This document shows, piece by piece, positions 1 through 64,000 of a DNA stretch of 64,000 bases. Position numbers and translations under genes: made by a program. The notes beneath the pieces are model-generated. The model searched no databases. It worked only from the letters and a program-made list of their open reading frames with translations, and had not been told where the DNA came from. Position 1 is the stretch's first letter. The number at the start of each line of letters is the position of its first letter. Origin of the DNA: Xenorhabdus mauleonii (lineage in GTDB: Bacteria > Pseudomonadota > Gammaproteobacteria > Enterobacterales > Enterobacteriaceae); NCBI RefSeq assembly GCF_900113945.1, contig NZ_FORG01000013.1:1-64000 (forward strand). The letters are read 5' to 3'.

Positions 1-1545
1 GCGGCGGTCTCGCGCAAGCTGGATAAACCGCTGGCTGTGTTAATCCAGAGCAGCAGTGCGGCAGGCAAAAGCAGCCTGATGGATGCGGTGCTCAACCTGA
101 TGCCGGATGAAGAGCGTATCCAGTACTCGGCGATGACCGGGCAAAGCCTGTATTACCTCGGCGAAACCAGCCTGCAACACAAGATACTGGCTATCGCCGA
201 AGAAGAGGGGGTACGGCAGGCGGCCTATGCGCTCAAGCTGTTACAGTCGGACGGGGAGCTGAAAATCGCGTCAACGGGTAAGAATGAGCAGAGCGGCGAG
301 CTGGTGACGCGGGAATACAAGGTGCAAGGCCCGGTGATGCTGATGTTAACGACCACGGCGATCGATGTGGATGAAGAGCTGTTGAACCGCTGTCTGGTGC
401 TCACCGTCAATGAATCGCGCGAGCAAACGCAGGCTATCCACGCCATGCAGCGGCACCGCCAAACGCTGGAAGGGTTGCTGGCTGACAGCGAGAAAGGGTA
501 TCTGACAAAGTTGCACCAAAACGCCCAGCGGTTGTTACGGCCGCTTAAGGTGGTCAATCCTTACGCCCATCAACTCACCTTTTTAAGCGACAAAACGCGG
601 ATGCGACGCGACCATATGAAATACCTGACGCTGATACAGGCCATCGCCCTGCTGCACCAGTACCAGCGGGAGGTGAAGACAGCGAACCATCGTGGGCAGG
701 TTATCGAATATATCGAAGTCATCCAAGACGATATCGTACTGGCTAACCAACTGGCTCATGAGGTGCTGGGGCGCACGCTGGATGAAATGCCGCCGCAGAC
801 GCGCAAGTTGCTGTTGCTGATACAGGACATGGTGAGAGAGCAAGCGCAACGTCAGCACTGCCAACCCAACGAAATCCGTTTTACCCGGCGGGATATCCGT
901 GACTTCACGCACTGGAGCGACAGCCAGTTAAAGAACCACTGCCAACGGCTCACTGAAATGGAATACCTGCTGTTACACGGCGGCAGCCGGGGGCACCTGC
1001 TGCGCTATGAACTGCTGTGGGATGGGGAAGACAACGGCGCGGCGCATCTGTGTGGCCTGTTGGACGTCGGAGGAACGGCAAGGGAAATGACGGGCGATGA
1101 ACGAAAGTCTGACCTGAAGGAGAGCAAGTCTACGCCAAGTCTGGGTCAAGTCTGGCCGAAGTCTGGGGAAGAGAAAACCGCCCCCGACCAGACAGGGCAA
1201 GGGCGGAATGACGTTCAAGTCTGGGCAGATGAAAATACAGTAATAAAAGGCAAAAAGAAAACGGTGCCGTTGTCACTCCCCGAAGGGGAACACACGGCAC
1301 AACCGGATATCACCGGCGATGATGGCAAGTCTGGGGTAAAGGCAGGTAAGTCTGCGCCAAGTCTGGGGCAAGTTCGGGTTAAGTCTGGGCAACAAAAAGC
1401 CCGTTCAGCACAGACAGGACAAGGGCAAAATGACGTTCAAGTCTGGGCAGAGGAAAATGCAGTAATTAACCGCAAAAATAAAAAAGTCTCGCTGCCCACT
1501 GCCCATTCGCAGACCGAAACGGAGGTGAATAATGGCAAACCGTAA
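1..1545 (+). CDS. Primase/helicase-like ATPase of a mobile element, C-terminal part (5' end outside window)
   Basis: The reading frame is already open at base 1, so the N-terminus lies upstream; the first possible start inside the window (GTG at 37) falls in the middle of the ATPase domain. A Walker A-like motif (SSSAAGKSSL, encoded near bases 49-78) is followed by ILAIAEEEG (near 187-210), which could be a Walker B strand. A helical, DNA-binding-like region follows. The last 160 residues are low complexity and contain an internal duplication (SLGQV...KSG...TGQG.NDVQVWA twice). The gene overlaps the start of the broken recombinase by 14 bases, which suggests a coupled primase-recombinase pair as found in integrated gammaproteobacterial elements that join a CHC2-type primase to a XerC-like protein. 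The family is inferred from motif and neighbour, not from a search. Confidence 0.6.
   Translation, partial: AAVSRKLDKPLAVLIQSSSAAGKSSLMDAVLNLMPDEERIQYSAMTGQSLYYLGETSLQHKILAIAEEEGVRQAAYALKLLQSDGELKIASTGKNEQSGELVTREYKVQGPVMLMLTTTAIDVDEELLNRCLVLTVNESREQTQAIHAMQRHRQTLEGLLADSEKGYLTKLHQNAQRLLRPLKVVNPYAHQLTFLSDKTRMRRDHMKYLTLIQAIALLHQYQREVKTANHRGQVIEYIEVIQDDIVLANQLAHEVLGRTLDEMPPQTRKLLLLIQDMVREQAQRQHCQPNEIRFTRRDIRDFTHWSDSQLKNHCQRLTEMEYLLLHGGSRGHLLRYELLWDGEDNGAAHLCGLLDVGGTAREMTGDERKSDLKESKSTPSLGQVWPKSGEEKTAPDQTGQGRNDVQVWADENTVIKGKKKTVPLSLPEGEHTAQPDITGDDGKSGVKAGKSAPSLGQVRVKSGQQKARSAQTGQGQNDVQVWAEENAVINRKNKKVSLPTAHSQTETEVNNGKP
1105..1489 (+). repeat. Iteron-like direct repeats (AAGTCTGGG) inside the primase gene
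   Basis: The 9-mer AAGTCTGGG or a one- to three-base variant occurs about 13 times in the same orientation. Copies start near 1105, 1126, 1137, 1148, 1159, 1217, 1327, 1348, 1359, 1370, 1381, 1439 and 1484. Four successive copies (1126-1159) and five (1327-1381) are spaced 11 bases apart, or nearly so. That is about one helical turn, so the copies would lie on one face of the DNA. Because 11 is not a multiple of 3, the same bases are read in different frames (KSG, SLG, QVW), so protein repetition does not explain them. This resembles replication iterons placed within an initiator gene. Confidence 0.6.
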
Positions 1546-2658
1546 ACCGCGCAAGGGCAGCTTCCTGAGCGTTGATGAGGTGTACCGTAAGCCGGTCGGT
1601 CCGGCGCATGACCCGAAAAGCCTGTATGCCTTGCTGCTGCGCTTTGTGACGTGGCGGCGGGAGCGGAACTGGTCAGAGACTACGCTGAAAGTGCAGACCC
1701 ACCATGCCTACCACTTTATCCTGTGGGCCACGGAGCGGGGCTTGTACTATGCCGCCGATATCACCCGACCCATCCTGGAGCGCTACCAGCGTCACCTGTT
1801 CCTGTACCGCAAGAAGAACGGTGAGCCGTTAAGTACCCGAACCCAGCGCACCCAGTTACAGCCGTTGCAGGTGTGGTTCAAATGGCTGACGAAACAGAAC
1901 CTGATACTGGCGAATCCGGCGGCGGATCTGGAACTGCCCCGGGAAGAAAAGCGGTTGCCACGCTATATCCTGAGCATCGACGAAATGGAAGCCATCCTGA
2001 ACCAGCCGGACTTAACCACGTTGCAAGGCGTGCGAGACCGGGCACTGATGGAGTTGTTCTGATCAACGGGTATCCGGCGCGGGGAAGTGGTCAGGCTGGA
2101 TGTCTACAGTGTGGATGCATCGCGCAAAACCCTGACCATCCGGCAGGGCAAAGGGAATAAAGATCGGGTACTGCCCATCGGGGAACGGGCGCTGGGCTGG
2201 CTGCTGTATTACCAGAACGAAATCCGGCCACAACTGCTGGTCAATCCTGATGTCAAAGCGTTGTTCGTGGCGATGGACGGGCAGGATGGCTTGCAGGCCA
2301 ACGGCATCAGCAATATGGTGACCGCCTACATCAAAGCCGTGGGGATCGAGAAAAAAGGGGCGTGCCACCTGTTCCGGCCGCGATGGCTACACAGATGCTG
2401 GAAAATGGCGCTGATCTGCGCTGGATACAGGCGATGCTGGGACACGCGAGTGTCGAATCGACGCAAATCTATACGCAGGTATCGATACGGGCATTACAGG
2501 CGGTTCATGCCAGCACTCATCCGGCTGAGCGGCAGACGGATGAGCCGCAGGATAATGACGACACCGGCTTGCTGGCTGACCTGTACGTCGAAGAGCACCC
2601 CGACACGGAAACCCCACCGGACAATCCCACGCCGACCTCAACCCCCAAATCTCGCTGA
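1532..2658 (+). pseudogene. Tyrosine site-specific recombinase (XerC-like), disrupted
   Basis: The N-terminal SAM-like DNA-binding half (1532-2062, 176 residues) is followed in the same frame by a TGA stop at 2060-2062. The frame then continues with STGIRRGE, which carries the first catalytic Arg, and GKGNKDR with the conserved Lys. A second lesion near 2380-2390 shifts the frame just after HLFR (the HxxR box). The C-terminus, with [13 protein letters not shown] and the nucleophilic Tyr, continues in another frame to 2658. All catalytic residues can therefore still be recognised, but no single frame encodes them. ATG at 1532 overlaps the end of the primase gene. Recoding is conceivable but simple decay is more likely. 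Confidence 0.75.
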
Positions 2659-2812
2659 CAATCCGCAAGCCCCCGTTGAGTTGAGCAGGGTTCGGCGCGG
2701 GGGCAGACCGTGGCCGGACTGCCCGTCAGCCCCGGTGCGGCGGGGGTAAATAGGCAATGGCCGGCCTGACCTCAAGTGTCCCCGTTCCGTCTGGCGTGGC
2801 CGGGCAAAGCCT

Positions 2813-2844
2813 ATTCAACATAATGTCGGGGAATTATACGCACT
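2813..2844 (-). other. dif-like Xer recombination site, copy 1 (10-bp spacer)
   Basis: Read on the minus strand, AGTGCGTATAA is followed by a 10-base spacer and TTATGTTGAAT. The E. coli dif arms are GGTGCGCATAA and TTATGTTAAAT, so the right arm matches 10 of 11 and the left arm 9 of 11. The spacer is longer than the 6-8 bases usual for dif or cer sites. It lies about 150 bases after the broken tyrosine recombinase and is inverted relative to the second site. Confidence 0.5.
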
Positions 2845-2890
2845 GCGCCGGGCAGCTTCCGGCGTTCACCTCCCCAACGCCAAGCGGCTT

Positions 2891-2918
2891 AATGCGTATA
2901 ATACACATTATGTCAGGC
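2891..2918 (+). other. dif-like Xer recombination site, copy 2 (28 bp, 6-bp spacer)
   Basis: AATGCGTATAA, the six-base spacer TACACA and TTATGTCAGGC have exactly the 11-6-11 layout of a dif site. The left arm matches the E. coli XerC arm at 9 of 11 positions, and the right arm keeps the TTATGT core. Together with the inverted copy at 2813-2844 it brackets a 46-base GC-rich spacer. It could be the attachment junction of the primase/recombinase element or a pdif-type site. Confidence 0.5.
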
Positions 2919-3217
2919 GCCCCCGCTGTTCGGCCTCGCAGGGTGTGGCGCACAAGGCTGCGCCTTCTGCTCTAACCTCCTGAGCCAATCTTCGGCAAAA
3001 ATCTGTGTTTTGCTTTAGCTGCCTTGCGGCGTCCGGCCAACATCCCTGAAGGCGGGTTGGCCTGCGCCTCCGGTTTTACCTCCCCCGCTGCACTGGCTAC
3101 GCGCGGCTCGCACTGCGCTGCGCTCCGTTGCTCGTTGCCGTGCTTGCCATTTCAGCCCCGTGCAGCCCCCTGAGGGGGCTTCCCTGGCACAAAAGTTGCT
3201 GCCATGCAAACCGTGCG
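2919..3217. other. GC-rich stretch without a supported gene
   Basis: Only short overlapping frames of atypical composition occur here. Bases 2983-3042 resemble 4818-4876, so this is the left part of the repeat found upstream of both CdiA fragments; about 175 bases of GC-rich DNA interrupt this copy. Confidence 0.4.
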
Positions 3218-3331
3218 CCCGTTGCCGAACAGAGCGCTAAACTGAAACCCGGGCATCGGGAAAAGCCGGTGTTCAAGGGCAAAAAGTGCGTCAGGGGTTT
3301 TTGGGTTCAGCCGCGAGAATGCATCAGAAAA
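3218..3331 (+). repeat. Repeat upstream of CdiA cassette, copy 1
   Basis: Running from CCCGTTGCCGAA to GCATCAGAAAA, it closely matches 4882-4993 and includes the shared stretches CTGAAACCCGGGCATCGGG and AGGGGTTTTTG. Both copies sit immediately 5' of a CdiA pretoxin fragment. No convincing protein is encoded, and the short frames on either strand lack a start with a ribosome binding site. Confidence 0.65.
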
Positions 3332-3384
3332 ACTGGCCTATAACTTGCTAAATATGTAGGGAAAATCGATATTCGTCGGCCAAC

Positions 3385-4350
3385 TTGACACTGAAGGGCG
3401 TTGTTACCGCCCAAAACGCCGTCGACCACAATGCGTTGGCTTCCCGAGATATGGGTGATTGCAGTACGTTGTCACCGGAAGCGTGTGGCAAAGCGAAAGA
3501 GCTGAGCCAGCGTATTCTGGATAAAGGTCTGCCGTCAGTGGAGGACATGCGCGGTAAACTGGCATCGTGTCAGGATGACAGCTGCCGTAAAGGGATTTGG
3601 ACAGAATACCGGCGGGCCAGTGACGCCACCATTAACACCCTGAAACAGAAGGAGTTGAATGGTGAGTTAAGCCGTGAAGAGCTGGCCTTTATCAACAATG
3701 ATTTGGACAGAAAACTAGCGGTCTCGGGCTATCGAGCCAATGACAAGCTAGGCCGTTCAGAGCAGAGCAGTTGGCTAAATGGTGGCGGTGAGCCACTCTC
3801 CGGGTTCTTCAACACGGAATTGAGGCAGAAAGAACGGGAGAATGCAGGATTATCCCCAACAGATGCCGCGCAGTATGTGAAAGAAGAACAGCGGAATTTG
3901 ATGGTGTTGGAAACAGCGGCGGGAGTTATTGGGGCAAAAGCCAGTAATAAGGTTCAGACAAATTCATCGTCAAAAGTTTCTTATTCTAATACTGATGTTT
4001 GGAAAGGATCAGTTGTTCAGTCAAGAGTCAATGTTAGAACGGGAGATAGTTCAACGGGGTCTGGTTTGGATTATGCATGGAAAAAGCATGGTGGTAATTG
4101 GGGTGCAAACAAATCTCATTTCACTGTTAATAAGGATGAATTAAAGGTTATTCTCCAGTCAGACCGTGTAGTTACAACACCAGTACACTATTCTCAGACG
4201 ACAGGAAATTATATGCGTTTTGTTGATATGGGGCGTCCAATAGGAATTGATGCAAAGAGCGGGGGAAATCCTACTTCTGTAATGACTGTGATTACAGATA
4301 AAAAAGGAAATCTAGTCAATACTTTTCCTGGCAGAACATCGGTTAACTGA
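3385..4350 (+). CDS. Orphan CdiA C-terminal fragment: pretoxin region plus C-terminal toxin domain
   Basis: Residues 1-190 look like the conserved region near the C-terminus of two-partner-secreted CdiA/hemagglutinin proteins: a VENN-like VDHNALAS, then CSTLSPEACGKAKELSQRI and CQDDSCRKGIW. Residues from about 190 form a distinct, AT-richer domain with DYAWKKHGG, ILQSDRVV, and GNLVNTFPG at the end. The last motif resembles RNase-type BECR-fold toxins, but I cannot name the family. The frame is open from 3352 and only TTG (3385) is available before an internal Met. With no secretion region and no good ribosome binding site, it is probably a displaced cassette that becomes active only when recombined onto a full cdiA. 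It is followed after 2 bases by a probable immunity gene. Confidence 0.7.
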   Translation: MTLKGVVTAQNAVDHNALASRDMGDCSTLSPEACGKAKELSQRILDKGLPSVEDMRGKLASCQDDSCRKGIWTEYRRASDATINTLKQKELNGELSREELAFINNDLDRKLAVSGYRANDKLGRSEQSSWLNGGGEPLSGFFNTELRQKERENAGLSPTDAAQYVKEEQRNLMVLETAAGVIGAKASNKVQTNSSSKVSYSNTDVWKGSVVQSRVNVRTGDSSTGSGLDYAWKKHGGNWGANKSHFTVNKDELKVILQSDRVVTTPVHYSQTTGNYMRFVDMGRPIGIDAKSGGNPTSVMTVITDKKGNLVNTFPGRTSVN

Positions 4351-4352
4351 TT

Positions 4353-4664
4353 ATGTATACGTTTGTATTGTGGGATACGGATAAATATCAGCCAATTAGG
4401 CTGATTGAAAAACACGCAGGAAATGAATTTTTTTTAGTTCAAACTGATAGGGAGAAGTATCCTCTTCTGTCTGAGCTGTCGGACTGTGATGAAGAATTTT
4501 ATAATGGTAATGAAATCTTACAAATTCTACTAACAGAAATTAGTGAGATACAAAAAGGGGTCAATGACACAGAAACACATATTTATTTTCAACGAATTAT
4601 TGAATTGATTCTAGAGGCGATTAATACAAACAAGAGTGTGGTGATCACTCCATTTGCAGATTAA
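4353..4664 (+). CDS. Probable CdiI-type immunity protein
   Basis: A small protein of 103 residues starting 2 bases after the toxin stop, the usual position of a cognate immunity gene. It is acidic, has no signal peptide or membrane segment, and its C-terminal half is predicted helical (EILQILLTEISEIQKG, RIIELILEAI). I recognise no family. Base composition is AT-rich like the toxin domain and unlike the pretoxin region, so toxin tip and immunity gene appear to have moved as one unit. Function is inferred from position; immunity proteins are too diverse to identify by motif. Confidence 0.6.
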   Translation: MYTFVLWDTDKYQPIRLIEKHAGNEFFLVQTDREKYPLLSELSDCDEEFYNGNEILQILLTEISEIQKGVNDTETHIYFQRIIELILEAINTNKSVVITPFAD

Positions 4665-4703
4665 GTTAAATTATCTCTCTAATTTAAAATTAATTTTTTG
4701 ATT

Positions 4704-4744
4704 AAACATTGCAGTAGATTCATATATTGCTGCAATGTTTTGCT
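4704..4744 (+). terminator. Rho-independent terminator after the immunity gene
   Basis: A perfect 11-bp stem (AAACATTGCAG at 4704-4714 with CTGCAATGTTT at 4730-4740), a 15-base loop and a short T run. It begins 39 bases after the immunity stop codon. Confidence 0.65.
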
Positions 4745-4881
4745 ATAGAAAACTGAAATTAGCTTCCCACCTGTATGAACTGCACCTTAATTAGTTATGT
4801 CTAACTTTTGCGTCTCAGCCAGTTTGCGGCAAAAAAACTCTTTCTGCTTTAGTGGCTATACCACCGTCCGGCCGCTATTCA

Positions 4882-4993
4882 CCCGTTGCCGAAAGGGCGC
4901 TACACTGAAACCCGGGCATCGGGCAAAACGGGTGTTCAGGGGCCAAAAGTGCATTAGGGGTTTTTGAGTTCCGCGGTGAAAATGCATCGGCAA
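4882..4993 (+). repeat. Repeat upstream of CdiA cassette, copy 2
   Basis: Close match to 3218-3331. The similarity extends left to about 4818 (compare 2983-3042). It places the second, decayed CdiA fragment in the same context as the first, as expected for serial cassette accumulation. Confidence 0.65.
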
Positions 4994-5036
4994 AGACAAT
5001 ATGTAACTGTATGATTTAACAAGTAAAATAAGTGTT

Positions 5037-5465
5037 ATTCTGTGAAATTCGCACTGAAATGAGTTGTTGTTGAGCATAACGCGCTGGCCTCCCGAAATAT
5101 TGGTGATTGCAGCACGATGTCACCAGAAGCCTGCGGCAAAGCGAAAGAGCTGAGCCAACGCATTTTGGATAAAGGTATGCCGTCAGTTGAAGACATGCGC
5201 GATAAACTGGCGGCTTGTCAGGATGACAGCTGCCGCAAGGGCCTCTGGACGGAATACCGGTAGGCCAATGATGCGACCAATACCCTGAATCAGATGGCAG
5301 TGAATGGCGAACTGAATCGTTAAGAACTGGTTTTATCAATCATGAGTTGGGTAAAGAGCTGGAGAATGCAGGGTTATCCCTAACAGATGCGCATAGTATG
5401 TAAATTTAGAACGATCGTGGAAAAACTTGATGGCGGCCAGAGTCAGTAAATGCCAAAAATATACC
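5037..5465 (+). pseudogene. Decayed second CdiA pretoxin fragment
   Basis: Bases 5080-5265 encode GDCSTMSPEACGKAKEL, followed by sequence very similar to the pretoxin region at 3450-3620. The copy has lost part of the VENN-like segment, has stops at about 5262 (TAG) and 5320 (TAA), and loses frame after 5330. Traces of similarity continue to about 5465 but no toxin domain follows. Confidence 0.75.
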
Positions 5466-6031
5466 AAGGTTGTGTTTAAGAATGATGGCCATGTGAGAGA
5501 AAAGTAACTCGTTGGTAGGAATACAATCTGCAAGTAGAAAAAACATCTTTGGGTCATATTTGTCATGGCTCCTATTCCCCGCGCCCAACAATGTAGAATG
5601 CAAAGAGAAATTCAATGCATATCCGATAAAAAATTATACCCGCAGGCTTGTTGCTATCCTGTTGCTACACAAAAAAACGATTGTAAATATCAGAGGCATT
5701 ACCGGAGCTTTTTGTTCTTCAATTAAATAATTATCGAACGATTGTTTCATCAGTTCACTGAAGGGGGAATAAACTCTTTAACAACCTTACCGATGGATGG
5801 CGCTTAAACAGTTCATTTCCAGTGAGCTGTTGATCTCAAAATGGAATTAATTTTTGGCAAAATCAGCGATATAAAACTAAAGTATTCCAAGATGATGACG
5901 AAACCACATTCAGGCACTGTTAAAACCGTTCTAAACTTTTCACCTAATTTTGAGCGTATTAGGGCGAGTTAGAACCGTATAATTGCGCTTATGGGGTTTG
6001 GTTGTCTCCAATGAGTATTTTACTTGTCCAA
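5466..6031. other. AT-rich intergenic region, no gene supported
   Basis: Short frames occur on both strands but none has both a ribosome binding site and recognisable protein character. It may contain further cassette debris. Confidence 0.4.
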
Positions 6032-6059
6032 TTAACATAATGGCCCCTACATATATACT
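6032..6059 (+). promoter_or_regulatory. Candidate sigma-70 promoter for the glycosyltransferase
   Basis: TTAACA (6032-6037), a 16-base spacer and TATACT (6054-6059), ending 22 bases before the ATG. Located by eye only. Confidence 0.4.
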
Positions 6060-6081
6060 ATAAGAAAGATAAATTTTAAAA

Positions 6082-7098
6082 ATGGATATGAAAAAACAGC
6101 GTATTTTGATAATAAGAATAGATTTTCTTGGCGATATGATATGCACAACACCGCTGATTCATGCCATAAAGAAAAAATTCCCAAATTCTGAACTTCATGT
6201 TTTAGCTAATAAATACAATGCGCCCATACTGGATAGAAATCCGGATGTTGCATTTGTTCATACTTATGTTTATAGCAAAAATCGTGAAAGAAATGTCCGT
6301 TCCGGAATATTCAGTTCGTTGATAAATAGGATTGCATTAATTTTCAAATTGCGAAGAATGCGCTTTGACATAGGAATCATTCCAAATGGCGGGTTGAATA
6401 AAAATAGCATTCAGTTTATTCGTCAATTAAATATACCCGATTGCCGCTGGCACACAAAGGAAAGTGAATTTGATGACAGGAATGTTGATCATGTCGCTAA
6501 TCGGCCAATAAAGCATGAGGTTTTATCTGGATTTGATTTGATTCCTGAAATTGAAACACCTGAGATCAGTACATTAAAACCTTATGTCTATCCTGACCCG
6601 TTGTTACGTGACGAATGGATGAAGAAAATAGGTTCGGCAAACCAACCTAAAATAGGCCTGTTTATCTCGAATAATTCGAAAGACAGGAAGTTGGATATCA
6701 GTAAATGGGCTGACTTAGTCAGGTTGATAGGAAGTAGGGCTGAGTTTTTTATTTTTCATGATCAAAGTGAAGAAATAAAAAGACAGTATTTTTCTGACCT
6801 TCCAGTGCATTACCTTGATACCACAAACGTTCAAGATATGATTGCCGCCACTAGCTGCATGAACATGATTGTTTCAGCTGATAGTGCGCCGGTACATCTG
6901 TGTTCAGCATTACAGATACCGGTGGTATCTTTGTTTGAAAATAGGCCTGAAAAATATTTACGCTGGCATCCCCTTAATGTTGAAAATGTTCTTCTAAGGG
7001 AAGGAAAGATAGTGAATGACATTGATGTAATAAAAATACGTGATGCCGTTAATTTTTTATTGAAAAATATTACAGCCAAGGCTAACGGGAATATTTAA
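6082..7098 (+). CDS. Glycosyltransferase family 9 (heptosyltransferase-like)
   Basis: 338 residues. The N-terminal RILIIRIDFLGDMICTTPLIHAIKKKFP is the acceptor-side signature of ADP-heptose:LPS heptosyltransferases (given here as two abutting motifs, ending at P of KKKFP). The C-terminal half has KIGLFISNNSKDRK and the donor-site pattern VSADSAPVHLCSAL near residues 270-283. Such enzymes work on the cytoplasmic face of the inner membrane, adding heptose or a related sugar to lipid A core or another acceptor. ATG at 6082 is used; ATG at 6088 is an equally possible start. The gene is AT-rich and stands alone rather than in an LPS operon, which suggests acquisition, and its acceptor is unknown. 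Confidence 0.75.
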   Translation: MDMKKQRILIIRIDFLGDMICTTPLIHAIKKKFPNSELHVLANKYNAPILDRNPDVAFVHTYVYSKNRERNVRSGIFSSLINRIALIFKLRRMRFDIGIIPNGGLNKNSIQFIRQLNIPDCRWHTKESEFDDRNVDHVANRPIKHEVLSGFDLIPEIETPEISTLKPYVYPDPLLRDEWMKKIGSANQPKIGLFISNNSKDRKLDISKWADLVRLIGSRAEFFIFHDQSEEIKRQYFSDLPVHYLDTTNVQDMIAATSCMNMIVSADSAPVHLCSALQIPVVSLFENRPEKYLRWHPLNVENVLLREGKIVNDIDVIKIRDAVNFLLKNITAKANGNI

Positions 7099-7341
7099 AC
7101 AGAAATTTACCGTTTTATCTTCATTGCTTTTATTTAAATCGCAAATGAGGCTATAACACATTGCCTGTTCATGAGGTTATTGCAGAAAACGGAATTTAAA
7201 GCATGTCAGGCAAGGGGTAGCTTGTGGCTTCATTGTCCGCGGTATGTTTCATATAAACTAATAGTGGATGAATTTACTCATTGTCTTGCATAGGCTTCTG
7301 GCTTTTTGCACTTATAAGTCAATATGTTTTTATTTGTAACA

Positions 7342-7361
7342 AAGCCGCCCGAAGGCGGCCA
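7342..7361 (-). terminator. Hairpin terminator of the beta-propeller gene
   Basis: GCCGCC-CGAA-GGCGGC at 7344-7359; read on the minus strand it is a six-GC-pair stem with a UUCG tetraloop followed by a short T-rich tail. It lies about 30 bases past the stop codon of the minus-strand gene. Confidence 0.6.
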
Positions 7362-7392
7362 GCTGAATAATATCGCCGCATTTCAAATTGTA

Positions 7393-8964
7393 TCAGGCCC
7401 GTTGTTCTTTGAGTGGCTTGGCACGATCTTGATAAGACTTGATGGCGACCAGATACTGGTTAGTACCAATGTAGAGGTCGCCATTTTTGTTGAAATAAAT
7501 GCCGCCATACTCATGACAGTAATTAACCCCTCTGCCGAGAGGGATTTGCCAGATAACCCGGCCATCAAAAGAGTCAAGTGCACTAACGTAGTACATTCCT
7601 CCTTTTGACGCTGAAATATCATCTGACCAATTGCAGGTGTGCGCGAAAATGATACCGCTTCCACGACAAAGCATGTTCATCGCGTAAAAATGAACATCCG
7701 GCACAGTCCATACTTTTTCATCGGGTTGTGTAATCTTTGTCTGATCAATTCGGATCATTTCCATGCCGGGAGCATTAGGAACTAATTGTGAGAACGGCCA
7801 TGTTGGATAGTGACCAAAATTATTTTCAACGACAAAGGTATCTCCGACACCAATTAACGACGCTTCATCAGCACTTCTTTTTTCTAAAAAACACGGTGTT
7901 TCGGAGATGATACTGCCATCCTCACGATTACAAACTAATACGTTCAAGCGGGGATCGTCATTATCGGTGATAGCAACCAATTCAGTCCCATTTTCCATTT
8001 TAGTCAGTGTCGGCGTTGTTCCTGAACCAATATTTTTCTGACCCGGTTTCATGTATCCGGCATTCTTGTAAGGAGTCTTCCAGCGAATGGTAATCGCATT
8101 GTCTTCCAGACCGAATGCCCACAGATATCCTTTTGTCGATGCGTTCTTGTTATCAATGCCATTGGTGACGATATATGCCCCTTTCTCGTCAACAGCGAAT
8201 GTATTGTTATTCCACTGTTTTTCCAGCTTCATCGCATCAATCAGCTCTGTGTTTCCATTGATTGGATCTATTTGGACAACTGCCATCCATGCGGGAGACG
8301 TGAGGGTGCTATTTGGATAATTCTGATAGTTATATTCACCTGAAATCAGGCACCAATAAAGATTCGGGCGATTTTCATCCCAAACCGGCAGTGATGAGTA
8401 AAGGGTATTGCCTTCGGCTGATTGTGTGACGAGTTCGACGATATTACTGCTCTGCCAGTTTGGCATGAGCGGGTAAATTTCACCCTCTCTCGGTTGCACA
8501 TTCTCTGTTGGATAGCTGACGATTTGGTTATCCTGGACAACAATCGTGTTGTTTTTGTCGTCGAGATAGAAATAACCGCCGCTGAAAGTATTGTTGGAAA
8601 GCTCGCCCGCAGGAGTGGCTGAAATGATGTTGCAATTCTCATCGAACACCACTACCCAAAACTGGGATGATGTATAATCCAGCGATACACCAATCATTTG
8701 ATTATGACTGTTACAAACCATATTTGGTGTATATCCGAAAGGATTATATTGCTCGATAAGTAGGAGATTGTCACTTACCGGGCCGTTGAGCGATACGGAC
8801 TCAGAACACCAGCTATCTTGATGCGGGCTGCCGAAATCATTCGGTGCCATCCACGGATTTTGTGGAATGATGTGATCAGCAAAACGATTCAGTGTGCTTT
8901 GTGCGGCGGGAACGCGGAACAGCTCTTCTTTCCTCATCGGAACGATATGATTGTATGGATTCAT
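7393..8964 (-). CDS. Beta-propeller (PQQ-like/WD-like) protein, no signal peptide
   Basis: 523 residues with repeated beta-strand blades. Several blades end in patterns typical of PQQ-type propellers, such as KGYLWAFGLEDNAITIRWK, LVCNREDGSIISETP, VSALDSFDGRVIWQIPL and NGDLYIGTNQYLVAI. The N-terminus (MNPYNHIVPMRKEELF) is not a signal peptide, so a cytoplasmic protein or one exported by another route is expected. No catalytic motif is recognised. It lies 466 bases downstream of the NRPS operon on the same strand, beyond a strong terminator, so it is probably transcribed separately. A link to the NRPS product is possible but unsupported. Confidence 0.6.
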   Translation of the reverse strand: MNPYNHIVPMRKEELFRVPAAQSTLNRFADHIIPQNPWMAPNDFGSPHQDSWCSESVSLNGPVSDNLLLIEQYNPFGYTPNMVCNSHNQMIGVSLDYTSSQFWVVVFDENCNIISATPAGELSNNTFSGGYFYLDDKNNTIVVQDNQIVSYPTENVQPREGEIYPLMPNWQSSNIVELVTQSAEGNTLYSSLPVWDENRPNLYWCLISGEYNYQNYPNSTLTSPAWMAVVQIDPINGNTELIDAMKLEKQWNNNTFAVDEKGAYIVTNGIDNKNASTKGYLWAFGLEDNAITIRWKTPYKNAGYMKPGQKNIGSGTTPTLTKMENGTELVAITDNDDPRLNVLVCNREDGSIISETPCFLEKRSADEASLIGVGDTFVVENNFGHYPTWPFSQLVPNAPGMEMIRIDQTKITQPDEKVWTVPDVHFYAMNMLCRGSGIIFAHTCNWSDDISASKGGMYYVSALDSFDGRVIWQIPLGRGVNYCHEYGGIYFNKNGDLYIGTNQYLVAIKSYQDRAKPLKEQRA

Positions 8965-9378
8965 GGTTAGGCCTGTATTTGTGTTGGATTGAAAATGCCA
9001 ATCCCGGTATTCAGGATCGGAATGTTGAATCTTGAATCATGCTTTACAGTCAGCCATTCGAATTTTTTGTTGTGGGGGTAGGGAATTATTCTCAATTATT
9101 ACTTAAGCAATCTCATTTATTGGGCTGACTTAAGACGAAGTTTTATATTTATAAAAAAGGGATAAAAGGTAAATTATAAAAATAAAAAGAATATTATACT
9201 TTTTATATCTTTTAAAAAGGAATATTAATCTTTTTTTTGTTACAGTTCATTCTCAGTAAGTACAAAAAACCATTCCAAGATTATGTTTGGCAGTGGTGGT
9301 TTTTATATTGGGAAAACAGAGTAATGATAGGAAATAGTTTGCTGTAAATTACAATTATCTTATGAAATCAATGCAATA
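8965..9378. other. AT-rich intergenic region upstream of the beta-propeller gene
   Basis: No gene is seen. It must hold the promoter of the minus-strand gene starting at 8964 if that gene is transcribed independently; I could not single out one promoter. Confidence 0.35.
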
Positions 9379-9410
9379 GAAAAAAATAAAGCCAGCATTA
9401 ACTGGCTTTA
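9379..9410 (-). terminator. Strong rho-independent terminator of the NRPS operon
   Basis: On the minus strand AAAGCCAG-TTAATG-CTGGCTTT is followed by ATTTTTTT. The stem is 8 bp (9388-9395 with 9402-9409) and starts about 20 bases after the NRPS stop. Confidence 0.85.
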
Positions 9411-9430
9411 TTAAGATACCTCAAGAAAAC

Positions 9431-12400
9431 TTATTCATTATTTATTGAGGATAATGCACTGAGGATTTCCCCATTAATGATGGAAACGTAATTAATAATG
9501 TTTTCATGATAACTATCTTCAACTAAGATAACCTTCAATGGCGTATTAATCCATTGTGGGATATTATTGTCCGGTATTTTTCTGAGTAATTGATTTATCA
9601 ACAAATCAACACCTTCTTTATGGAGAGGGTTTATTTTCCCAGCTTTAAATAGAGTGACTTTTGAATGTGTCAATTTTCCACTTAAATCACAATTAACTAT
9701 CTTTCCTTCGACAGGAACAATCTCCAAAGCTTTATTGATGTAAGTATCGTTTGCCCCTTTTTCATGTAGCATATTGGTGATTTTTTTGTATATGGATGGC
9801 ATATCCAAATGACTTCTAAGTTTTTTTATCTCATCATTATTCATGATGGTGTCTAATAAAAATAACTGAATATCCCTTGCTCCGACTCTCTCAAGCTGAA
9901 AAGCAATTTCCATCGCCAACTGTCCGCCCAATGACCAGCCTAAAATACGGATAGGTTCATCAATGGATGTTTCAGTCAGCATTAACTTCATGTAGAGCTG
10001 TGCTATTTGTTGCAATGAGTCGATGTGTTCATCGGTACAAAGATTATAATTATCGATACCAATACAGTTATAGGTATCAGATAAGGTATTTGCCAGAGGC
10101 TCATAAACTTCACTGCCACAGTTGGCGGCATGGATCATAAATAATTTATTTTTCGCCGTCGATTTTGGCGTTAAGTAATTCAGTAAACTGGATTTTAAAT
10201 GCCCTGACTCCAGCCACTCCGATAATAACGAAATCGATTTATAGTTAAACAGGATGTTTAAAGGAATTTCCACCCCCAATTGATTTCGCATGGCGGTAGT
10301 CAATTTGATTGCCATCAGGGAGTTACCGCCAATGCGGAAGAAATTATCTTCAATGCCAACCTGCTCTAAATCCAATACCTCTTGCCAGACAGCACATAAC
10401 TGGTTTTCCAGTTCATTGCGTGGCGCAACATAATTGTTCCGATTTCCCCAGACAGGTTCTGGCAGGGCATGGCGGTCCAATTTGCCGTTCAGGGTTAATG
10501 GCACGCCGTCAATGCGGGTAAAGCTGGCGGGAACCATGTATTCCGGCAAACGGGCGGAAAGGTGTTTAATCAGGCTTTCATCAGACAGTTCGCCGTCTGC
10601 AACCTCGGCGACCAGATAGGCAGCAAGAATACGGTTCCCTTGATGTTCATGGTCAATCACCACGGCCTGTTTGACTTGTGGGTGTGTGGACAAGGCGGTT
10701 TCAATTTCCCCCAATTCAATGCGATAACCGCGGATTTTAATCTGAAAATCGTTGCGCCCCAGATATTCCAGATTCCCGTCCGCCAACCAGCGTACTCGAT
10801 CGCCGGTTCTGTATAGACGGGTATAACCCCGGGCTTTGTCTTCGTCAGTAGCAAACGGATTATTGACAAAATATTTTTCCGTCAATTCCGGGTGATTCCA
10901 ATAGCCACGGGCCAGCCCGGCACCACCGATATACAGCTCACCGGGAACACCGATGGGAGACAGTTCACCATGAGGAGTAAGCACATAGAGACGGGTATTA
11001 TGGTGTGCTTTACCTATCGGGATATTGACACTGAGGTCATCAGTGACATCAAGGTGAGTGACATCAATGGTTGTTTCTGTCGGGCCATACAGATTAATTA
11101 ATGTGCACGAATGACCATTTATGGCTCTGAAGGCGTTGACATGTGACATTGTCAACGCTTCTCCACCACACGGCACATAGCGGATGGAGCGGGGCAATTG
11201 CTGCCCGGCATCCCATACTGCCTGACAAAAAGCACCCAACATGGAAGGAACAAATTGAAGGACAGTTACACCGGTTTTTTGTATTAATTCATATAACACC
11301 TCAGGTTGTTTATGCACATCCGGCAATGGCATCACCAGACTGGCGCCGAACCAATAAGTGGCAATCAATTCCCAGACTGAGGCATCAAAAGTATAAGGGG
11401 TTTGTTGCAGGACTTTATCCGCAGTATTTAATGGATACTCGGATTGCATCCAACTGAGGTGATTAATAACGTTGCGATGAGTTAATTCAACGCCTTTCGG
11501 TTTTCCGGTCGTGCCGGAAGTATAAATTATGTATGCCAAATCCGTACTTTTATTCATTGGCACCAGATTTTTTGCTGGCTGGCCTCGGGTGACAGCGAGA
11601 TCATCTGTGGCAATCAGTGCCGGCTGATGAGTTAGGGTGGATATGCATTGTTCCAGTGCCGGCAAATGGCGCTGCTGAGTCAGCACGCACGGGCTGTCCG
11701 TATCTTGCAGAATATACTGAACCCGCTCAGGTGGGTATTCAGGGGAAATGGGCACATAGGCACCACCGGCTTTCAGTACAGCCAGAATACTGACTACCAT
11801 CTCCGGGCTGCGGTCGAGGTAGAGGGCGATTGGCGTGCCCGCTTGCATTGGCGTATGGTGCTGCTGCAAGTAGTTCTCGCGTATCACGGCGGCAAGCTGA
11901 TTTGATTTTTCATTGAGTTGACGATAGGTCAGCATCTCCTCTTCGAATATCAACGCGACATTATCTGGATTCGTGGCTGCCTGGATTTCAAACTGTTGTT
12001 GTAACGTCTTATCCTGCGGATAGGGAACGTCAGTTTGGTTCCAAGTATGCAGCAAGATATGGCGTTCTTCTTCACTGAGGAACGAGACTGACGTATGTGG
12101 CTGGTATGGATCGCTGGCGACGGCATACAGGATACGCTCAATCTGACCAAGCAAGCGTTGCGCTTGTTTATTGGTTATCCATTCTTCACCATAACTCAGT
12201 GTGACTTTCAGACTGTTGTCCGGCTCATAAGCCATCAGTGACAAGGGATAATCGGTTTTTTCGATGGCATTGCGGAACGTTAATCTATTTTCGATACGGT
12301 TATTGATCTCGTTACCGCTTCCCCCGGCTGAATTATCGCCAATGACAGGGGCGGGGTAATTTTCAAAAACCAGCAAGGAATGGAATAAACGTTCTCCATC

Positions 12401-15400
12401 AGATTGTAAATTGGTGAGTGATACGGCGCTGTAGCTGTTGAGTGAAGCAATATCTTTCTGTATGTCTTGCAGCACGCTGATAATATTACTGGCTTTGTCC
12501 CACTGAACCATCAGCGGCAAGGTATTGATATACAAGCCAACACTGGATTCAATACCGGCTACCGGTACATCGCGACCGGATACCGTGGTGCCGACAATGG
12601 TTTGCTCATCGCCGGTGTAACTGTGCAGGAGTTTATGCCAGGCAAATTGCAACATGGCATTCAATGTAATGCCGTGTTCCCGGGACATTTTTTTCAGTCG
12701 CTGATAAATATCTCCTTGTAGGATGATCGTTTGCTCCATCGGGCTTTCTATCGATTTTATCTGTGCTAAATCAACATGATGACTTAACAAGGCAGAGAGG
12801 TCGTTTATGCCGTGGAATTGTGCCTTGCGTTCAACCCAATACGCTTCAACCGCTGACTTATGATTCAGATAGTATTGCTGGGCTGCCAGATAGGCATGAT
12901 CAGCCTCGATTTGGGGAGTACGGCCTTGTGCCAGTTCATTGTAATACTCATGCACTGTTTGCAATAAAATCGGGTTGCTCCAGCCATCGATAATCGCGTG
13001 GTGTTTTGTGATCAGTACGGTGACCAGATGCTCATGCTGTTTAATGACGGTAAAACGAATTAATCCGGGCTGACTGAAATCAAACGGCAGGGTACGGTCA
13101 TGCTGCTGGAGAGCATCAATCGCGCTGTTCCGTTCTTTTTCCGGCAGGTGGCTGATATCGCTGGTCGCGAAATTCTCCGCACGAATACTTGCGCCTTCGG
13201 TTGCAATTTGCAGCACCTCTTTGTCCCAGTTAAATGCGGTTCTGAGAATGGGAAAACGCAGTGAAGCCAGCGCCCATGCTTGTTGATAAGCAGTAATATT
13301 CAAATTGGCATGATAATCCAGCATCAGTTGCACGCGGTAAGCATCGTCTTGCGGCTGGGATAAGTGATGATAAATAAACCCTTGTTGCAAGCTGGTGGCA
13401 GGATACAGCGCTTCAATCCGGTATTTCTGCTGAAGGTGACGCAACAGCGGAATAGAAATCCCTTCAATGCCATAATCGCTTGGTGTTTTTATCCCTCCCG
13501 ATTGCGCCTGTTGTTGACCTGCTGTGATGACCGCATGGAGTGCCTGTTCCAATGCGGTGATAAATACCGTTGTCTGTGCTTTCGGCAGACGGGAACCGAT
13601 GTTGAATTGCAACGTGCCCGCTTGGATCAAGCCGTTAATATTCATCAGCAAGTGGCTATGATTATCGCCAGCTACCGCAATTCCGCATTCATCGCTGGTC
13701 AGTGACCAATTTTGACCGTTTTCTCCACCCAACTGACCGAGGTAATTGAAACTGATCGCAGGCAGTTCTCCGCCCAGATATCCGGCCTGACGCAGTGCGC
13801 CATAGCCAATGCCTTTATTTGGCACTGCACGGAGCATCTCTTTGGTATGAATAATCGTCTCAGCAATATCGTCTTGCATAGTCAGACGAACCGGATACAC
13901 GGTGGTAAACCAGCCCACGGTTTCCGAGACATCCAATGTGTCATCAATGGCTTCCCGACCGTGGCCTTCAAGTGTGATGTGGTTGACGGGACTTGAGAAA
14001 ACGGCTTGTAATGCCAGTGTGAGTGCACTGAGCAGTAAATCATTAATTTCAGTCTGATAACCCGAATTGGCTTCACGTAGCAGGATATCAGTCAGTTCAG
14101 CGGAAATGTCCAGCGTGTGGTGACTGGCTTCGCCTGAAACCGGATGAGCGGAGTTTCCTGCAACAACTTGCTGCCAGTAGGCAATTTCCCGTTGCTGGTT
14201 TTCTGCATTATAAGCATAGTGGTGAACGGCATTGACCCATTGCCGGTAGCTGCTGGTTTTCGCCGGCAGCGCTTCACCTTGCAATAGTCGGCGTATATCT
14301 TCAGCAATGATCCGCCATGATACGACGTCAATAATCAGGTGATGAAATGCGAAAAATAGGCGGGCGCTGCCATCCGCATATCCGGTCAGGTGACCCGCTT
14401 GCCACAATGGCCCTGTAGAGTAATTAAAGCCACTTTGCCATTGGGTTAATTGCTGCTGTTTCTCAACTTCATTCAATGTGCTGACATCACAATGCAGCAA
14501 TGAGGGAAGCCAGGACGGCATGCTGGCGGAATAACACTGGCGATGCTTCTGAATTATTCCGGCAGGGGTTGTGGTATCAGGGGTGGCCGTGCTGAAGTTG
14601 GCGCGTAGTATGTCATGCCGTTCGGTCAGGGAGATTAACACCTGCTCAATTGCAGCATGATTGATATCACCGGGCAGACGGATCATGAATGCCTGATTCC
14701 AGTGATGTGGGCTAGGCAAGTTCCAATTGAAGAAGTCCTGCTGGATAGGTAACAGATCAAACTCTCCGTTCAACAGTCCTTGCTCTGCAACGATTTTTTC
14801 TGTAGCAGCAGTCTGGAGCAACAATTGTGATAATTGAGCCACGGTCGGTGCTTCAAAAATCGATTTAACCTGAAGGGAAAAACCCGCCTGACGCAGTTTG
14901 GAAACCAATTGAATGCTGACAATCGAATCCCCGCCAATGCGGAAAAAGTTATCCTCTATGCCTATGCGTTCTAGCCTCAAGACGTCTTGCCAAAGGGCAC
15001 ACAGCTGAGTTTCCAGCGCATTGCGCGGAGCAACATAATTATCGTGATCCCCCAAGACGGGTTTGGGCAGGGCATGGCGATCCACTTTGCCGTTTCGGGT
15101 CAGAGGCAGAGTTTCGATACAGGTAAAACTGGCGGGGATCATGTATTCCGGCAGCCGATCAGATAAGTGCTTGATCAAAATCTCATCTGACAATGCCCCT
15201 TCGGTGATCAGATAAGCGGCCAGCCCTTTATGGCCGTTGTAATCATAGTCAATCACGACCGCCTGTTTGACTTGCGGGTGGGAAGTCAGGACATTTTCGA
15301 TTTCTCCCAGTTCAATGCGGAAACCGCGCAGCTTGACCTGAAAATCATTGCGGCTCAGGTATTCAATATTGCCATCAGGCAACCAGCGGGCGAGATCGCC

Positions 15401-18232
15401 GGTTTTGTACATTCTGGCTTCTGGCTGTGGCGAGAACGGATCAGGGAGAAAACGTTCCGCTGTCAGTTCAGGGCGATTCAGATAACCGCGGGCAACGCCA
15501 TCGCCGCCAATGTGGATCTCGCCGGCAGCGCCGACAGGAACGGGCTGGCCTTGTTGATCCAGAATATAGATGCGGGTATTGCTGATTGGCCGCCCGATGG
15601 GAAGTTTCCTGTCTTCATTTTCAATCAATGGAATTTCATAGGTTGTGGCGAACGTGGTTGTTTCTGTCGGCCCGTAAACATGCAGCAGGTGTTTTGGTGC
15701 ATGTTCCGCTCTGAGACGAATGGCGGAACGGTGATCAGCCTGTTCGCCGCCGAACAGGACATAACGCAGGCCAGACAACGACGGCGCAATTAAGCCCGCA
15801 TATTGGTTAAACAAGGCGGTGGTCAGGAACAGTGCGCTGACATTTTCCGATGACAGGCACTGACCAAATTCAGCGGGATGCAACAGGGTTTTTTCAGGGA
15901 TCAGCAGAACGCGGGCACCATGTGTTAATCCGGACCAAACTTCCCAGGTCGCGGCATCAAATGAAATATTGGCACAATGGGCGATGCAATCATCGGGGCC
16001 AATGTCAGCAAAACCATTATTGTTGATCAGACGAAGTACACTGCGGTGTTCCACCATAACGCCTTTGGGCTGTCCGGTGGAGCCGGAAGTGTAAATAACG
16101 TAAGCCAGATGGCGCGACGTCAGCCCTAATTTTTGGGTATCGGGATTGGTGTCCGGCAGGGTTACAAGCAATGCTGCCTGCTTGTCGAGCAATACTGTGT
16201 TGTCATGCAGTCTTGCAGGTACGGAACCGCTCAATTTCTCGGCTTGCGCTGTCTGGGTCAGCAAAGCCACGGGGCCAGAATCTTCCAGCATATAGGCCAA
16301 CCGTTCCGCCGGATAAGTCGGGTCAAGCGGTACGTAAGCCCCGCCAGCCTTGAGGATCGCAAGTATCCCCACGACCATCTCCGGGCTGCGTTCGAGACAA
16401 AGGGCTACCCGGTCATCCGGCCGCACGCCCAGCGCAATCAGGTGATGGGCCAGACGGTTGGCGCGCTGGTTAAGTTCGCCATAGCGGATCCTTTGTTCTG
16501 CAAATATGACGGCAATGGCATCAGGGCGTTGGGCAACCTGCGCCTCAAACTGTTGTTGCAGGGTCTTGTCCTGCGGATAAGGCGCTTCGGTTTGGTTCCA
16601 GTTGTCCAGCAGGGTATGGCGCTCTTCGTCACTGAGGAGGGTTATTGAGGTGTGTGGCTGGTTCGGATTATATGCCACCGCATGCAAAATGCGCTCGAGC
16701 TGGCACAGCAGGCGCTGGGCCTGTTTTTCCGTCAGCCAGTCTTCTCCATAACTGAATTTTATGACTAAACGGTTATCGTGTGTGTAAGCCATCAATAATA
16801 CCGGATAATCCACTTTTTCGATGGCACGACGGAATGTCAGCGTATGTTCGATGCCTTCCTTGGTTTCACTCGCTGCGGGAATCGGGTAGTTTTCAAAAAC
16901 CAGCAAACTGTGGAACAAGCGCTCGCCATTGGATTGCAGGCTTGATAGTGAAACGGCGCTGTGGCTGTTGAGGGCAGCGATATCTTGTTGGATGTTTTGC
17001 AAGACGGCCGCGATGCTGTCTGTCTGCTCCCATTGCACCATTAGCGGTAAGGTATTGATATACAGGCCAACGCTGGACTCAATGCCTTCCACCGGCACAT
17101 CGCGTCCGGAAACAGTCGTGCCGACAATGGTTTGCTCATCGCCGGTATAGTTGTGCAGGAGTTTATTCCAGGCAAATTGCAATGCCACATTCAGGGTAAT
17201 GCCTTGTTCCCGGCAAGTCTCCTTGAGTTGCTCGTAAGTGTTTCCCTGGATCGTGAGTATTTGCTCGGCGGGCTTTTCAATGGTTTTTATCTGCGCTAAA
17301 TCAACGCGATGGCTTAATAAGGGCGACAAATCATTCATTCCGTGGGCGTTCATTGAGTAGAATTGTGATTTGCGCTCACGCCAATAAGCCTCGGTTTCAG
17401 CTTTATGATCCAGGTAATATTGCTGGGTTGCCAGATAGGCCTCATCGACCACTACCTGCGGGGAATGCCCCTGTATCAGTTCGTTGTAATACTCATGCAC
17501 TGCCTGCAATAAAATCGGATAACTCCAGCCATCAATGATGCAATGATGCAAAGTGATCAGCACGGTTGTCAGTTGATCTTCCTGTTTGATAAAAGTGAAA
17601 CGGACTAATCCGGGCCGGCTTAGATCAAACGGCAGGGTGCGATCATTTTGCTGGATAGCGTCAATGGCTGCATTTCGCTCTTTTTCTGCCAACTGGCTGA
17701 TATCTTTGGTCGTAAAGTTCTTTGAATTAATGCTGGAGCCTGTAGTGATTAGCTGCAGTATTTTTCCTTTCCAGTCGAATGCGGTTCTGAGGATAGGAAA
17801 ACGCAGTGAAGCCAAAGACCAAGCTTGCTGGTAAACCGCAAGATCCAAATGGGCGCGGTAATCCAGCAAGAGTTGTACACGATAGGCATCGTCTTGTGGT
17901 TGGGCCAAGTGATGGTAAACAAAGCCTTGCTGCAAGCTGGTGGCAGGAAATATCGCCGTGACCTTTTTTCTGGTCGATGTGGACGAATCAACGTGATTTT
18001 CGCTGTCTAGATTTTCATCAGCAATGTTTTCGTTGAAAATGAAATTGTTGAATTCATCTTCAGAGAAGATATTTTTTTCGTTTAAAAAATCGACTATGCT
18101 TTCTCTTCTTTGTTTTATCTTATCAATAAGTTGAACAGGTGGATTATCCCCTGTAAACGCCAGTTTTAACTTATTTTCACAGACCCAGACTGATACCTGA
18201 TTTTTATTTAGTTCTTTAAATAGCATCAACAT
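9431..18232 (-). CDS. NRPS, modules 5-6: docking-C-A-T-E-C-A-T-TE
   Basis: 2933 residues. Residues 1-50 resemble a TubC-type N-terminal docking domain. Then follow C (H229HxxxDG), A (core about 550-1050), T (Ser1103 in GGDS), E (H1297HLIIDxxSW, with VGWFTT), C (H1744HAIIDGWS), A (about 2060-2590), T (Ser2638 in GGNS) and a terminal thioesterase (GWSLGG, Ser2767). Both C domains follow an E domain and begin with PATSLQQGF, which fits DCL type. Specificity codes read by alignment to GrsA positions are DAWFLGVTFK (Leu-like, uncertain) and DAWQPGLIDK (close to Gln codes). The start lies 4 bases after the stop of the preceding NRPS gene, so translation is probably coupled. The TE releases the finished hexapeptide by hydrolysis or cyclisation. 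Confidence 0.92.
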   Translation of the reverse strand: MLMLFKELNKNQVSVWVCENKLKLAFTGDNPPVQLIDKIKQRRESIVDFLNEKNIFSEDEFNNFIFNENIADENLDSENHVDSSTSTRKKVTAIFPATSLQQGFVYHHLAQPQDDAYRVQLLLDYRAHLDLAVYQQAWSLASLRFPILRTAFDWKGKILQLITTGSSINSKNFTTKDISQLAEKERNAAIDAIQQNDRTLPFDLSRPGLVRFTFIKQEDQLTTVLITLHHCIIDGWSYPILLQAVHEYYNELIQGHSPQVVVDEAYLATQQYYLDHKAETEAYWRERKSQFYSMNAHGMNDLSPLLSHRVDLAQIKTIEKPAEQILTIQGNTYEQLKETCREQGITLNVALQFAWNKLLHNYTGDEQTIVGTTVSGRDVPVEGIESSVGLYINTLPLMVQWEQTDSIAAVLQNIQQDIAALNSHSAVSLSSLQSNGERLFHSLLVFENYPIPAASETKEGIEHTLTFRRAIEKVDYPVLLMAYTHDNRLVIKFSYGEDWLTEKQAQRLLCQLERILHAVAYNPNQPHTSITLLSDEERHTLLDNWNQTEAPYPQDKTLQQQFEAQVAQRPDAIAVIFAEQRIRYGELNQRANRLAHHLIALGVRPDDRVALCLERSPEMVVGILAILKAGGAYVPLDPTYPAERLAYMLEDSGPVALLTQTAQAEKLSGSVPARLHDNTVLLDKQAALLVTLPDTNPDTQKLGLTSRHLAYVIYTSGSTGQPKGVMVEHRSVLRLINNNGFADIGPDDCIAHCANISFDAATWEVWSGLTHGARVLLIPEKTLLHPAEFGQCLSSENVSALFLTTALFNQYAGLIAPSLSGLRYVLFGGEQADHRSAIRLRAEHAPKHLLHVYGPTETTTFATTYEIPLIENEDRKLPIGRPISNTRIYILDQQGQPVPVGAAGEIHIGGDGVARGYLNRPELTAERFLPDPFSPQPEARMYKTGDLARWLPDGNIEYLSRNDFQVKLRGFRIELGEIENVLTSHPQVKQAVVIDYDYNGHKGLAAYLITEGALSDEILIKHLSDRLPEYMIPASFTCIETLPLTRNGKVDRHALPKPVLGDHDNYVAPRNALETQLCALWQDVLRLERIGIEDNFFRIGGDSIVSIQLVSKLRQAGFSLQVKSIFEAPTVAQLSQLLLQTAATEKIVAEQGLLNGEFDLLPIQQDFFNWNLPSPHHWNQAFMIRLPGDINHAAIEQVLISLTERHDILRANFSTATPDTTTPAGIIQKHRQCYSASMPSWLPSLLHCDVSTLNEVEKQQQLTQWQSGFNYSTGPLWQAGHLTGYADGSARLFFAFHHLIIDVVSWRIIAEDIRRLLQGEALPAKTSSYRQWVNAVHHYAYNAENQQREIAYWQQVVAGNSAHPVSGEASHHTLDISAELTDILLREANSGYQTEINDLLLSALTLALQAVFSSPVNHITLEGHGREAIDDTLDVSETVGWFTTVYPVRLTMQDDIAETIIHTKEMLRAVPNKGIGYGALRQAGYLGGELPAISFNYLGQLGGENGQNWSLTSDECGIAVAGDNHSHLLMNINGLIQAGTLQFNIGSRLPKAQTTVFITALEQALHAVITAGQQQAQSGGIKTPSDYGIEGISIPLLRHLQQKYRIEALYPATSLQQGFIYHHLSQPQDDAYRVQLMLDYHANLNITAYQQAWALASLRFPILRTAFNWDKEVLQIATEGASIRAENFATSDISHLPEKERNSAIDALQQHDRTLPFDFSQPGLIRFTVIKQHEHLVTVLITKHHAIIDGWSNPILLQTVHEYYNELAQGRTPQIEADHAYLAAQQYYLNHKSAVEAYWVERKAQFHGINDLSALLSHHVDLAQIKSIESPMEQTIILQGDIYQRLKKMSREHGITLNAMLQFAWHKLLHSYTGDEQTIVGTTVSGRDVPVAGIESSVGLYINTLPLMVQWDKASNIISVLQDIQKDIASLNSYSAVSLTNLQSDGERLFHSLLVFENYPAPVIGDNSAGGSGNEINNRIENRLTFRNAIEKTDYPLSLMAYEPDNSLKVTLSYGEEWITNKQAQRLLGQIERILYAVASDPYQPHTSVSFLSEEERHILLHTWNQTDVPYPQDKTLQQQFEIQAATNPDNVALIFEEEMLTYRQLNEKSNQLAAVIRENYLQQHHTPMQAGTPIALYLDRSPEMVVSILAVLKAGGAYVPISPEYPPERVQYILQDTDSPCVLTQQRHLPALEQCISTLTHQPALIATDDLAVTRGQPAKNLVPMNKSTDLAYIIYTSGTTGKPKGVELTHRNVINHLSWMQSEYPLNTADKVLQQTPYTFDASVWELIATYWFGASLVMPLPDVHKQPEVLYELIQKTGVTVLQFVPSMLGAFCQAVWDAGQQLPRSIRYVPCGGEALTMSHVNAFRAINGHSCTLINLYGPTETTIDVTHLDVTDDLSVNIPIGKAHHNTRLYVLTPHGELSPIGVPGELYIGGAGLARGYWNHPELTEKYFVNNPFATDEDKARGYTRLYRTGDRVRWLADGNLEYLGRNDFQIKIRGYRIELGEIETALSTHPQVKQAVVIDHEHQGNRILAAYLVAEVADGELSDESLIKHLSARLPEYMVPASFTRIDGVPLTLNGKLDRHALPEPVWGNRNNYVAPRNELENQLCAVWQEVLDLEQVGIEDNFFRIGGNSLMAIKLTTAMRNQLGVEIPLNILFNYKSISLLSEWLESGHLKSSLLNYLTPKSTAKNKLFMIHAANCGSEVYEPLANTLSDTYNCIGIDNYNLCTDEHIDSLQQIAQLYMKLMLTETSIDEPIRILGWSLGGQLAMEIAFQLERVGARDIQLFLLDTIMNNDEIKKLRSHLDMPSIYKKITNMLHEKGANDTYINKALEIVPVEGKIVNCDLSGKLTHSKVTLFKAGKINPLHKEGVDLLINQLLRKIPDNNIPQWINTPLKVILVEDSYHENIINYVSIINGEILSALSSINNE

Positions 18233-18235
18233 TTT

Positions 18236-21200
18236 TTACACGTCCAAAATAGTTTTCTTTTCTGAGTTGAGAGGCGAGCTTTCATCTTCAACAAGATCAA
18301 ATTGATGGGTAAGTTGGTTTAATTGCTCCATCGAAATGCCCTTGATGCCGAAATCACTGGGGGTTTTTATGCCACCGGATTGAGCCTGCGTTTGACCTGC
18401 CACCACGATGTTATTGAGTGCTTGTTCAAATGCCCGGAGAAATACTTCTGTCTGGGGTTGCGGCAAGCGGGAATCCACGTTGAACTGCAATTTCCCTGCC
18501 TGCACAGCGCCATTGATGCCCAGCAATAGATGGCTGCCGTTTGCTCTGGCTATCGAGTCTCCGCAATCATCACTGGTGATCGTCCAGTCTTGATGGCTGG
18601 AACCGCCTAACTGCCCGAGGTAGTTGAAACTGATGGTTGGCAATTCGCCGGTCAGGTAGCCCGCTTGATGCAATGCGCTGTAACCGATGCCTTTGTTCGG
18701 GATGTCACGAAGCATTTCTTTGGTGTGAATGATGGTTTCTGCGATATCCGCTTGCATTTCCAGACGAACCGGATACATGGTGGTAAACCAGCCGACGGTT
18801 TCGGAAAGATCCAATGCGCTGTCAATGGATTCTCGGCCGTGGCCTTCCAGAAGAATGTAATTCACAGTGCGGGAGAACGTTTCTTGCAAGGTCAGAGTCA
18901 GGGCACTCAACAGCAAGTCATTAATTTCCGTGTGATAACCCGTGTTGGCTTCATGCAGCAGGATATCGGTCATTTCTGCGGAAAGGCTTAACCGGTGCTG
19001 GGTGTTGCCAACTGTAGCCGGCATAATGTTGTTGCCGGCGACGACGTGTTTCCAATAAGAAACTTCATGTTGGTGCTGCTGCGCATAACGGTGAATAGCG
19101 GCTACCCATTGCCGGTAGCTGCTGGTTTTGGGCGGTAAGCTCATGCCCTGCAATAACAAACGCATATCTTCGGCGATAATTCGCCAAGAAACGGCATCAA
19201 TGATCAGATGATGGAAGGCGAAGAATAACCGTGCGCTGCCATCCGCATATCCGGTCAGGTGGCCGGCCTGCCACAATGGCCCGTTATTGTAATCAAACCC
19301 GCTTTGCCATTGGGTTAATTGCTGATGCAGCGCTTCCTTATCCAATCCCCTGATATCACAGTACCGTAAAAGAGAATGTGAAGATGGAGCTTCCCCTGAA
19401 TAGAGATAGTCGTGGGCAGCATCGTGCTTGTCGGAATAGCACTGGCGATAACCGTTTTCCGTTTCTATAAAGCGGGTACGCAACATATCATGCCGTTCAA
19501 CCAACTTGTTTAGGGCGTGTTCAATCTGGCCGAATTCAATATCACCGGGGATCTGAATCATGAATGCCTGATTCCAGTGGTGTGGATCTGATAAACGCCA
19601 GTTGAAGAAGGTTTGCTGGATAGGCAATAAATCAAATTCCCCGCTCAATAATCCCTGTTCAGCAATGATTTTTTCTGCGGATGATGATTGTGACAGCCAT
19701 TGTGCCAGTTGAGCCACGGTCGGTGCCTCAAAAATCGATTTAACCTGAAGGGAAAAACCCGCTTGGCGCAGTTTGGAAACCAATTGGATACTGACAATCG
19801 AATCCCCGCCAATACGGAAAAAATTATCGTCAATGCTGATGCGCTCCAGCTTCAATACCGCCTGCCAGATGGCACATAACTGCGTTTCCAGCGCATTGCG
19901 CGGGGCAATATAGTTGTCCTTGTTTCCCCAGACCGGTTCCGGCAGGGCGCGGCGATCGATTTTTCCGTTTTGGGTCAGGGGAATGGATTCAAGACGGGTA
20001 AAGCTGGCCGGTATCATGTATTCCGGCAGGCGCGAAGCGAGATATTTGATCAAAGTGTCATCAGACAGTTCATCTTCAGCGACCAGATAGGCTGCCAGTA
20101 CTTTATTTCCTTGCCCGTCTTTATTTCCTTGATCCCCTTGATGAGTGCGGTCAATCACCACCGCCTGCCTGATTTGTGGATGGGATGTCAGGACGTTTTC
20201 GATTTCCCCCAGTTCAATGCGGAAGCCCCGCAGCTTGACCTGACTGTCATTGCGGCCGAGGTATTCGATGTTTCCGTCAGGCAACCAACGACCCAGATCG
20301 CCGGTTTTGTACATGCGGGCATCGGTTTCTGGTGAGAAAGGATCGACGAGGAAACGTTCTGCTGTCAGCTCAGGGCGATTCAGATAACCCCGGGCAACAC
20401 CATCGCCACCAATATGAATTTCGCCGATGGCACCGATTGAAACCGCTTGCCCATAAGGATCGAGCAAATACATGCAGGTATTGGCAATGGGACGACCAAT
20501 CGGAATGGATTGATTGACATCAACCGGAGAAGTGATCGCATAAGTAGACGCAAAAGTTGTCGTTTCTGTCGGGCCATAACCGTTAAGCAGACAGGTTGGC
20601 TGGGTTTCTGCTGACTGTACTTGCCTGATTTTTTGCGGGTTGAGGACATCCCCGCCGACAATCAAATAACGCAGTTGCCCGAAGATCGGGAGCAATGTCT
20701 CAAGGTATTCGTTAAACAAGCCGACGGTCAGCCATAAGGCCGATACGTTTCCTTCAATCAGTGCCTGACGGAAACGTATCGGTTCGAGCAATGCTGCCGA
20801 TGAAACAATATACATCCGCCCGCCAGTGAGCAGGGCAGACCAAATTTCCCATGTGGCGGCATCGAAAGAGGTATTGGCGCAGTGGGCAATGCAATCATCA
20901 GGGCCAATGTCAGCAAAGCCATTGTTGATGATAAGACGCAAAATATTGCGATGCTCGACCATAACGCCTTTGGGTTGTCCGGTGGAGCCGGAAGTGTAAA
21001 TAACGTAGGCCAGATGGCGCGACGTCAGCCCCAATTTTTGGGTATCCGGATTGGTGTCTGGCAGGGTTGCAAGTAATGCTGCCTGCTTGTCGAGCAATAC
21101 CGTTTTATCATGCAGCTTTGATGGTACGGAACCGCTCAGTTTCTCGGCCTGCGCTGTCTGGGTCAGCAACGCCACGGGAGCGGCATCTTCCAGCATGTAC

Positions 21201-24200
21201 GCCAGCCGTTCCGTAGGATAGGTCGGGTCGAGCGGTACGTAACCCCCGCCGGCCTTGAGGATGGCGAGTATTCCCACCACCATTTCCGGACTGCGTTCGA
21301 GGCAAATGGCAACCCTGTCATCCGGCCGCACGCCCAGCGCAATCAGGTGGTGAGCCAGACGATTGGCACGCTGGTTAAGTTCGTCATAACGGATCTTTTG
21401 CCCTTCAAAGACGACGGCAATGGCATCGGGGTGTTGGGCAACCTGCGCTTCAAACAGTTGTTGCAGGGTTTTGTCTTGCGGGTAGGGGGTTTCAGTCTGG
21501 TTCCAGCGTTCCAGCAAATGCCGCTCTTGTGCTGACAGGATATTAATCCCGAATAGTGGCTGTTTTTGATCAGCGACAAAAGCCGCCAACACGTGTTGAT
21601 AGATGCCTGCCAGCCTGACGATTGTAGCCTCATTGAACAGGCTGACGGCATAGTTCAGGCAGCAGGTGATATTGGTTTGCCCGTCGGATACAAACAGGCT
21701 CAAGTCAAACTTGGCCGGACTGTATAAAGTTTCTGGCAATGCCACCGGACTGAAAGGCAAATTGAGTCTGTCCGACTGATTTTCAGCAAAACGGTGCAAA
21801 GTGAACATCACTTGAAAAATCGGGTGTCGGGAGGTATCCCGTTCGATGCCCAATGCTTCGACCAGTTGTTCAAAGGGCATATCCTGATGGGCTTTGGCTC
21901 CTGCAACCAACTGGTGGATCTGCCCAATCAGTGTTTCCACACTGGCGGTTTGCTGTAGTTGCGTCCTTAAGGCCATGGAGTTAACAAACATACCTATCAG
22001 GGGCTGGGTTTGGGCATGGTGACGGTTATCTGTAGGCGTGCCCAGCACAATGTCATCCTGTCCGGACAGTTTTGCCAGCATGACATAAAACGCACTGAGC
22101 AGCACGGTATACAGGGTGGTTTCCTGTGTTTTCGCCAGTGTCCGTAGTTGGTTTGATAAGGCATTTTCCAGCGTGAAATTGAAATCACGACCCTGATAAT
22201 TGACGTGGGCAGGTCGGGAATGATCGGCAGGCAAAGCCAGTGGTTCATAACCCGCCAGCGTCTGTTGCCAGTAAGCAAGCTGGCGTTCTCCCACTTCGCC
22301 CTGTAAATAATCCCGCTGCCATGCCGCATAGTCGCCATAGGTGATATCCAGTGGCGGCAACTGACTGTCACGGCCTGCTGACAGGGCGTGGTAAATCTCT
22401 GCCAGTTCATCCATGAAAATATCAGCTGACCAGCCATCAAAGGCAATGTGATGCCACAACATCAGCAAGTAATGTTTCTCGCCGATTTGCTTGTTATGGA
22501 TCTGATAATGGCGCAAGCGCAGGCTCGGCTCTGTGGACAGATCAAACGACGTGGCGATTTCCGCGCGAACCAAGTCCAGAAGCCCGTCAGCATCTTCGCA
22601 AACTTGTGCCGGCCGGATAACCAGTGGTTCGTCCAGCTGTTGCTGGTGGATTTGTCCGTCATCGTGATTGAGGTACACCATCTGTATGACTGAATGGCGT
22701 TCAGCCAGTTGATTGACGGCGGTTTCTAACAAGGGCAGGCAAGCTTCGTTATCCAGTTGAACCAAATAAGGAATGTGGTAAGCGTCGGTGCCTTGTTCAA
22801 ACTGCTCAATAAACAACATCCGTTCTTGGGCAAATGACAGGGGATAATGGCCTGAGTTCAGGTGAGGAATAACCGTACAGGTTTGTTGCTCCGATTCAGA
22901 TGAATACTCTATGCCGGCCGCCAAACCGGCGACAGTTTTCCGTTCGAACAATTGAGCCAGTGTAACGTCCGTTGCCAAACGTTGGCGGATAGCAGCCGTC
23001 AGCTTGATTGCCATCAACGAGTTGCCGCCAATGCGGAAGAAATTGTCATGAATGCCAACCCGTTCCAGCCCCAAAACCGCCTGCCAGATGGCGCAAAGCT
23101 GGGTTTCCAGCGCATTGCGGGGTGCGACATGATGGTCTTGGCTTTCCCAAACGGGTTCTGGCAGGTTCTGGCGATCCAGTTTACCGTTCAGCGTCAACGG
23201 AATGGCGTCAAGGCGGGTAAAACTGGCCGGTATCATGTATTCCGGCAAATGGGCGGAAAGGTATTCAACCAGACTTTCATCGGACAGCTCATCGCCTGTT
23301 GCCTCGGCAACCAGATAGGCTACCAGCACATCGTGGCTTTGGTGTTTATGGGCAATCACCACCGCTTGTTTCACCTGCGGGTGGGCTGCCAGAACGCTTT
23401 CAATTTCCCCCAGTTCAATGCGGTAACCGCGGATCTTGACCTGAAAGTCATTGCGTCCCAGATATTCCAGTTCACCGTTCGGCAACCAACGCACCAAATC
23501 ACCGGTTTTATACAGTCGGTTGTAACCGAGGGCTTTTTCTTCGGCACGGGCAAACGGGTTTTCGATAAAACGCTCCGCAGTCAGTTCCGGTCTGTTCAGA
23601 TAACCCGGCGCCAACCCCGCGCCTCCCACATATAACTCACCGGGAGCGCCAATCGGGACAAGACGCCCGAAATCGTCCAGCACATAGGCCGAGAGATCGT
23701 TTAATGGCCGGCCAATGTTGGAGGCGGTCACGGTGTCGTCTTGGGTTAATCTTTTATAGGTCACATGAACTGTGGTTTCAGTGATCCCGTACATGTTGAC
23801 CAACGCCGGTGAGTGTTCCCCGTATTTGTTCCACCACGGATGCAACTGAACCGGATTCAGTTTGTCGCCGCCAAAAATGACCAGACGAAGGCGGGGATAT
23901 GTCGCATCGGCATTCAATGAAGTATCGATGAAGGCATAAAATGCCCCCGGTGTTTGGTTCAGAACAGTGACTTTTTGCTCAATGCACAGTTGGCTGAACT
24001 GGACAAAATCTTTTGTGCATGCAACGGAAGGAATGACCAGACGCCCGCCATACAACAAGGCTCCCCACAGCTCCCACACACTGAAATCAAAGGTATAAGC
24101 ATGGTACAGCACCCAAGTGTCGTGGTGATTGAATTGATATTTTTCTTGGGTAGCGGTGAATAGCCGCATCACATTATGGTGGGTCTGCAATACGCCTTTG

Positions 24201-27200
24201 GGTTTTCCGGTCGTCCCTGAAGTGTAGATGACATACGCCAGATCATCTCCGCGGCTGATAGAGGTTGGATTCTCTCCGGATGGAATACGGGACAGGGCTG
24301 GATCATCCGCGGCAACCATCAAGCAACTGTCAGGCAGTGATTGGGTATATTCTGCCAGTACCGTCAAATACCGTTGCTGGGTCAGTACGCAGGGTGTCTG
24401 GGCATCTTGCAGAATAAAACTGACCCGATCTGATGGGTATTCCGGTGAAATGGGCACATAAGCACCGCCGGATTTCAATACCGCCAGAATGCTGATCACC
24501 ATTTCCAGACCACGGTCAAGGTACAGGGCGATCAGTGTGTTGACCGGCATTGGTTCTTGGTGCTGCTGCTGGTAATTTTCACGGAGTACCAAAGCCAGTT
24601 GGTTTGCCCGCTGGTTAAGCTCACGGTAAGTGAGGGTTTCTCCCTCAAATACCAGCGCCATATTATCCGGCATTGCGGCAACTTGTGCTTCGAACCGCTG
24701 TTGCAGGGTCTGGTCTTGGGAATATGGAGCAATGGCAAGCGGGTTCCATGTGTGCAGCAGTGTATGACGTTCCTGCGGGGAGAGAACATCAAGTTCAAAC
24801 AGCGCCTGTTTCTGATCTGCCACAAAAGCGGTCAGTACACGTTGGTAGATATCGGCCAGCCTGACAATCGTGGCCTCGTTGAACAGACTGACGGCATAGT
24901 TCAGGCAACCGCTGATATTGGTGTGCCTGTCGGAGACAATCAGGCTCAGGTCAAATTTGGCCGGGCTGTACAGCGGCTCAGTCTGCTCAACCGGACTGAA
25001 AGGCAAATTGAGCCTATCCGGCTGATTTTCATCAAAATCATCCAAGGTGAAGACAACCTGAAAAATCGGGTGGCGGGAGGTGTCCCGTTCGATGCCCAAT
25101 GTTTCAACCAATTGTTCAAAGGGCATGTCCTGATGGGATTTGGCATTCGTAACGCTTTGATGGGTCTGTTTAATCAGTGAGTTCACACTGGCGGTTTGTT
25201 GCAATTGCGCCCGTAATGCCAGTGTATTGACAAACATGCCAATCAGCGGTTGGGTTTGGGCATGGTGGCGGCTGTTTGCAGGCGTGCCCAGTACAATGTC
25301 ATCCTGTCCGGACAGTTTTGCCAGCGTGACATAAAACGCACTGAGCAACACGGTATACAGAGTGGTTTCCTGTGTTTTCGCCAGTGTCCGTAGTTGGTTT
25401 GATAAAGTATTATCCAGCGTGAAATTGAAGTCACGGCCTTGATAATCAACATGAATGGGGCGCGGGTAATCGGTCGGCAGAGTCAGAGGCTGATAGCCTG
25501 CCAGCGTTTGCTGCCAGTAAGCAAGCTGGCGTTCACTGAGATCGCCTTGCAAATAATCCCGCTGCCATGCGGCATAATCGCCATAGGAAATATCCAGCGG
25601 GGGCAGTTGGCTGTCGCGGCCTGCTGACAGGGCGTGGTAGATCTCTGCCAGTTCATTCATGAAGATATTGACTGACCAGCCATCAAAAGCAATGTGATGC
25701 CACAACATCAACAAGTAATGTTTCTCGCTGATTTGTTTGTTATGGATTTGGTAATGACGCAGGCGCAGGCTCGGCTCCGCGGACAGATCAAACGGTGTGG
25801 CAATTTCTGCGCGCACGGTATCCAACAACTTGTCAATATTTTCACTGGGTGGAATTGACTGGATGGGCAGAGCGGCATCCAGCTTTTGTTGGTGAATTTG
25901 CCCGTCATCATGGTTGAGGTACACCATTTTCAGTACCGGATGGCGTTCAGCCAACTGATTGATGGCAGCTTCCAACAAGGGCAGGCAAGTTTTGTTATCC
26001 AACTGAACCAAATAAGGAATGTGGTAAGCGTCGGTGCCTTGTTCAAACTGCTCAATAAACAGCATCCGCTCTTGGGCAAATGACAGGGGATAATGTGCCG
26101 TGTTCAGGCGCGGGATCACGGTACAGGTTTGTTGTTCCGACTCTTGGGAGTGCGCCATTTCAGTTGCCAGACCGGCGACAGTTTTCCGCTCGAACAATTG
26201 AGCCAGTGTGATGTCCGTTGCCAAACGTTGGCGAATGGCGGCCGTCAGCTTGATTGCCATCAACGAGTTGCCGCCAATGCGGAAGAAGTTGTCATCAATG
26301 CCAACATGCTCCAGCCCCAAAACCGCCTGCCAGATGGCACAAAGTTGTGATTCCAGCGCATTGCGGGGCGCGACATAGCTGTTTCGGCTTTCCCACACGG
26401 GTTCCGGCAAAGCACGGCGATCCAGCTTGCCGTTCAGCGTCAATGGAATGGCATCGAGTCGGGTAAAGCTGGCCGGTATCATGTATTCCGGCAAATGGGC
26501 AGAAAGGTATTCAACCAGACTTTCATCGGACAGTTCACTGTCTGTGACCAGATAGGCTGCCAGTACATCTATCAGCGTGTCATGGCCTTGGCGCTTATGG
26601 GCAATCACGGCAGCCTGTTCCACTTGCGGATGGGCTGCCAGAACGTTCTCAATTTCCCCCAGTTCAATGCGGTAACCGCGGATCTTGACCTGAAAATCAT
26701 TGCGTCCCAGATATTCCAGTTCACCGTTCGGCAACCAGCGCACTAAATCGCCGGTTTTGTACAGGCGGGTGTAGCCGAGGGCTTTATCTTCTGCGGTTGC
26801 AAACGGATTCGCGATAAAACGTTCAGCAGTCAATTCAGGTTGATTTAAATAACCCCGCGCCAATCCCGCGCCACCAACATGCAATTCTCCCGGTGTGCCT
26901 ATCGGGGACAGGTTGCCGTAACTGTCCAGAACGTAGAGGCGGGCGTTATGAATCGCCGTCCCGATATTGGTTGGCGTGTCCCCGAGTTGATACTGCTTTT
27001 CAGTCGCACAAACGGTGACTTCTGTCGGGCCATAAGAATTCAGTATCTGGCTGTGGCGGCTAAAGTGTTCAAGGAAATCCAAAGAAGGGGATTCACCCGC
27101 AGTCACTAAAACCTGCAATGAGGGCAGTTCAGTCTCCGTCATTAATTTCAGGATAGCCGGTGGTAACGCGGCTATTTCAATGCCTTCCTGCTGAATAAGT

Positions 27201-30200
27201 TTCACAAGTGCAGGAAGATGGCGTTCTTTCTCACTGCAAATGTAAATTGTCAGCCCATTAAATAGGCTGGGGAATAACTCAAAAACAGAACCATCAAAGA
27301 TGTAGTTGGCAAACATCAATGCCTTGCTTCTTCCCGGCGCATTGAAGAATTTTTCTTGTGCAGCCGCCATATGGATGACGTTTCTGTGTTCAGTCATCAC
27401 CCCTTTTGGCTGGCCCGTCGTGCCGGAGGTATAGATGATATAGGCCAGATCGGTAAGTTTATTGATCGGTGGCAGATTTCCGGCAGGCTGGCCGGCGGTG
27501 ATGGCTTGATCGTCTGCGGCTATCAGCGTGGGAGGTTCAGCAAATAATTCGGTGTACTCAGCCAGTGTTGCCAGGTGTTGCTGTTGGGTGATAACACACT
27601 GTGTCTGGGTATCTTGCAGAATAAAATTGACCCGCTCCGGCGGATATGACGGAAGGATGGGCACGTAAGCGCCGCCGGATTTCAATACCGCCAGAATGCT
27701 GCTCACCATCTCCAGACTGCGGTCAAGGTAAAGGGCGATGGGGGTATCTGCCGGCATGGGGGCATCAAATCGTTGCTGGTGGCGTGCACGGATCACTCCA
27801 GCCAATTGGTTCGCGCGTTCGTTAAGTTGATGATAGGTGAGCGTTTCACCCTCAAAGACCAACGCGACATTATCGGGGTTTTTCTCTACCTGATCTTCAA
27901 ACAGTTGTTGCAGGGTTTTATCCTGCGGGTAAGGCACATCAGTTTGGTTCCACATGTGCAGCAGGGTATGGCGCTCCTGTGCAGAAAGGGGATCGAGTTC
28001 AACGAGTGCCTGTTGCTGATCTGCGACGAATGCTGCCAACACTTGTTGGTAGATATCGGCCACTCGCGTGATGGTGGTTCCATCAAACAGGCTGGTGGCG
28101 TAATTGAGACTGCCGGTCAGGTTGGTTTGCCCATCGGAAATAAACAGACTCAAGTCAAACTTGGCCGGGCTGTACAGCGGAATACCGGTTTCAACGAGGC
28201 TGAATGGCAGGTGGCTGCCCGGCAGATTTTCGCCAAAATTCTGCAATCCAAACATGACCTGAAAAATCGGGTGACGGGAGGTATCTCGCTCAACCTTTAA
28301 GGCATCCACCAATTGCTCAAAAGGAATATCCTGATGCATCTTGGCTTCAAGGAGGGTGGAGTGAACTTGCTTAATCAGCGTGTCTATACTGGCGGTTTGC
28401 TGAAGTTGAGTCCTCAATACCAGTGAGTTTACAAACATGCCAATCAGGGGCTGGGTTTGAGCTAGATAGCGGTTGTCTGTAGGCGTACCCAGTACAATGT
28501 CATCCTGCCCGGACAGTTTTGCCAGCGTGACATAAAACGCACTGAGCAGCACGGTATACAGGGTCGTTTCCTGTGCCTTTGCCAGCGCCCTTAATTGGTT
28601 GGAGAGTGTACTGTCCAGCGTAAAGTTGAAATCGCGGCCTTGATAATCGACATGGATTGGGCGGGGGCGATCGGTCGGCAGAGCCAGAGGTTCATGACCC
28701 GTCAACGCCTTCTGCCAGTATGCCAGTTGCCGCTCCTGAACTTCTCCCTGTAAATAATTCCGTTGCCATACCGCATAGTCGCCATAGGTGATATCCAGAG
28801 GAGGGAGCCGGCTGTCACGTTCTTCCCGCAAAGCTTGGTAGGTCTCTGACAATTCATCCATAAAAATATCAATAGACCAGCCGTCCACGGCAATGTGGTG
28901 CCACAAGAACAAAACGTAATGTTGATTGATTGGCACTGTTTGATGGGTTGAAGTTGTATAGCTAGTTGTATAGCTGTGCAGACGAAAACCCGGTTCATTG
29001 ACCAGATCAAACGGCTTGAGCAGTTCAGCGCGCACTGTTTCCATCAGTGCATCAATGCTATTGCAAGACTGCGGCCTGAGTACAAGGTTATCTTCCAGCA
29101 CATGTTGATATTCATGACCATCATTGTGGGTACGGTATACCGTTTTCAGCACGGGATGGCGCTCAACCAGCCGATTAATGGCCCTTTCCAGCAACGGCAG
29201 GCTGGCATTGGCATGGAGTTGTACCAGATAAGGAACATGGTATACGTTAGCGCCCTGTTCAAAACGTTCGATAAACAGCATGCGCTCTTGGGCAAATGAC
29301 AGGGGATAATGCTGCAACCCAAGATGAGGGATAACCGTATGTATTGGCTGTTCCATATGGGCAGCCAGTCTGGCGACAGTTTTCAGCTCGAATATCTGGG
29401 CCAGTGAAACTTCCCGCGCCAAGAGGCGGTGAATGGCTGCAATGAGCTGAATAGCCATCAGGGAATTGCCGCCAATGCGGAAGAAATTATCGTCAACACC
29501 GATGCGCTCCAGCCCTAAAACATTCTGCCAGATAGCGCAAAGTTGGATTTCCAGTTCATTGCGGGGGGCAATGTAATCGTCCTGATTTCCCCACACAGGT
29601 TCCGGTAGAGCGCGGCGATCCAATTTGCCATTCAGGGTTAAGGGAATGGATGCAAGACGGGTAAAACTGGCAGGGATCATATAATCCGGCAGACGGCTGG
29701 ATAAATGTCTTATTAATGTGTCATTGGATAGCTCGCCGTCTGTGCCTTCAGTTACCAAATAGGCTGCCAGCACTTTGTTCCCTTTATGCTCATGATCGAT
29801 CACTACAGCTTGTTTGACTTGTGGGTGCGAGGCCAGAGCACTCTCAATTTCGCCCAGCTCAATGCGGTAACCGCGAATTTTGACCTGAAAGTCATTGCGC
29901 CCCAGATATTCCAGCTCACCGTTTGGCATCCAACGCACCAAATCACCGGTTTTGTACAGGCGGGTGTAACCGAGGGCTTTATCTTCTGCGGTCGCAAACG
30001 GGTTTTCCACAAAACGTTCTGCGGTCAGCTCCGGCCGGTTTAAATAACCCCGGGCCAGCCCGGCACCACCGATATACAGTTCACCCGGCGCGCCGATCGG
30101 GACAAGATGACCGGCGTTATTCAAAACATAGGCATGCAGGTCATTTAATGGCTGACCAATAACGGATGATGCTGTGGGATCGTTTTGAGCCAGCTTCTTA

Positions 30201-32572
30201 TAGGTAACATGAACCGTGGTTTCTGTTATCCCATACATATTGATTAAACTGGGTGACTGATCGCCATAATGCACCCACCAAGGTTGCAGTTGCATCGGAT
30301 TGAGTTTATCCCCGCCGAAAATCACATAGCGAAGATCAGGAAACTCAGCGCCCATATTTAATGAGGCATCAATAAAGGCATAAAATGCCCCCGGCGTTTG
30401 GTTCAAAACGGTGACTTTCTGCTGTGAACAGAGCTGGCTGAATCTGGCAAAGTCTTTTGTGCACTCAACGGTCGGAATAATCAGGCGACCGCCATAAAGC
30501 AGTGCGCCCCATAACTCCCAGACACTGAAATCAAAGGTATAGGTGTGGTAAAGAACCCAAGTATCTTTTTGGTTAAATTGAAAATGTTTATGGGCAGTCG
30601 TAAATAACCGTGAGACATTCTGGTGGGTTTGCAATACCCCCTTGGGTTGCCCGGTCGTTCCTGATGTATAGATGACATAAGCAAGATCGGAAGGCACATC
30701 TGTCTGTGCCAGATTGGCTGTTGGCTGGTTTTCCGTTAACGAAGGATCATCCGCCGCGATCAATTTGGGTTGGAAAGCCAGAGATTGCGTGCTTTCGTGC
30801 AGGGACAGCAAATGTTGTTGCTGCGTTATCACACAAGGGGCGCGTGTGTCTTCCAGAATAAATTGTACCCGTTCGCTGGGATATTCTGGTGAGATAGGTA
30901 CGTAAGCGCCACCGGCTTTCAATACTGCAAGGATACTGACCACCATTTCCAGACTGCGGTCAAGGTAGAGGGCAATTAAGGTATCAGCTTGCATTGGTGC
31001 ATTGTTTGTTGGCTGGTCTTGTTGCTGACATTGTTGTTGCTGGTATTGTTCGCGGATCACACAAGCCAACTGGTTCGCCCGTTCATTGAGCTGGCGGTAG
31101 GTCAGCGTTTCCCCCTCAAATAGCAACGCAACATTATCTGGCGTGATTGCCGTCTGTGCTTCGAACTGCTTTTGCAACGTACTGGATTGCAACGCCTTGT
31201 ATTCAAGGGGATCGATTTGATTCCAGACACCCAGCAGAGTCTGGTGCTCCTGTTCTAACAAAAGGGGGAGTTCATTGACGAGAGAAGACGGTTTATCAAT
31301 AAGGGCTATCAATAAATTCTCAAGCCGTGCAAACATATTATCGACATCTGGATCGCTAAAGTATTTTTGTAAGTAATTGATCGAAATTTTTAATTCCTGA
31401 TCAATACCATAATCTTTTAAGCGAAAAGCGATAGGGTGAGTCTGTATTGCTGGATTTATATAATAATCATGAACATGAGACATTTCAGCCGCAGGATCTG
31501 AGAATTTCTCATAAGCGATAAGGATATTAGGTAAAAAAAAACCTTGATTATTGGCCATCCGGACAAGGTGGGATTGCGGGAATGAGCAATGTTGATAACT
31601 GCGTTTTATTGCCGACTCTATCTGTTTAATTTGTTCGGTCACACTGAGGGCGTCAGAGATACAGCAATGTACCGGATACATGTTTGTATGCATGCCAATG
31701 GTATATTTCTCTGATTTTGTCTTTCTTCCGTGTGTCACGGTATTAAACGTCAATTCTTGTTGCCCTGTCAGCGCTGACATCATAATACCGACAAGGCATG
31801 AAAAAACGGAACTCAGGTTACTTTGGTTTTTTTCGCAAAAAGCGTACAAAGGTTCTTTGACTGAAAGTGGCAATGTTATTGTTTTGTTATTGGCGCCATG
31901 ATTTTGGTAATAAGGCATTAATTGGTGAGGTTCATGTTCTTTTAAGAAATGACACCAATAGTTATTGTCTTGTTTGTAATTATCGGAAGTTAAATACGCT
32001 CTTGCTTGAGTGACTGAATCTAAATATTGAGGTATTTCAGATAACCAGGCTGTTGATGTTTCTGCTTTAAGGCATGAATATAATCGATGAACATATTCAT
32101 GCAGGCGGAATAAACCCAATCCATCAATAATAATATGATGGAATTTAGTGAGGAAATAATATTTTTTATCGGTGATTAATATCAATGAAGCTTGATATAG
32201 GGGGCCATTTTGAAGATCAATCGGAATATCGACATGTTGTTGTATCCAAAGATTTGCTTTTTCTTCTGCTTCCGGTTGATTTGAAAAATCATGAAATGTA
32301 ATTGAATTGGGTTTCGATTTATTCTCAATGTATTGTGTCGCTTCATGGCCTGAATCAATCGATATATGCAACCGAAGTGCATCAATATGCTGATGTAATA
32401 AATTCCATGCCTGTTGCAAAATAGCAATATCAACGTCATCCTCCATCAAGGAGTACCAGCCTATATTGTGCAAGGTACTGTCTTTATAGAGTGTTTGTTC
32501 ATAAAACACATCTTCTTGAGCAGGATGAAGATTATATAAATTTGAACTTACTAAATATTCAGATTTTGTCAT
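18236..32572 (-). CDS. NRPS, modules 1-4: Cstart-A-T-C-A-T-C-A-T-C-A-T-E
   Basis: 4778 residues. It opens directly with a condensation domain (HHIIIDG near 146), which marks a starter C domain that probably acylates the first residue. A1 has code DFWNIGMVHK (Thr); T1 is near 1038. C2 (HHIAVDGWS near 1224) is followed by A2 with DGFAVASVCK, similar to aromatic codes but uncertain. C3 (near 2293) is followed by A3 with DFWNIGMVHK (Thr again). C4 (near 3372) is followed by A4 with DAWWIGGTFK, close to Val. T4 has GGDS (near 4257) and precedes an E domain (HHLIIDxxSW near 4453). C2-C4 share SFAQERMLFIE and fit LCL type. The C-terminal tail is acidic, as expected for a partner of the TubC-like domain on the next protein. 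No thioesterase; the chain passes to the next gene product. Confidence 0.92.
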   Translation of the reverse strand: MTKSEYLVSSNLYNLHPAQEDVFYEQTLYKDSTLHNIGWYSLMEDDVDIAILQQAWNLLHQHIDALRLHISIDSGHEATQYIENKSKPNSITFHDFSNQPEAEEKANLWIQQHVDIPIDLQNGPLYQASLILITDKKYYFLTKFHHIIIDGLGLFRLHEYVHRLYSCLKAETSTAWLSEIPQYLDSVTQARAYLTSDNYKQDNNYWCHFLKEHEPHQLMPYYQNHGANNKTITLPLSVKEPLYAFCEKNQSNLSSVFSCLVGIMMSALTGQQELTFNTVTHGRKTKSEKYTIGMHTNMYPVHCCISDALSVTEQIKQIESAIKRSYQHCSFPQSHLVRMANNQGFFLPNILIAYEKFSDPAAEMSHVHDYYINPAIQTHPIAFRLKDYGIDQELKISINYLQKYFSDPDVDNMFARLENLLIALIDKPSSLVNELPLLLEQEHQTLLGVWNQIDPLEYKALQSSTLQKQFEAQTAITPDNVALLFEGETLTYRQLNERANQLACVIREQYQQQQCQQQDQPTNNAPMQADTLIALYLDRSLEMVVSILAVLKAGGAYVPISPEYPSERVQFILEDTRAPCVITQQQHLLSLHESTQSLAFQPKLIAADDPSLTENQPTANLAQTDVPSDLAYVIYTSGTTGQPKGVLQTHQNVSRLFTTAHKHFQFNQKDTWVLYHTYTFDFSVWELWGALLYGGRLIIPTVECTKDFARFSQLCSQQKVTVLNQTPGAFYAFIDASLNMGAEFPDLRYVIFGGDKLNPMQLQPWWVHYGDQSPSLINMYGITETTVHVTYKKLAQNDPTASSVIGQPLNDLHAYVLNNAGHLVPIGAPGELYIGGAGLARGYLNRPELTAERFVENPFATAEDKALGYTRLYKTGDLVRWMPNGELEYLGRNDFQVKIRGYRIELGEIESALASHPQVKQAVVIDHEHKGNKVLAAYLVTEGTDGELSNDTLIRHLSSRLPDYMIPASFTRLASIPLTLNGKLDRRALPEPVWGNQDDYIAPRNELEIQLCAIWQNVLGLERIGVDDNFFRIGGNSLMAIQLIAAIHRLLAREVSLAQIFELKTVARLAAHMEQPIHTVIPHLGLQHYPLSFAQERMLFIERFEQGANVYHVPYLVQLHANASLPLLERAINRLVERHPVLKTVYRTHNDGHEYQHVLEDNLVLRPQSCNSIDALMETVRAELLKPFDLVNEPGFRLHSYTTSYTTSTHQTVPINQHYVLFLWHHIAVDGWSIDIFMDELSETYQALREERDSRLPPLDITYGDYAVWQRNYLQGEVQERQLAYWQKALTGHEPLALPTDRPRPIHVDYQGRDFNFTLDSTLSNQLRALAKAQETTLYTVLLSAFYVTLAKLSGQDDIVLGTPTDNRYLAQTQPLIGMFVNSLVLRTQLQQTASIDTLIKQVHSTLLEAKMHQDIPFEQLVDALKVERDTSRHPIFQVMFGLQNFGENLPGSHLPFSLVETGIPLYSPAKFDLSLFISDGQTNLTGSLNYATSLFDGTTITRVADIYQQVLAAFVADQQQALVELDPLSAQERHTLLHMWNQTDVPYPQDKTLQQLFEDQVEKNPDNVALVFEGETLTYHQLNERANQLAGVIRARHQQRFDAPMPADTPIALYLDRSLEMVSSILAVLKSGGAYVPILPSYPPERVNFILQDTQTQCVITQQQHLATLAEYTELFAEPPTLIAADDQAITAGQPAGNLPPINKLTDLAYIIYTSGTTGQPKGVMTEHRNVIHMAAAQEKFFNAPGRSKALMFANYIFDGSVFELFPSLFNGLTIYICSEKERHLPALVKLIQQEGIEIAALPPAILKLMTETELPSLQVLVTAGESPSLDFLEHFSRHSQILNSYGPTEVTVCATEKQYQLGDTPTNIGTAIHNARLYVLDSYGNLSPIGTPGELHVGGAGLARGYLNQPELTAERFIANPFATAEDKALGYTRLYKTGDLVRWLPNGELEYLGRNDFQVKIRGYRIELGEIENVLAAHPQVEQAAVIAHKRQGHDTLIDVLAAYLVTDSELSDESLVEYLSAHLPEYMIPASFTRLDAIPLTLNGKLDRRALPEPVWESRNSYVAPRNALESQLCAIWQAVLGLEHVGIDDNFFRIGGNSLMAIKLTAAIRQRLATDITLAQLFERKTVAGLATEMAHSQESEQQTCTVIPRLNTAHYPLSFAQERMLFIEQFEQGTDAYHIPYLVQLDNKTCLPLLEAAINQLAERHPVLKMVYLNHDDGQIHQQKLDAALPIQSIPPSENIDKLLDTVRAEIATPFDLSAEPSLRLRHYQIHNKQISEKHYLLMLWHHIAFDGWSVNIFMNELAEIYHALSAGRDSQLPPLDISYGDYAAWQRDYLQGDLSERQLAYWQQTLAGYQPLTLPTDYPRPIHVDYQGRDFNFTLDNTLSNQLRTLAKTQETTLYTVLLSAFYVTLAKLSGQDDIVLGTPANSRHHAQTQPLIGMFVNTLALRAQLQQTASVNSLIKQTHQSVTNAKSHQDMPFEQLVETLGIERDTSRHPIFQVVFTLDDFDENQPDRLNLPFSPVEQTEPLYSPAKFDLSLIVSDRHTNISGCLNYAVSLFNEATIVRLADIYQRVLTAFVADQKQALFELDVLSPQERHTLLHTWNPLAIAPYSQDQTLQQRFEAQVAAMPDNMALVFEGETLTYRELNQRANQLALVLRENYQQQHQEPMPVNTLIALYLDRGLEMVISILAVLKSGGAYVPISPEYPSDRVSFILQDAQTPCVLTQQRYLTVLAEYTQSLPDSCLMVAADDPALSRIPSGENPTSISRGDDLAYVIYTSGTTGKPKGVLQTHHNVMRLFTATQEKYQFNHHDTWVLYHAYTFDFSVWELWGALLYGGRLVIPSVACTKDFVQFSQLCIEQKVTVLNQTPGAFYAFIDTSLNADATYPRLRLVIFGGDKLNPVQLHPWWNKYGEHSPALVNMYGITETTVHVTYKRLTQDDTVTASNIGRPLNDLSAYVLDDFGRLVPIGAPGELYVGGAGLAPGYLNRPELTAERFIENPFARAEEKALGYNRLYKTGDLVRWLPNGELEYLGRNDFQVKIRGYRIELGEIESVLAAHPQVKQAVVIAHKHQSHDVLVAYLVAEATGDELSDESLVEYLSAHLPEYMIPASFTRLDAIPLTLNGKLDRQNLPEPVWESQDHHVAPRNALETQLCAIWQAVLGLERVGIHDNFFRIGGNSLMAIKLTAAIRQRLATDVTLAQLFERKTVAGLAAGIEYSSESEQQTCTVIPHLNSGHYPLSFAQERMLFIEQFEQGTDAYHIPYLVQLDNEACLPLLETAVNQLAERHSVIQMVYLNHDDGQIHQQQLDEPLVIRPAQVCEDADGLLDLVRAEIATSFDLSTEPSLRLRHYQIHNKQIGEKHYLLMLWHHIAFDGWSADIFMDELAEIYHALSAGRDSQLPPLDITYGDYAAWQRDYLQGEVGERQLAYWQQTLAGYEPLALPADHSRPAHVNYQGRDFNFTLENALSNQLRTLAKTQETTLYTVLLSAFYVMLAKLSGQDDIVLGTPTDNRHHAQTQPLIGMFVNSMALRTQLQQTASVETLIGQIHQLVAGAKAHQDMPFEQLVEALGIERDTSRHPIFQVMFTLHRFAENQSDRLNLPFSPVALPETLYSPAKFDLSLFVSDGQTNITCCLNYAVSLFNEATIVRLAGIYQHVLAAFVADQKQPLFGINILSAQERHLLERWNQTETPYPQDKTLQQLFEAQVAQHPDAIAVVFEGQKIRYDELNQRANRLAHHLIALGVRPDDRVAICLERSPEMVVGILAILKAGGGYVPLDPTYPTERLAYMLEDAAPVALLTQTAQAEKLSGSVPSKLHDKTVLLDKQAALLATLPDTNPDTQKLGLTSRHLAYVIYTSGSTGQPKGVMVEHRNILRLIINNGFADIGPDDCIAHCANTSFDAATWEIWSALLTGGRMYIVSSAALLEPIRFRQALIEGNVSALWLTVGLFNEYLETLLPIFGQLRYLIVGGDVLNPQKIRQVQSAETQPTCLLNGYGPTETTTFASTYAITSPVDVNQSIPIGRPIANTCMYLLDPYGQAVSIGAIGEIHIGGDGVARGYLNRPELTAERFLVDPFSPETDARMYKTGDLGRWLPDGNIEYLGRNDSQVKLRGFRIELGEIENVLTSHPQIRQAVVIDRTHQGDQGNKDGQGNKVLAAYLVAEDELSDDTLIKYLASRLPEYMIPASFTRLESIPLTQNGKIDRRALPEPVWGNKDNYIAPRNALETQLCAIWQAVLKLERISIDDNFFRIGGDSIVSIQLVSKLRQAGFSLQVKSIFEAPTVAQLAQWLSQSSSAEKIIAEQGLLSGEFDLLPIQQTFFNWRLSDPHHWNQAFMIQIPGDIEFGQIEHALNKLVERHDMLRTRFIETENGYRQCYSDKHDAAHDYLYSGEAPSSHSLLRYCDIRGLDKEALHQQLTQWQSGFDYNNGPLWQAGHLTGYADGSARLFFAFHHLIIDAVSWRIIAEDMRLLLQGMSLPPKTSSYRQWVAAIHRYAQQHQHEVSYWKHVVAGNNIMPATVGNTQHRLSLSAEMTDILLHEANTGYHTEINDLLLSALTLTLQETFSRTVNYILLEGHGRESIDSALDLSETVGWFTTMYPVRLEMQADIAETIIHTKEMLRDIPNKGIGYSALHQAGYLTGELPTISFNYLGQLGGSSHQDWTITSDDCGDSIARANGSHLLLGINGAVQAGKLQFNVDSRLPQPQTEVFLRAFEQALNNIVVAGQTQAQSGGIKTPSDFGIKGISMEQLNQLTHQFDLVEDESSPLNSEKKTILDV

Positions 32573-33202
32573 AATGAATTATACGAATCGTTCCGTTCAA
32601 AAGTTATTTTCAATCCACAATTGCAAACAAGTGGATAACGAGTTTTTAACAAATTTATAGTGTTGATTTTGACATCAGGGAGAATGAATTTTCATCTTTC
32701 TACTGTGATTTGGTATATAACAGTAAAAATAAAGACAGACCACAAGGCTATGGGATGAAATATTAAGGGGGCAATATTCATGTTTATGGTCATATAATGT
32801 GGCGTTCCTTCTGTAATTATTTTTGAGGGGATAGATTTATACCAAATGCTTTTATTCTGTGAAAATTTATGTTACCTGCTGTTGTATGAATATGGTTTAT
32901 TTTGCAATATGGCTGATTCTCCCTTATGAAAACAATTAAACTCTGTTTAATTTAGTGAATAAATTGTTTTATTTTAGAAATAACCATTCCGTATCATTAA
33001 AATTATTCGTGAATTTTAATGTCAGTGATTAGTTCTCCTTATTTTCTGCTTTGGGATATTAATTTGGTCTGCATATTGATTGTTATTCAGATTTAAGTCT
33101 ATATTATTTTTTGTTTAATATGCCGTGTTATTTTATTCAGTGATATATTTTATTAAGCAATGGCAATTAATTTTATTAAACAATAAAAAAGATAATTATT
33201 AA
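32573..33202. other. AT-rich region upstream of the NRPS operon
   Basis: No gene is supported. It carries the NRPS promoter. A TATAAT-like sequence lies only about 10 bases before the ATG on the minus strand, too close to be a convincing -10 box, so the true start site is probably further upstream. Confidence 0.4.
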
Positions 33203-33232
33203 GGTGATGCTTGCTATAAAGCAAACATCACC
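33203..33232 (-). terminator. Hairpin after the ABC-F gene
   Basis: GGTGATGCTTGCT and AGCAAACATCACC form a stem with one mismatch around a short AT loop. A runs flank it on the plus-strand right side and AT-rich sequence on the left. It begins 14 bases past the ABC-F stop. The T tail in the minus direction is weak. Confidence 0.5.
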
Positions 33233-33245
33233 AAAAAATAACCCA

Positions 33246-34997
33246 TTACAGGTTTAACTGGGACTGTATTTTTTCTATCTCCTCTGCCCATTGTTGTTGA
33301 AGGTGCGGCTTCTGGTGGGTGATCTTGCGTTTCAGATCAGCATCCAGTCTTTCTTCAAGGTGAAACAGGCGCTCCAGCAACTGTTCTTCCAGAGCCAATA
33401 AGGATGGCTGCAAGCCATTATTGGCCGTTTGAGATGTATAAGGGCCGTACTCTTCCTGTTTATTTTGCAGTTGGCTCATCTGCTCAATTTGTTGATAGAT
33501 AGCCTCAACGTCGTGATACTCTTCCAACTGATTGTTATTGATAAACCAAAAACGCTGACAGCTATTTTCGATAAGCCAGCGATCGTGACTGACAACGAGC
33601 AATGCACCAGCGAATGTTGCAATTTGCTCACACAATGCCTCTTTACCTTCAATATCCAGATGGTTGGTCGGTTCATCCATCATAACCAACTCATATTTTG
33701 CCAGACTCAGCCCGACAAAAAGCAACCTTGAACGCTCACCGCCGCTGAGAGTTGCTACTTTTTGCTGATGGCGCGGATAAGCAAAACCTGCACCGATCAG
33801 CGCCATCTTGCGCTGTTCGTCAGTCAGTGGCGCGAATGATCGCAATGCATCTGTCAGAGTGTCGTTATCATGCAGTTGGTGTAGCTGCTGGTCGTAATAA
33901 CCCGCGGCTATGGCTGGATGAAACTTGATTGCAGAGCTGTGGTGTATCTCTGAAAGATAAAGTTGCCACAACAGTTGCAAGAAGGTTGATTTACCACAAC
34001 CATTGGCACCGATGATCGCTATGCGATCCCCACTTCTTACCTGATGAAAACGAGTGGTAAACAGTGGGGTGGCGTTGCCCGGTATCTTGATAGTTGCATG
34101 GTCAAGTTCAAGAACGCGGTCAGCCTGAATAGTCTGGCCGGTTAATGTCAACCGCCACTGATAACCTTCGGTCAGCGCTGTTTGTGTATCTTTCAGGTTC
34201 TGGATGTGTTTTTCCATCTGCTTGGCTTTGCGTGAAAAACTCTCGTTATCATAAACCTGTCCCCAGGTTGCAAGGCGTTTGGCACTGATAGTGATGCGAT
34301 CAATCTCTTTTTGTTCAGATTGATTGCGATGTTCATCAGCCACATCTTTTTCTGCCAGTGCCTGACGGGCCTCAGAGCAGGGCAAGCGATAGAAATGGAG
34401 CGTTTTGTCGCGCAATATCCATGTGCAATTGGTGGTTTCATCAAGCAGGGTCTGGTCATGGGAAACCAGAATAAAACTCCCTTTCCAAGACTGAAGAAAA
34501 TTGCGTAACCACCATAGCGTAGGTAAGTCCAGATGGTTACTTGGCTCATCCAGTAATAACAGATCAGGTTCTTGTATCAATGCCCTGCCCAATAACAGGC
34601 GCGTGTGCTGACCACCACTGAGCTGATTGACTGCCTGTGTCCACAGGGATTCAGAAAAGCCCAATTGTGTCAGTAAAACTTCCGCGCGCCAGCGTTCAGT
34701 CATGCGTTCGTCAGCCGGTAATTTTTGCAAAACGGCCTCAACCAATGGCTGGCTTTCCACTTCTTCTGGTAAATGCTGCTCGATATAGGCAGGCACACAG
34801 TGATTGGCGTAGTGAACAGTGCCAGAATTGGGCGCTAATTGCGCTGTCAGTAATTTTAATAACGTACTTTTTCCGCTGCCGTTATGGCCAATCAGACCGA
34901 TGCGGTCACCCGCCTGAACAGTGAAAGAGACGTCATTCAATAAAGTTGTCGTTGAAGTGTCATAACAAATTGATTTTGCAGATAGTAATGTGCTCAT
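33246..34997 (-). CDS. ABC-F family ATPase (ribosome-associated, possible antibiotic resistance)
   Basis: 583 residues with two ATP-binding cassettes and no membrane segments. Cassette 1 has GHNGSGKST near residue 38, LSGGQHTR and LLLLDEPSNHLD. Cassette 2 has GANGCGKST, LSGGERSR and MMDEPTNHLD. The linker between them is charged (EQKEIDRITISAKRL to KAKQMEKHIQNLKD), as expected for the P-site tRNA interaction motif of ABC-F proteins. Family members act on the ribosome as translation factors or displace bound antibiotics. It is preceded by a short leader peptide and hairpins (35015-35180), an arrangement typical of antibiotic-induced ABC-F genes. Lying between two biosynthetic loci, it is a candidate self-resistance gene; a general translation-factor role cannot be excluded. 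Confidence 0.85.
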   Translation of the reverse strand: MSTLLSAKSICYDTSTTTLLNDVSFTVQAGDRIGLIGHNGSGKSTLLKLLTAQLAPNSGTVHYANHCVPAYIEQHLPEEVESQPLVEAVLQKLPADERMTERWRAEVLLTQLGFSESLWTQAVNQLSGGQHTRLLLGRALIQEPDLLLLDEPSNHLDLPTLWWLRNFLQSWKGSFILVSHDQTLLDETTNCTWILRDKTLHFYRLPCSEARQALAEKDVADEHRNQSEQKEIDRITISAKRLATWGQVYDNESFSRKAKQMEKHIQNLKDTQTALTEGYQWRLTLTGQTIQADRVLELDHATIKIPGNATPLFTTRFHQVRSGDRIAIIGANGCGKSTFLQLLWQLYLSEIHHSSAIKFHPAIAAGYYDQQLHQLHDNDTLTDALRSFAPLTDEQRKMALIGAGFAYPRHQQKVATLSGGERSRLLFVGLSLAKYELVMMDEPTNHLDIEGKEALCEQIATFAGALLVVSHDRWLIENSCQRFWFINNNQLEEYHDVEAIYQQIEQMSQLQNKQEEYGPYTSQTANNGLQPSLLALEEQLLERLFHLEERLDADLKRKITHQKPHLQQQWAEEIEKIQSQLNL

Positions 34998-35014
34998 GGC
35001 TTACTCATTTTTCA

Positions 35015-35128
35015 GGCATAAAAATGCCGGGTCAAGTCAGGCGACAACCCAGTAAGCTGAGGAAGGTTTGTTTTGGGTATCTTCGCTCAGGCAGGATTAT
35101 CGCAGTGAAATACTGTGAAAGCCTGAGC
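35015..35128 (-). promoter_or_regulatory. Attenuator-like hairpins between leader peptide and ABC-F gene
   Basis: A perfect 8-bp inverted repeat (GCTCAGGC within the leader codons at 35121-35128, pairing with GCCTGAGC at 35085-35092, minus-strand reading) overlaps the 3' part of the leader frame. A second small stem (GGCAT-TTTT-ATGCC, 35015-35028) lies 17 bases before the ABC-F ATG. A ribosome translating or stalled on the leader would melt the first stem, which is the usual layout of ribosome-mediated attenuation. The pairing is seen; the mechanism is inferred. Confidence 0.55.
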
Positions 35129-35180
35129 TCTGGCGATTACCAAAGAAGTGTGAATATTCAATCAAATCACACAACAACAT
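35097..35180 (-). CDS. Leader peptide of the ABC-F gene (27 residues)
   Basis: A very strong Shine-Dalgarno AAGGAGG (35187-35193) with a 6-base spacing precedes ATG at 35180. The frame runs for 27 codons, starting MLLCDLIEYSHFF and ending SISLR, to TAA at 35097-35099. The stop lies 99 bases before the ABC-F start. The strength of the binding site, far better than that of the ABC-F gene itself, suggests the peptide is translated constitutively and serves as a sensor of ribosome stalling. The sequence matches no leader peptide known to me. Confidence 0.6.
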   Translation of the reverse strand: MLLCDLIEYSHFFGNRQSSGFHSISLR

Positions 35181-35222
35181 AATTAGCCTCCTTATTTTCT
35201 AGTTAGATTGAACAGTGCTGGC

Positions 35223-35251
35223 ATCATAACAATGCCGTTTGCAATAAGCAA
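35223..35251 (-). promoter_or_regulatory. Candidate sigma-70 promoter of the leader/ABC-F unit
   Basis: On the minus strand TTGCTT, a 17-base spacer and TATGAT lie about 30 bases upstream of the leader's Shine-Dalgarno sequence. A second possible -35 (TTGACG) occurs further upstream. Confidence 0.45.
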
Positions 35252-35571
35252 AAGTATAAAACGTCAACAAAATCCTTTGCCGTTTCGATGTTGATGTATT
35301 GGGTAATGCGGCGGTCAATTTTGCACTGCTGGGCGGCATATTTTGCCCTCATTGGCATGAGAGTTATTCCGCTATAAAGCGCAGTGCAAAATAAAACAAC
35401 GCATTAAGATCAGGCTGTCCCCGGCGCGTTAACCGTTAATTTACTGCCCGGTCAAAACGATATTGCCCAACCTGCTGGCTTTAACGGAATTAAAATTGAG
35501 GTTGGGTTAGTCGTGCAGAAGAGGGATTTTTCGAAAGAATGGCTGGCAACAGCCATCATTTTCACAATCAG
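35252..35571. other. Intergenic region between ddlA and the ABC-F promoter, no gene
   Basis: Low-quality short frames only. No repeat or RNA gene was recognised. It separates ddlA from the attenuator-controlled unit, which suggests independent transcription. Confidence 0.35.
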
Positions 35572-36669
35572 TTAGAATACTGAACTCTTTAGCTGCATTT
35601 CGTTTCGGTGGTGTTCTATCGCTAGCTCAATAAGCCGGGTGATTAGATTTGTATAGTTAATGCCACTGGCTTCCCAGAGTTTTGGATACATGCTGATGCT
35701 GGTAAATCCCGGCAGAGTGTTAACTTCATTAATCACAATTTGCTTGTCTTCAGTCATAAACACATCCACACGAGCCATGCCAGCACACTCAAGCACCTCA
35801 AATGCTTTTAAGGCGACACTCCGTACTTGCTCGCTGGCGTCCTGACTTATCTGGGCAGGTATAGCTAGCTTTGCACCTTCACTTTCGATGTATTTGGTTT
35901 GATAAGAATAGAAGCCGTTGCTCAGTACAATTTCTCCGCATACACTTGCTTCAGGATATTCATTACCCAGTACCGCACACTCAATTTCTCTTCCAACAAT
36001 GGCTTTCTCTATTAGCAGTTTGTTGTCAAAGGTGAAGGCGAGATCAAGTGCTATTTCAAACTCTTCTGGCGTCGTTACTTTGCTGACACCGACAGAAGAA
36101 CCTTGGTTAGCCGGTTTTATGAATACTGGCATGCCTAGTTGCGCCTGAACTGTTTCAAAGCTCAGTTCGTGGCGTTTATGGCGGTTAAGACATATGAAAG
36201 GTGCCACTGCCAGCCCTGCATCGCGAAGCAGGCGTTTAGCCACATCTTTATCCATACATACGGCAGAACCAAGTACCCCGGAACCAACGAAAGGGAGATT
36301 AGCCATACGAAGCAATCCTTGCAATGAACCATCTTCCCCCTGTGTGCCGTGCACGATAGGGAAAATCACATCTAATTGTGAAAGCAATTGGGCATTGCTA
36401 GATTCGATCAGCTGGTTTTGTTGCTGTCCTGGGACAAGTGCAACGTGCTTTCCTGACTGATTTAATGCAATAAGAGAGGGATTATCAGCATTGAGCAAGA
36501 ATCCGGAAGTTTCGTTAAGATGCCACACGCCTTCTTTGTCTATACCAATAAGGGACACATCAAACTTTTCTTTATCTATAGCATCAAGGATATTTTTTGC
36601 TGATTGGAGAGAGACTTCATGCTCGGAAGATTTCCCTCCAAAAAAGAGTCCCACATGGGTTTTGGACAT
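35572..36669 (-). CDS. ddlA: D-alanine--D-alanine ligase
   Basis: 365 residues from the ATG at 36669, which follows GGAGATATTCAG, a good ribosome binding site; an upstream in-frame ATG at 36717 would add 16 atypical residues. The ATP-grasp ligase shows [11 protein letters not shown] at the N-terminus, [40 protein letters not shown], and [20 protein letters not shown] near the C-terminus. It joins two D-Ala residues in the cytoplasm for the peptidoglycan stem peptide. Its length fits DdlA rather than the shorter DdlB of the cell-division cluster. All substrate-loop residues appear intact, so this is a D-Ala-D-Ala enzyme, not a D-Lac or D-Ser resistance variant. Probably host housekeeping, although a role beside a biosynthetic locus cannot be excluded. 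Confidence 0.92.
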
Positions 36670-36871
36670 CTGAATATCTCCAGCGAATTTGAGAGAAGAT
36701 AAAATTAATAATAACAACCAGAAAGGTTGCTTTCTGATGAGTTTAGCAAGCTTTTGAAGTGTTCGGAATTACCTTACCGTTCATTATTGGCTAATTTGTG
36801 CAATTATTCGGTAAAAGTTAGCCTAACCTCTTGTGGACAGCCAATTTCTCACATTGCTAAAGGTATCATGA

Positions 36872-37009
36872 ATGGGCATCTCATGGGGAAAATCAGAAAA
36901 ATTGCTTGCACTTATCTTCTTAGGATTTTTTGTATTCTTCAATGGCAATAAAGTGCTCACACCACAGATAATTGCACAAATTCATACTATGAAAATGTTA
37001 ATGAAATAA
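36872..37009 (+). CDS. Possible small membrane protein (45 residues)
   Basis: ATG at 36872 is preceded by AAAGG at a spacing of about 9 bases. The frame encodes a short charged start (GKSEK), one hydrophobic segment (LLALIFLGFFVFF, residues 11-23) and a basic tail ending MKMLMK. This is the shape of many small inner-membrane proteins. No family is recognised and no transcript signal is obvious, so this is tentative. Confidence 0.3.
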   Translation: MGISWGKSEKLLALIFLGFFVFFNGNKVLTPQIIAQIHTMKMLMK

Positions 37010-37062
37010 TGCTGGCTAGCCCGATTAAGCTAAGGATAAATGAAATGCCCAAAGGCGTTGCT

Positions 37063-37090
37063 AAACGTCAACAGGGTTCTGTTGACGTTT
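37063..37090. other. Perfect 12-bp hairpin with GGTT loop
   Basis: AAACGTCAACAG and CTGTTGACGTTT pair perfectly around GGTT, with TT following on the plus strand. It could terminate transcription from the small frame at 36872-37009, or serve minus-strand transcription from fabY. The T tail is short on both sides. Confidence 0.4.
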
Positions 37091-37150
37091 TAATACTAGC
37101 CATTTTATGGTTAACCATAAAATTCATATCAATATCTATAATATTGAACA

Positions 37151-37250
37151 CCATTTATATCCTATTAACTCCAAGTTGCAGGAAGCAACGTATTATCATC
37201 CCGCGTCGCGGGATGATAATACGTGCACATTGAAGTACGACGCGTATAGT
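37151..37250. repeat. Interspersed palindromic repeat, copy A
   Basis: It contains an 18-bp perfect inverted repeat around a single T (37188-37205 and 37207-37224). To its left, CCTATTAACTCCAAGTTGC and GGAAGCAACG reappear in inverted orientation at 53416-53453. To its right lies TTGAAGTACGACG, whose complement resembles 53571-53581. It looks like a MITE-type non-coding repeat. Confidence 0.65.
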
Positions 37251-37565
37251 TCTTGATGTTTTTTCTATTTTAAAATGACCATCAGGAAATAGGATAATGA
37301 TATCACTAATTCCTTTTATTCCCGTTTTTATGGCCGAAAAATTATATTTTCCTAATGGAGATGAATTGCATGCATCTTCATCTCCAGTTTTCTTGTATCA
37401 TTCTACGCTATCATATGAAAAAAATATTTTTCCTTCGTGGTTAAATTGAGCCATCTTGATTTTCCACTTGTCGTTATAATCAGTTGCAAGGCAAGCAATC
37501 TCTTATTTTTTTATCTTTCCCACAGGGAGTAAGGATGTGCAAAATAAATGTTAGAATATCATTTA
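37251..37565. other. Intergenic region downstream of fabY, no gene
   Basis: AT-rich, with a hairpin-like AGATGAATTGCATGCATCTTCATCT (two arms around a short centre, near 37357-37383). No convincing coding region. Confidence 0.35.
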
Positions 37566-39470
37566 TTAACACATATCTTTAAAAGGATTAGTCTTTGACA
37601 AAACAATAGGTAATTCGTAGCCTGGCAAATAAATTTCCTCTTCGTTTATATTAATGTCTTCTTCATTTATCACATTCTCGCCAAATCTATATATTAAATC
37701 AAACTCACCTGAGTTAGCTTTTTTACTGTAATTAGCTTGGTTTGCTTTAATCTTAAGATTTTTAGCATAATAAGATTTAACAGCTTCGATACCATGACGT
37801 TTAGTAATCATGCCAAGTGCCACGCTTGGAGACAAAAGTGGGGCAGTTGCATTATTGCCGCCAAATCCTTTCGAGTTGACAAAGGCTATGTCAATTGCCT
37901 CGGTATGATAGTTCGATGTTCTAATGTCAAGGTGCTCTGCATAAACGTCATCGGCGACTTTTTTTATCGTAGTGATACCAGGAATGATATTGTGGCTGAA
38001 TATACCAAGCGCGACTGCTAATTGATCACCGCTTGACGCGGCTAAAGTATGGCCTACATAAGCTTTTGGGGCAGTGATTTTCCAATTTGAAATACGAAAC
38101 GCTTTTGCGACAGAGTCATAGACTTGTGATTCAGTCACTCGATTTTGTGGTGTACTTGAACCGTGTGCAATAATACAGCTCCGAGTTCGAACAGAATCTT
38201 TGCTGGTGATGTTGGCTGCCAATGATACAGCCTTAGTCATGGTAATATAATTACCCGCTCCCGGGGCAGTAATGGACTTTTTAATCCCATCCGCATTTAT
38301 AAAAACATCAGGGACAGCAGCCATGATATGTGCTCCCAAAGAAATAGCTAAAGCATCATCCATCAGCACGATAAATTGAGCACTTTCACCTATTGTAAAG
38401 CCGCAATTATTGCCAAATGGTCGGCTTATTCGACTTAAATCTATATTTGCTTCATCCACACCGTCTAACTTTTTAAGACTATCAAGGTCCGCCAAAGCAC
38501 CCATATTCGCAAAGCCCTCGATAATTTCTGGCGTGATTGAACAGTCTGCACTTCCCACAATAGCGACGCGAGTACGTCCTCCTTGTATATCATTGACTGC
38601 AGCTTTCAAATTATAAAGAAATGTTGCACATGCACCCGTCGTTGAAAAAGTGGTGCCTACACTTCCAAGAACATAGGCATTTATAAAGTCTGTAGACATA
38701 GAATTTAGCCCTAATGCTAAATTCTTACTATTGCTTCTCTCACCTCTGAGACGACTTCCCATTACCCCGCCAAACCCTTCCTTTTGCATTTGACCCGTTA
38801 GGGAAGCTGAGTAAGTACCAATTTTGTCTGGTTCGACCAAAGCGAGAACTTCGTCCCAATCTAACCCACATGATTTCATAGCATCAGTAGCTGCAAAAAT
38901 AGTCGCTTGTAACCCTCGGGGGTGGCTACGGCTTTTATATAATTTTTCGAGTTCAAACCCCTTGGGCAATTGGCCGGCAGCTTTAATTCTATTGTCCAAA
39001 TAAGCATCGTGCATGACACAAAGATCGCCGTGTATTGTAACTTCCACTCGATTATTTTCGAGCGAAATAACTTCCCAATTCCGGGGCACCGGCGTAGGCA
39101 AAGAAGAAGTTTCAGTTTCAAAAACCAACCTATTCCCTTTTTTCGCGCTGAGTGTCATCTTTTTCTGCCAGTGTGTGGCATCTACATCAAAATGAGACTT
39201 ATCTATTTTACGAATCAACGTTCCTTGCAATATTTCTTCACCATACTTGGATTCAATTTCATGCAACATGATTGGTTGACCTTCATGATCGATAAAGCCA
39301 TTTTCACCAATTGAAACTAAGTTCATTAACGTCGCGAGGCCCCAAAAAGTCTCTTGGCGCGCTTCTTGGCTTAATTTATCAATAACAATACGACGAAATC
39401 CTTGATGAAATGACGTTCTCCCAGCAGCGTTTATACCACCAGCGCCAACAATAACGGGCAAAGCAAGCAT
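37566..39470 (-). CDS. fabY: Beta-ketoacyl-ACP synthase FabY
   Basis: 634 residues, the length I recall for Pseudomonas aeruginosa FabY (PA5174), with the same N-terminal pattern of LPVIVGAGGINAAGRTSFH and QARQET. The thiolase-fold active site is complete: Cys in TTGACATFL, His in HGSSTPQN and His in YVGHTLAASSGDQ. FabY condenses acetyl-CoA with malonyl-ACP to start fatty acid synthesis, a role otherwise held by FabH. A second initiating synthase next to large acyl-peptide loci could adjust acyl supply, or the gene may simply be a regional housekeeping gene. It is divergent from an AraC/DJ-1 regulator with 123 bases between the start codons, so a shared regulatory region is likely. Confidence 0.8.
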   Translation of the reverse strand: MLALPVIVGAGGINAAGRTSFHQGFRRIVIDKLSQEARQETFWGLATLMNLVSIGENGFIDHEGQPIMLHEIESKYGEEILQGTLIRKIDKSHFDVDATHWQKKMTLSAKKGNRLVFETETSSLPTPVPRNWEVISLENNRVEVTIHGDLCVMHDAYLDNRIKAAGQLPKGFELEKLYKSRSHPRGLQATIFAATDAMKSCGLDWDEVLALVEPDKIGTYSASLTGQMQKEGFGGVMGSRLRGERSNSKNLALGLNSMSTDFINAYVLGSVGTTFSTTGACATFLYNLKAAVNDIQGGRTRVAIVGSADCSITPEIIEGFANMGALADLDSLKKLDGVDEANIDLSRISRPFGNNCGFTIGESAQFIVLMDDALAISLGAHIMAAVPDVFINADGIKKSITAPGAGNYITMTKAVSLAANITSKDSVRTRSCIIAHGSSTPQNRVTESQVYDSVAKAFRISNWKITAPKAYVGHTLAASSGDQLAVALGIFSHNIIPGITTIKKVADDVYAEHLDIRTSNYHTEAIDIAFVNSKGFGGNNATAPLLSPSVALGMITKRHGIEAVKSYYAKNLKIKANQANYSKKANSGEFDLIYRFGENVINEEDININEEEIYLPGYELPIVLSKTNPFKDMC

Positions 39471-39593
39471 ATGACTTTCATTCCTATGAAAACTGACTAG
39501 TTGATGAAGATTCTAATTCAATTTAAAATGTTCCATTATGAAAAAAAAGCCAATGTTTTATATTTTTGGGCCAATTAATATAATTGATAATAT

Positions 39594-40580
39594 ATGAAAA
39601 TAAAAAATGTACACATTGTTATTTTTCCTAATCTCCTGACTAGCAGCATTACCTTACCTATTGAAATGCTTCATGCTGGTTTAGCTTCATCACAAATAGA
39701 AAATAAAAGAAATAATATCAATGTTAATTATATCTCAGACAAGGGTTATGATATTTCATTGTATGAAAACTTTAATATTAAGGCAGATTCATCTGCTGAC
39801 TCTGCCTCCTATGCAGATTTAATAATTGTTCCCAGTATTTGGCGAAACCCAAGGCCTATTATAAAAAAAAGTAAGGATATCTTGAGCTATTTATTAAATC
39901 AGTGGGAAAATGGAGCAACAATAGTTGCTGTTGGTACTGGAGTATGTTTGTTAGCGGAATCAGGTCTATTAGATGGCCTCGCTGCAACGACGCATTGGCA
40001 TTACTCCAAACAATTTAAAAAAGACTATCCCAAGGTAAACTTAAAGTCAGAATTTTTCATTACTCAATCAAATAGAATTTACTGTGCAGCTAGCCTCAAT
40101 GCACTGGCAGATGTTATGGTTCATTTAGTTTCTCTTCTTTATGGCAATAAAGCGGCCAAAAATGTACAACGCAATTTTTCTCATGAAATACGCCGGCCAT
40201 ACGAAGAACAACGGTACCTCGACGGTGCAGTAGATAGACACCCAGATGAGTTAATAAGCGATATTCAATCTTGGTTAAAAGATAATATTAAAGAAGACAT
40301 GAATCTTAATAAACTGGCCGCTTACTTTGCTATTTCGCCACGGACATTGACACGACGATTCAAAAGCTCTACAGGAGTATCTACTAAAAAATATATACAA
40401 GAGATACGGTTAGATATGGCAAAAGATCTTCTTGCCAAGACTAATTTAACGGTACATGAAATATCTGTATCAGCCGGATATGAGAGCCAAGCTTACCTTA
40501 GTAAAGTGTTCAAGCAACATTTTGATTTAAGTCCGACAGAATATCGACACATGGTCCGAAAGAAGCTATTTACACTTTAA
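39594..40580 (+). CDS. GlxA-type AraC family regulator (DJ-1/PfpI domain + AraC HTH)
   Basis: 328 residues. Residues 1-190 form a class I glutamine amidotransferase-like fold of the DJ-1/PfpI type, with GTGVCLLAESGLLDG (the Cys at the nucleophile elbow) and ATTHW. Residues 225-325 form the double helix-turn-helix of AraC regulators: NLNKLAAYFAISPRTLTRRF, then EISVSAGYESQAYLSKVFK and DLSPTEYR. Such proteins activate or repress nearby genes in response to small ligands. The divergent arrangement with fabY makes fabY the first target to consider; the NRPS gene at 41394 on the same strand is a second. Confidence 0.85.
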   Translation: MKIKNVHIVIFPNLLTSSITLPIEMLHAGLASSQIENKRNNINVNYISDKGYDISLYENFNIKADSSADSASYADLIIVPSIWRNPRPIIKKSKDILSYLLNQWENGATIVAVGTGVCLLAESGLLDGLAATTHWHYSKQFKKDYPKVNLKSEFFITQSNRIYCAASLNALADVMVHLVSLLYGNKAAKNVQRNFSHEIRRPYEEQRYLDGAVDRHPDELISDIQSWLKDNIKEDMNLNKLAAYFAISPRTLTRRFKSSTGVSTKKYIQEIRLDMAKDLLAKTNLTVHEISVSAGYESQAYLSKVFKQHFDLSPTEYRHMVRKKLFTL

Positions 40581-41393
40581 TCAAAGCATCATGACTGTGA
40601 TTTTTATTAGTCATGCGGCAGATGTAATTAGCGATGATAATCATCCAGCCAAAAATAAATTTTGGTTTATGTTTTCTTTTCACCTTTCCCTTCCTGAAAA
40701 AGAGCCAATGAGAATAAAAGTGGGTTAATTTGGTATTACCTCTAAAAATTAATTATTTAAACTACTGATGCCCACTCATCTATTTAATATAAGGGATATT
40801 AAAGCAATAACTGTCTCAGTTGAAATTATTAATGAAATTTTAATATTTCTTTCATTTAATGTTTCCAATGTTATTTGTTATGCTGAAATTTTAATTTATC
40901 CGTGTTTTCCTGATGTTATTTTTGGGTTTATTTGATTTCGCCTTACATTATTTTATATGTGTTATGGTATCCAAATGGTATTTTAAGTGTTTTTTTAATT
41001 TTATTCGTTAATCGATAGTTAATGTTATTGTGAGATTAAAATTATTACGCTTTAATAAGGTGAAGCATACATTTATTATTAAGCTCAAGCGCAAAAAGGC
41101 TGTGATAATCTTGCTTTATTTAGCTTAATAGGTTTTTTGTTATTTAATATATTTTGTTAATAGGGTGTGATTTATTGATTGAAATAAATGCATCCAACCC
41201 CAGTGATGCTGTTTTTTATTCCATTGTTATGAATTTTATTAATTAACTATCTTGAGAAAGAAGTCATGAAAAATGGTTGAATTTAATTGACTGTTTTATG
41301 AATTATTTTTTATATATTTTTAATTTTCCTAATAAATGAAATTTCTCCCTGCATAGGTAGTGTCTGCTCTTCACTAAAACGAGTATTTAAACC
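40581..41393. other. Long AT-rich region upstream of the hybrid NRPS/PKS locus
   Basis: About 810 bases without a supported gene. CATGACT and AGTCATG (about 40590-40614) form a weak hairpin just after the regulator. The rest is very AT-rich, as is common for silenced (H-NS-bound) promoter regions, and must hold the promoter of the NRPS at 41394. No specific operator is recognised. Confidence 0.4.
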
Positions 41394-44300
41394 ATGAAGA
41401 AGGCGATTTTTGAGTTGTCAAGATCACAGCAAGCTGTTTTCAAAATGGAAGCGTTTCATCTGACTGGCTGTCCATTTTATTTAGGTGTTGCAGTGCGTTT
41501 AAATGGGAATATTCCTCTGGATGGGCTTGTGCGGGCAGCCGAAGCCGTTCGGAACTCAATGGATATATTTCATATCGGTTTTGAGTCTGATGATGTGGAA
41601 GGAAGTGATTTGGCAACACATTGGCATGGTATCCGCCGCTTAACTCCCCATTCCGAAGTAATACAAGTCAATTTCAGCAACTACCCGGACTCTAAACAGG
41701 CTTTCGAGCGTTGGGCAGACCGCCAGATGTTGATAAAAGAAGATTTGTCACTGACTCCGGTGCGGGTTTTTGCCGTGCATTTTGAACAAGGGCAAACAGG
41801 ATGGTTTATTAAGGCTCATCATGCCGCTATGGATGGGGAGGGATTTTCAGTACTGATTGAACATTTGATGATGGCTTTGGCAAAAGAAGAGCCGGATACA
41901 GAACCTCTTTTATTCTCGGTCCATGCAGAAGGGGAAAAGAATTATGAACACTCCCGGCGCATGCAACGAGATGAAACATATTGGCGGAGTATTTTTAGTG
42001 ACAGCGCCATTAACAGCGGCGGCTCTGATGGGCAGGAACCTGATGGCTCGGAATCATCTCATGCCAACAAAATATCGTGCCGTTACCCGATAGGCGACTA
42101 TCGCACATTAACGCCCCGATCCAAGCGAGTACATTACAAACTGAGCAAAACCCACAACGATACGTTGCGTCAGTTTAAAAAATCGGGCGGTTCTATTTTC
42201 AGATTGTTTTTCGCTGCTGTTGCCTATACGCAAATGGTCATTGAAGATGGCAATGGGGTTTTATTACAGGCACCAATGCTCAATCGTTGGAGTAGTGAAG
42301 AGAAACGTTCTGCTGCTATGGCAGTAGCCCCTGTTTTAATTCCCGTGTTTCGTGAAGCGGGTGAGGGCGTGGTAGGTTGCTATCATGCTCTCAAACAACG
42401 TTTGCAAAAAGCGGTCGCTCATTCACGTTATGCGCCAGGCGCTCGCTGGAGCAAGTTTGCGTCACAGGATTGGAAGAAAATGATTCCCGCTTTTGGTGTT
42501 TCTTACCAAACCGGCATATTTCGGAAAAATGTTTTAGGTGCCGACGTTTCGATTGAACACATGCAGGCAGTAGAGGCACTTTTCGCGACAATACATATCC
42601 ACGATCGCTTTGAAGAAGGGGATTTTAAACTTGAAGCAGATTTCCGCCGGATATGGACATTAGCGCAGTGTCACGAATTTTTACGCATGGTTACCGATTA
42701 TGCAATGGAAGCGGCCTGCGCAGTATTAAAACAGCAAGAAACAGAGCAACAAGAAGCGGAACAGAAACCCTCAATTAAAAACAAGCCAGAAACCGCTTTT
42801 TGGGAAGCGCCTTCAATAATACCTGCAATGCCAATTGGCGTTCATTTATACCATGCGTTTGAGCGTTATGCTGAGAACCTGTTATTCAAGCAGGCAGCTG
42901 ATGTTGTGACCTATCGTCAGGGTTGGCACTGGATTAACCAATTCAGGTTAAAGTTGCGTGATAAGCTCAATGAACATGATACACACGGCCCGGTCTTCAT
43001 TGTGGGCAGACGTACCCCTGAGATCACCCTCGCTTATCTGGCATGCCTGATTGAAAATATTACCGTAGTGCCCGTTTGCCCTACGATGCCTGTAGCCAGA
43101 TTATCGGTAATTGCCCGTAATTCTGGGGCCGCTCTTTGCATTTATACGGAGGCTGACAGCAATATTGCAGAAAGCTTGGATTTGCCTTTATTGCCGCTTT
43201 CCTTAAGTAAGGTAGAGTTGGGTAAAACAGGGGCTGAAATTGTATCAAGTTCAGAAAATGGAACAGCATCTGCCCACGATAATCCTGCTTATATTTTGTA
43301 TACCTCTGGCTCGACAGGAGAGCCTAAAGGTGTGGTGATTTCTCCAATTGCTCTGGCAAACTATGCCCTTGCAGCGAAAGAGGCTTATACTGCTGAAACA
43401 CCTTTTAATGCGCCTTTATTTACATCCTTTGGTTTCGACTTAACACAAACAACGCTTCTGCTGCCTGTTTTATCAGGTGGTTTCATTCAGGCTCATGAAC
43501 AAGATATTCGTGATAATCCTGAATTGCTGCAAACCCTGCTCGCTGACGAGTCATTAACCGGCGTTAAATGCACGCCTTCGCACCTTGCATTGCTGATTGA
43601 AAACAGTTCGGTGCGCAGTAATCCGTTAACGTTTATTGTTGGCGGAGAAAACTTATCTACTTCTCTGGTAAAGAAAGCCCTCAATTATTTTCCGGCGGGC
43701 AGCAAAGTGATAAATGAATATGGGCCAACGGAAACCACTGTCGGGTGCTGCATTTATTCGGCCAGCAGAGAGAAAAAAGAAGAAAGAGAAGAAAGTCATC
43801 TCGGCAGAAACGATACAATAAATACGGCGGTGATGCCGATTGGCCAGGCACTGGGCAAAGCTGAGATAGCAATCAAAGATTCGTGGGGGCAAACAGTGCC
43901 CCGAGGGTTTAAAGGCGAGATCTGGATTGGAGGCCCTGTACTGGCTGACGGATATCTCAACAATGCTGCCCAGACAACCGAAAAATTTATACACGGTGTT
44001 GATGGCGTGAGTCGCTGGTATCGCACTGGTGACTTGGGGCTATTGGATGAACAAGGTGTATTCCATTGCCTTGGACGTATTGATGATGAATTTAAGGTAC
44101 GTGGCTATCGAATTCATCCGGCGGAAATAGAGAAAGCGGTCGAGGATGTGCTGGTCAGTTTTGATGAGAATAACAGCGACAGTTGGAAATTGAAGGCGCT
44201 GAAATTGACCGTTGATGAAATGGATGGCGTTGAAAAATATGAAACCATTGCTTTGTGCAGCAGCCAACCTCTATCCCATGATAATCCTGAATTTCAACTT

Positions 44301-47300
44301 CGTTTGAAAGCAAAAATCCCGGATGCTTGGATGCCAACTTTGTATTGCACTGTACAACCCTGGCCGATTAATGCCAACGGTAAGGTTGATACAGGCGCCT
44401 TAACGGTTGCAGCTAAAACACAATTGATGGAAAACGGTTCTGCATTGCTTGGTTCGGTAAATGAACAAGGGCAGAAAGTAACGGGCAGCTATCAGCTTCC
44501 GGTCTGGTTGAATGAAGCGTTCCTTAAACCTATCTGGCCACAATCTGTTGATTTCACTACTTCGTTTTTGGAACAGGGTGGGGATTCGATCAAAGCCATC
44601 AGGCTTGTTGCACTGTTAAGCAGAGAAGGTATCCGAATCAGTGCAAGTGAATTGCTGACGCTGAATTCCCTGGGCGCTGTACTTGAAAAGGCCTGTATTG
44701 AACAGTTGGAAAAAGACACCGCTGATTCGGCAATATCGGCAGAAATAGAAGCAAGCTGGATTAAGCATTTACCCAGCATCAGTTGGTTCCGGCAACAAAA
44801 TTTTAAATATAGCAATCGGTTGCAACAGGGAATGGTACTCGAATTGAAACCGGGCCTTTCTGCTGAGGAAATCAATGCAGCGATTTCAGCGGTTAAAGCA
44901 AAGCATAAGATTTTTTCCCTGAGAGCAAATCAGGCGCTGACTGAATTCTATTTCGAGCCGTTAAAAGCGGGCAGTGAAACGCTGATAGAACGAGAAACGC
45001 TGGCCTCCGGTGAATCGCTTGCAGACTATCTGAATCAACTTCAAAATTTGGTGAGTCTGGAAACCCAACCCAGTGTACACGCCGTCGTATTTGATGCAGT
45101 TTCACAAAAAAATTATCTGATTTGGGTCTGTCATCACCTTATTTGTGATGTTCACTCATGGATTTTCTTATTGGATGAACTGGATCAAGCCATCCAGCCT
45201 ATTACATCCCGACACAACACAGCACACGATACAGAAAAGGAAACAGTCGAAGAACAAGGTGCCTTCCTGTGGGGGAAATGGTTAAGTGAATATACGTCTG
45301 GTACGGACAGTTTGCCATGTAGTGACACCATCCATCATCCTGCGGCTGTTCCTGTGACATTGGCATTGTCAATTTGTAGCCGTGATTTTAAGTTGATTGA
45401 ACAACGCCTTAAAGCTGAACGTTCGCAATTGATTGTGTCTGCGTTGATGGCGGTTATGCAGGATAACGGAACATTGCCTTCACAGCCTGTCGTCTTGCTA
45501 GAAAATCATGGCCGCCTATTCTCTGAAGCCCAAATACCGGCTGGCTGGAATGCTGAAATGGCGAGTGCGGTGGGATGGTTTACCGGTTTTAATCAGTTAG
45601 CGCTTGATGTGCCGGTAGACCCATCTGTGCCAAATTCCCAAACAGCTTTTTTACGGATTTTAAAGTCGGGCCTGTATCAAGCTAACCAAAGCTGGACAGC
45701 GCAACTCGGCCTGAATAACACCGTAAAACGCCCATTGATTTGCGTCAACGATATTGGTTTCGGGTTGGATGGCAGCAGGACGTGGGGCCATTTCAGTTTG
45801 GAGCAAACGTTGTCGGGTGGGTTCCGGCATCCGGAAGAAAAGAGTACGGCTGACTTTGACATTCTGATCCGTGATTGTCTTGAGTCTGGCGGTGTATTGG
45901 TTGAATTGCAGTTGGGTACGCCTGACGCTGACAGCGATAACGCTCATCATTACTTAGCACAGTTGAATGAGAAGTTATTGGCTTGGTGTGACGCCCAAAA
46001 TAATGCATTGCGAGATCCACCGGTTGAACATCATTTGGAACAACCTTTGATTCCGGCTGATTTTCCGCTTTGCCAGCTTGCTCAATCGGAATTTGATCCC
46101 CTTGTTCAGGGTGTTTTGAAAACGGCGATTGATTCAACAAATACGGCGTTCGACAATAACTACCTTGAAGAATTGCTGGAAGCAACACCCCAGGCGAATG
46201 GGTTGCTGTTTCACGCTTTAAAAGATGGGAATAGCGCTTATCACATTGGCGTGGCATTCAGTGTGAAAGTGAATATCGATGAAAAAGCGCTGCTTGAGGT
46301 ATGGCAGCAAATACAGCAATCGCAACCTGCTTTAAGGTCGATTTTTGTCTGGGAAGGTATTCGCACTCCCCATCAGGTTATCTATGCTTTGCCCCGCATT
46401 CCGTTCGAATATGTCCGGGTTGATTCAACAACACCGCATCTGCCCTGCAAGCAGCGTTGCCTCGATTGGCTGGCAGACTCCAAGGCCACACCATTTGAAT
46501 TGAATAAAGAAGTCTTTCGTATTGTCGGGTTCCATGATGTCAATGCAGGAACATTAAGTCTGGCTTTCTCTTTCCACCATATTCTGATGGATGGTTGGAG
46601 CAGCTCGTTGCTGATTTCCCTGTGGTTACAAGGATTGCGTCAGCAAAAGATTGTGCCTTTGGATGCACGGAATTATTCACAGCAACTTTGGCAAGGGTTA
46701 AGTCCGGAAGCGTTGATGCACAGTCGTGAATACTGGCAGGACGTTTTTCAGCACCTGCCTAGCGGAGACGCGTCTGCAACAACAAAATTACTGGCAGAAC
46801 CTTTGTTCAGGGCCGATGAGCAGGATCACGCGGCAAGAAACACAAATGCAAGGCTCTGCGTAAACAGTTTATGGTGCGAGGAGCGCAGAATCGCGATCGA
46901 GACACTTTGTCATCGTGCGGGAGTGACCCCGGCCAGTTTCATTTACCTGTGTTGGGCATTGACACTGGCTAAGTTCACATTTCAGAAAACGGTTACATTG
47001 GGATGCACGTTCTCCGGCAGAGGAAGGGCGTTGACACAAGGTGTCGATCGTCAGCCTTTAGGCTTATTCATTAATACTGTTCCCCTGATCCTGACACTTG
47101 AAGGCCAGTGGGATACTGAAGCCGCGTTGCGTTCCGTTTTTCAGGCGTTACAACAGGCGCAACAATATGAAAAAACGCCGCCTTTATTAGTCCGTGAGGA
47201 AGCGGGAATAAACGATGAACTGTATGATTCCATTGTTGTTTTTGATAACTATCCGATTGATGCGACATTAAAGGATGCCAACTGTGGTGCATTTCTGACG

Positions 47301-49460
47301 GATTTACACAGCGAAGAAACGACACATTTTGGTTTGACATTAACGGTATCCGGCACGGAACAATGGCTGGTGGAATTAAGTACCGGAGAGATGTTTAAGG
47401 GCGCGTTGGATTCAGTAAAAACCGCGTTTAATGCCTTTGAATCCTTGGCAGAAGATCTGATTGACAACACGGCAGGGACATTGATTGAAGATCTCTTTTT
47501 AAAGCTGAATGCAAAAGACCCGGAAGAAACCTCGTTAAGCATCGGAGAGATCAAGGAATCCATGCCGGATATTAATTCGCTGCTGGCAGGCATTTATCAA
47601 CGCCTTGACGGGGAGCCTCAGGAAGTCAGTTTGATCGACGGGCAGTATGCAATCAGCAATTGTGAATTATTGAAGGCAATGGGTGCAGTACAGGAGCGAC
47701 TACGCTCATCGGGCTTTATTCCCGGTGATCGCGTGGCAGTTCATCTTGAGAAAGGCTTTTTATCGACTCAAGCCATACTGGCGATCGTGTTCAGTGGTGG
47801 CAGTTATTGCTATATCAATCCGAAAGATCCCTTGCAACGCAAGAAAAAATTGCTGGAGTTGGCGAATTGCAACATGGTGTTGTGTGGGACTGCGTTTAAT
47901 CAGGAAATCGGTACAGAGACAAATTATTTATTGCTGGATATTGAGGACAATATTTTACAGCCAACGGAAGACAAACCCACTGTATGGCTTAACCGGCAAC
48001 CTGAAGATGAATTCTATTTCATTTTTACCTCAGGAACGACGGGGACCCCGAAGGGAATTTCTATTCGCAATGAGTCAGTAGCCAACCTGTTGGATTGGTT
48101 CATTGAAGAAACGGCGCTGACCGCGGCTGATAAAGTGCTTGGGCTGACTGATTTGAATTTCGATCCCAGCGTAGAAGATTTGTTTGCAAGTTTTGTGGTT
48201 GGCGCGACGTTAATTTATCCCTCTCCTGAAGTCTTGCTGGAGAGACAAGCGTTCATTAACGTGGTGCAATCCGCATCCATCACCTTAATCAACTTTATTC
48301 CCGGGGCCATCTCGCAGCTTATTCAAGACGCTCCCTTCTTCCCGTCCATGAGATTGTGGATATTTGGCGGTGAAGAATTACCTCAGCGTCTTAGGGATGA
48401 TTTGCTGCGGCAAGGATATGCGGTAAGCAATCATTATGGCCCGAGTGAGACAACGGTGGATTGCCTGAGTGCCAAACAATCCTTGGCGGCAGAAGTTGCC
48501 ATTGGGCGGCCAATTCAAAATGTTATCGCTTACTGTGCCGATATCTTTGGGCAACCATTGCCTGCCAATGTCCGGGGTGAACTTTGGGTAGGAGGCAGGG
48601 CAGTGGCCCGTGGCTACATGACTAACCCCGTTGAAACTGCCAAGTATTTTGTTAAGCCGGAACATTTGGCGCACTACAGCCAGCATCCTTTTTATCGTAC
48701 TGGCGATATGGTGACTTTTTCCGCTGAAACAGGTTTTCACTATCTGGGGCGAATTGATGATCAGATAAAAGTAAACGGTGTCCGCATAGAGCCTCGTGAA
48801 TTAGAGCGAGTGGTTGAGACACTGGCGGCGGTGAAATCAAGCTGCTTATTGCCTGCCACGACATCGAAAGGAAAACGCCAGTGGCATCTTTTTGTCGATA
48901 GCATGGAACAGCCTGCACTGTTGGAAACTCGGGTGAGGGAGCATATCCGGCGTCATTTCCCCGATGCCTGGCTCCCTTCACTGATTGTGGTTGTCGATGG
49001 GTTTAAACGTACCATTACCGGTAAGATTGATCGTCAGAGTTTACAGGAACATGCGCTGCAACAATTGCAAGTAAAACCCGTTGAAGATCACCTGTTGCTG
49101 GCTGATCCGGCGGCGATAAAAGTGCGGGCGATTTGGCAGGAAGTCCTCGAAAATGAAAGAGTGGGAACAGAAACGAATTTCTTTGAAGCCGGTGGCAACT
49201 CGATAAAGATAATTACATTGCAGTCTCTGTTGCAGCAGGCATTCAATCGTGAAATTCGAGTCACCACTTTATTTGAACATCCGACTATTGCCTCTTTTAC
49301 AAACTGGATTAAACAGGGCCAGTCATCATGCGGGCAAGCAAGTGGCGCGGAATTGGCATCCGCATCGGATAAAGTGTCTTCCCAAGCACATTTACAACGT
49401 TCGCTCCAATCAGGAAAAAGCAGATTGGCTGACAGACGACGTAAATCCACCGGGAACTAA
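41394..49460 (+). CDS. NRPS: Cstart-A(Asn)-T-E-C-A(basic)-T, xenocoumacin-type prodrug initiation
   Basis: 2688 residues. Starter C (H142HAAMDG), A1 (YTSGSTGEPKG near 635; D682) with code DLTKIGEVGK, the Asn code; T1 (Ser1065 in GGDS); E (H1247HLICDxxSW, with VGWFTG); C2 (H1728HILMDGWS); A2 (FTSGTTGTPKG near 2211; D2257) with code DPENIGHVDK, where E and D in the pocket point to a basic residue such as Orn, Arg or Lys; T2 (Ser2603 in GGNS). No thioesterase. This should produce N-acyl-D-Asn-(basic residue) on the last T domain, handed to the PKS starting at 53709. Acyl-D-Asn starters are the prodrug caps of xenocoumacin, zwittermicin and colibactin pathways, removed later by a periplasmic peptidase. 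The ribosome binding site before ATG is weak. Confidence 0.9.
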   Translation: MKKAIFELSRSQQAVFKMEAFHLTGCPFYLGVAVRLNGNIPLDGLVRAAEAVRNSMDIFHIGFESDDVEGSDLATHWHGIRRLTPHSEVIQVNFSNYPDSKQAFERWADRQMLIKEDLSLTPVRVFAVHFEQGQTGWFIKAHHAAMDGEGFSVLIEHLMMALAKEEPDTEPLLFSVHAEGEKNYEHSRRMQRDETYWRSIFSDSAINSGGSDGQEPDGSESSHANKISCRYPIGDYRTLTPRSKRVHYKLSKTHNDTLRQFKKSGGSIFRLFFAAVAYTQMVIEDGNGVLLQAPMLNRWSSEEKRSAAMAVAPVLIPVFREAGEGVVGCYHALKQRLQKAVAHSRYAPGARWSKFASQDWKKMIPAFGVSYQTGIFRKNVLGADVSIEHMQAVEALFATIHIHDRFEEGDFKLEADFRRIWTLAQCHEFLRMVTDYAMEAACAVLKQQETEQQEAEQKPSIKNKPETAFWEAPSIIPAMPIGVHLYHAFERYAENLLFKQAADVVTYRQGWHWINQFRLKLRDKLNEHDTHGPVFIVGRRTPEITLAYLACLIENITVVPVCPTMPVARLSVIARNSGAALCIYTEADSNIAESLDLPLLPLSLSKVELGKTGAEIVSSSENGTASAHDNPAYILYTSGSTGEPKGVVISPIALANYALAAKEAYTAETPFNAPLFTSFGFDLTQTTLLLPVLSGGFIQAHEQDIRDNPELLQTLLADESLTGVKCTPSHLALLIENSSVRSNPLTFIVGGENLSTSLVKKALNYFPAGSKVINEYGPTETTVGCCIYSASREKKEEREESHLGRNDTINTAVMPIGQALGKAEIAIKDSWGQTVPRGFKGEIWIGGPVLADGYLNNAAQTTEKFIHGVDGVSRWYRTGDLGLLDEQGVFHCLGRIDDEFKVRGYRIHPAEIEKAVEDVLVSFDENNSDSWKLKALKLTVDEMDGVEKYETIALCSSQPLSHDNPEFQLRLKAKIPDAWMPTLYCTVQPWPINANGKVDTGALTVAAKTQLMENGSALLGSVNEQGQKVTGSYQLPVWLNEAFLKPIWPQSVDFTTSFLEQGGDSIKAIRLVALLSREGIRISASELLTLNSLGAVLEKACIEQLEKDTADSAISAEIEASWIKHLPSISWFRQQNFKYSNRLQQGMVLELKPGLSAEEINAAISAVKAKHKIFSLRANQALTEFYFEPLKAGSETLIERETLASGESLADYLNQLQNLVSLETQPSVHAVVFDAVSQKNYLIWVCHHLICDVHSWIFLLDELDQAIQPITSRHNTAHDTEKETVEEQGAFLWGKWLSEYTSGTDSLPCSDTIHHPAAVPVTLALSICSRDFKLIEQRLKAERSQLIVSALMAVMQDNGTLPSQPVVLLENHGRLFSEAQIPAGWNAEMASAVGWFTGFNQLALDVPVDPSVPNSQTAFLRILKSGLYQANQSWTAQLGLNNTVKRPLICVNDIGFGLDGSRTWGHFSLEQTLSGGFRHPEEKSTADFDILIRDCLESGGVLVELQLGTPDADSDNAHHYLAQLNEKLLAWCDAQNNALRDPPVEHHLEQPLIPADFPLCQLAQSEFDPLVQGVLKTAIDSTNTAFDNNYLEELLEATPQANGLLFHALKDGNSAYHIGVAFSVKVNIDEKALLEVWQQIQQSQPALRSIFVWEGIRTPHQVIYALPRIPFEYVRVDSTTPHLPCKQRCLDWLADSKATPFELNKEVFRIVGFHDVNAGTLSLAFSFHHILMDGWSSSLLISLWLQGLRQQKIVPLDARNYSQQLWQGLSPEALMHSREYWQDVFQHLPSGDASATTKLLAEPLFRADEQDHAARNTNARLCVNSLWCEERRIAIETLCHRAGVTPASFIYLCWALTLAKFTFQKTVTLGCTFSGRGRALTQGVDRQPLGLFINTVPLILTLEGQWDTEAALRSVFQALQQAQQYEKTPPLLVREEAGINDELYDSIVVFDNYPIDATLKDANCGAFLTDLHSEETTHFGLTLTVSGTEQWLVELSTGEMFKGALDSVKTAFNAFESLAEDLIDNTAGTLIEDLFLKLNAKDPEETSLSIGEIKESMPDINSLLAGIYQRLDGEPQEVSLIDGQYAISNCELLKAMGAVQERLRSSGFIPGDRVAVHLEKGFLSTQAILAIVFSGGSYCYINPKDPLQRKKKLLELANCNMVLCGTAFNQEIGTETNYLLLDIEDNILQPTEDKPTVWLNRQPEDEFYFIFTSGTTGTPKGISIRNESVANLLDWFIEETALTAADKVLGLTDLNFDPSVEDLFASFVVGATLIYPSPEVLLERQAFINVVQSASITLINFIPGAISQLIQDAPFFPSMRLWIFGGEELPQRLRDDLLRQGYAVSNHYGPSETTVDCLSAKQSLAAEVAIGRPIQNVIAYCADIFGQPLPANVRGELWVGGRAVARGYMTNPVETAKYFVKPEHLAHYSQHPFYRTGDMVTFSAETGFHYLGRIDDQIKVNGVRIEPRELERVVETLAAVKSSCLLPATTSKGKRQWHLFVDSMEQPALLETRVREHIRRHFPDAWLPSLIVVVDGFKRTITGKIDRQSLQEHALQQLQVKPVEDHLLLADPAAIKVRAIWQEVLENERVGTETNFFEAGGNSIKIITLQSLLQQAFNREIRVTTLFEHPTIASFTNWIKQGQSSCGQASGAELASASDKVSSQAHLQRSLQSGKSRLADRRRKSTGN

Positions 49461-49480
49461 GGCGAACTCACTTAACGAAT

Positions 49481-49525
49481 AAAGCCAGACTTTTTCAGAC
49501 GGTGTGGATGAGGCTGGCTTTTGCT
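49481..49525 (+). terminator. Probable terminator after the NRPS gene
   Basis: AAAGCCAG (49481-49488) pairs with CTGGCTTT (49514-49521), then TTGCTG. It would separate the NRPS transcript, at least partly, from the hydroxymalonyl genes that start 500 bases later. Confidence 0.5.
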
Positions 49526-49967
49526 GAAAAAGCATTAATGAAGAGAATTTCAAATACAACTATTGGGAATAGTTATTTTGTCTATAAACAATCGAGGCTC
49601 ATAATAAATATTAGTTATCATATAGGAAATAATGATATGTGTTTGTGAATTTTAAATTGGCGCTTATTTCTTTTTGCTTGATAAAATGAGTTTGCATCTT
49701 TTTCTATTGTGTTAATTCTAAAGAATTAACAGGGTTGGTATTTTGTTAAAAATAAGTTGTTACATTCGTAACATATACTTTTGAAATTAAAGATATATAG
49801 GCTGTTTGAATTGTCCAAGTTTTTTGTAGAAAAAATTGAGATTTTTTTGAATGGTTTTAAGGCCGTTACTTAAGGGCGGTAGCGTACTTAAATAACACTC
49901 ATGAAGTAGAGTATCATTTGTTTTTTCTACGACCTAATTTTCAATTCATTAAAAATGGAGGCTGTCG
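49526..49967. other. AT-rich intergenic region with promoter and ribosome binding site for the extender-unit genes
   Basis: No gene. Close to the end, GGAGG (49957-49961) stands 6 bases before a TTG codon at 49968. This supports TTG as the start of the dehydrogenase, because the nearby ATG at 49955 is in another frame. Confidence 0.5.
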
Positions 49968-50816
49968 TTGAAAATATCAATTATTGGTGCTGGTGTTATG
50001 GGGCTGGATACGGCAATAACATGCGCTGCATACGGTCATAATATATTGCTTATAGATACATCTTCAGATGTTCTGGCTAACCTTGATGCAAGAATGTCAC
50101 GTGAATTCCGTTCATACCGAATGCTGAGTCCTGAATTCAAGGCCCTGAATTTGGCAGAATTGAAAAATAGAATTCAATTTGATTCGTCTTATAAAGAAAT
50201 TGAAGGCAGTGATTGGATTATTGAGAATGTGACTGAAGACTGGTCTATTAAACAGAATGTTTATGAAGTGATAACACAGTACGTTAAACCTGAAACTTAT
50301 GTTGCTGCAAATACAAGTTGTATATCTATCACAAAAATAGCTTCTGTTTTACCGTTCCCCCAAAATGTATTGGGATTACATTTTATGAACCCAGTACCGA
50401 TTAAAAAATGCGTTGAAGTCATCCAAGGTTTTCATACTTCCAAACAGACATTAAATGATGCAAAAAAATTCTTACAGGGAATAGGAAAAAATCCGGTTGT
50501 TGTGGAAGATTTTCCTGGATTCGTTTCAAATCGGCTTTCTCATTTATTCATGAACGAAGCGGCATTTCTTGTACAGGATAATGTGGCAAGCCCGCAAGAT
50601 ATCGATCGTATTTTCAAAGAAGGGTATGGCCATGCGATGGGGCCACTGGAAACCGCAGATTTGATTGGTTTGGATACCGTTGTTAATTCTTTGCACGTTC
50701 TTTATGAAAGCTATCAAGATCCGAAATACCGCTGTTGTCCTCTGTTAAAGAAAATGGTGGAAGCGGGAAATCTGGGCAGAAAAAGTGGTAAAGGATTTTT
50801 CAATTATAAAAATTAG
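49968..50816 (+). CDS. 3-hydroxyacyl-CoA dehydrogenase family enzyme for hydroxymalonyl-ACP
   Basis: 282 residues from a TTG start, chosen because the NAD-binding GAGVMG lies at residues 7-12 and GGAGG precedes the TTG. The substrate-binding signature includes LGLHFMNPVPIKKCVEV near residue 135, the catalytic His region and a C-terminal helical domain (KSGKGFFNYK). In zwittermicin and xenocoumacin pathways a homologue oxidises glyceryl-ACP at C3, the first oxidation towards hydroxymalonyl-ACP (known from ZmaG). It is the first of four tightly spaced genes; its stop is 8 bases before the next start. Confidence 0.85.
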   Translation: MKISIIGAGVMGLDTAITCAAYGHNILLIDTSSDVLANLDARMSREFRSYRMLSPEFKALNLAELKNRIQFDSSYKEIEGSDWIIENVTEDWSIKQNVYEVITQYVKPETYVAANTSCISITKIASVLPFPQNVLGLHFMNPVPIKKCVEVIQGFHTSKQTLNDAKKFLQGIGKNPVVVEDFPGFVSNRLSHLFMNEAAFLVQDNVASPQDIDRIFKEGYGHAMGPLETADLIGLDTVVNSLHVLYESYQDPKYRCCPLLKKMVEAGNLGRKSGKGFFNYKN

Positions 50817-50824
50817 GAATATTG

Positions 50825-51889
50825 ATGATGGACGATTTAATCAATAATCAGGTAAACAGCGAAACACCGGTAAAATGCATCATTTGGGATTTGGACAATA
50901 CATTATGGGATGGTGTGCTTTCTGAAGGTGATGATATTAAATTAAAGCCAGGAATAGAAAAAATTATCGACCAATTGGACCAAATGGGTATTTTGCAATC
51001 CATTGCCAGCCGGAATGAAGCCTTTGATGCCCTGGATATGCTGGAAAAATTCAATTTAAAGCATTATTTCATTTATCCCCAAATTCACTGGGGAGCCAAA
51101 TCCGCCTCCATTGAAAACATCCAGAAAAACTTAAACATAGCCGCAGATACTTTTATTTTTGTTGATGACCAACCTTTAGAACGAGATGAAGTTAAGGCTA
51201 AATTTCCGGAAGTGACATGCATTGATGCTGTGGAATATCAATCAATACTGAACTTGCCCCGAATTGCCAACATGGAAATATCGGATGATGCAAAATTAAG
51301 GAGGCAGAGATATCAGGAAGATATCTTGCGGAAAGAAGAAGAAGAGGAATTTATCGGCACTTCTGAAGAATTTCTTAGCCAACTTGATATGAAGTTTTAT
51401 ATTTCCAAAGCCAAATCAGAAGATCTCCTGCGAGCAGAAGAGCTGACGCAAAGAACGAATCAACTTAATTCAACCGGTATTACTTATAGCAGAGAACGGC
51501 TTAATGAATTAATTAATTCAGATGAATACGGTGTATTTGTTTTTGAGTTGGTCGATAAATATGGCTCTTATGGCAAAATAGGATTGGCATTAGTTCAATA
51601 CAAAGGAGAGGTTGATTATATTAAATTGCTGCTAATGTCTTGCAGAACTTTGTCCCGTGGCGTTGGAAGTATTGCATTGAATTATATTATGCAGCAGGCG
51701 AAAGCAAAATCGCACAAATTGTATGCTGAATTTAAACGCACACCCCGAAATCGGCAGATGTTTGTTACTTATCAATTTGCGGGCTTTAAAGAAATAGAAA
51801 AACTGGCAGATGAAACAATTATTTTTGAGCATGAATTAAAGAATGTACCTGATTTTCCTTACTATGTTGATGTGATTATAAATAACTAG
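50825..51889 (+). CDS. FkbH-like HAD protein (glyceryl-ACP formation)
   Basis: About 354 residues. HAD motif I is IIWDLDNTLWDG near residue 20, and the C-terminal half has the GNAT-like LLMSCRTLSRGVGSIAL. FkbH-type proteins take glyceryl from 1,3-bisphosphoglycerate, remove the phosphate and load it on a dedicated ACP. ATG at 50825 or 50828 fits AGGA at 50815-50818; an earlier TTG at 50822 is too close. The stop is 9 bases before the preferred ACP start. Its place between dehydrogenase and ACP supports hydroxymalonyl-ACP synthesis. Confidence 0.9.
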   Translation: MMDDLINNQVNSETPVKCIIWDLDNTLWDGVLSEGDDIKLKPGIEKIIDQLDQMGILQSIASRNEAFDALDMLEKFNLKHYFIYPQIHWGAKSASIENIQKNLNIAADTFIFVDDQPLERDEVKAKFPEVTCIDAVEYQSILNLPRIANMEISDDAKLRRQRYQEDILRKEEEEEFIGTSEEFLSQLDMKFYISKAKSEDLLRAEELTQRTNQLNSTGITYSRERLNELINSDEYGVFVFELVDKYGSYGKIGLALVQYKGEVDYIKLLLMSCRTLSRGVGSIALNYIMQQAKAKSHKLYAEFKRTPRNRQMFVTYQFAGFKEIEKLADETIIFEHELKNVPDFPYYVDVIINN

Positions 51890-51898
51890 GATATGCTA

Positions 51899-52156
51899 AT
51901 GAAAGATCTGGAAACTATCGCCAAAGACATACGTGAATTTATTGAAAACAATATCTCTGTATTTGATGATGATGTTGAATTACTGGATGACACCAATATA
52001 TTTACCAGTGGTTTAGTCAATTCGCTTTTTGCTATGCGTTTGCTTTGTTTTATTGAAGAGAAATGCGCACTCACCATCCCTGATGAGTACATAGAGCGCG
52101 ATAATTTTGTTTCAATAAATGCAATGCTGGATCTTATTAATAAAATCAGAGGCTAA
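51899..52156 (+). CDS. Discrete acyl carrier protein for hydroxymalonyl extender
   Basis: 85 residues from ATG 51899 (AGGA with 8-base spacing; the upstream ATG at 51893 lies too close to it). The phosphopantetheine Ser is in SGLVNSLFAMRL (residue 42 from this start). Acidic and helical, as expected of an ACP. It should carry glyceryl, then the oxidised hydroxymalonyl group, to an acyltransferase of the PKS. It ends 7 bases before the acyl-CoA dehydrogenase start. Confidence 0.88.
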   Translation: MKDLETIAKDIREFIENNISVFDDDVELLDDTNIFTSGLVNSLFAMRLLCFIEEKCALTIPDEYIERDNFVSINAMLDLINKIRG

Positions 52157-52163
52157 GATTCAC

Positions 52164-53315
52164 ATGGAGCGATATGAAATGCATCCTTTGGTGGATGTTG
52201 CAAAAAATTTTTCAGATAACATATTAAGGCCATCCGCAGGTTTGATTGACACTCAAGGTAAAGTGCCTGATGAAATTATGGCGGAAATGGCAACGCTGGG
52301 TTTATTGGGCGCCATTTTTCCAAAAGAATATGGTGGTCAGGGCATAGATCCCCTGTCTTATGGTTATTTGACTGAAGAAATAGGCAAGGGGTGTAATTCG
52401 ACACGTGCGCTGTTGACGGTACACACCAGTTTAGTGGGTGAAACGCTAGTAAAACTGGGCAGCCAGACGCAAAAAGAAAAGTACCTGCCTGCAATGGCAA
52501 AAGGGGAAAAAATAGCCTGCTTCGCCTTATCAGAACCTGAGGCCGGTTCTGATGCCAACGCCATTAAAACACGGTATGAAGTGACAGAAAATGGCTTCAG
52601 AATCAATGGCAACAAGAAATGGATCACCTATTCAGGCATTGCTGACTTATTCCTTGTTTTTGCCAAGTGTGAAGAAAAAGTGAGTGCGTTTATCGTCGAG
52701 TTCGGGGTTGATGGATTAACGAGAAAGCCGATGCCCGGTTTAATGGCAAGCCGTGGCGCTTATTTATCGGAACTGAATTTTGATAATGTCGAAATACCCC
52801 AAGAGAATTTAATCGGGCGCGAGGGAGAAGGTTTCAGCTTTGTTGCAAATACCGCGCTTTATTTTGGGCGTTACAGCATTGCCTGGGCGGGGGTGGCGAT
52901 TGCCCATGCAGCAATGGAAGAAATGGTGACCTATGCCCGTAAAAGAAAACAGTTCGGCCAGAAAATTGCCCAGCATCAATTGATTCAGGGGATTATTGCG
53001 GATTCTGCGACCGCTTTTTATGCCGCCAAAGCTGCCTGTGAAAAGATCGGGCACATGAGGAATCAAGGCGATCACAATGCCATTATGGAAACCAATATCG
53101 CCAAATATAATAGTTCTGCTGTCGCTATGCTGGTCACCAATAACGCGGTGCAAGTGCTTGGCGGAAATGGGTTAATCAATAAATACCCGGTAGAAAGATT
53201 ATATCGTGAAGCCAAAGTCTTGGAGATTATCGAAGGAACAAATCAAATTCAACAAATGCTGATATCACAGCATGCCTTGCGTGGCTTTTATAGGAAAGGC
53301 TCGGTTATCGAATAA
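52164..53315 (+). CDS. Acyl-CoA dehydrogenase family enzyme for hydroxymalonyl-ACP
   Basis: 383 residues from ATG 52164, preceded by GAGG at 52150; a longer frame from 52119 overlaps the ACP and adds residues foreign to the family. Typical features are CFALSEPEAGSDANAIKT, WITYSGIADLFLVFAK, ARKRKQFGQKIAQHQLIQG, and LEIIEGTNQIQQM, where the Glu is the catalytic base. In zwittermicin synthesis the homologue (ZmaE) carries out the second oxidation to hydroxymalonyl-ACP. It closes the four-gene set. Confidence 0.9.
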   Translation: MERYEMHPLVDVAKNFSDNILRPSAGLIDTQGKVPDEIMAEMATLGLLGAIFPKEYGGQGIDPLSYGYLTEEIGKGCNSTRALLTVHTSLVGETLVKLGSQTQKEKYLPAMAKGEKIACFALSEPEAGSDANAIKTRYEVTENGFRINGNKKWITYSGIADLFLVFAKCEEKVSAFIVEFGVDGLTRKPMPGLMASRGAYLSELNFDNVEIPQENLIGREGEGFSFVANTALYFGRYSIAWAGVAIAHAAMEEMVTYARKRKQFGQKIAQHQLIQGIIADSATAFYAAKAACEKIGHMRNQGDHNAIMETNIAKYNSSAVAMLVTNNAVQVLGGNGLINKYPVERLYREAKVLEIIEGTNQIQQMLISQHALRGFYRKGSVIE

Positions 53316-53383
53316 TACCGTTCAAAATACACATCCATACATTTCATCTTTCAAACTGCCTCTTTATTGGTTGCGCTCGTTCA

Positions 53384-53462
53384 CCCCGGCCACATAGTTA
53401 GTTTTGTGGCCGGGGATGATGATACGTTGCTTCCTGAAACTTGGAGTTAATAGGGTATATAT
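53384..53462. repeat. Interspersed palindromic repeat, copy B
   Basis: An 11-bp stem (CCCCGGCCACA at 53384-53394 with TGTGGCCGGGG at 53405-53415) is followed by ATGATGATACGTTGCTTCC and ACTTGGAGTTAATAGGGTAT. The latter part is the reverse complement of 37151-37200 with few changes. The hairpin also sits 70 bases after the acyl-CoA dehydrogenase stop and could act as a terminator. Confidence 0.65.
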
Positions 53463-53564
53463 ATCAGAGATTCCCAAAAATTAAATGATTAGAGAGATAA
53501 ATCAATTTGGAAAAATCTGAATACTGAAATTCATTATGAATTTTAAGTTTTGAGTCAAATATAC

Positions 53565-53632
53565 CCGTCGTACTTCAAGATGCATTTATGTTCTCCCTGC
53601 AATTTGAAGTTAATTGCGTATATATAATTCTC
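53565..53632. repeat. Imperfect inverted repeat ACTTCAAGATGCA / TGCAATTTGAAGT
   Basis: Two arms with two mismatches separated by 13 bases, flanked by ATACCCGTCGT on the left and GCGTATAT on the right. It resembles the CGTACTTCAA type of repeat common in Xenorhabdus and Photorhabdus intergenic DNA; a related end is present at 37228-37244. Confidence 0.5.
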
Positions 53633-53708
53633 TATTTAATGGGAATTATTAATTATTTAAATTGAAAATGATCTTTTCATTATCAAATAATTATATTAAA
53701 GGTTAATT

Positions 53709-56700
53709 ATGGTAAACAATGTCACTGGTCTTGAAGTTGCTATAGTTGGAATGGCTGGTCAATTCCCTGGCGCAGACAATGTGCATGATTTTTGGAAAAT
53801 GCTCTGTGATGGAAAAGAAGGTATTAGCCGATTTACTCAAGAAACATTAGAAAATAATGGGATATCGCCTGAAGAGTATTTAAACGAAGATTATGTTCCT
53901 GCTAAAGGTATCATCAACAAACCCTACCATTTTGCAGCCGATTATTTTGCAATTAATCATCCGGATGCAGAAAAAATGGATCCTCAAACCCGCTTGATGA
54001 TTGAAACTTGTTGGCAGGCGCTTAACCATGCCGGTATTGATGCCAAAGACTATCCGGGGGAAATTGGTGTTTATGCAGGAGCAGGTAATCAGTGGTCGTG
54101 GTTTAAAACATTAAACACTGAATTTAACTCTTCTGCCGAGCAATTCCATGTTGCAACATTAAATGATTCTGCATTTTGTTCGCGTATTTCCTATTTACTG
54201 AATTTACGTGGCCCGTCCGTGACGATACAAACGGCCTGTTCAACCTCACTGGTGGCGGTGCATACAGCCTGTCAGGCCTTGCAAGCCGGAGAATGTGATA
54301 TTGCTTTGGCCGGCGGCGTCAACGTAACGCACCCGCATCAAGCCGGATACATGTATCAGGAAGGGATGATAAATAGCATTGACGGCAAGACACGGGTATT
54401 TGATGAGCAGGCGGGGGGAACGGTATTCAGTAATGGGGTTGGTGTTGTTGCCCTGAAAAGATTGGCGGATGCGATTGAAGACAACGACAGAATTTATGCC
54501 GTGATTAAAGGCAGTGCCATTAACAACGACGGTAATGACAAAATCAGTTTTACCGCCCCCAGCGCCTTAGGGCAAGAAAAGGTTATTCGGGCGGCATTGG
54601 ATGTCTCGGAAGTTGATCCGGCCAGTATTAGTTATATAGAAACGCACGGAACAGGAACGGTATTGGGTGATCCGATTGAAATTGCCGCGCTGAATGCCAT
54701 TTTTCACGGGCAGCAATCTTGCGCCATTGGCTCGGTTAAATCCAATGTCGGGCACTGTGATACCGCCGCAGGGGTAATATCACTGATAAAGCTGTCATTG
54801 TGTATTTATTTCAAGACACTCGTGCCATCCATTCATTTTAAAAAAGCCAATAAAAAATTAGCACTGGAAAAAACACCTTTTCATGTTAATACGCAAACAA
54901 AATCTTGGGTCACCAAAAACAATGCGCCAATCTATGCCGGCGTCAGTGCTTTTGGTGTTGGCGGAACGAATGCCCATCTCGTTTTACAAGAATTTTCGGA
55001 GAGAACGGAATCGGCATCAACAGAACATCTGAATTATCAAGAATTGCCCAATCGAATTGAATTTAAGCCTTCAATAAAAAAAGAGATGCCTGCTGCTTTT
55101 AATGAAAAGCAACACAATGAAGAACAAGATAATGAAGAGCAAGAAGTGTCAGTCGATTTTGCAGAGAAAATAGATATCAATGTTATTTTGAAAGAGATGT
55201 TGAATGTATTAACAACGTATTTCCCAAATAAAAGTATTTCCAAAGATGATAATTTCTTTGATGCTGGTGCCAGCTCGTTAGATATTGTTCAGTTACACGA
55301 AAAAATAAATTCGCATTATGCAATTAAATTATCAATTAATGATTGGTATCGTTATACCACCTGCCAGAAAATTGCTGAGAAAATATACGAGGCCATCAAT
55401 GAAACACCACGAAAAACGCCTCGTGAATTGAAAAAAGCAGTCAATGGAAAAACATCAGATAGTGTAAAAGCGTCAGGCCGTATAAAAACAAGCCATCATG
55501 ATTATCCTGAAAATGCCATTGCGGTTGTTGGCATAAGCGGCCGTTTCCCCGGCAGCCATAATGCACGGGAATATTGGAAAAATATCTTGTCCGGCAAAGA
55601 AGGTATCTCTTTCTTTACCGATGATGAATTGATTGATGCGGGAATTCCGGAATATATTTTCAAAAATAAGCATTATGTCAGAGCAAAAGGCATTGTTGAA
55701 AATGCCTTGGATTTTGATAAAACCGCATTTGGTTACACCATGCGTGAAGCGCAATATATGGACCCACAATTCCGTTTATTGCATGAAATAACGTGGGAAG
55801 CATTGGACGACGCAGGATATGGTAATCCAAGGTATCGCCCGATAACGGGCCTGTTTGCTTCTTCTGGCTCTAATTATGAATGGTTAGATCGGGTGAAGGA
55901 GGAAGTCAAAGATACAACAGAACAGTTCAGTATCGGGCTGTTAAATGACCGTGAATTCCTCACAACCCGAATCGCTTATAAATTGAACCTTACTGGGCCA
56001 GCCGTGACCGTTCAGAGTGCCTGTTCCAGTTCTGCGCTGGCTATCACGCTCGCCTGCCAAAGTCTGCGGGTTAATCAATGTGATTTAGCGTTGGCGGGGG
56101 GCGTTTCCATTACTGTTCCCGTGAAAAATGGCTACATGTATGTCAATGGCATGGTGAATAGCGCAGATGGGCATTGTAAGCCATTTTCAGAGGATGCCAG
56201 CGGGACAGTGTTCAGTGATGGCATTGGCATGGTTGCCTTAAAAAGATTGGAAGATGCGATCGACAGCAACGATCACATCTATGGCGTGATTGCTGGCTAT
56301 GGCGTCAATAATGATGGTTATGAAAAAGCCGGTTTTACCGCGCCAAGCGCCAATGGGCAAGCGGCCTGCATTAAACAATCTCTGGAAATGGCCGGTATTT
56401 CTGCCAACGATGTCGGCTATTTGGAAGCGCATGGTACAGCGACCTTGGTAGGCGATGATATTGAGCTGGAAGGGATCAAAAGTGCGTTAAGCGTTACAGA
56501 CGATAATCCCACTATTTGCCGCATTGGCAGTGTTAAATCAAATCTCGGTCACACCGACAGTGCCGCGGGCGTTGCTGGTTTCATCAAGACATTATTGGCA
56601 GTGAAGCATAAGCAGATCCCGCCAACTTGCCATACTGAAAAAGAAGATCATGCGTTGCTGGAAGGAACACGATTCCGCTTAATTCATACGGCAACTGATT

Positions 56701-59700
56701 GGGGCAAGCATAACGCGATCAGAACAGCAGGCTTGAGTTCATTTGGCATTGGGGGAACCAATGTCCATATCACGATCCAATCGATCTTAGATAACATCAG
56801 TCACGAACAAGATCGCCCAGAACTGATCACACTCTCAAGCAAAAGCAGAGAAGGATTGATTAAGACGGCAGAAACATTAGGCCATTTTCTAGATGAAGAG
56901 CCACATACCACCGCGCTTTCTGATATTGCTTACACTCTCCAAATTGGGCGAGGAGAGCATGAATATCGCACATCGTTTGTGGCAGACAATGTAGAAGGGC
57001 TAAAAAATGCCTTATTGAAAGTCAAAGAGACAAGCAAAATCGCTGAAATTTCCCCTGATCAAACATCGGGTATTGTATTTATGTTCCCGGGTCAGGGGGC
57101 GCAATATATCAATATGGCGAGGGATTTATACAATGAATTAGGGGTGTTCAGAAAGGTTCTTGATGAGTGCCATGAATTTCTTTTCGAGAGATTCGGCATG
57201 AATTTACTGGCATTGCTCTATGATGAAAACCATCCAGACAGTGCAGAAAAACTCCGCAATACACAATTTACCCAGCCCATTATTTTTGCCATCTCTTATG
57301 CCCTGGGCAAGAGTCTGGAAACGTTAGGCATAGAAGCCAAGGCGATGATTGGTCATAGCATCGGTGAATATGTGGCTGCTGCAATGTCAGGGGTTATGAC
57401 ATTGGATGAGGCGTTAGAGCTTGTCGCTGTCAGAGGTCTTATCATGCAGGAATGCAAACCGGGAGCGATGCTGAGTGTTTCTGCCGGCAGGGAAGAGGTT
57501 GAGCCTTATTTAACGGATGAAGTGACCTTGGCAACGGTGAATTCATCAACGGCCTGCGTTATCGCGGGGCCGCAAGATGAAGTTGAAAAAGTTCAGCTTT
57601 CGTTGGCAGATAAAAATTATCGTACCCGATTATTGGAAACCTCCCATGCGTTTCATACAGCAATGATGAAACCGGCGGTCGGAAAATTTAAAGAAGCGCT
57701 GAGGAAGATAAAATGGAAGAAACCCAATAAAGCCTATATCTCCAATGTCACGGGTCAATGGATCACGGCAGAACAAGCAAATTCCATTGATTATTGGGTT
57801 GCCCATTTGTGCGAAACCGTTGAATTCCACCAAGGGATTATGACGTGTTTAGATAAGCCGGAGTTGAATACGTTTATCGAAGTCGGGCCGGGCAGAACAC
57901 TGTCGACTTTTGTTAAGCAAGTTATTGGAGCAAATACCGATATCTCTGTTATTAATGTGATGCGACATCCATTGGAAGAGGAAAATGATCGGGCATATTT
58001 ATTAAAATTACTGAGTCAGCTTTGGATGAAGGGTTACGCCATCAATTGGCCAATCATTTATCAAGATGCCAATCCAAGAAGGATCAGCCTGCCCGGCTAT
58101 CAGTTTATCTCAGAAAAAATGGGCCCCGGGAATTTACAGGCCAGCTCAAATCATGCGGAAAAAATAACTGAGACTCGGATACAAAAAAATAATATTTCAG
58201 ACTGGTTGTATGGTGAAACATGGCAGGATGCGCGCTTACCCGATAAATCTAACCAATCTGAAGTAAAAACCGCCTTGTGCTTTGTTCCAAGTATGGAATG
58301 GTGCGAGCCGCTTGCCCGTCATCTGAATGTTGATGAAAAATCAATAAAGTTTGTGTTATCAGGTGATGATTACACTTCTGTGAATAATGTGATTACATTG
58401 GCCGCAGGTGAAGCCAGCCATTTCGAAAAACTCTTCCATGAATTAAAAGAAAATCAGCTACAACCTGATTCGGTGATATTTGCCTGGCCTTTATCGGGCC
58501 ATCGGGATTTGAAAAATACTTGGTTTTCTGCCATTACGTTGCTTCAGGCATGGGCAGCCGTAGGGAATATGGGGGATTTCCGGTTATTGTTGGTGAATAC
58601 AGAACAACCCGAATCCGGAATGCTCAAAGGGTTGGTCAAAGTCATTACTCAAGAAGTCGGTAAATGCCATCCCAGATTAGTTCAAATCAATACAACAGAA
58701 TCGATTGAAAGTACCTGTGAGATATTAACTGAAGAATTACTGGCAACAGATAAGCGTTTTATCGTTTGCCGGACAGAGGGGCGTTGTTCTCAACAAGCCT
58801 ATGAACGGCTTTATGTGGAGCCACAGAAGAAGGATTCGCTCCTGAAACAGCGGGGCACTTACCTGATTACCGGCGGGCTGGGTGATTTAGGTTTGCTGTT
58901 TGCAGAATATCTTTTGAAAGAATATCAGGCAACGGTGATTCTGTCTGGTCGCCGGGAATTACCCGACAGGTATGAGTGGCAGCAGGCAGCCCAAGCAGAT
59001 TTATCGACCACCGGCCTGTTGCAGCAACTGAATAAACTTGCCGATCTTGGCAAAGGCAATGTGGTTTATTATTCGGCGAATGTGGCCGATAAATCCGCCA
59101 TGCAGCGTTTATTGCAGACGATAGATAAGCAACATGGCGCATTGAATGGCATCATCTGTGCGGCGGGTGTGACGGAAGGCGATTCGTTTCAGGGCATTAA
59201 CCGGATAACGCTGGATGCTTGTTCGCCACAAATAGAAACGAAAGTTGAAGCCTATAAAATTCTGGCAGAATTAACAGAAAATCAGCCACTGGATTTTTGC
59301 CTGCTTTGTTCTTCAATCGCTTCCATGCTGGGGGGCTTAAGTTTTTCTGCCTATAGCTCTGTCAGTGCATTTGCTGATGAGTTTGCAAAGCAACAAAACC
59401 AGAAAGGCAACCCCTGGATTAGTATTAACTGGGATGGCTGGGTGTTTGAACGCAATGATTCTGGTGATGCTCTGGGTTCCTCATTGAGCCAGCTTTTAAT
59501 TGAACCGGATGAAGGCATTCAAATTCTGGAACGTGTTTTACAATCACCATTGCGAGGGCAAATTATTGTCTCCACCGGTGATTTGAATCAACGCTTTGAA
59601 CAATGGGTTGGTTCTCATTTAAAACCCTTTGATATTAATAAAAACAGTCAATCTCAAAGCAAAACAATTTCCAAAGATCAGATCACAGAAACCATCGTTT

Positions 59701-62700
59701 CAATTTGGAAAGATTTCTTAAAAATCAACCAGATTAACAGTGAAGATAACTTCTTCGAATTAGGGGCAAATTCGCTGGATTTGGTGCAGGTTAATAAAAG
59801 ATTAACCGATGCCTTAGATATTGATATCTCTGTTGTGGATATGTTCAGTTATCCCACCTCCGCGTTATTGGCTGATTACATAACGAGTCAATATGGAATA
59901 GTCAGCACAACTGATAGCCAGCCTGATACAAGCCATCATAATGATGAACGTGATGTTGTAGCAGAATACGCGGTTAAACCGGATACGGTTCTTGATAATC
60001 ATATTGCGATTGTCGGAATGGCCGGAAAATTCCCGGGTGCCGAAGATATTTATGCGTTTTGGGATAATTTGTGCTACGGCAAAGAATCAATCAGCATACT
60101 GAGCAAGGAAGAATTAATTGAATCAGGCATTGATGCCGATTTATTAGATGATCCGAATTATGTTCGTGCCAAAGGCATCATGCCGCATTCCGGTGAGTTC
60201 GATGCTGAATTCTTTGGTTATACACCCCATGAAGCACGGCAAATGGATCCACAGGTTCGGGCAATGCACATTTGCTGTTGGCAGGCATTGCAGGACGCGG
60301 GGATCTCGCCCAAAAACAACAAGCTGAAAATTGGTTTATATACTGCGGCGTCAGGCAATCTGCCGTGGCTGGCACAGGCAATGGCAACGGCTGAAGGCAG
60401 CGCCGGCCAATACAGTGCGATGGTTGTGGCAGACAAAGATTATATGTCGACCAGTGTGTCATATAAATTAAATTTGTCCGGGCCAAGTATGGTCATTTCA
60501 ACGGCTTGTTCTTCATCGCTGGTTGCTGTGAACGAAGCAATTAAATCATTGCGCACGGGTGAATGTGATGTTGCAATGGCTGGTGGTGTTTCAATTACGT
60601 TGCCAATTAAAGCCGGATATTTATTTGAAGAAGGCATGATTTATTCCAAAGATGGAAAATGCCGGCCATTTGATATTCAGGCTAACGGAACAGTATTTAG
60701 TGATGGCGTTGGCGTCGTCGTTCTGAAACCACTGAAACAAGCGATAGCAGACAAAGATGATATTTATGCCACTATTATCGGCTGCGGCATTAATAATGAC
60801 GGTGGCATGAAAGTAGGTTATACCGCGCCCAGTACAAAAGGTCAGGTTGACGTTATTCAGGCCGCATTGCGGGATGCCAATGTTTCATCAGAATCGATAC
60901 ATTTTGTAGAAGCACACGGCACAGGCACGAATTTGGGTGATCCCATTGAATTTAATGCGCTGAAACAAGCGTTTTCAACGGATAAAAAGAATTATTGCAG
61001 AATCGGCAGTGTGAAGTCGAATATCGGCCATCTCAATTTCGCTTCTGGGGTTGCAGGGCTGATCAAAGCGGCTTTGTCTATCAAGAATAAAGTATTGCCG
61101 CCAACGCTGCATTTTGCCCGTCCCAATAAAGAAATGGATATTGCGAATAGTCCATTTATGGTGAATAACCAATATACGGAACTGCATGGCAATAAATACC
61201 CGATTAGGGCGGGTGTCAGCTCCTTTGGTCTTGGCGGCACGAACGTGCATATTGTGCTGGAAGAGTATCGGGTTGACCAAAATAAATTATCCGGACAAAA
61301 GGCAACTAATCGCTTGCCATTGATTTTATCGGCACCGGACGAAAAATCATTGCAGTCATATAAGAAACAGCTAAAGCAGTTTATTCAAAGTGATAACCAA
61401 ACACTGAATATCAGTGACGTAGCTTACAGCTTGATGCAAAGAGAGCCAATGGCTTCACAATTTATTGCTGTCGTGAACAACCGTGAAGAATTGATCCACG
61501 CGCTCTCTTCAACAGAAAAAGACAATATCAAACTGTCACGCGGAATTAAGCGGAAAGTAGTGTTTTTGTTCCCCGGCCAAGGTTCGCAATATATCGCTAT
61601 GGGGCAAGATCTCTATAAAAATAATGTCTTGTTCAGGCAGTGGTGTGATAAAGGGTTCGTGATTGCAAAAGAATATTGCACAACGGATTTGAAAGCGTTG
61701 CTGATTAATGATTCTCAAGAGCATTCTATTTACGAAACTGAAATTGTTCAGCCATTATTGTTCATTATTGAATATGCCTTGGCACAGGTTCTGAAATCTT
61801 ATGATATTACACCTGATGTCATGATAGGTCATAGTTTGGGAGAATATGTAGCCGCCACACTCGCCGGTGTATTCTCATACGCAGAAGCAGTTAAGATTAT
61901 CTGTATTCGTGGCAGATACATGCAATCGACAGAAACGGCGGCGATGCTCTCTGTCATGGCTTCTTCAGATAAAGTAAGGGAAATCTTACCGGAAGGTCTT
62001 GATATTGCCTTGGATAACAGCAGTGAAATTTGTGTTGTTGCGGGATCAGATGAGGCAATGATCCAATTCGAAGAAATCTGCCGTACAGAATCTATCAAAG
62101 CAAAACGTCTGGAAATTAAAAGAGCTTTCCATACGCGTTATATGGACTCTATTTTGAAAGACTATGGTCAGGCGCTTAAAGAGATCACACTCAATAAACC
62201 TCAAATTGGTTTTATATCAAATGTGACAGGCGAATGGGTGGATAACAAACGCGTGATAGAAAGTGATTATTGGGTGGAGCATATTCGTCAGCCTGTCCGT
62301 TTCAAACAATCCATTGCGACAGCCTTAGAAAATGAACATTGTTTGTTTATTGAAGTGGGGCCGGGCAATGGGCTTTCGACGCTAGTGCAAAATCATTCCG
62401 GCTATAATGCCAACCACGCCTGTCTTGCTTGGCAGAGTCACAAAACCAAAGGGATGAGCCACCATCATGAACTGATAGAAAAATTAGCCATGATCTCTTT
62501 ATATGGTGTCCGTGTGAATTGGCAGCAGGAGCTGGATGAACAGCAACCCGAATTAATTCATTTGCCACCCACGCCAATCCGCGGAAAAGAGTATCCGACC
62601 GATATCAAACGATTGCAGGCATTATTTTCTGGTAATTCGTCGGGTATTGTCGAACAGGTTGAGAAAGCGGAAAAAATAAATACTCACCAGGCCGATCGGG

Positions 62701-64000
62701 AAAGAGCGCAGCACAGCGTGATTGATCAATTAAGCGCTATTTGGAAGCTCATTCTGGGTATTGAACATATCGACAGCAGCGATGATTTTATTTCTCTGGG
62801 GGGCAGTTCTCTTTCTGCCGTACAAGTGATTGCAAAAGCGAAGGAGATAAATTTACCGATTAACATCAATATGTTGTTATCAGGTAAAACACTGCTGGAA
62901 ATCAATCAATTATTGGGCAATGAGAATAACGTTGAATATAAGACAACACGTTGGACATTCAATGAAAAATTTTCGCCTGAATTATATCCAGAGTATGCAA
63001 GCTGTCTGTATTCCGCCGTCAGAGAAAAATTGAAATATGAGCACCAATTAGACTGTAGTGATGCGCTTATGTTGGTTTCAGACGGTAGCCCGTTATTCGG
63101 CATAACATTACAGCAGCGTGAAAATGAAATTCAATTATCGCATCAGGAGGTTAATTTTGGCAGCCAGCTTGGCTGGCCTGCTTTAGACGAGAGTTATTCT
63201 TTCTCTTATGCCAAGAAATTCTTTGATGATTATGAATCCTATCGTAATTACTGTGAAAAAGAGTTATCCCTTGGGCATGTTGTCATTGTAGCAGGAAGTG
63301 ATTACTACTTACCTTTCTCACCTTCATACGGCTTATCAGAGGCGGAATACATAGCAAGGCCGCTATTTCAGGATATCGTTTTGGATGATGAGGTCATTCC
63401 ACACACGTTTGTATTGGTTGGAAAGACAGAATTGGGTTATCAAGTCTACGACGGCAGCTTCCAATACTTTGGCGAAATTACCGAACAGGAATTTGCACAA
63501 ACAGTGATTGGGTTCAAGGGATTGGATTTTATGCAATCACATGAAGTCTATAAGAAATCCCGTCCCTATTTGGTGATTACCGTAAATTGTGTTGGTGATT
63601 TTCCTGATAGCAAAGAACAACAAAAAATCATTTTGCAGAACCTGACTCATGATTTCAGAAAAGAGGAAGAGATTACATACAATGAAAATGAGTTTTCTTG
63701 TTATATAGGGTTGGCTGCAATCGAAAAACTCATTGCAATGCCCGCATTGTTAACGAATAGTACAGTGACTGATTTGGAAAAAATGTTTGTGCGCTGGCGT
63801 GATCAAATGTCTTCATTAAAGAGATTCCTGATTATGGCCAAGCCAGAAAGTGCCAGTCAGCTTGAAAATTCATTCTCTGTCATCCAAGAGAAAATGGAAG
63901 AGCTGATAGTATCGTGTGCAGCTCATGATAATGGCGGTGATAACGTCAGTCGCTTAATTCAACTTAAGTCTGAATTGGAACATGTTATTAAGATTATTTC
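53709..64000 (+). CDS. Multimodular PKS: KS-ACP, KS-AT-KR-ACP, KS-AT-ACP, BtrH-like domain (3' end outside window)
   Basis: Over 3430 residues, open to the window end. AAAGG lies about 7 bases before the ATG. KS1 (about 8-427, Cys177), ACP1 (Ser523). KS2 (about 602-1030, Cys772), AT1 (about 1120-1400; Ser1217 in GHSIGEY, HAFH 1313-1316, malonyl-like), KR (from about 1716, TGGLGDLG), ACP2 (Ser2022). KS3 (about 2098-2515, Cys2267), AT2 (from 2615; Ser2709 in GHSLGEY, but RAFH at 2805-2808), ACP3 (Ser3034). From about 3076 a domain resembling BtrH/papain-like acyltransferases follows, with Cys3099, His3232 and Asp3248. All three KS have the Cys-His-His set. It should extend the acyl-D-Asn-(basic residue) chain from the upstream NRPS, with at least one hydroxymalonyl unit. 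Module 1 lacks an AT, so an acyltransferase must act in trans. Modules beyond the window are possible. Confidence 0.93.
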   Translation, partial: MVNNVTGLEVAIVGMAGQFPGADNVHDFWKMLCDGKEGISRFTQETLENNGISPEEYLNEDYVPAKGIINKPYHFAADYFAINHPDAEKMDPQTRLMIETCWQALNHAGIDAKDYPGEIGVYAGAGNQWSWFKTLNTEFNSSAEQFHVATLNDSAFCSRISYLLNLRGPSVTIQTACSTSLVAVHTACQALQAGECDIALAGGVNVTHPHQAGYMYQEGMINSIDGKTRVFDEQAGGTVFSNGVGVVALKRLADAIEDNDRIYAVIKGSAINNDGNDKISFTAPSALGQEKVIRAALDVSEVDPASISYIETHGTGTVLGDPIEIAALNAIFHGQQSCAIGSVKSNVGHCDTAAGVISLIKLSLCIYFKTLVPSIHFKKANKKLALEKTPFHVNTQTKSWVTKNNAPIYAGVSAFGVGGTNAHLVLQEFSERTESASTEHLNYQELPNRIEFKPSIKKEMPAAFNEKQHNEEQDNEEQEVSVDFAEKIDINVILKEMLNVLTTYFPNKSISKDDNFFDAGASSLDIVQLHEKINSHYAIKLSINDWYRYTTCQKIAEKIYEAINETPRKTPRELKKAVNGKTSDSVKASGRIKTSHHDYPENAIAVVGISGRFPGSHNAREYWKNILSGKEGISFFTDDELIDAGIPEYIFKNKHYVRAKGIVENALDFDKTAFGYTMREAQYMDPQFRLLHEITWEALDDAGYGNPRYRPITGLFASSGSNYEWLDRVKEEVKDTTEQFSIGLLNDREFLTTRIAYKLNLTGPAVTVQSACSSSALAITLACQSLRVNQCDLALAGGVSITVPVKNGYMYVNGMVNSADGHCKPFSEDASGTVFSDGIGMVALKRLEDAIDSNDHIYGVIAGYGVNNDGYEKAGFTAPSANGQAACIKQSLEMAGISANDVGYLEAHGTATLVGDDIELEGIKSALSVTDDNPTICRIGSVKSNLGHTDSAAGVAGFIKTLLAVKHKQIPPTCHTEKEDHALLEGTRFRLIHTATDWGKHNAIRTAGLSSFGIGGTNVHITIQSILDNISHEQDRPELITLSSKSREGLIKTAETLGHFLDEEPHTTALSDIAYTLQIGRGEHEYRTSFVADNVEGLKNALLKVKETSKIAEISPDQTSGIVFMFPGQGAQYINMARDLYNELGVFRKVLDECHEFLFERFGMNLLALLYDENHPDSAEKLRNTQFTQPIIFAISYALGKSLETLGIEAKAMIGHSIGEYVAAAMSGVMTLDEALELVAVRGLIMQECKPGAMLSVSAGREEVEPYLTDEVTLATVNSSTACVIAGPQDEVEKVQLSLADKNYRTRLLETSHAFHTAMMKPAVGKFKEALRKIKWKKPNKAYISNVTGQWITAEQANSIDYWVAHLCETVEFHQGIMTCLDKPELNTFIEVGPGRTLSTFVKQVIGANTDISVINVMRHPLEEENDRAYLLKLLSQLWMKGYAINWPIIYQDANPRRISLPGYQFISEKMGPGNLQASSNHAEKITETRIQKNNISDWLYGETWQDARLPDKSNQSEVKTALCFVPSMEWCEPLARHLNVDEKSIKFVLSGDDYTSVNNVITLAAGEASHFEKLFHELKENQLQPDSVIFAWPLSGHRDLKNTWFSAITLLQAWAAVGNMGDFRLLLVNTEQPESGMLKGLVKVITQEVGKCHPRLVQINTTESIESTCEILTEELLATDKRFIVCRTEGRCSQQAYERLYVEPQKKDSLLKQRGTYLITGGLGDLGLLFAEYLLKEYQATVILSGRRELPDRYEWQQAAQADLSTTGLLQQLNKLADLGKGNVVYYSANVADKSAMQRLLQTIDKQHGALNGIICAAGVTEGDSFQGINRITLDACSPQIETKVEAYKILAELTENQPLDFCLLCSSIASMLGGLSFSAYSSVSAFADEFAKQQNQKGNPWISINWDGWVFERNDSGDALGSSLSQLLIEPDEGIQILERVLQSPLRGQIIVSTGDLNQRFEQWVGSHLKPFDINKNSQSQSKTISKDQITETIVSIWKDFLKINQINSEDNFFELGANSLDLVQVNKRLTDALDIDISVVDMFSYPTSALLADYITSQYGIVSTTDSQPDTSHHNDERDVVAEYAVKPDTVLDNHIAIVGMAGKFPGAEDIYAFWDNLCYGKESISILSKEELIESGIDADLLDDPNYVRAKGIMPHSGEFDAEFFGYTPHEARQMDPQVRAMHICCWQALQDAGISPKNNKLKIGLYTAASGNLPWLAQAMATAEGSAGQYSAMVVADKDYMSTSVSYKLNLSGPSMVISTACSSSLVAVNEAIKSLRTGECDVAMAGGVSITLPIKAGYLFEEGMIYSKDGKCRPFDIQANGTVFSDGVGVVVLKPLKQAIADKDDIYATIIGCGINNDGGMKVGYTAPSTKGQVDVIQAALRDANVSSESIHFVEAHGTGTNLGDPIEFNALKQAFSTDKKNYCRIGSVKSNIGHLNFASGVAGLIKAALSIKNKVLPPTLHFARPNKEMDIANSPFMVNNQYTELHGNKYPIRAGVSSFGLGGTNVHIVLEEYRVDQNKLSGQKATNRLPLILSAPDEKSLQSYKKQLKQFIQSDNQTLNISDVAYSLMQREPMASQFIAVVNNREELIHALSSTEKDNIKLSRGIKRKVVFLFPGQGSQYIAMGQDLYKNNVLFRQWCDKGFVIAKEYCTTDLKALLINDSQEHSIYETEIVQPLLFIIEYALAQVLKSYDITPDVMIGHSLGEYVAATLAGVFSYAEAVKIICIRGRYMQSTETAAMLSVMASSDKVREILPEGLDIALDNSSEICVVAGSDEAMIQFEEICRTESIKAKRLEIKRAFHTRYMDSILKDYGQALKEITLNKPQIGFISNVTGEWVDNKRVIESDYWVEHIRQPVRFKQSIATALENEHCLFIEVGPGNGLSTLVQNHSGYNANHACLAWQSHKTKGMSHHHELIEKLAMISLYGVRVNWQQELDEQQPELIHLPPTPIRGKEYPTDIKRLQALFSGNSSGIVEQVEKAEKINTHQADRERAQHSVIDQLSAIWKLILGIEHIDSSDDFISLGGSSLSAVQVIAKAKEINLPININMLLSGKTLLEINQLLGNENNVEYKTTRWTFNEKFSPELYPEYASCLYSAVREKLKYEHQLDCSDALMLVSDGSPLFGITLQQRENEIQLSHQEVNFGSQLGWPALDESYSFSYAKKFFDDYESYRNYCEKELSLGHVVIVAGSDYYLPFSPSYGLSEAEYIARPLFQDIVLDDEVIPHTFVLVGKTELGYQVYDGSFQYFGEITEQEFAQTVIGFKGLDFMQSHEVYKKSRPYLVITVNCVGDFPDSKEQQKIILQNLTHDFRKEEEITYNENEFSCYIGLAAIEKLIAMPALLTNSTVTDLEKMFVRWRDQMSSLKRFLIMAKPESASQLENSFSVIQEKMEELIVSCAAHDNGGDNVSRLIQLKSELEHVIKII

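Follow-up and report, generated by a model that had tools for sequence, protein, structure and literature searches.

The polyketide synthase (PKS) gene at the end of the window (the whole stretch of Xenorhabdus mauleonii DNA that was analysed, 64,000 nucleotides) encodes a protein that continues for about 350 residues beyond ACP3, its third carrier domain, raising the question of what a domain in this position does. By Pfam, the protein carries three KS, two AT, one KR and three ACP domains, laid out as KS-ACP, KS-AT-KR-ACP and KS-AT-ACP, and has no match to the Pfam Thioesterase domain (PF00975) at E≤1. Its open reading frame, which starts at 53709 on the forward strand, closes with SE and a stop, the two residues lying outside the window. 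We lean towards a reading in which a papain-like acyltransferase domain at the end of this protein takes the chain from ACP3 and releases it as a dihydroisocoumarin lactone.

Eleven proteins of the gene neighbourhood (XcnA, B, C and E to L) match those of genome G216, which we take to be X. nematophila ATCC 19061, in order and with 82–98% identity. Judged by these matches, the gene cluster is xcnA-L, for xenocoumacin/amicoumacin (Table 1). The gene order A-B-C-(D)-E-F-G-H-I-J-K-L is as in X. nematophila, for which it is listed in a passage of PMC5313471. The PKS is XcnF (AmiL-M in X. bovienii), an already published protein, and therefore the architecture is not unique to the window. Compared with its G216 orthologue in two separate pieces, it shows 91% identity for residues 1-3106 and 83% for residues 2941-3432, and the ORF of X. 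bovienii T228, at 3419 aa, equals the published size of AmiL-M (a passage of PMC5055758). By Pfam, XcnL is a KS-AT-KR-ACP protein; XcnI is a stand-alone thioesterase and XcnJ a Darcynin-domain protein that is 98% conserved with G216. The AraC-type regulator upstream of xcnA has no match within the G216 stretches compared. Downstream of the xcn genes, on the opposite strand, lies a BpsA-SpeD polyamine gene, about 2.6 kb from xcnL in genome G208; the G216 stretch runs 2.3 kb past xcnL, too short to show it. As a source of an amine acceptor this gene was rejected, given its strand and because the known product does not require it.

Table 1. Position of the xcn genes and of the domains and residues of XcnF in the window.
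Feature	Position	Strand	Details	Basis
AraC-type regulator upstream of xcnA, putative cluster member	39594..40580	+		Pfam
xcnA-type NRPS	41394..49460	+	88% to G216 orthologue over residues 532-2688 (extent of the G216 stretch)	Pfam
xcnB, 3-hydroxyacyl-CoA dehydrogenase type	49968..50816	+	93% to G216	Pfam
xcnC, FkbH/HAD	50822..51889	+		NCBIfam FkbH
xcnD, small carrier protein	51893..52156	+	87 aa ORF	Assigned from position and size
xcnE, acyl-CoA dehydrogenase	52119..53315	+	95% to G216; true start possibly some codons in	Pfam
xcnF-type PKS gene	53709..64000	+	3432 aa; last two codons and stop beyond window end	ORF list, Pfam
AT of last PKS module	61560..62369	+	Residues 2618-2887	Pfam Acyl_transf_1
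ACP3, taken as final carrier of the line	62724..62903	+	Residues 3006-3065	Pfam PP-binding, 31.5 bits
Terminal domain	62961..64000	+	Residues 3085-3432; predicted papain-like catalytic part ends near residue 3310 (63638) and is followed by a helical tail	Joint alignment, models, Foldseek
Cys3099, proposed nucleophile, helix start	63003..63005	+	Invariant	8/8 orthologues, 31/31 joint-alignment rows
GHVVIVAGSDYYLPFSPS motif	63273..63326	+	Aligns with LPY motif of BtrH_N; inside weak BtrH_N match	
PHTFVLVG	63399-63422	+	Present as quoted	
His3232, proposed general base	63402..63404	+	Invariant	8/8 orthologues, 31/31 joint-alignment rows
YQVYDG	63438-63455	+	Present as quoted	
Asp3248	63450..63452	+	16 residues beyond His3232; invariant	8/8 orthologues, 31/31 joint-alignment rows

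Xenocoumacin and amicoumacin are dihydroisocoumarin lactones, and an 8-hydroxy-dihydroisocoumarin of this kind is what the four-module logic of XcnL and XcnF yields. Together the two proteins supply four malonyl units, reduced at C3 and C6 only, a pattern that fits the carbons of amicoumacin as given in an NMR table within PMC7649127 (C3 CH, C4 CH2, C5-C7 CH, C8 C at 160.9 ppm, lactone carbonyl at C1). Module logic and the known product also point to XcnF as the last PKS of the line and to ACP3 as the end of the chain. As the product is a lactone, a hydroxyl of the chain itself should be the natural acceptor rather than an amine from outside; by module order, the amine would already have been acylated at the XcnH condensation domain.

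The terminal domain is conserved, follows the third carrier of XcnF and keeps company with the xcn genes. The original prediction had placed Cys3099, His3232 and Asp3248 in a domain beyond ACP3; its numbering is exact and the motifs it quoted are present. All three residues are unchanged in the eight Xenorhabdus orthologues found, whose terminal domains are 56–86% identical to the window copy (the three nearest reach 84–86%, and X. bovienii T228 has 56%). XcnF of X. nematophila and AmiL-M of X. bovienii are among these orthologues, with the same neighbours and the same terminal domain. The domain and xcnC have exactly the same distribution, occurring in an identical 8 of 30 Xenorhabdus genomes. 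In comparison with X. koppenhoeferi only, residues 3085-3310 have a dN/dS of 0.090 and the tail one of 0.212, while the values are 0.06–0.11 in the KS, AT and KR domains, 0.07–0.20 in the ACPs and 0.08–0.16 in the linkers; against X. bovienii, synonymous sites are saturated in most segments. The terminal region is under purifying selection, with a constraint no stronger than in some linkers.

Sequence profiles taken alone put the likeness to BtrH_N (PF14399) at noise level. The best score is 12.7 bits, with E 0.15 for a 240-residue piece and E 0.399 for positions 63192-63326 in a whole-genome scan, against a curated cut-off of 29.7 bits; hhalign and HMM comparisons with BtrH_N are likewise at noise level, and residues 3072-3432 drew no Pfam match at E≤10. 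In a joint alignment of 31 rows (8 terminal domains and 23 BtrH_N family members), the triad coincides with the Cys, His and Asp of all 23 family members in three MAFFT modes. None of 200 column shuffles brought all three residues into register, and among 49 control windows of the same PKS without the whole triad one aligned all three and eight more aligned two. The residue before the Cys is Ser in all eight terminal domains and His (22) or Asn (1) in the BtrH_N members. The resemblance to BtrH_N is remote. No Pfam match to DUF4872 (PF16169) was found in the terminal domain at E≤10, a search whose filters discard most weak matches, and in the joint alignment the helical part lacks the GTGG(A/G)GFR motif that characterises DUF4872. 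DUF4872 accompanies BtrH_N in three family proteins scanned.

Two structure models were built, one seeded with BtrH_N proteins (the joint model, pLDDT 59.6, pTM 0.54) and a weak, unseeded one from the eight terminal domains alone; overall, support for a papain-like fold is moderate. The seeded model places the Cys at a helix start, followed by His- and Asp-bearing strands, and papain-like proteins are matched at low TM-scores. With this model, the 11 Foldseek chains at E≤0.001 all belong to two proteins, AziU3/U2 and CtaG, the best at 2.8e-6; CcbD chains follow at 3.9e-3 to 2.7e-2, and the first unrelated match comes at 0.059. Because TM-scores against AziU3, CtaG and CcbD are low (0.26–0.40) and the rmsd exceeds 10 Å, these matches rest on local structure rather than overall superposition. 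With the unseeded model, CtaG again comes first and takes six of the top eight rows (E 0.32–0.89, low TM-scores), the VIA-align match being mainly to the C-terminal tail, which the models predict to be helical, as had been proposed. PDB titles for CtaG name the variants C11A, H128A and D144N, a His-Asp spacing of 16 that is the same as that of His3232 and Asp3248. The outcome that would have refuted the original prediction, no match to BtrH or cysteine-peptidase folds, did not occur, although the Pfam score stays below its cut-off. A papain-like acyltransferase of the BtrH/CtaG/CcbD type is the most likely identity of the C-terminal domain, which has its Cys, His and Asp in the order originally proposed and lies at the place expected for chain release.

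The domain probably lactonises the isocoumarin, and perhaps folds it as well. In the predicted chemistry, Cys3099 would accept the poly-beta-ketone chain from ACP3 in thioester linkage. Before or after this transfer, an aldol closure of the ring (C8a onto C4a) with dehydration would give the phenol. Attack of the chain's C3 hydroxyl on C1 would then free the chain as the dihydroisocoumarin lactone.

Release with an external amine, as an amide, was the original prediction. In its favour, the closest folds belong to cysteine acyltransferase-type proteins, BtrH and CcbD form amides, CcbD was solved (by its entry titles) with a PCP domain and with methylthiolincosamide, and the polyamine-type BpsA-SpeD gene lies downstream. 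That gene is on the opposite strand, however; the search for an acceptor pathway showed no amine-making gene among xcnA-L, and the products of this cluster bear a lactone carbonyl at C1 (the NMR table in PMC7649127), so that amide release is abandoned here as highly improbable. The resemblance could instead be due to chance, in a lineage-specific, non-catalytic domain used, for example, for docking. Noise-level profile scores, low TM-scores and the control windows that aligned two or three of the residues would agree with this, but the triad is invariant, dN/dS is 0.09 and CtaG still comes first with the unseeded model, making chance very unlikely.

The cluster also contains the stand-alone thioesterase XcnI, which counts against release by the terminal domain; moreover, a hydroxy-thioester of this kind could close to the lactone spontaneously. 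The domain might then be a cyclase or aromatase that guides the aldol closure, with Cys-His-Asp as an acid-base or covalent holding site and release left to XcnI or to spontaneous reaction. The line needs such a closure, and Pfam shows no dedicated cyclase in XcnF or the cluster. XcnJ might share in the cyclisation, against which no B. subtilis homologue is listed for it in Table 1 of PMC5055758. Enzymes that transfer acyl groups show this conserved Cys-His-Asp order, and we regard a cyclase role as unlikely. An unusual thioesterase, which would hydrolyse the thioester and leave a free acid to close its own lactone, is distinctly improbable given that the nearest solved proteins are transferases, although the putative C39-like peptidase 3erv was matched with the joint profile (E 0.0024) and the fold class also takes in C39-like peptidases (a passage of PMC10318531).

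If the terminal domain releases the lactone, PKS lines would gain another type of release domain, papain-like and thioesterase-free, in a studied antibiotic pathway, and enzymes of a class known for amide formation would include one that makes a lactone in cis. The boldest form of this proposal, that a papain-fold acyltransferase domain inside a modular PKS acts as a release domain, making an ester instead of an amide and off-loading and lactonising an on-line aromatic ring in place of a thioesterase, stands at about even chances. The cluster is known, and the terminal domain seems to be undescribed in the literature searched: its passages label XcnF and AmiL-M just 'PKS', give their C-terminal end no function and leave isocoumarin closure and release in xenocoumacin/amicoumacin unexplained. 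No report of a BtrH-like domain in a PKS was found there. An ami cluster hosted in E. coli has been published (PMC8036425), and Bacillus AmiM is listed as WP_003240106.1 in PMC7649127. Cys3099 is singled out as the residue to change.

Among known systems, the ajudazol PKS likewise releases its chain by lactonisation with formation of an isochromanone ring (a passage of PMC4901931). Its release enzyme is a thioesterase, whereas XcnF has no thioesterase match. With BtrH of butirosin and the BtrH_N family, the terminal domain has in common the order and register of Cys, His and Asp, the LP[YF] motif and a helical C-terminal part; it differs in having SC where BtrH_N has HC, in lacking GTGG(A/G)GFR and in scoring below the family cut-off. 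It is also fused to a PKS, whereas BtrH_N matches above threshold sit in frames of 73–473 aa (two genome samples, of 299 and 369, with some genomes in common). The closest structural matches of the seeded model, CtaG (closthioamide), CcbD (celesticetin) and AziU3 (azinomycin), are separate proteins that act in trans and share 8–16% identity with the terminal domain in structural alignments; BtrH, CtaG and CcbD form amides, not esters.

The C-terminal extension of XcnF, the PKS of the xenocoumacin/amicoumacin (xcnA-L) cluster, is a real, conserved and unannotated domain of a known antibiotic PKS (residues 3085-3432). The window covers bases 1 to 64,000 of a contig of 122,026 bases, and the PKS open reading frame overshoots its end by two residues, giving a total of 3432 aa. 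Pfam recognises three KS, two AT, one KR and three ACP domains, laid out as KS-ACP, KS-AT-KR-ACP and KS-AT-ACP, and a Pfam search assigns no family to the ~350 residues behind the last ACP. Since the first module is a KS-ACP without an AT match, it would require loading by another AT. The ORF translation and the orthologue alignment bear out the motifs quoted in the original prediction and its placing of Cys3099, His3232 and Asp3248.

Upstream of the PKS gene lie genes for an NRPS, 3HCDH, FkbH, a small carrier-sized ORF and an acyl-CoA dehydrogenase; downstream are a beta-lactamase-fold protein, a PKS-C protein, a thioesterase, a Darcynin-domain protein, an A-PCP protein and a KS-AT-KR-ACP PKS. 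This gene set is xcnA-xcnL, in order; the X. nematophila order is given in the available text of PMC5313471. When 15 proteins were queried against fetched stretches of a genome that is probably X. nematophila ATCC 19061 (G216), 11 xcn proteins matched in order with 82-98% identity, xcnD being the sole xcn protein left out of the query. XcnF matched as two pieces (91% and 83%) and the XcnA match spans residues 532-2688; the AraC, BpsA-SpeD, SDR and FabF-like proteins found no match in these stretches. XcnJ, the Darcynin-domain protein, has the highest identity (98%) of the 11 cluster proteins compared; Table 1 of PMC5055758, as available, gives it no B. subtilis homologue. Two ORFs after xcnL in G216 occupy the place of xcnM and xcnN, and are so named from position and protein appearance. 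The protein at the xcnM position was unmatched in the genome under study, in a search run without a positive control, and conversion of Xcn1 to Xcn2 may therefore be missing there. Directly downstream of xcnL, on the opposite strand, is a BpsA-SpeD fusion, and another genome (G208) has a partial BpsA-SpeD ~2.6 kb from xcnL. The window also carries a second, NRPS-type cluster, with two NRPSs of 2933 and 4778 aa holding 6 A domains together; its D-Ala-D-Ala ligase and ABC-F protein could serve self-protection.

Features in the window, in own-genome stretches past its end (L002, L003) and in a stretch of another Xenorhabdus genome (L034, genome G012)
Feature	Coordinates	Strand	Remark
ORF at NRPS cluster end	7393-8964	-	523 aa; unmatched in Pfam (E<=0.01) and NCBIfam (E<=1e-10)
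Second NRPS cluster	9431-39470	-	
Two-ABC protein	33246-34997	-	best NCBIfam match an ABC-F ribosomal-protection model, 334 bits, under the cut-off of 380
D-Ala-D-Ala ligase	35572-36717	-	second NRPS cluster
FabF-like protein	37566-39470	-	second NRPS cluster; 634 aa, long N-terminal part
XcnF ORF	start 53709		
XcnF module 1	53709-55500		
XcnJ	L002:18878-19201		
BpsA-SpeD (branched polyamine synthase + AdoMet decarboxylase)	L003:6880-8385	-	
Divergent BtrH_N protein	L034:7215-8186	-	stand-alone, in an NRPS cluster

The xcn cluster and its PKS are already published. The end of XcnF is left unexplained in the available portions of PMC5055758, PMC5064115, PMC4894447, PMC8036425, PMC7649127, PMC6567599, PMC6391269 and PMC5313471, and those of PMC2922099 and PMC3949708, which mention BtrH and polyketides, are not about a PKS fusion. 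The terminal domain is found in 8 of 30 Xenorhabdus genomes, the very ones that carry xcnC, X. koppenhoeferi and X. bovienii among them. A family sample of 198 genomes contained it in the genome under study only, and a phylum sample of 398 had no convincing instance elsewhere. The X. bovienii counterpart AmiL-M is described as an XcnF homologue of 3419 aa (PMC5055758, in part), and the ORF as read in X. bovienii T228 has this length. Against X. koppenhoeferi, the catalytic part has a dN/dS of 0.090, similar to AT (0.095-0.106) and KR (0.108); the values are 0.061-0.066 for KS, 0.074-0.197 for ACPs, 0.081-0.161 for linkers and 0.212 for the domain's own tail. In X. bovienii, for which most segments have saturated synonymous sites, the catalytic part is 68% identical and the tail 36%. 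Constraint acts on the catalytic part, but does not exceed that on the other parts of the PKS.

By direct sequence comparison the domain appears weakly similar to BtrH_N. A 240-residue piece scored 12.7 bits (E 0.15), the whole 361-residue piece had no BtrH_N match, and our own profile comparisons stayed at noise level. In a whole-genome scan the domain ranked second of two matches with E<=10 (E 0.399), behind a 719-aa frame at another place in the genome that is RecG-like by eye. The stronger evidence is a joint alignment with 23 of 27 BtrH_N loci from the genome samples described below (four omitted as incomplete or misread), in which Cys3099, His3232 and Asp3248 fell on the family Cys, His and Asp in 23/23 proteins under three MAFFT modes, with Leu3201 matched in 23/23 and Pro3202 in 21/23; the proteins were trimmed to start ~12 residues ahead of the Cys, which biases toward the Cys match. 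Column shuffling aligned all three triad residues in 0/200 trials and at least two in 24/200, and the reversed domain aligned one. Of 53 windows cut from three PKS orthologues, four contain the whole triad, and each of these aligned it. The remaining 49, of which a few overlap part of the domain, gave one false alignment of all three residues, in a window beginning at alignment column 720 in KS2, and eight alignments of two. The proposed BtrH likeness held for the register of the triad, but not for the score, which is below the cut-off, or for two motifs: the domain has neither a His before the Cys nor the GTGG(A/G)GFR motif that marks the DUF4872 part. For these reasons we do not claim membership in BtrH_N. 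Matches to BtrH_N over threshold occurred in 11 of 299 genomes (12 matches) and in 20 of 369 genomes of a second, partly overlapping sample (at least five loci common to both); as their open frames span 73-473 aa, none lies in a megasynthase. The divergent BtrH_N protein of G012 lies in an NRPS cluster that also holds genes for a tRNA-synthetase-like protein, a carbamoyltransferase, an ATP-grasp protein and an aminotransferase.

AlphaFold2 on the eight orthologues alone (one sequence per genome) gave a poor model (pLDDT 47.5, pTM 0.43), for which Foldseek returned nothing under E 0.001; CtaG ranked first and took six of the first eight places (E 0.32-0.89, TM-scores 0.24-0.28). A 31-row alignment, with five invariant columns including the catalytic three, raised pLDDT to 59.6 and pTM to 0.54, and ten-residue blocks of residues 91-190 reached 70-92, but 47 at 141-150. 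Foldseek then returned 11 chains with E<=0.001, all AziU3/U2 or CtaG, with CcbD next and the first unrelated chain at 0.059. With TM-scores of 0.26-0.40 and rmsd of 10-13 A the match is local, and since the alignment presupposes the relationship, the model is support rather than proof. We predict with moderate confidence that the domain works like BtrH_N-type proteins.

The chain presumably starts from a leucine unit carried by XcnK. Trifluoro-leucine has been fed to the amicoumacin pathway (PMC4894447, in part). In our own assignment, with carbons counted from that unit, XcnL would add C4-C4a and reduce C3, and XcnF modules 1 to 3 would add C5-C6, C7-C8 (with reduction of C6) and C8a-C1, respectively. 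Aldol closure of C8a onto C4a, with loss of two waters, would give a phenol oxygenated at C8 alone, and the lactone would form when the C3 hydroxyl attacks C1. The assignment is consistent with the amicoumacin NMR carbons in the available part of PMC7649127 (C1 169, C3 CH 81, C4 CH2, C5-C7 CH, C8 161). By this count and module logic ACP3 would end the line, placing the domain behind it where a release domain is expected. The original prediction of amide formation with an amine acceptor would demand a different product; the acceptor expected here is a hydroxyl of the chain itself. The domain is most probably a papain-like acyltransferase that would release the dihydroisocoumarin through lactonisation.

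CtaG, CcbD and BtrH use acyl groups bound to a carrier to form amides. Variants C11A, H128A and D144N in CtaG PDB titles give a His-Asp spacing of 16, the same as that of His3232 and Asp3248. The available text of PMC10318531 places BtrH_N near the C39 and C70 families and describes BtrH as an ACP:aminoglycoside acyltransferase. In the ajudazols, release by lactonisation is carried out by a thioesterase, forming an isochromanone (PMC4901931, in part).
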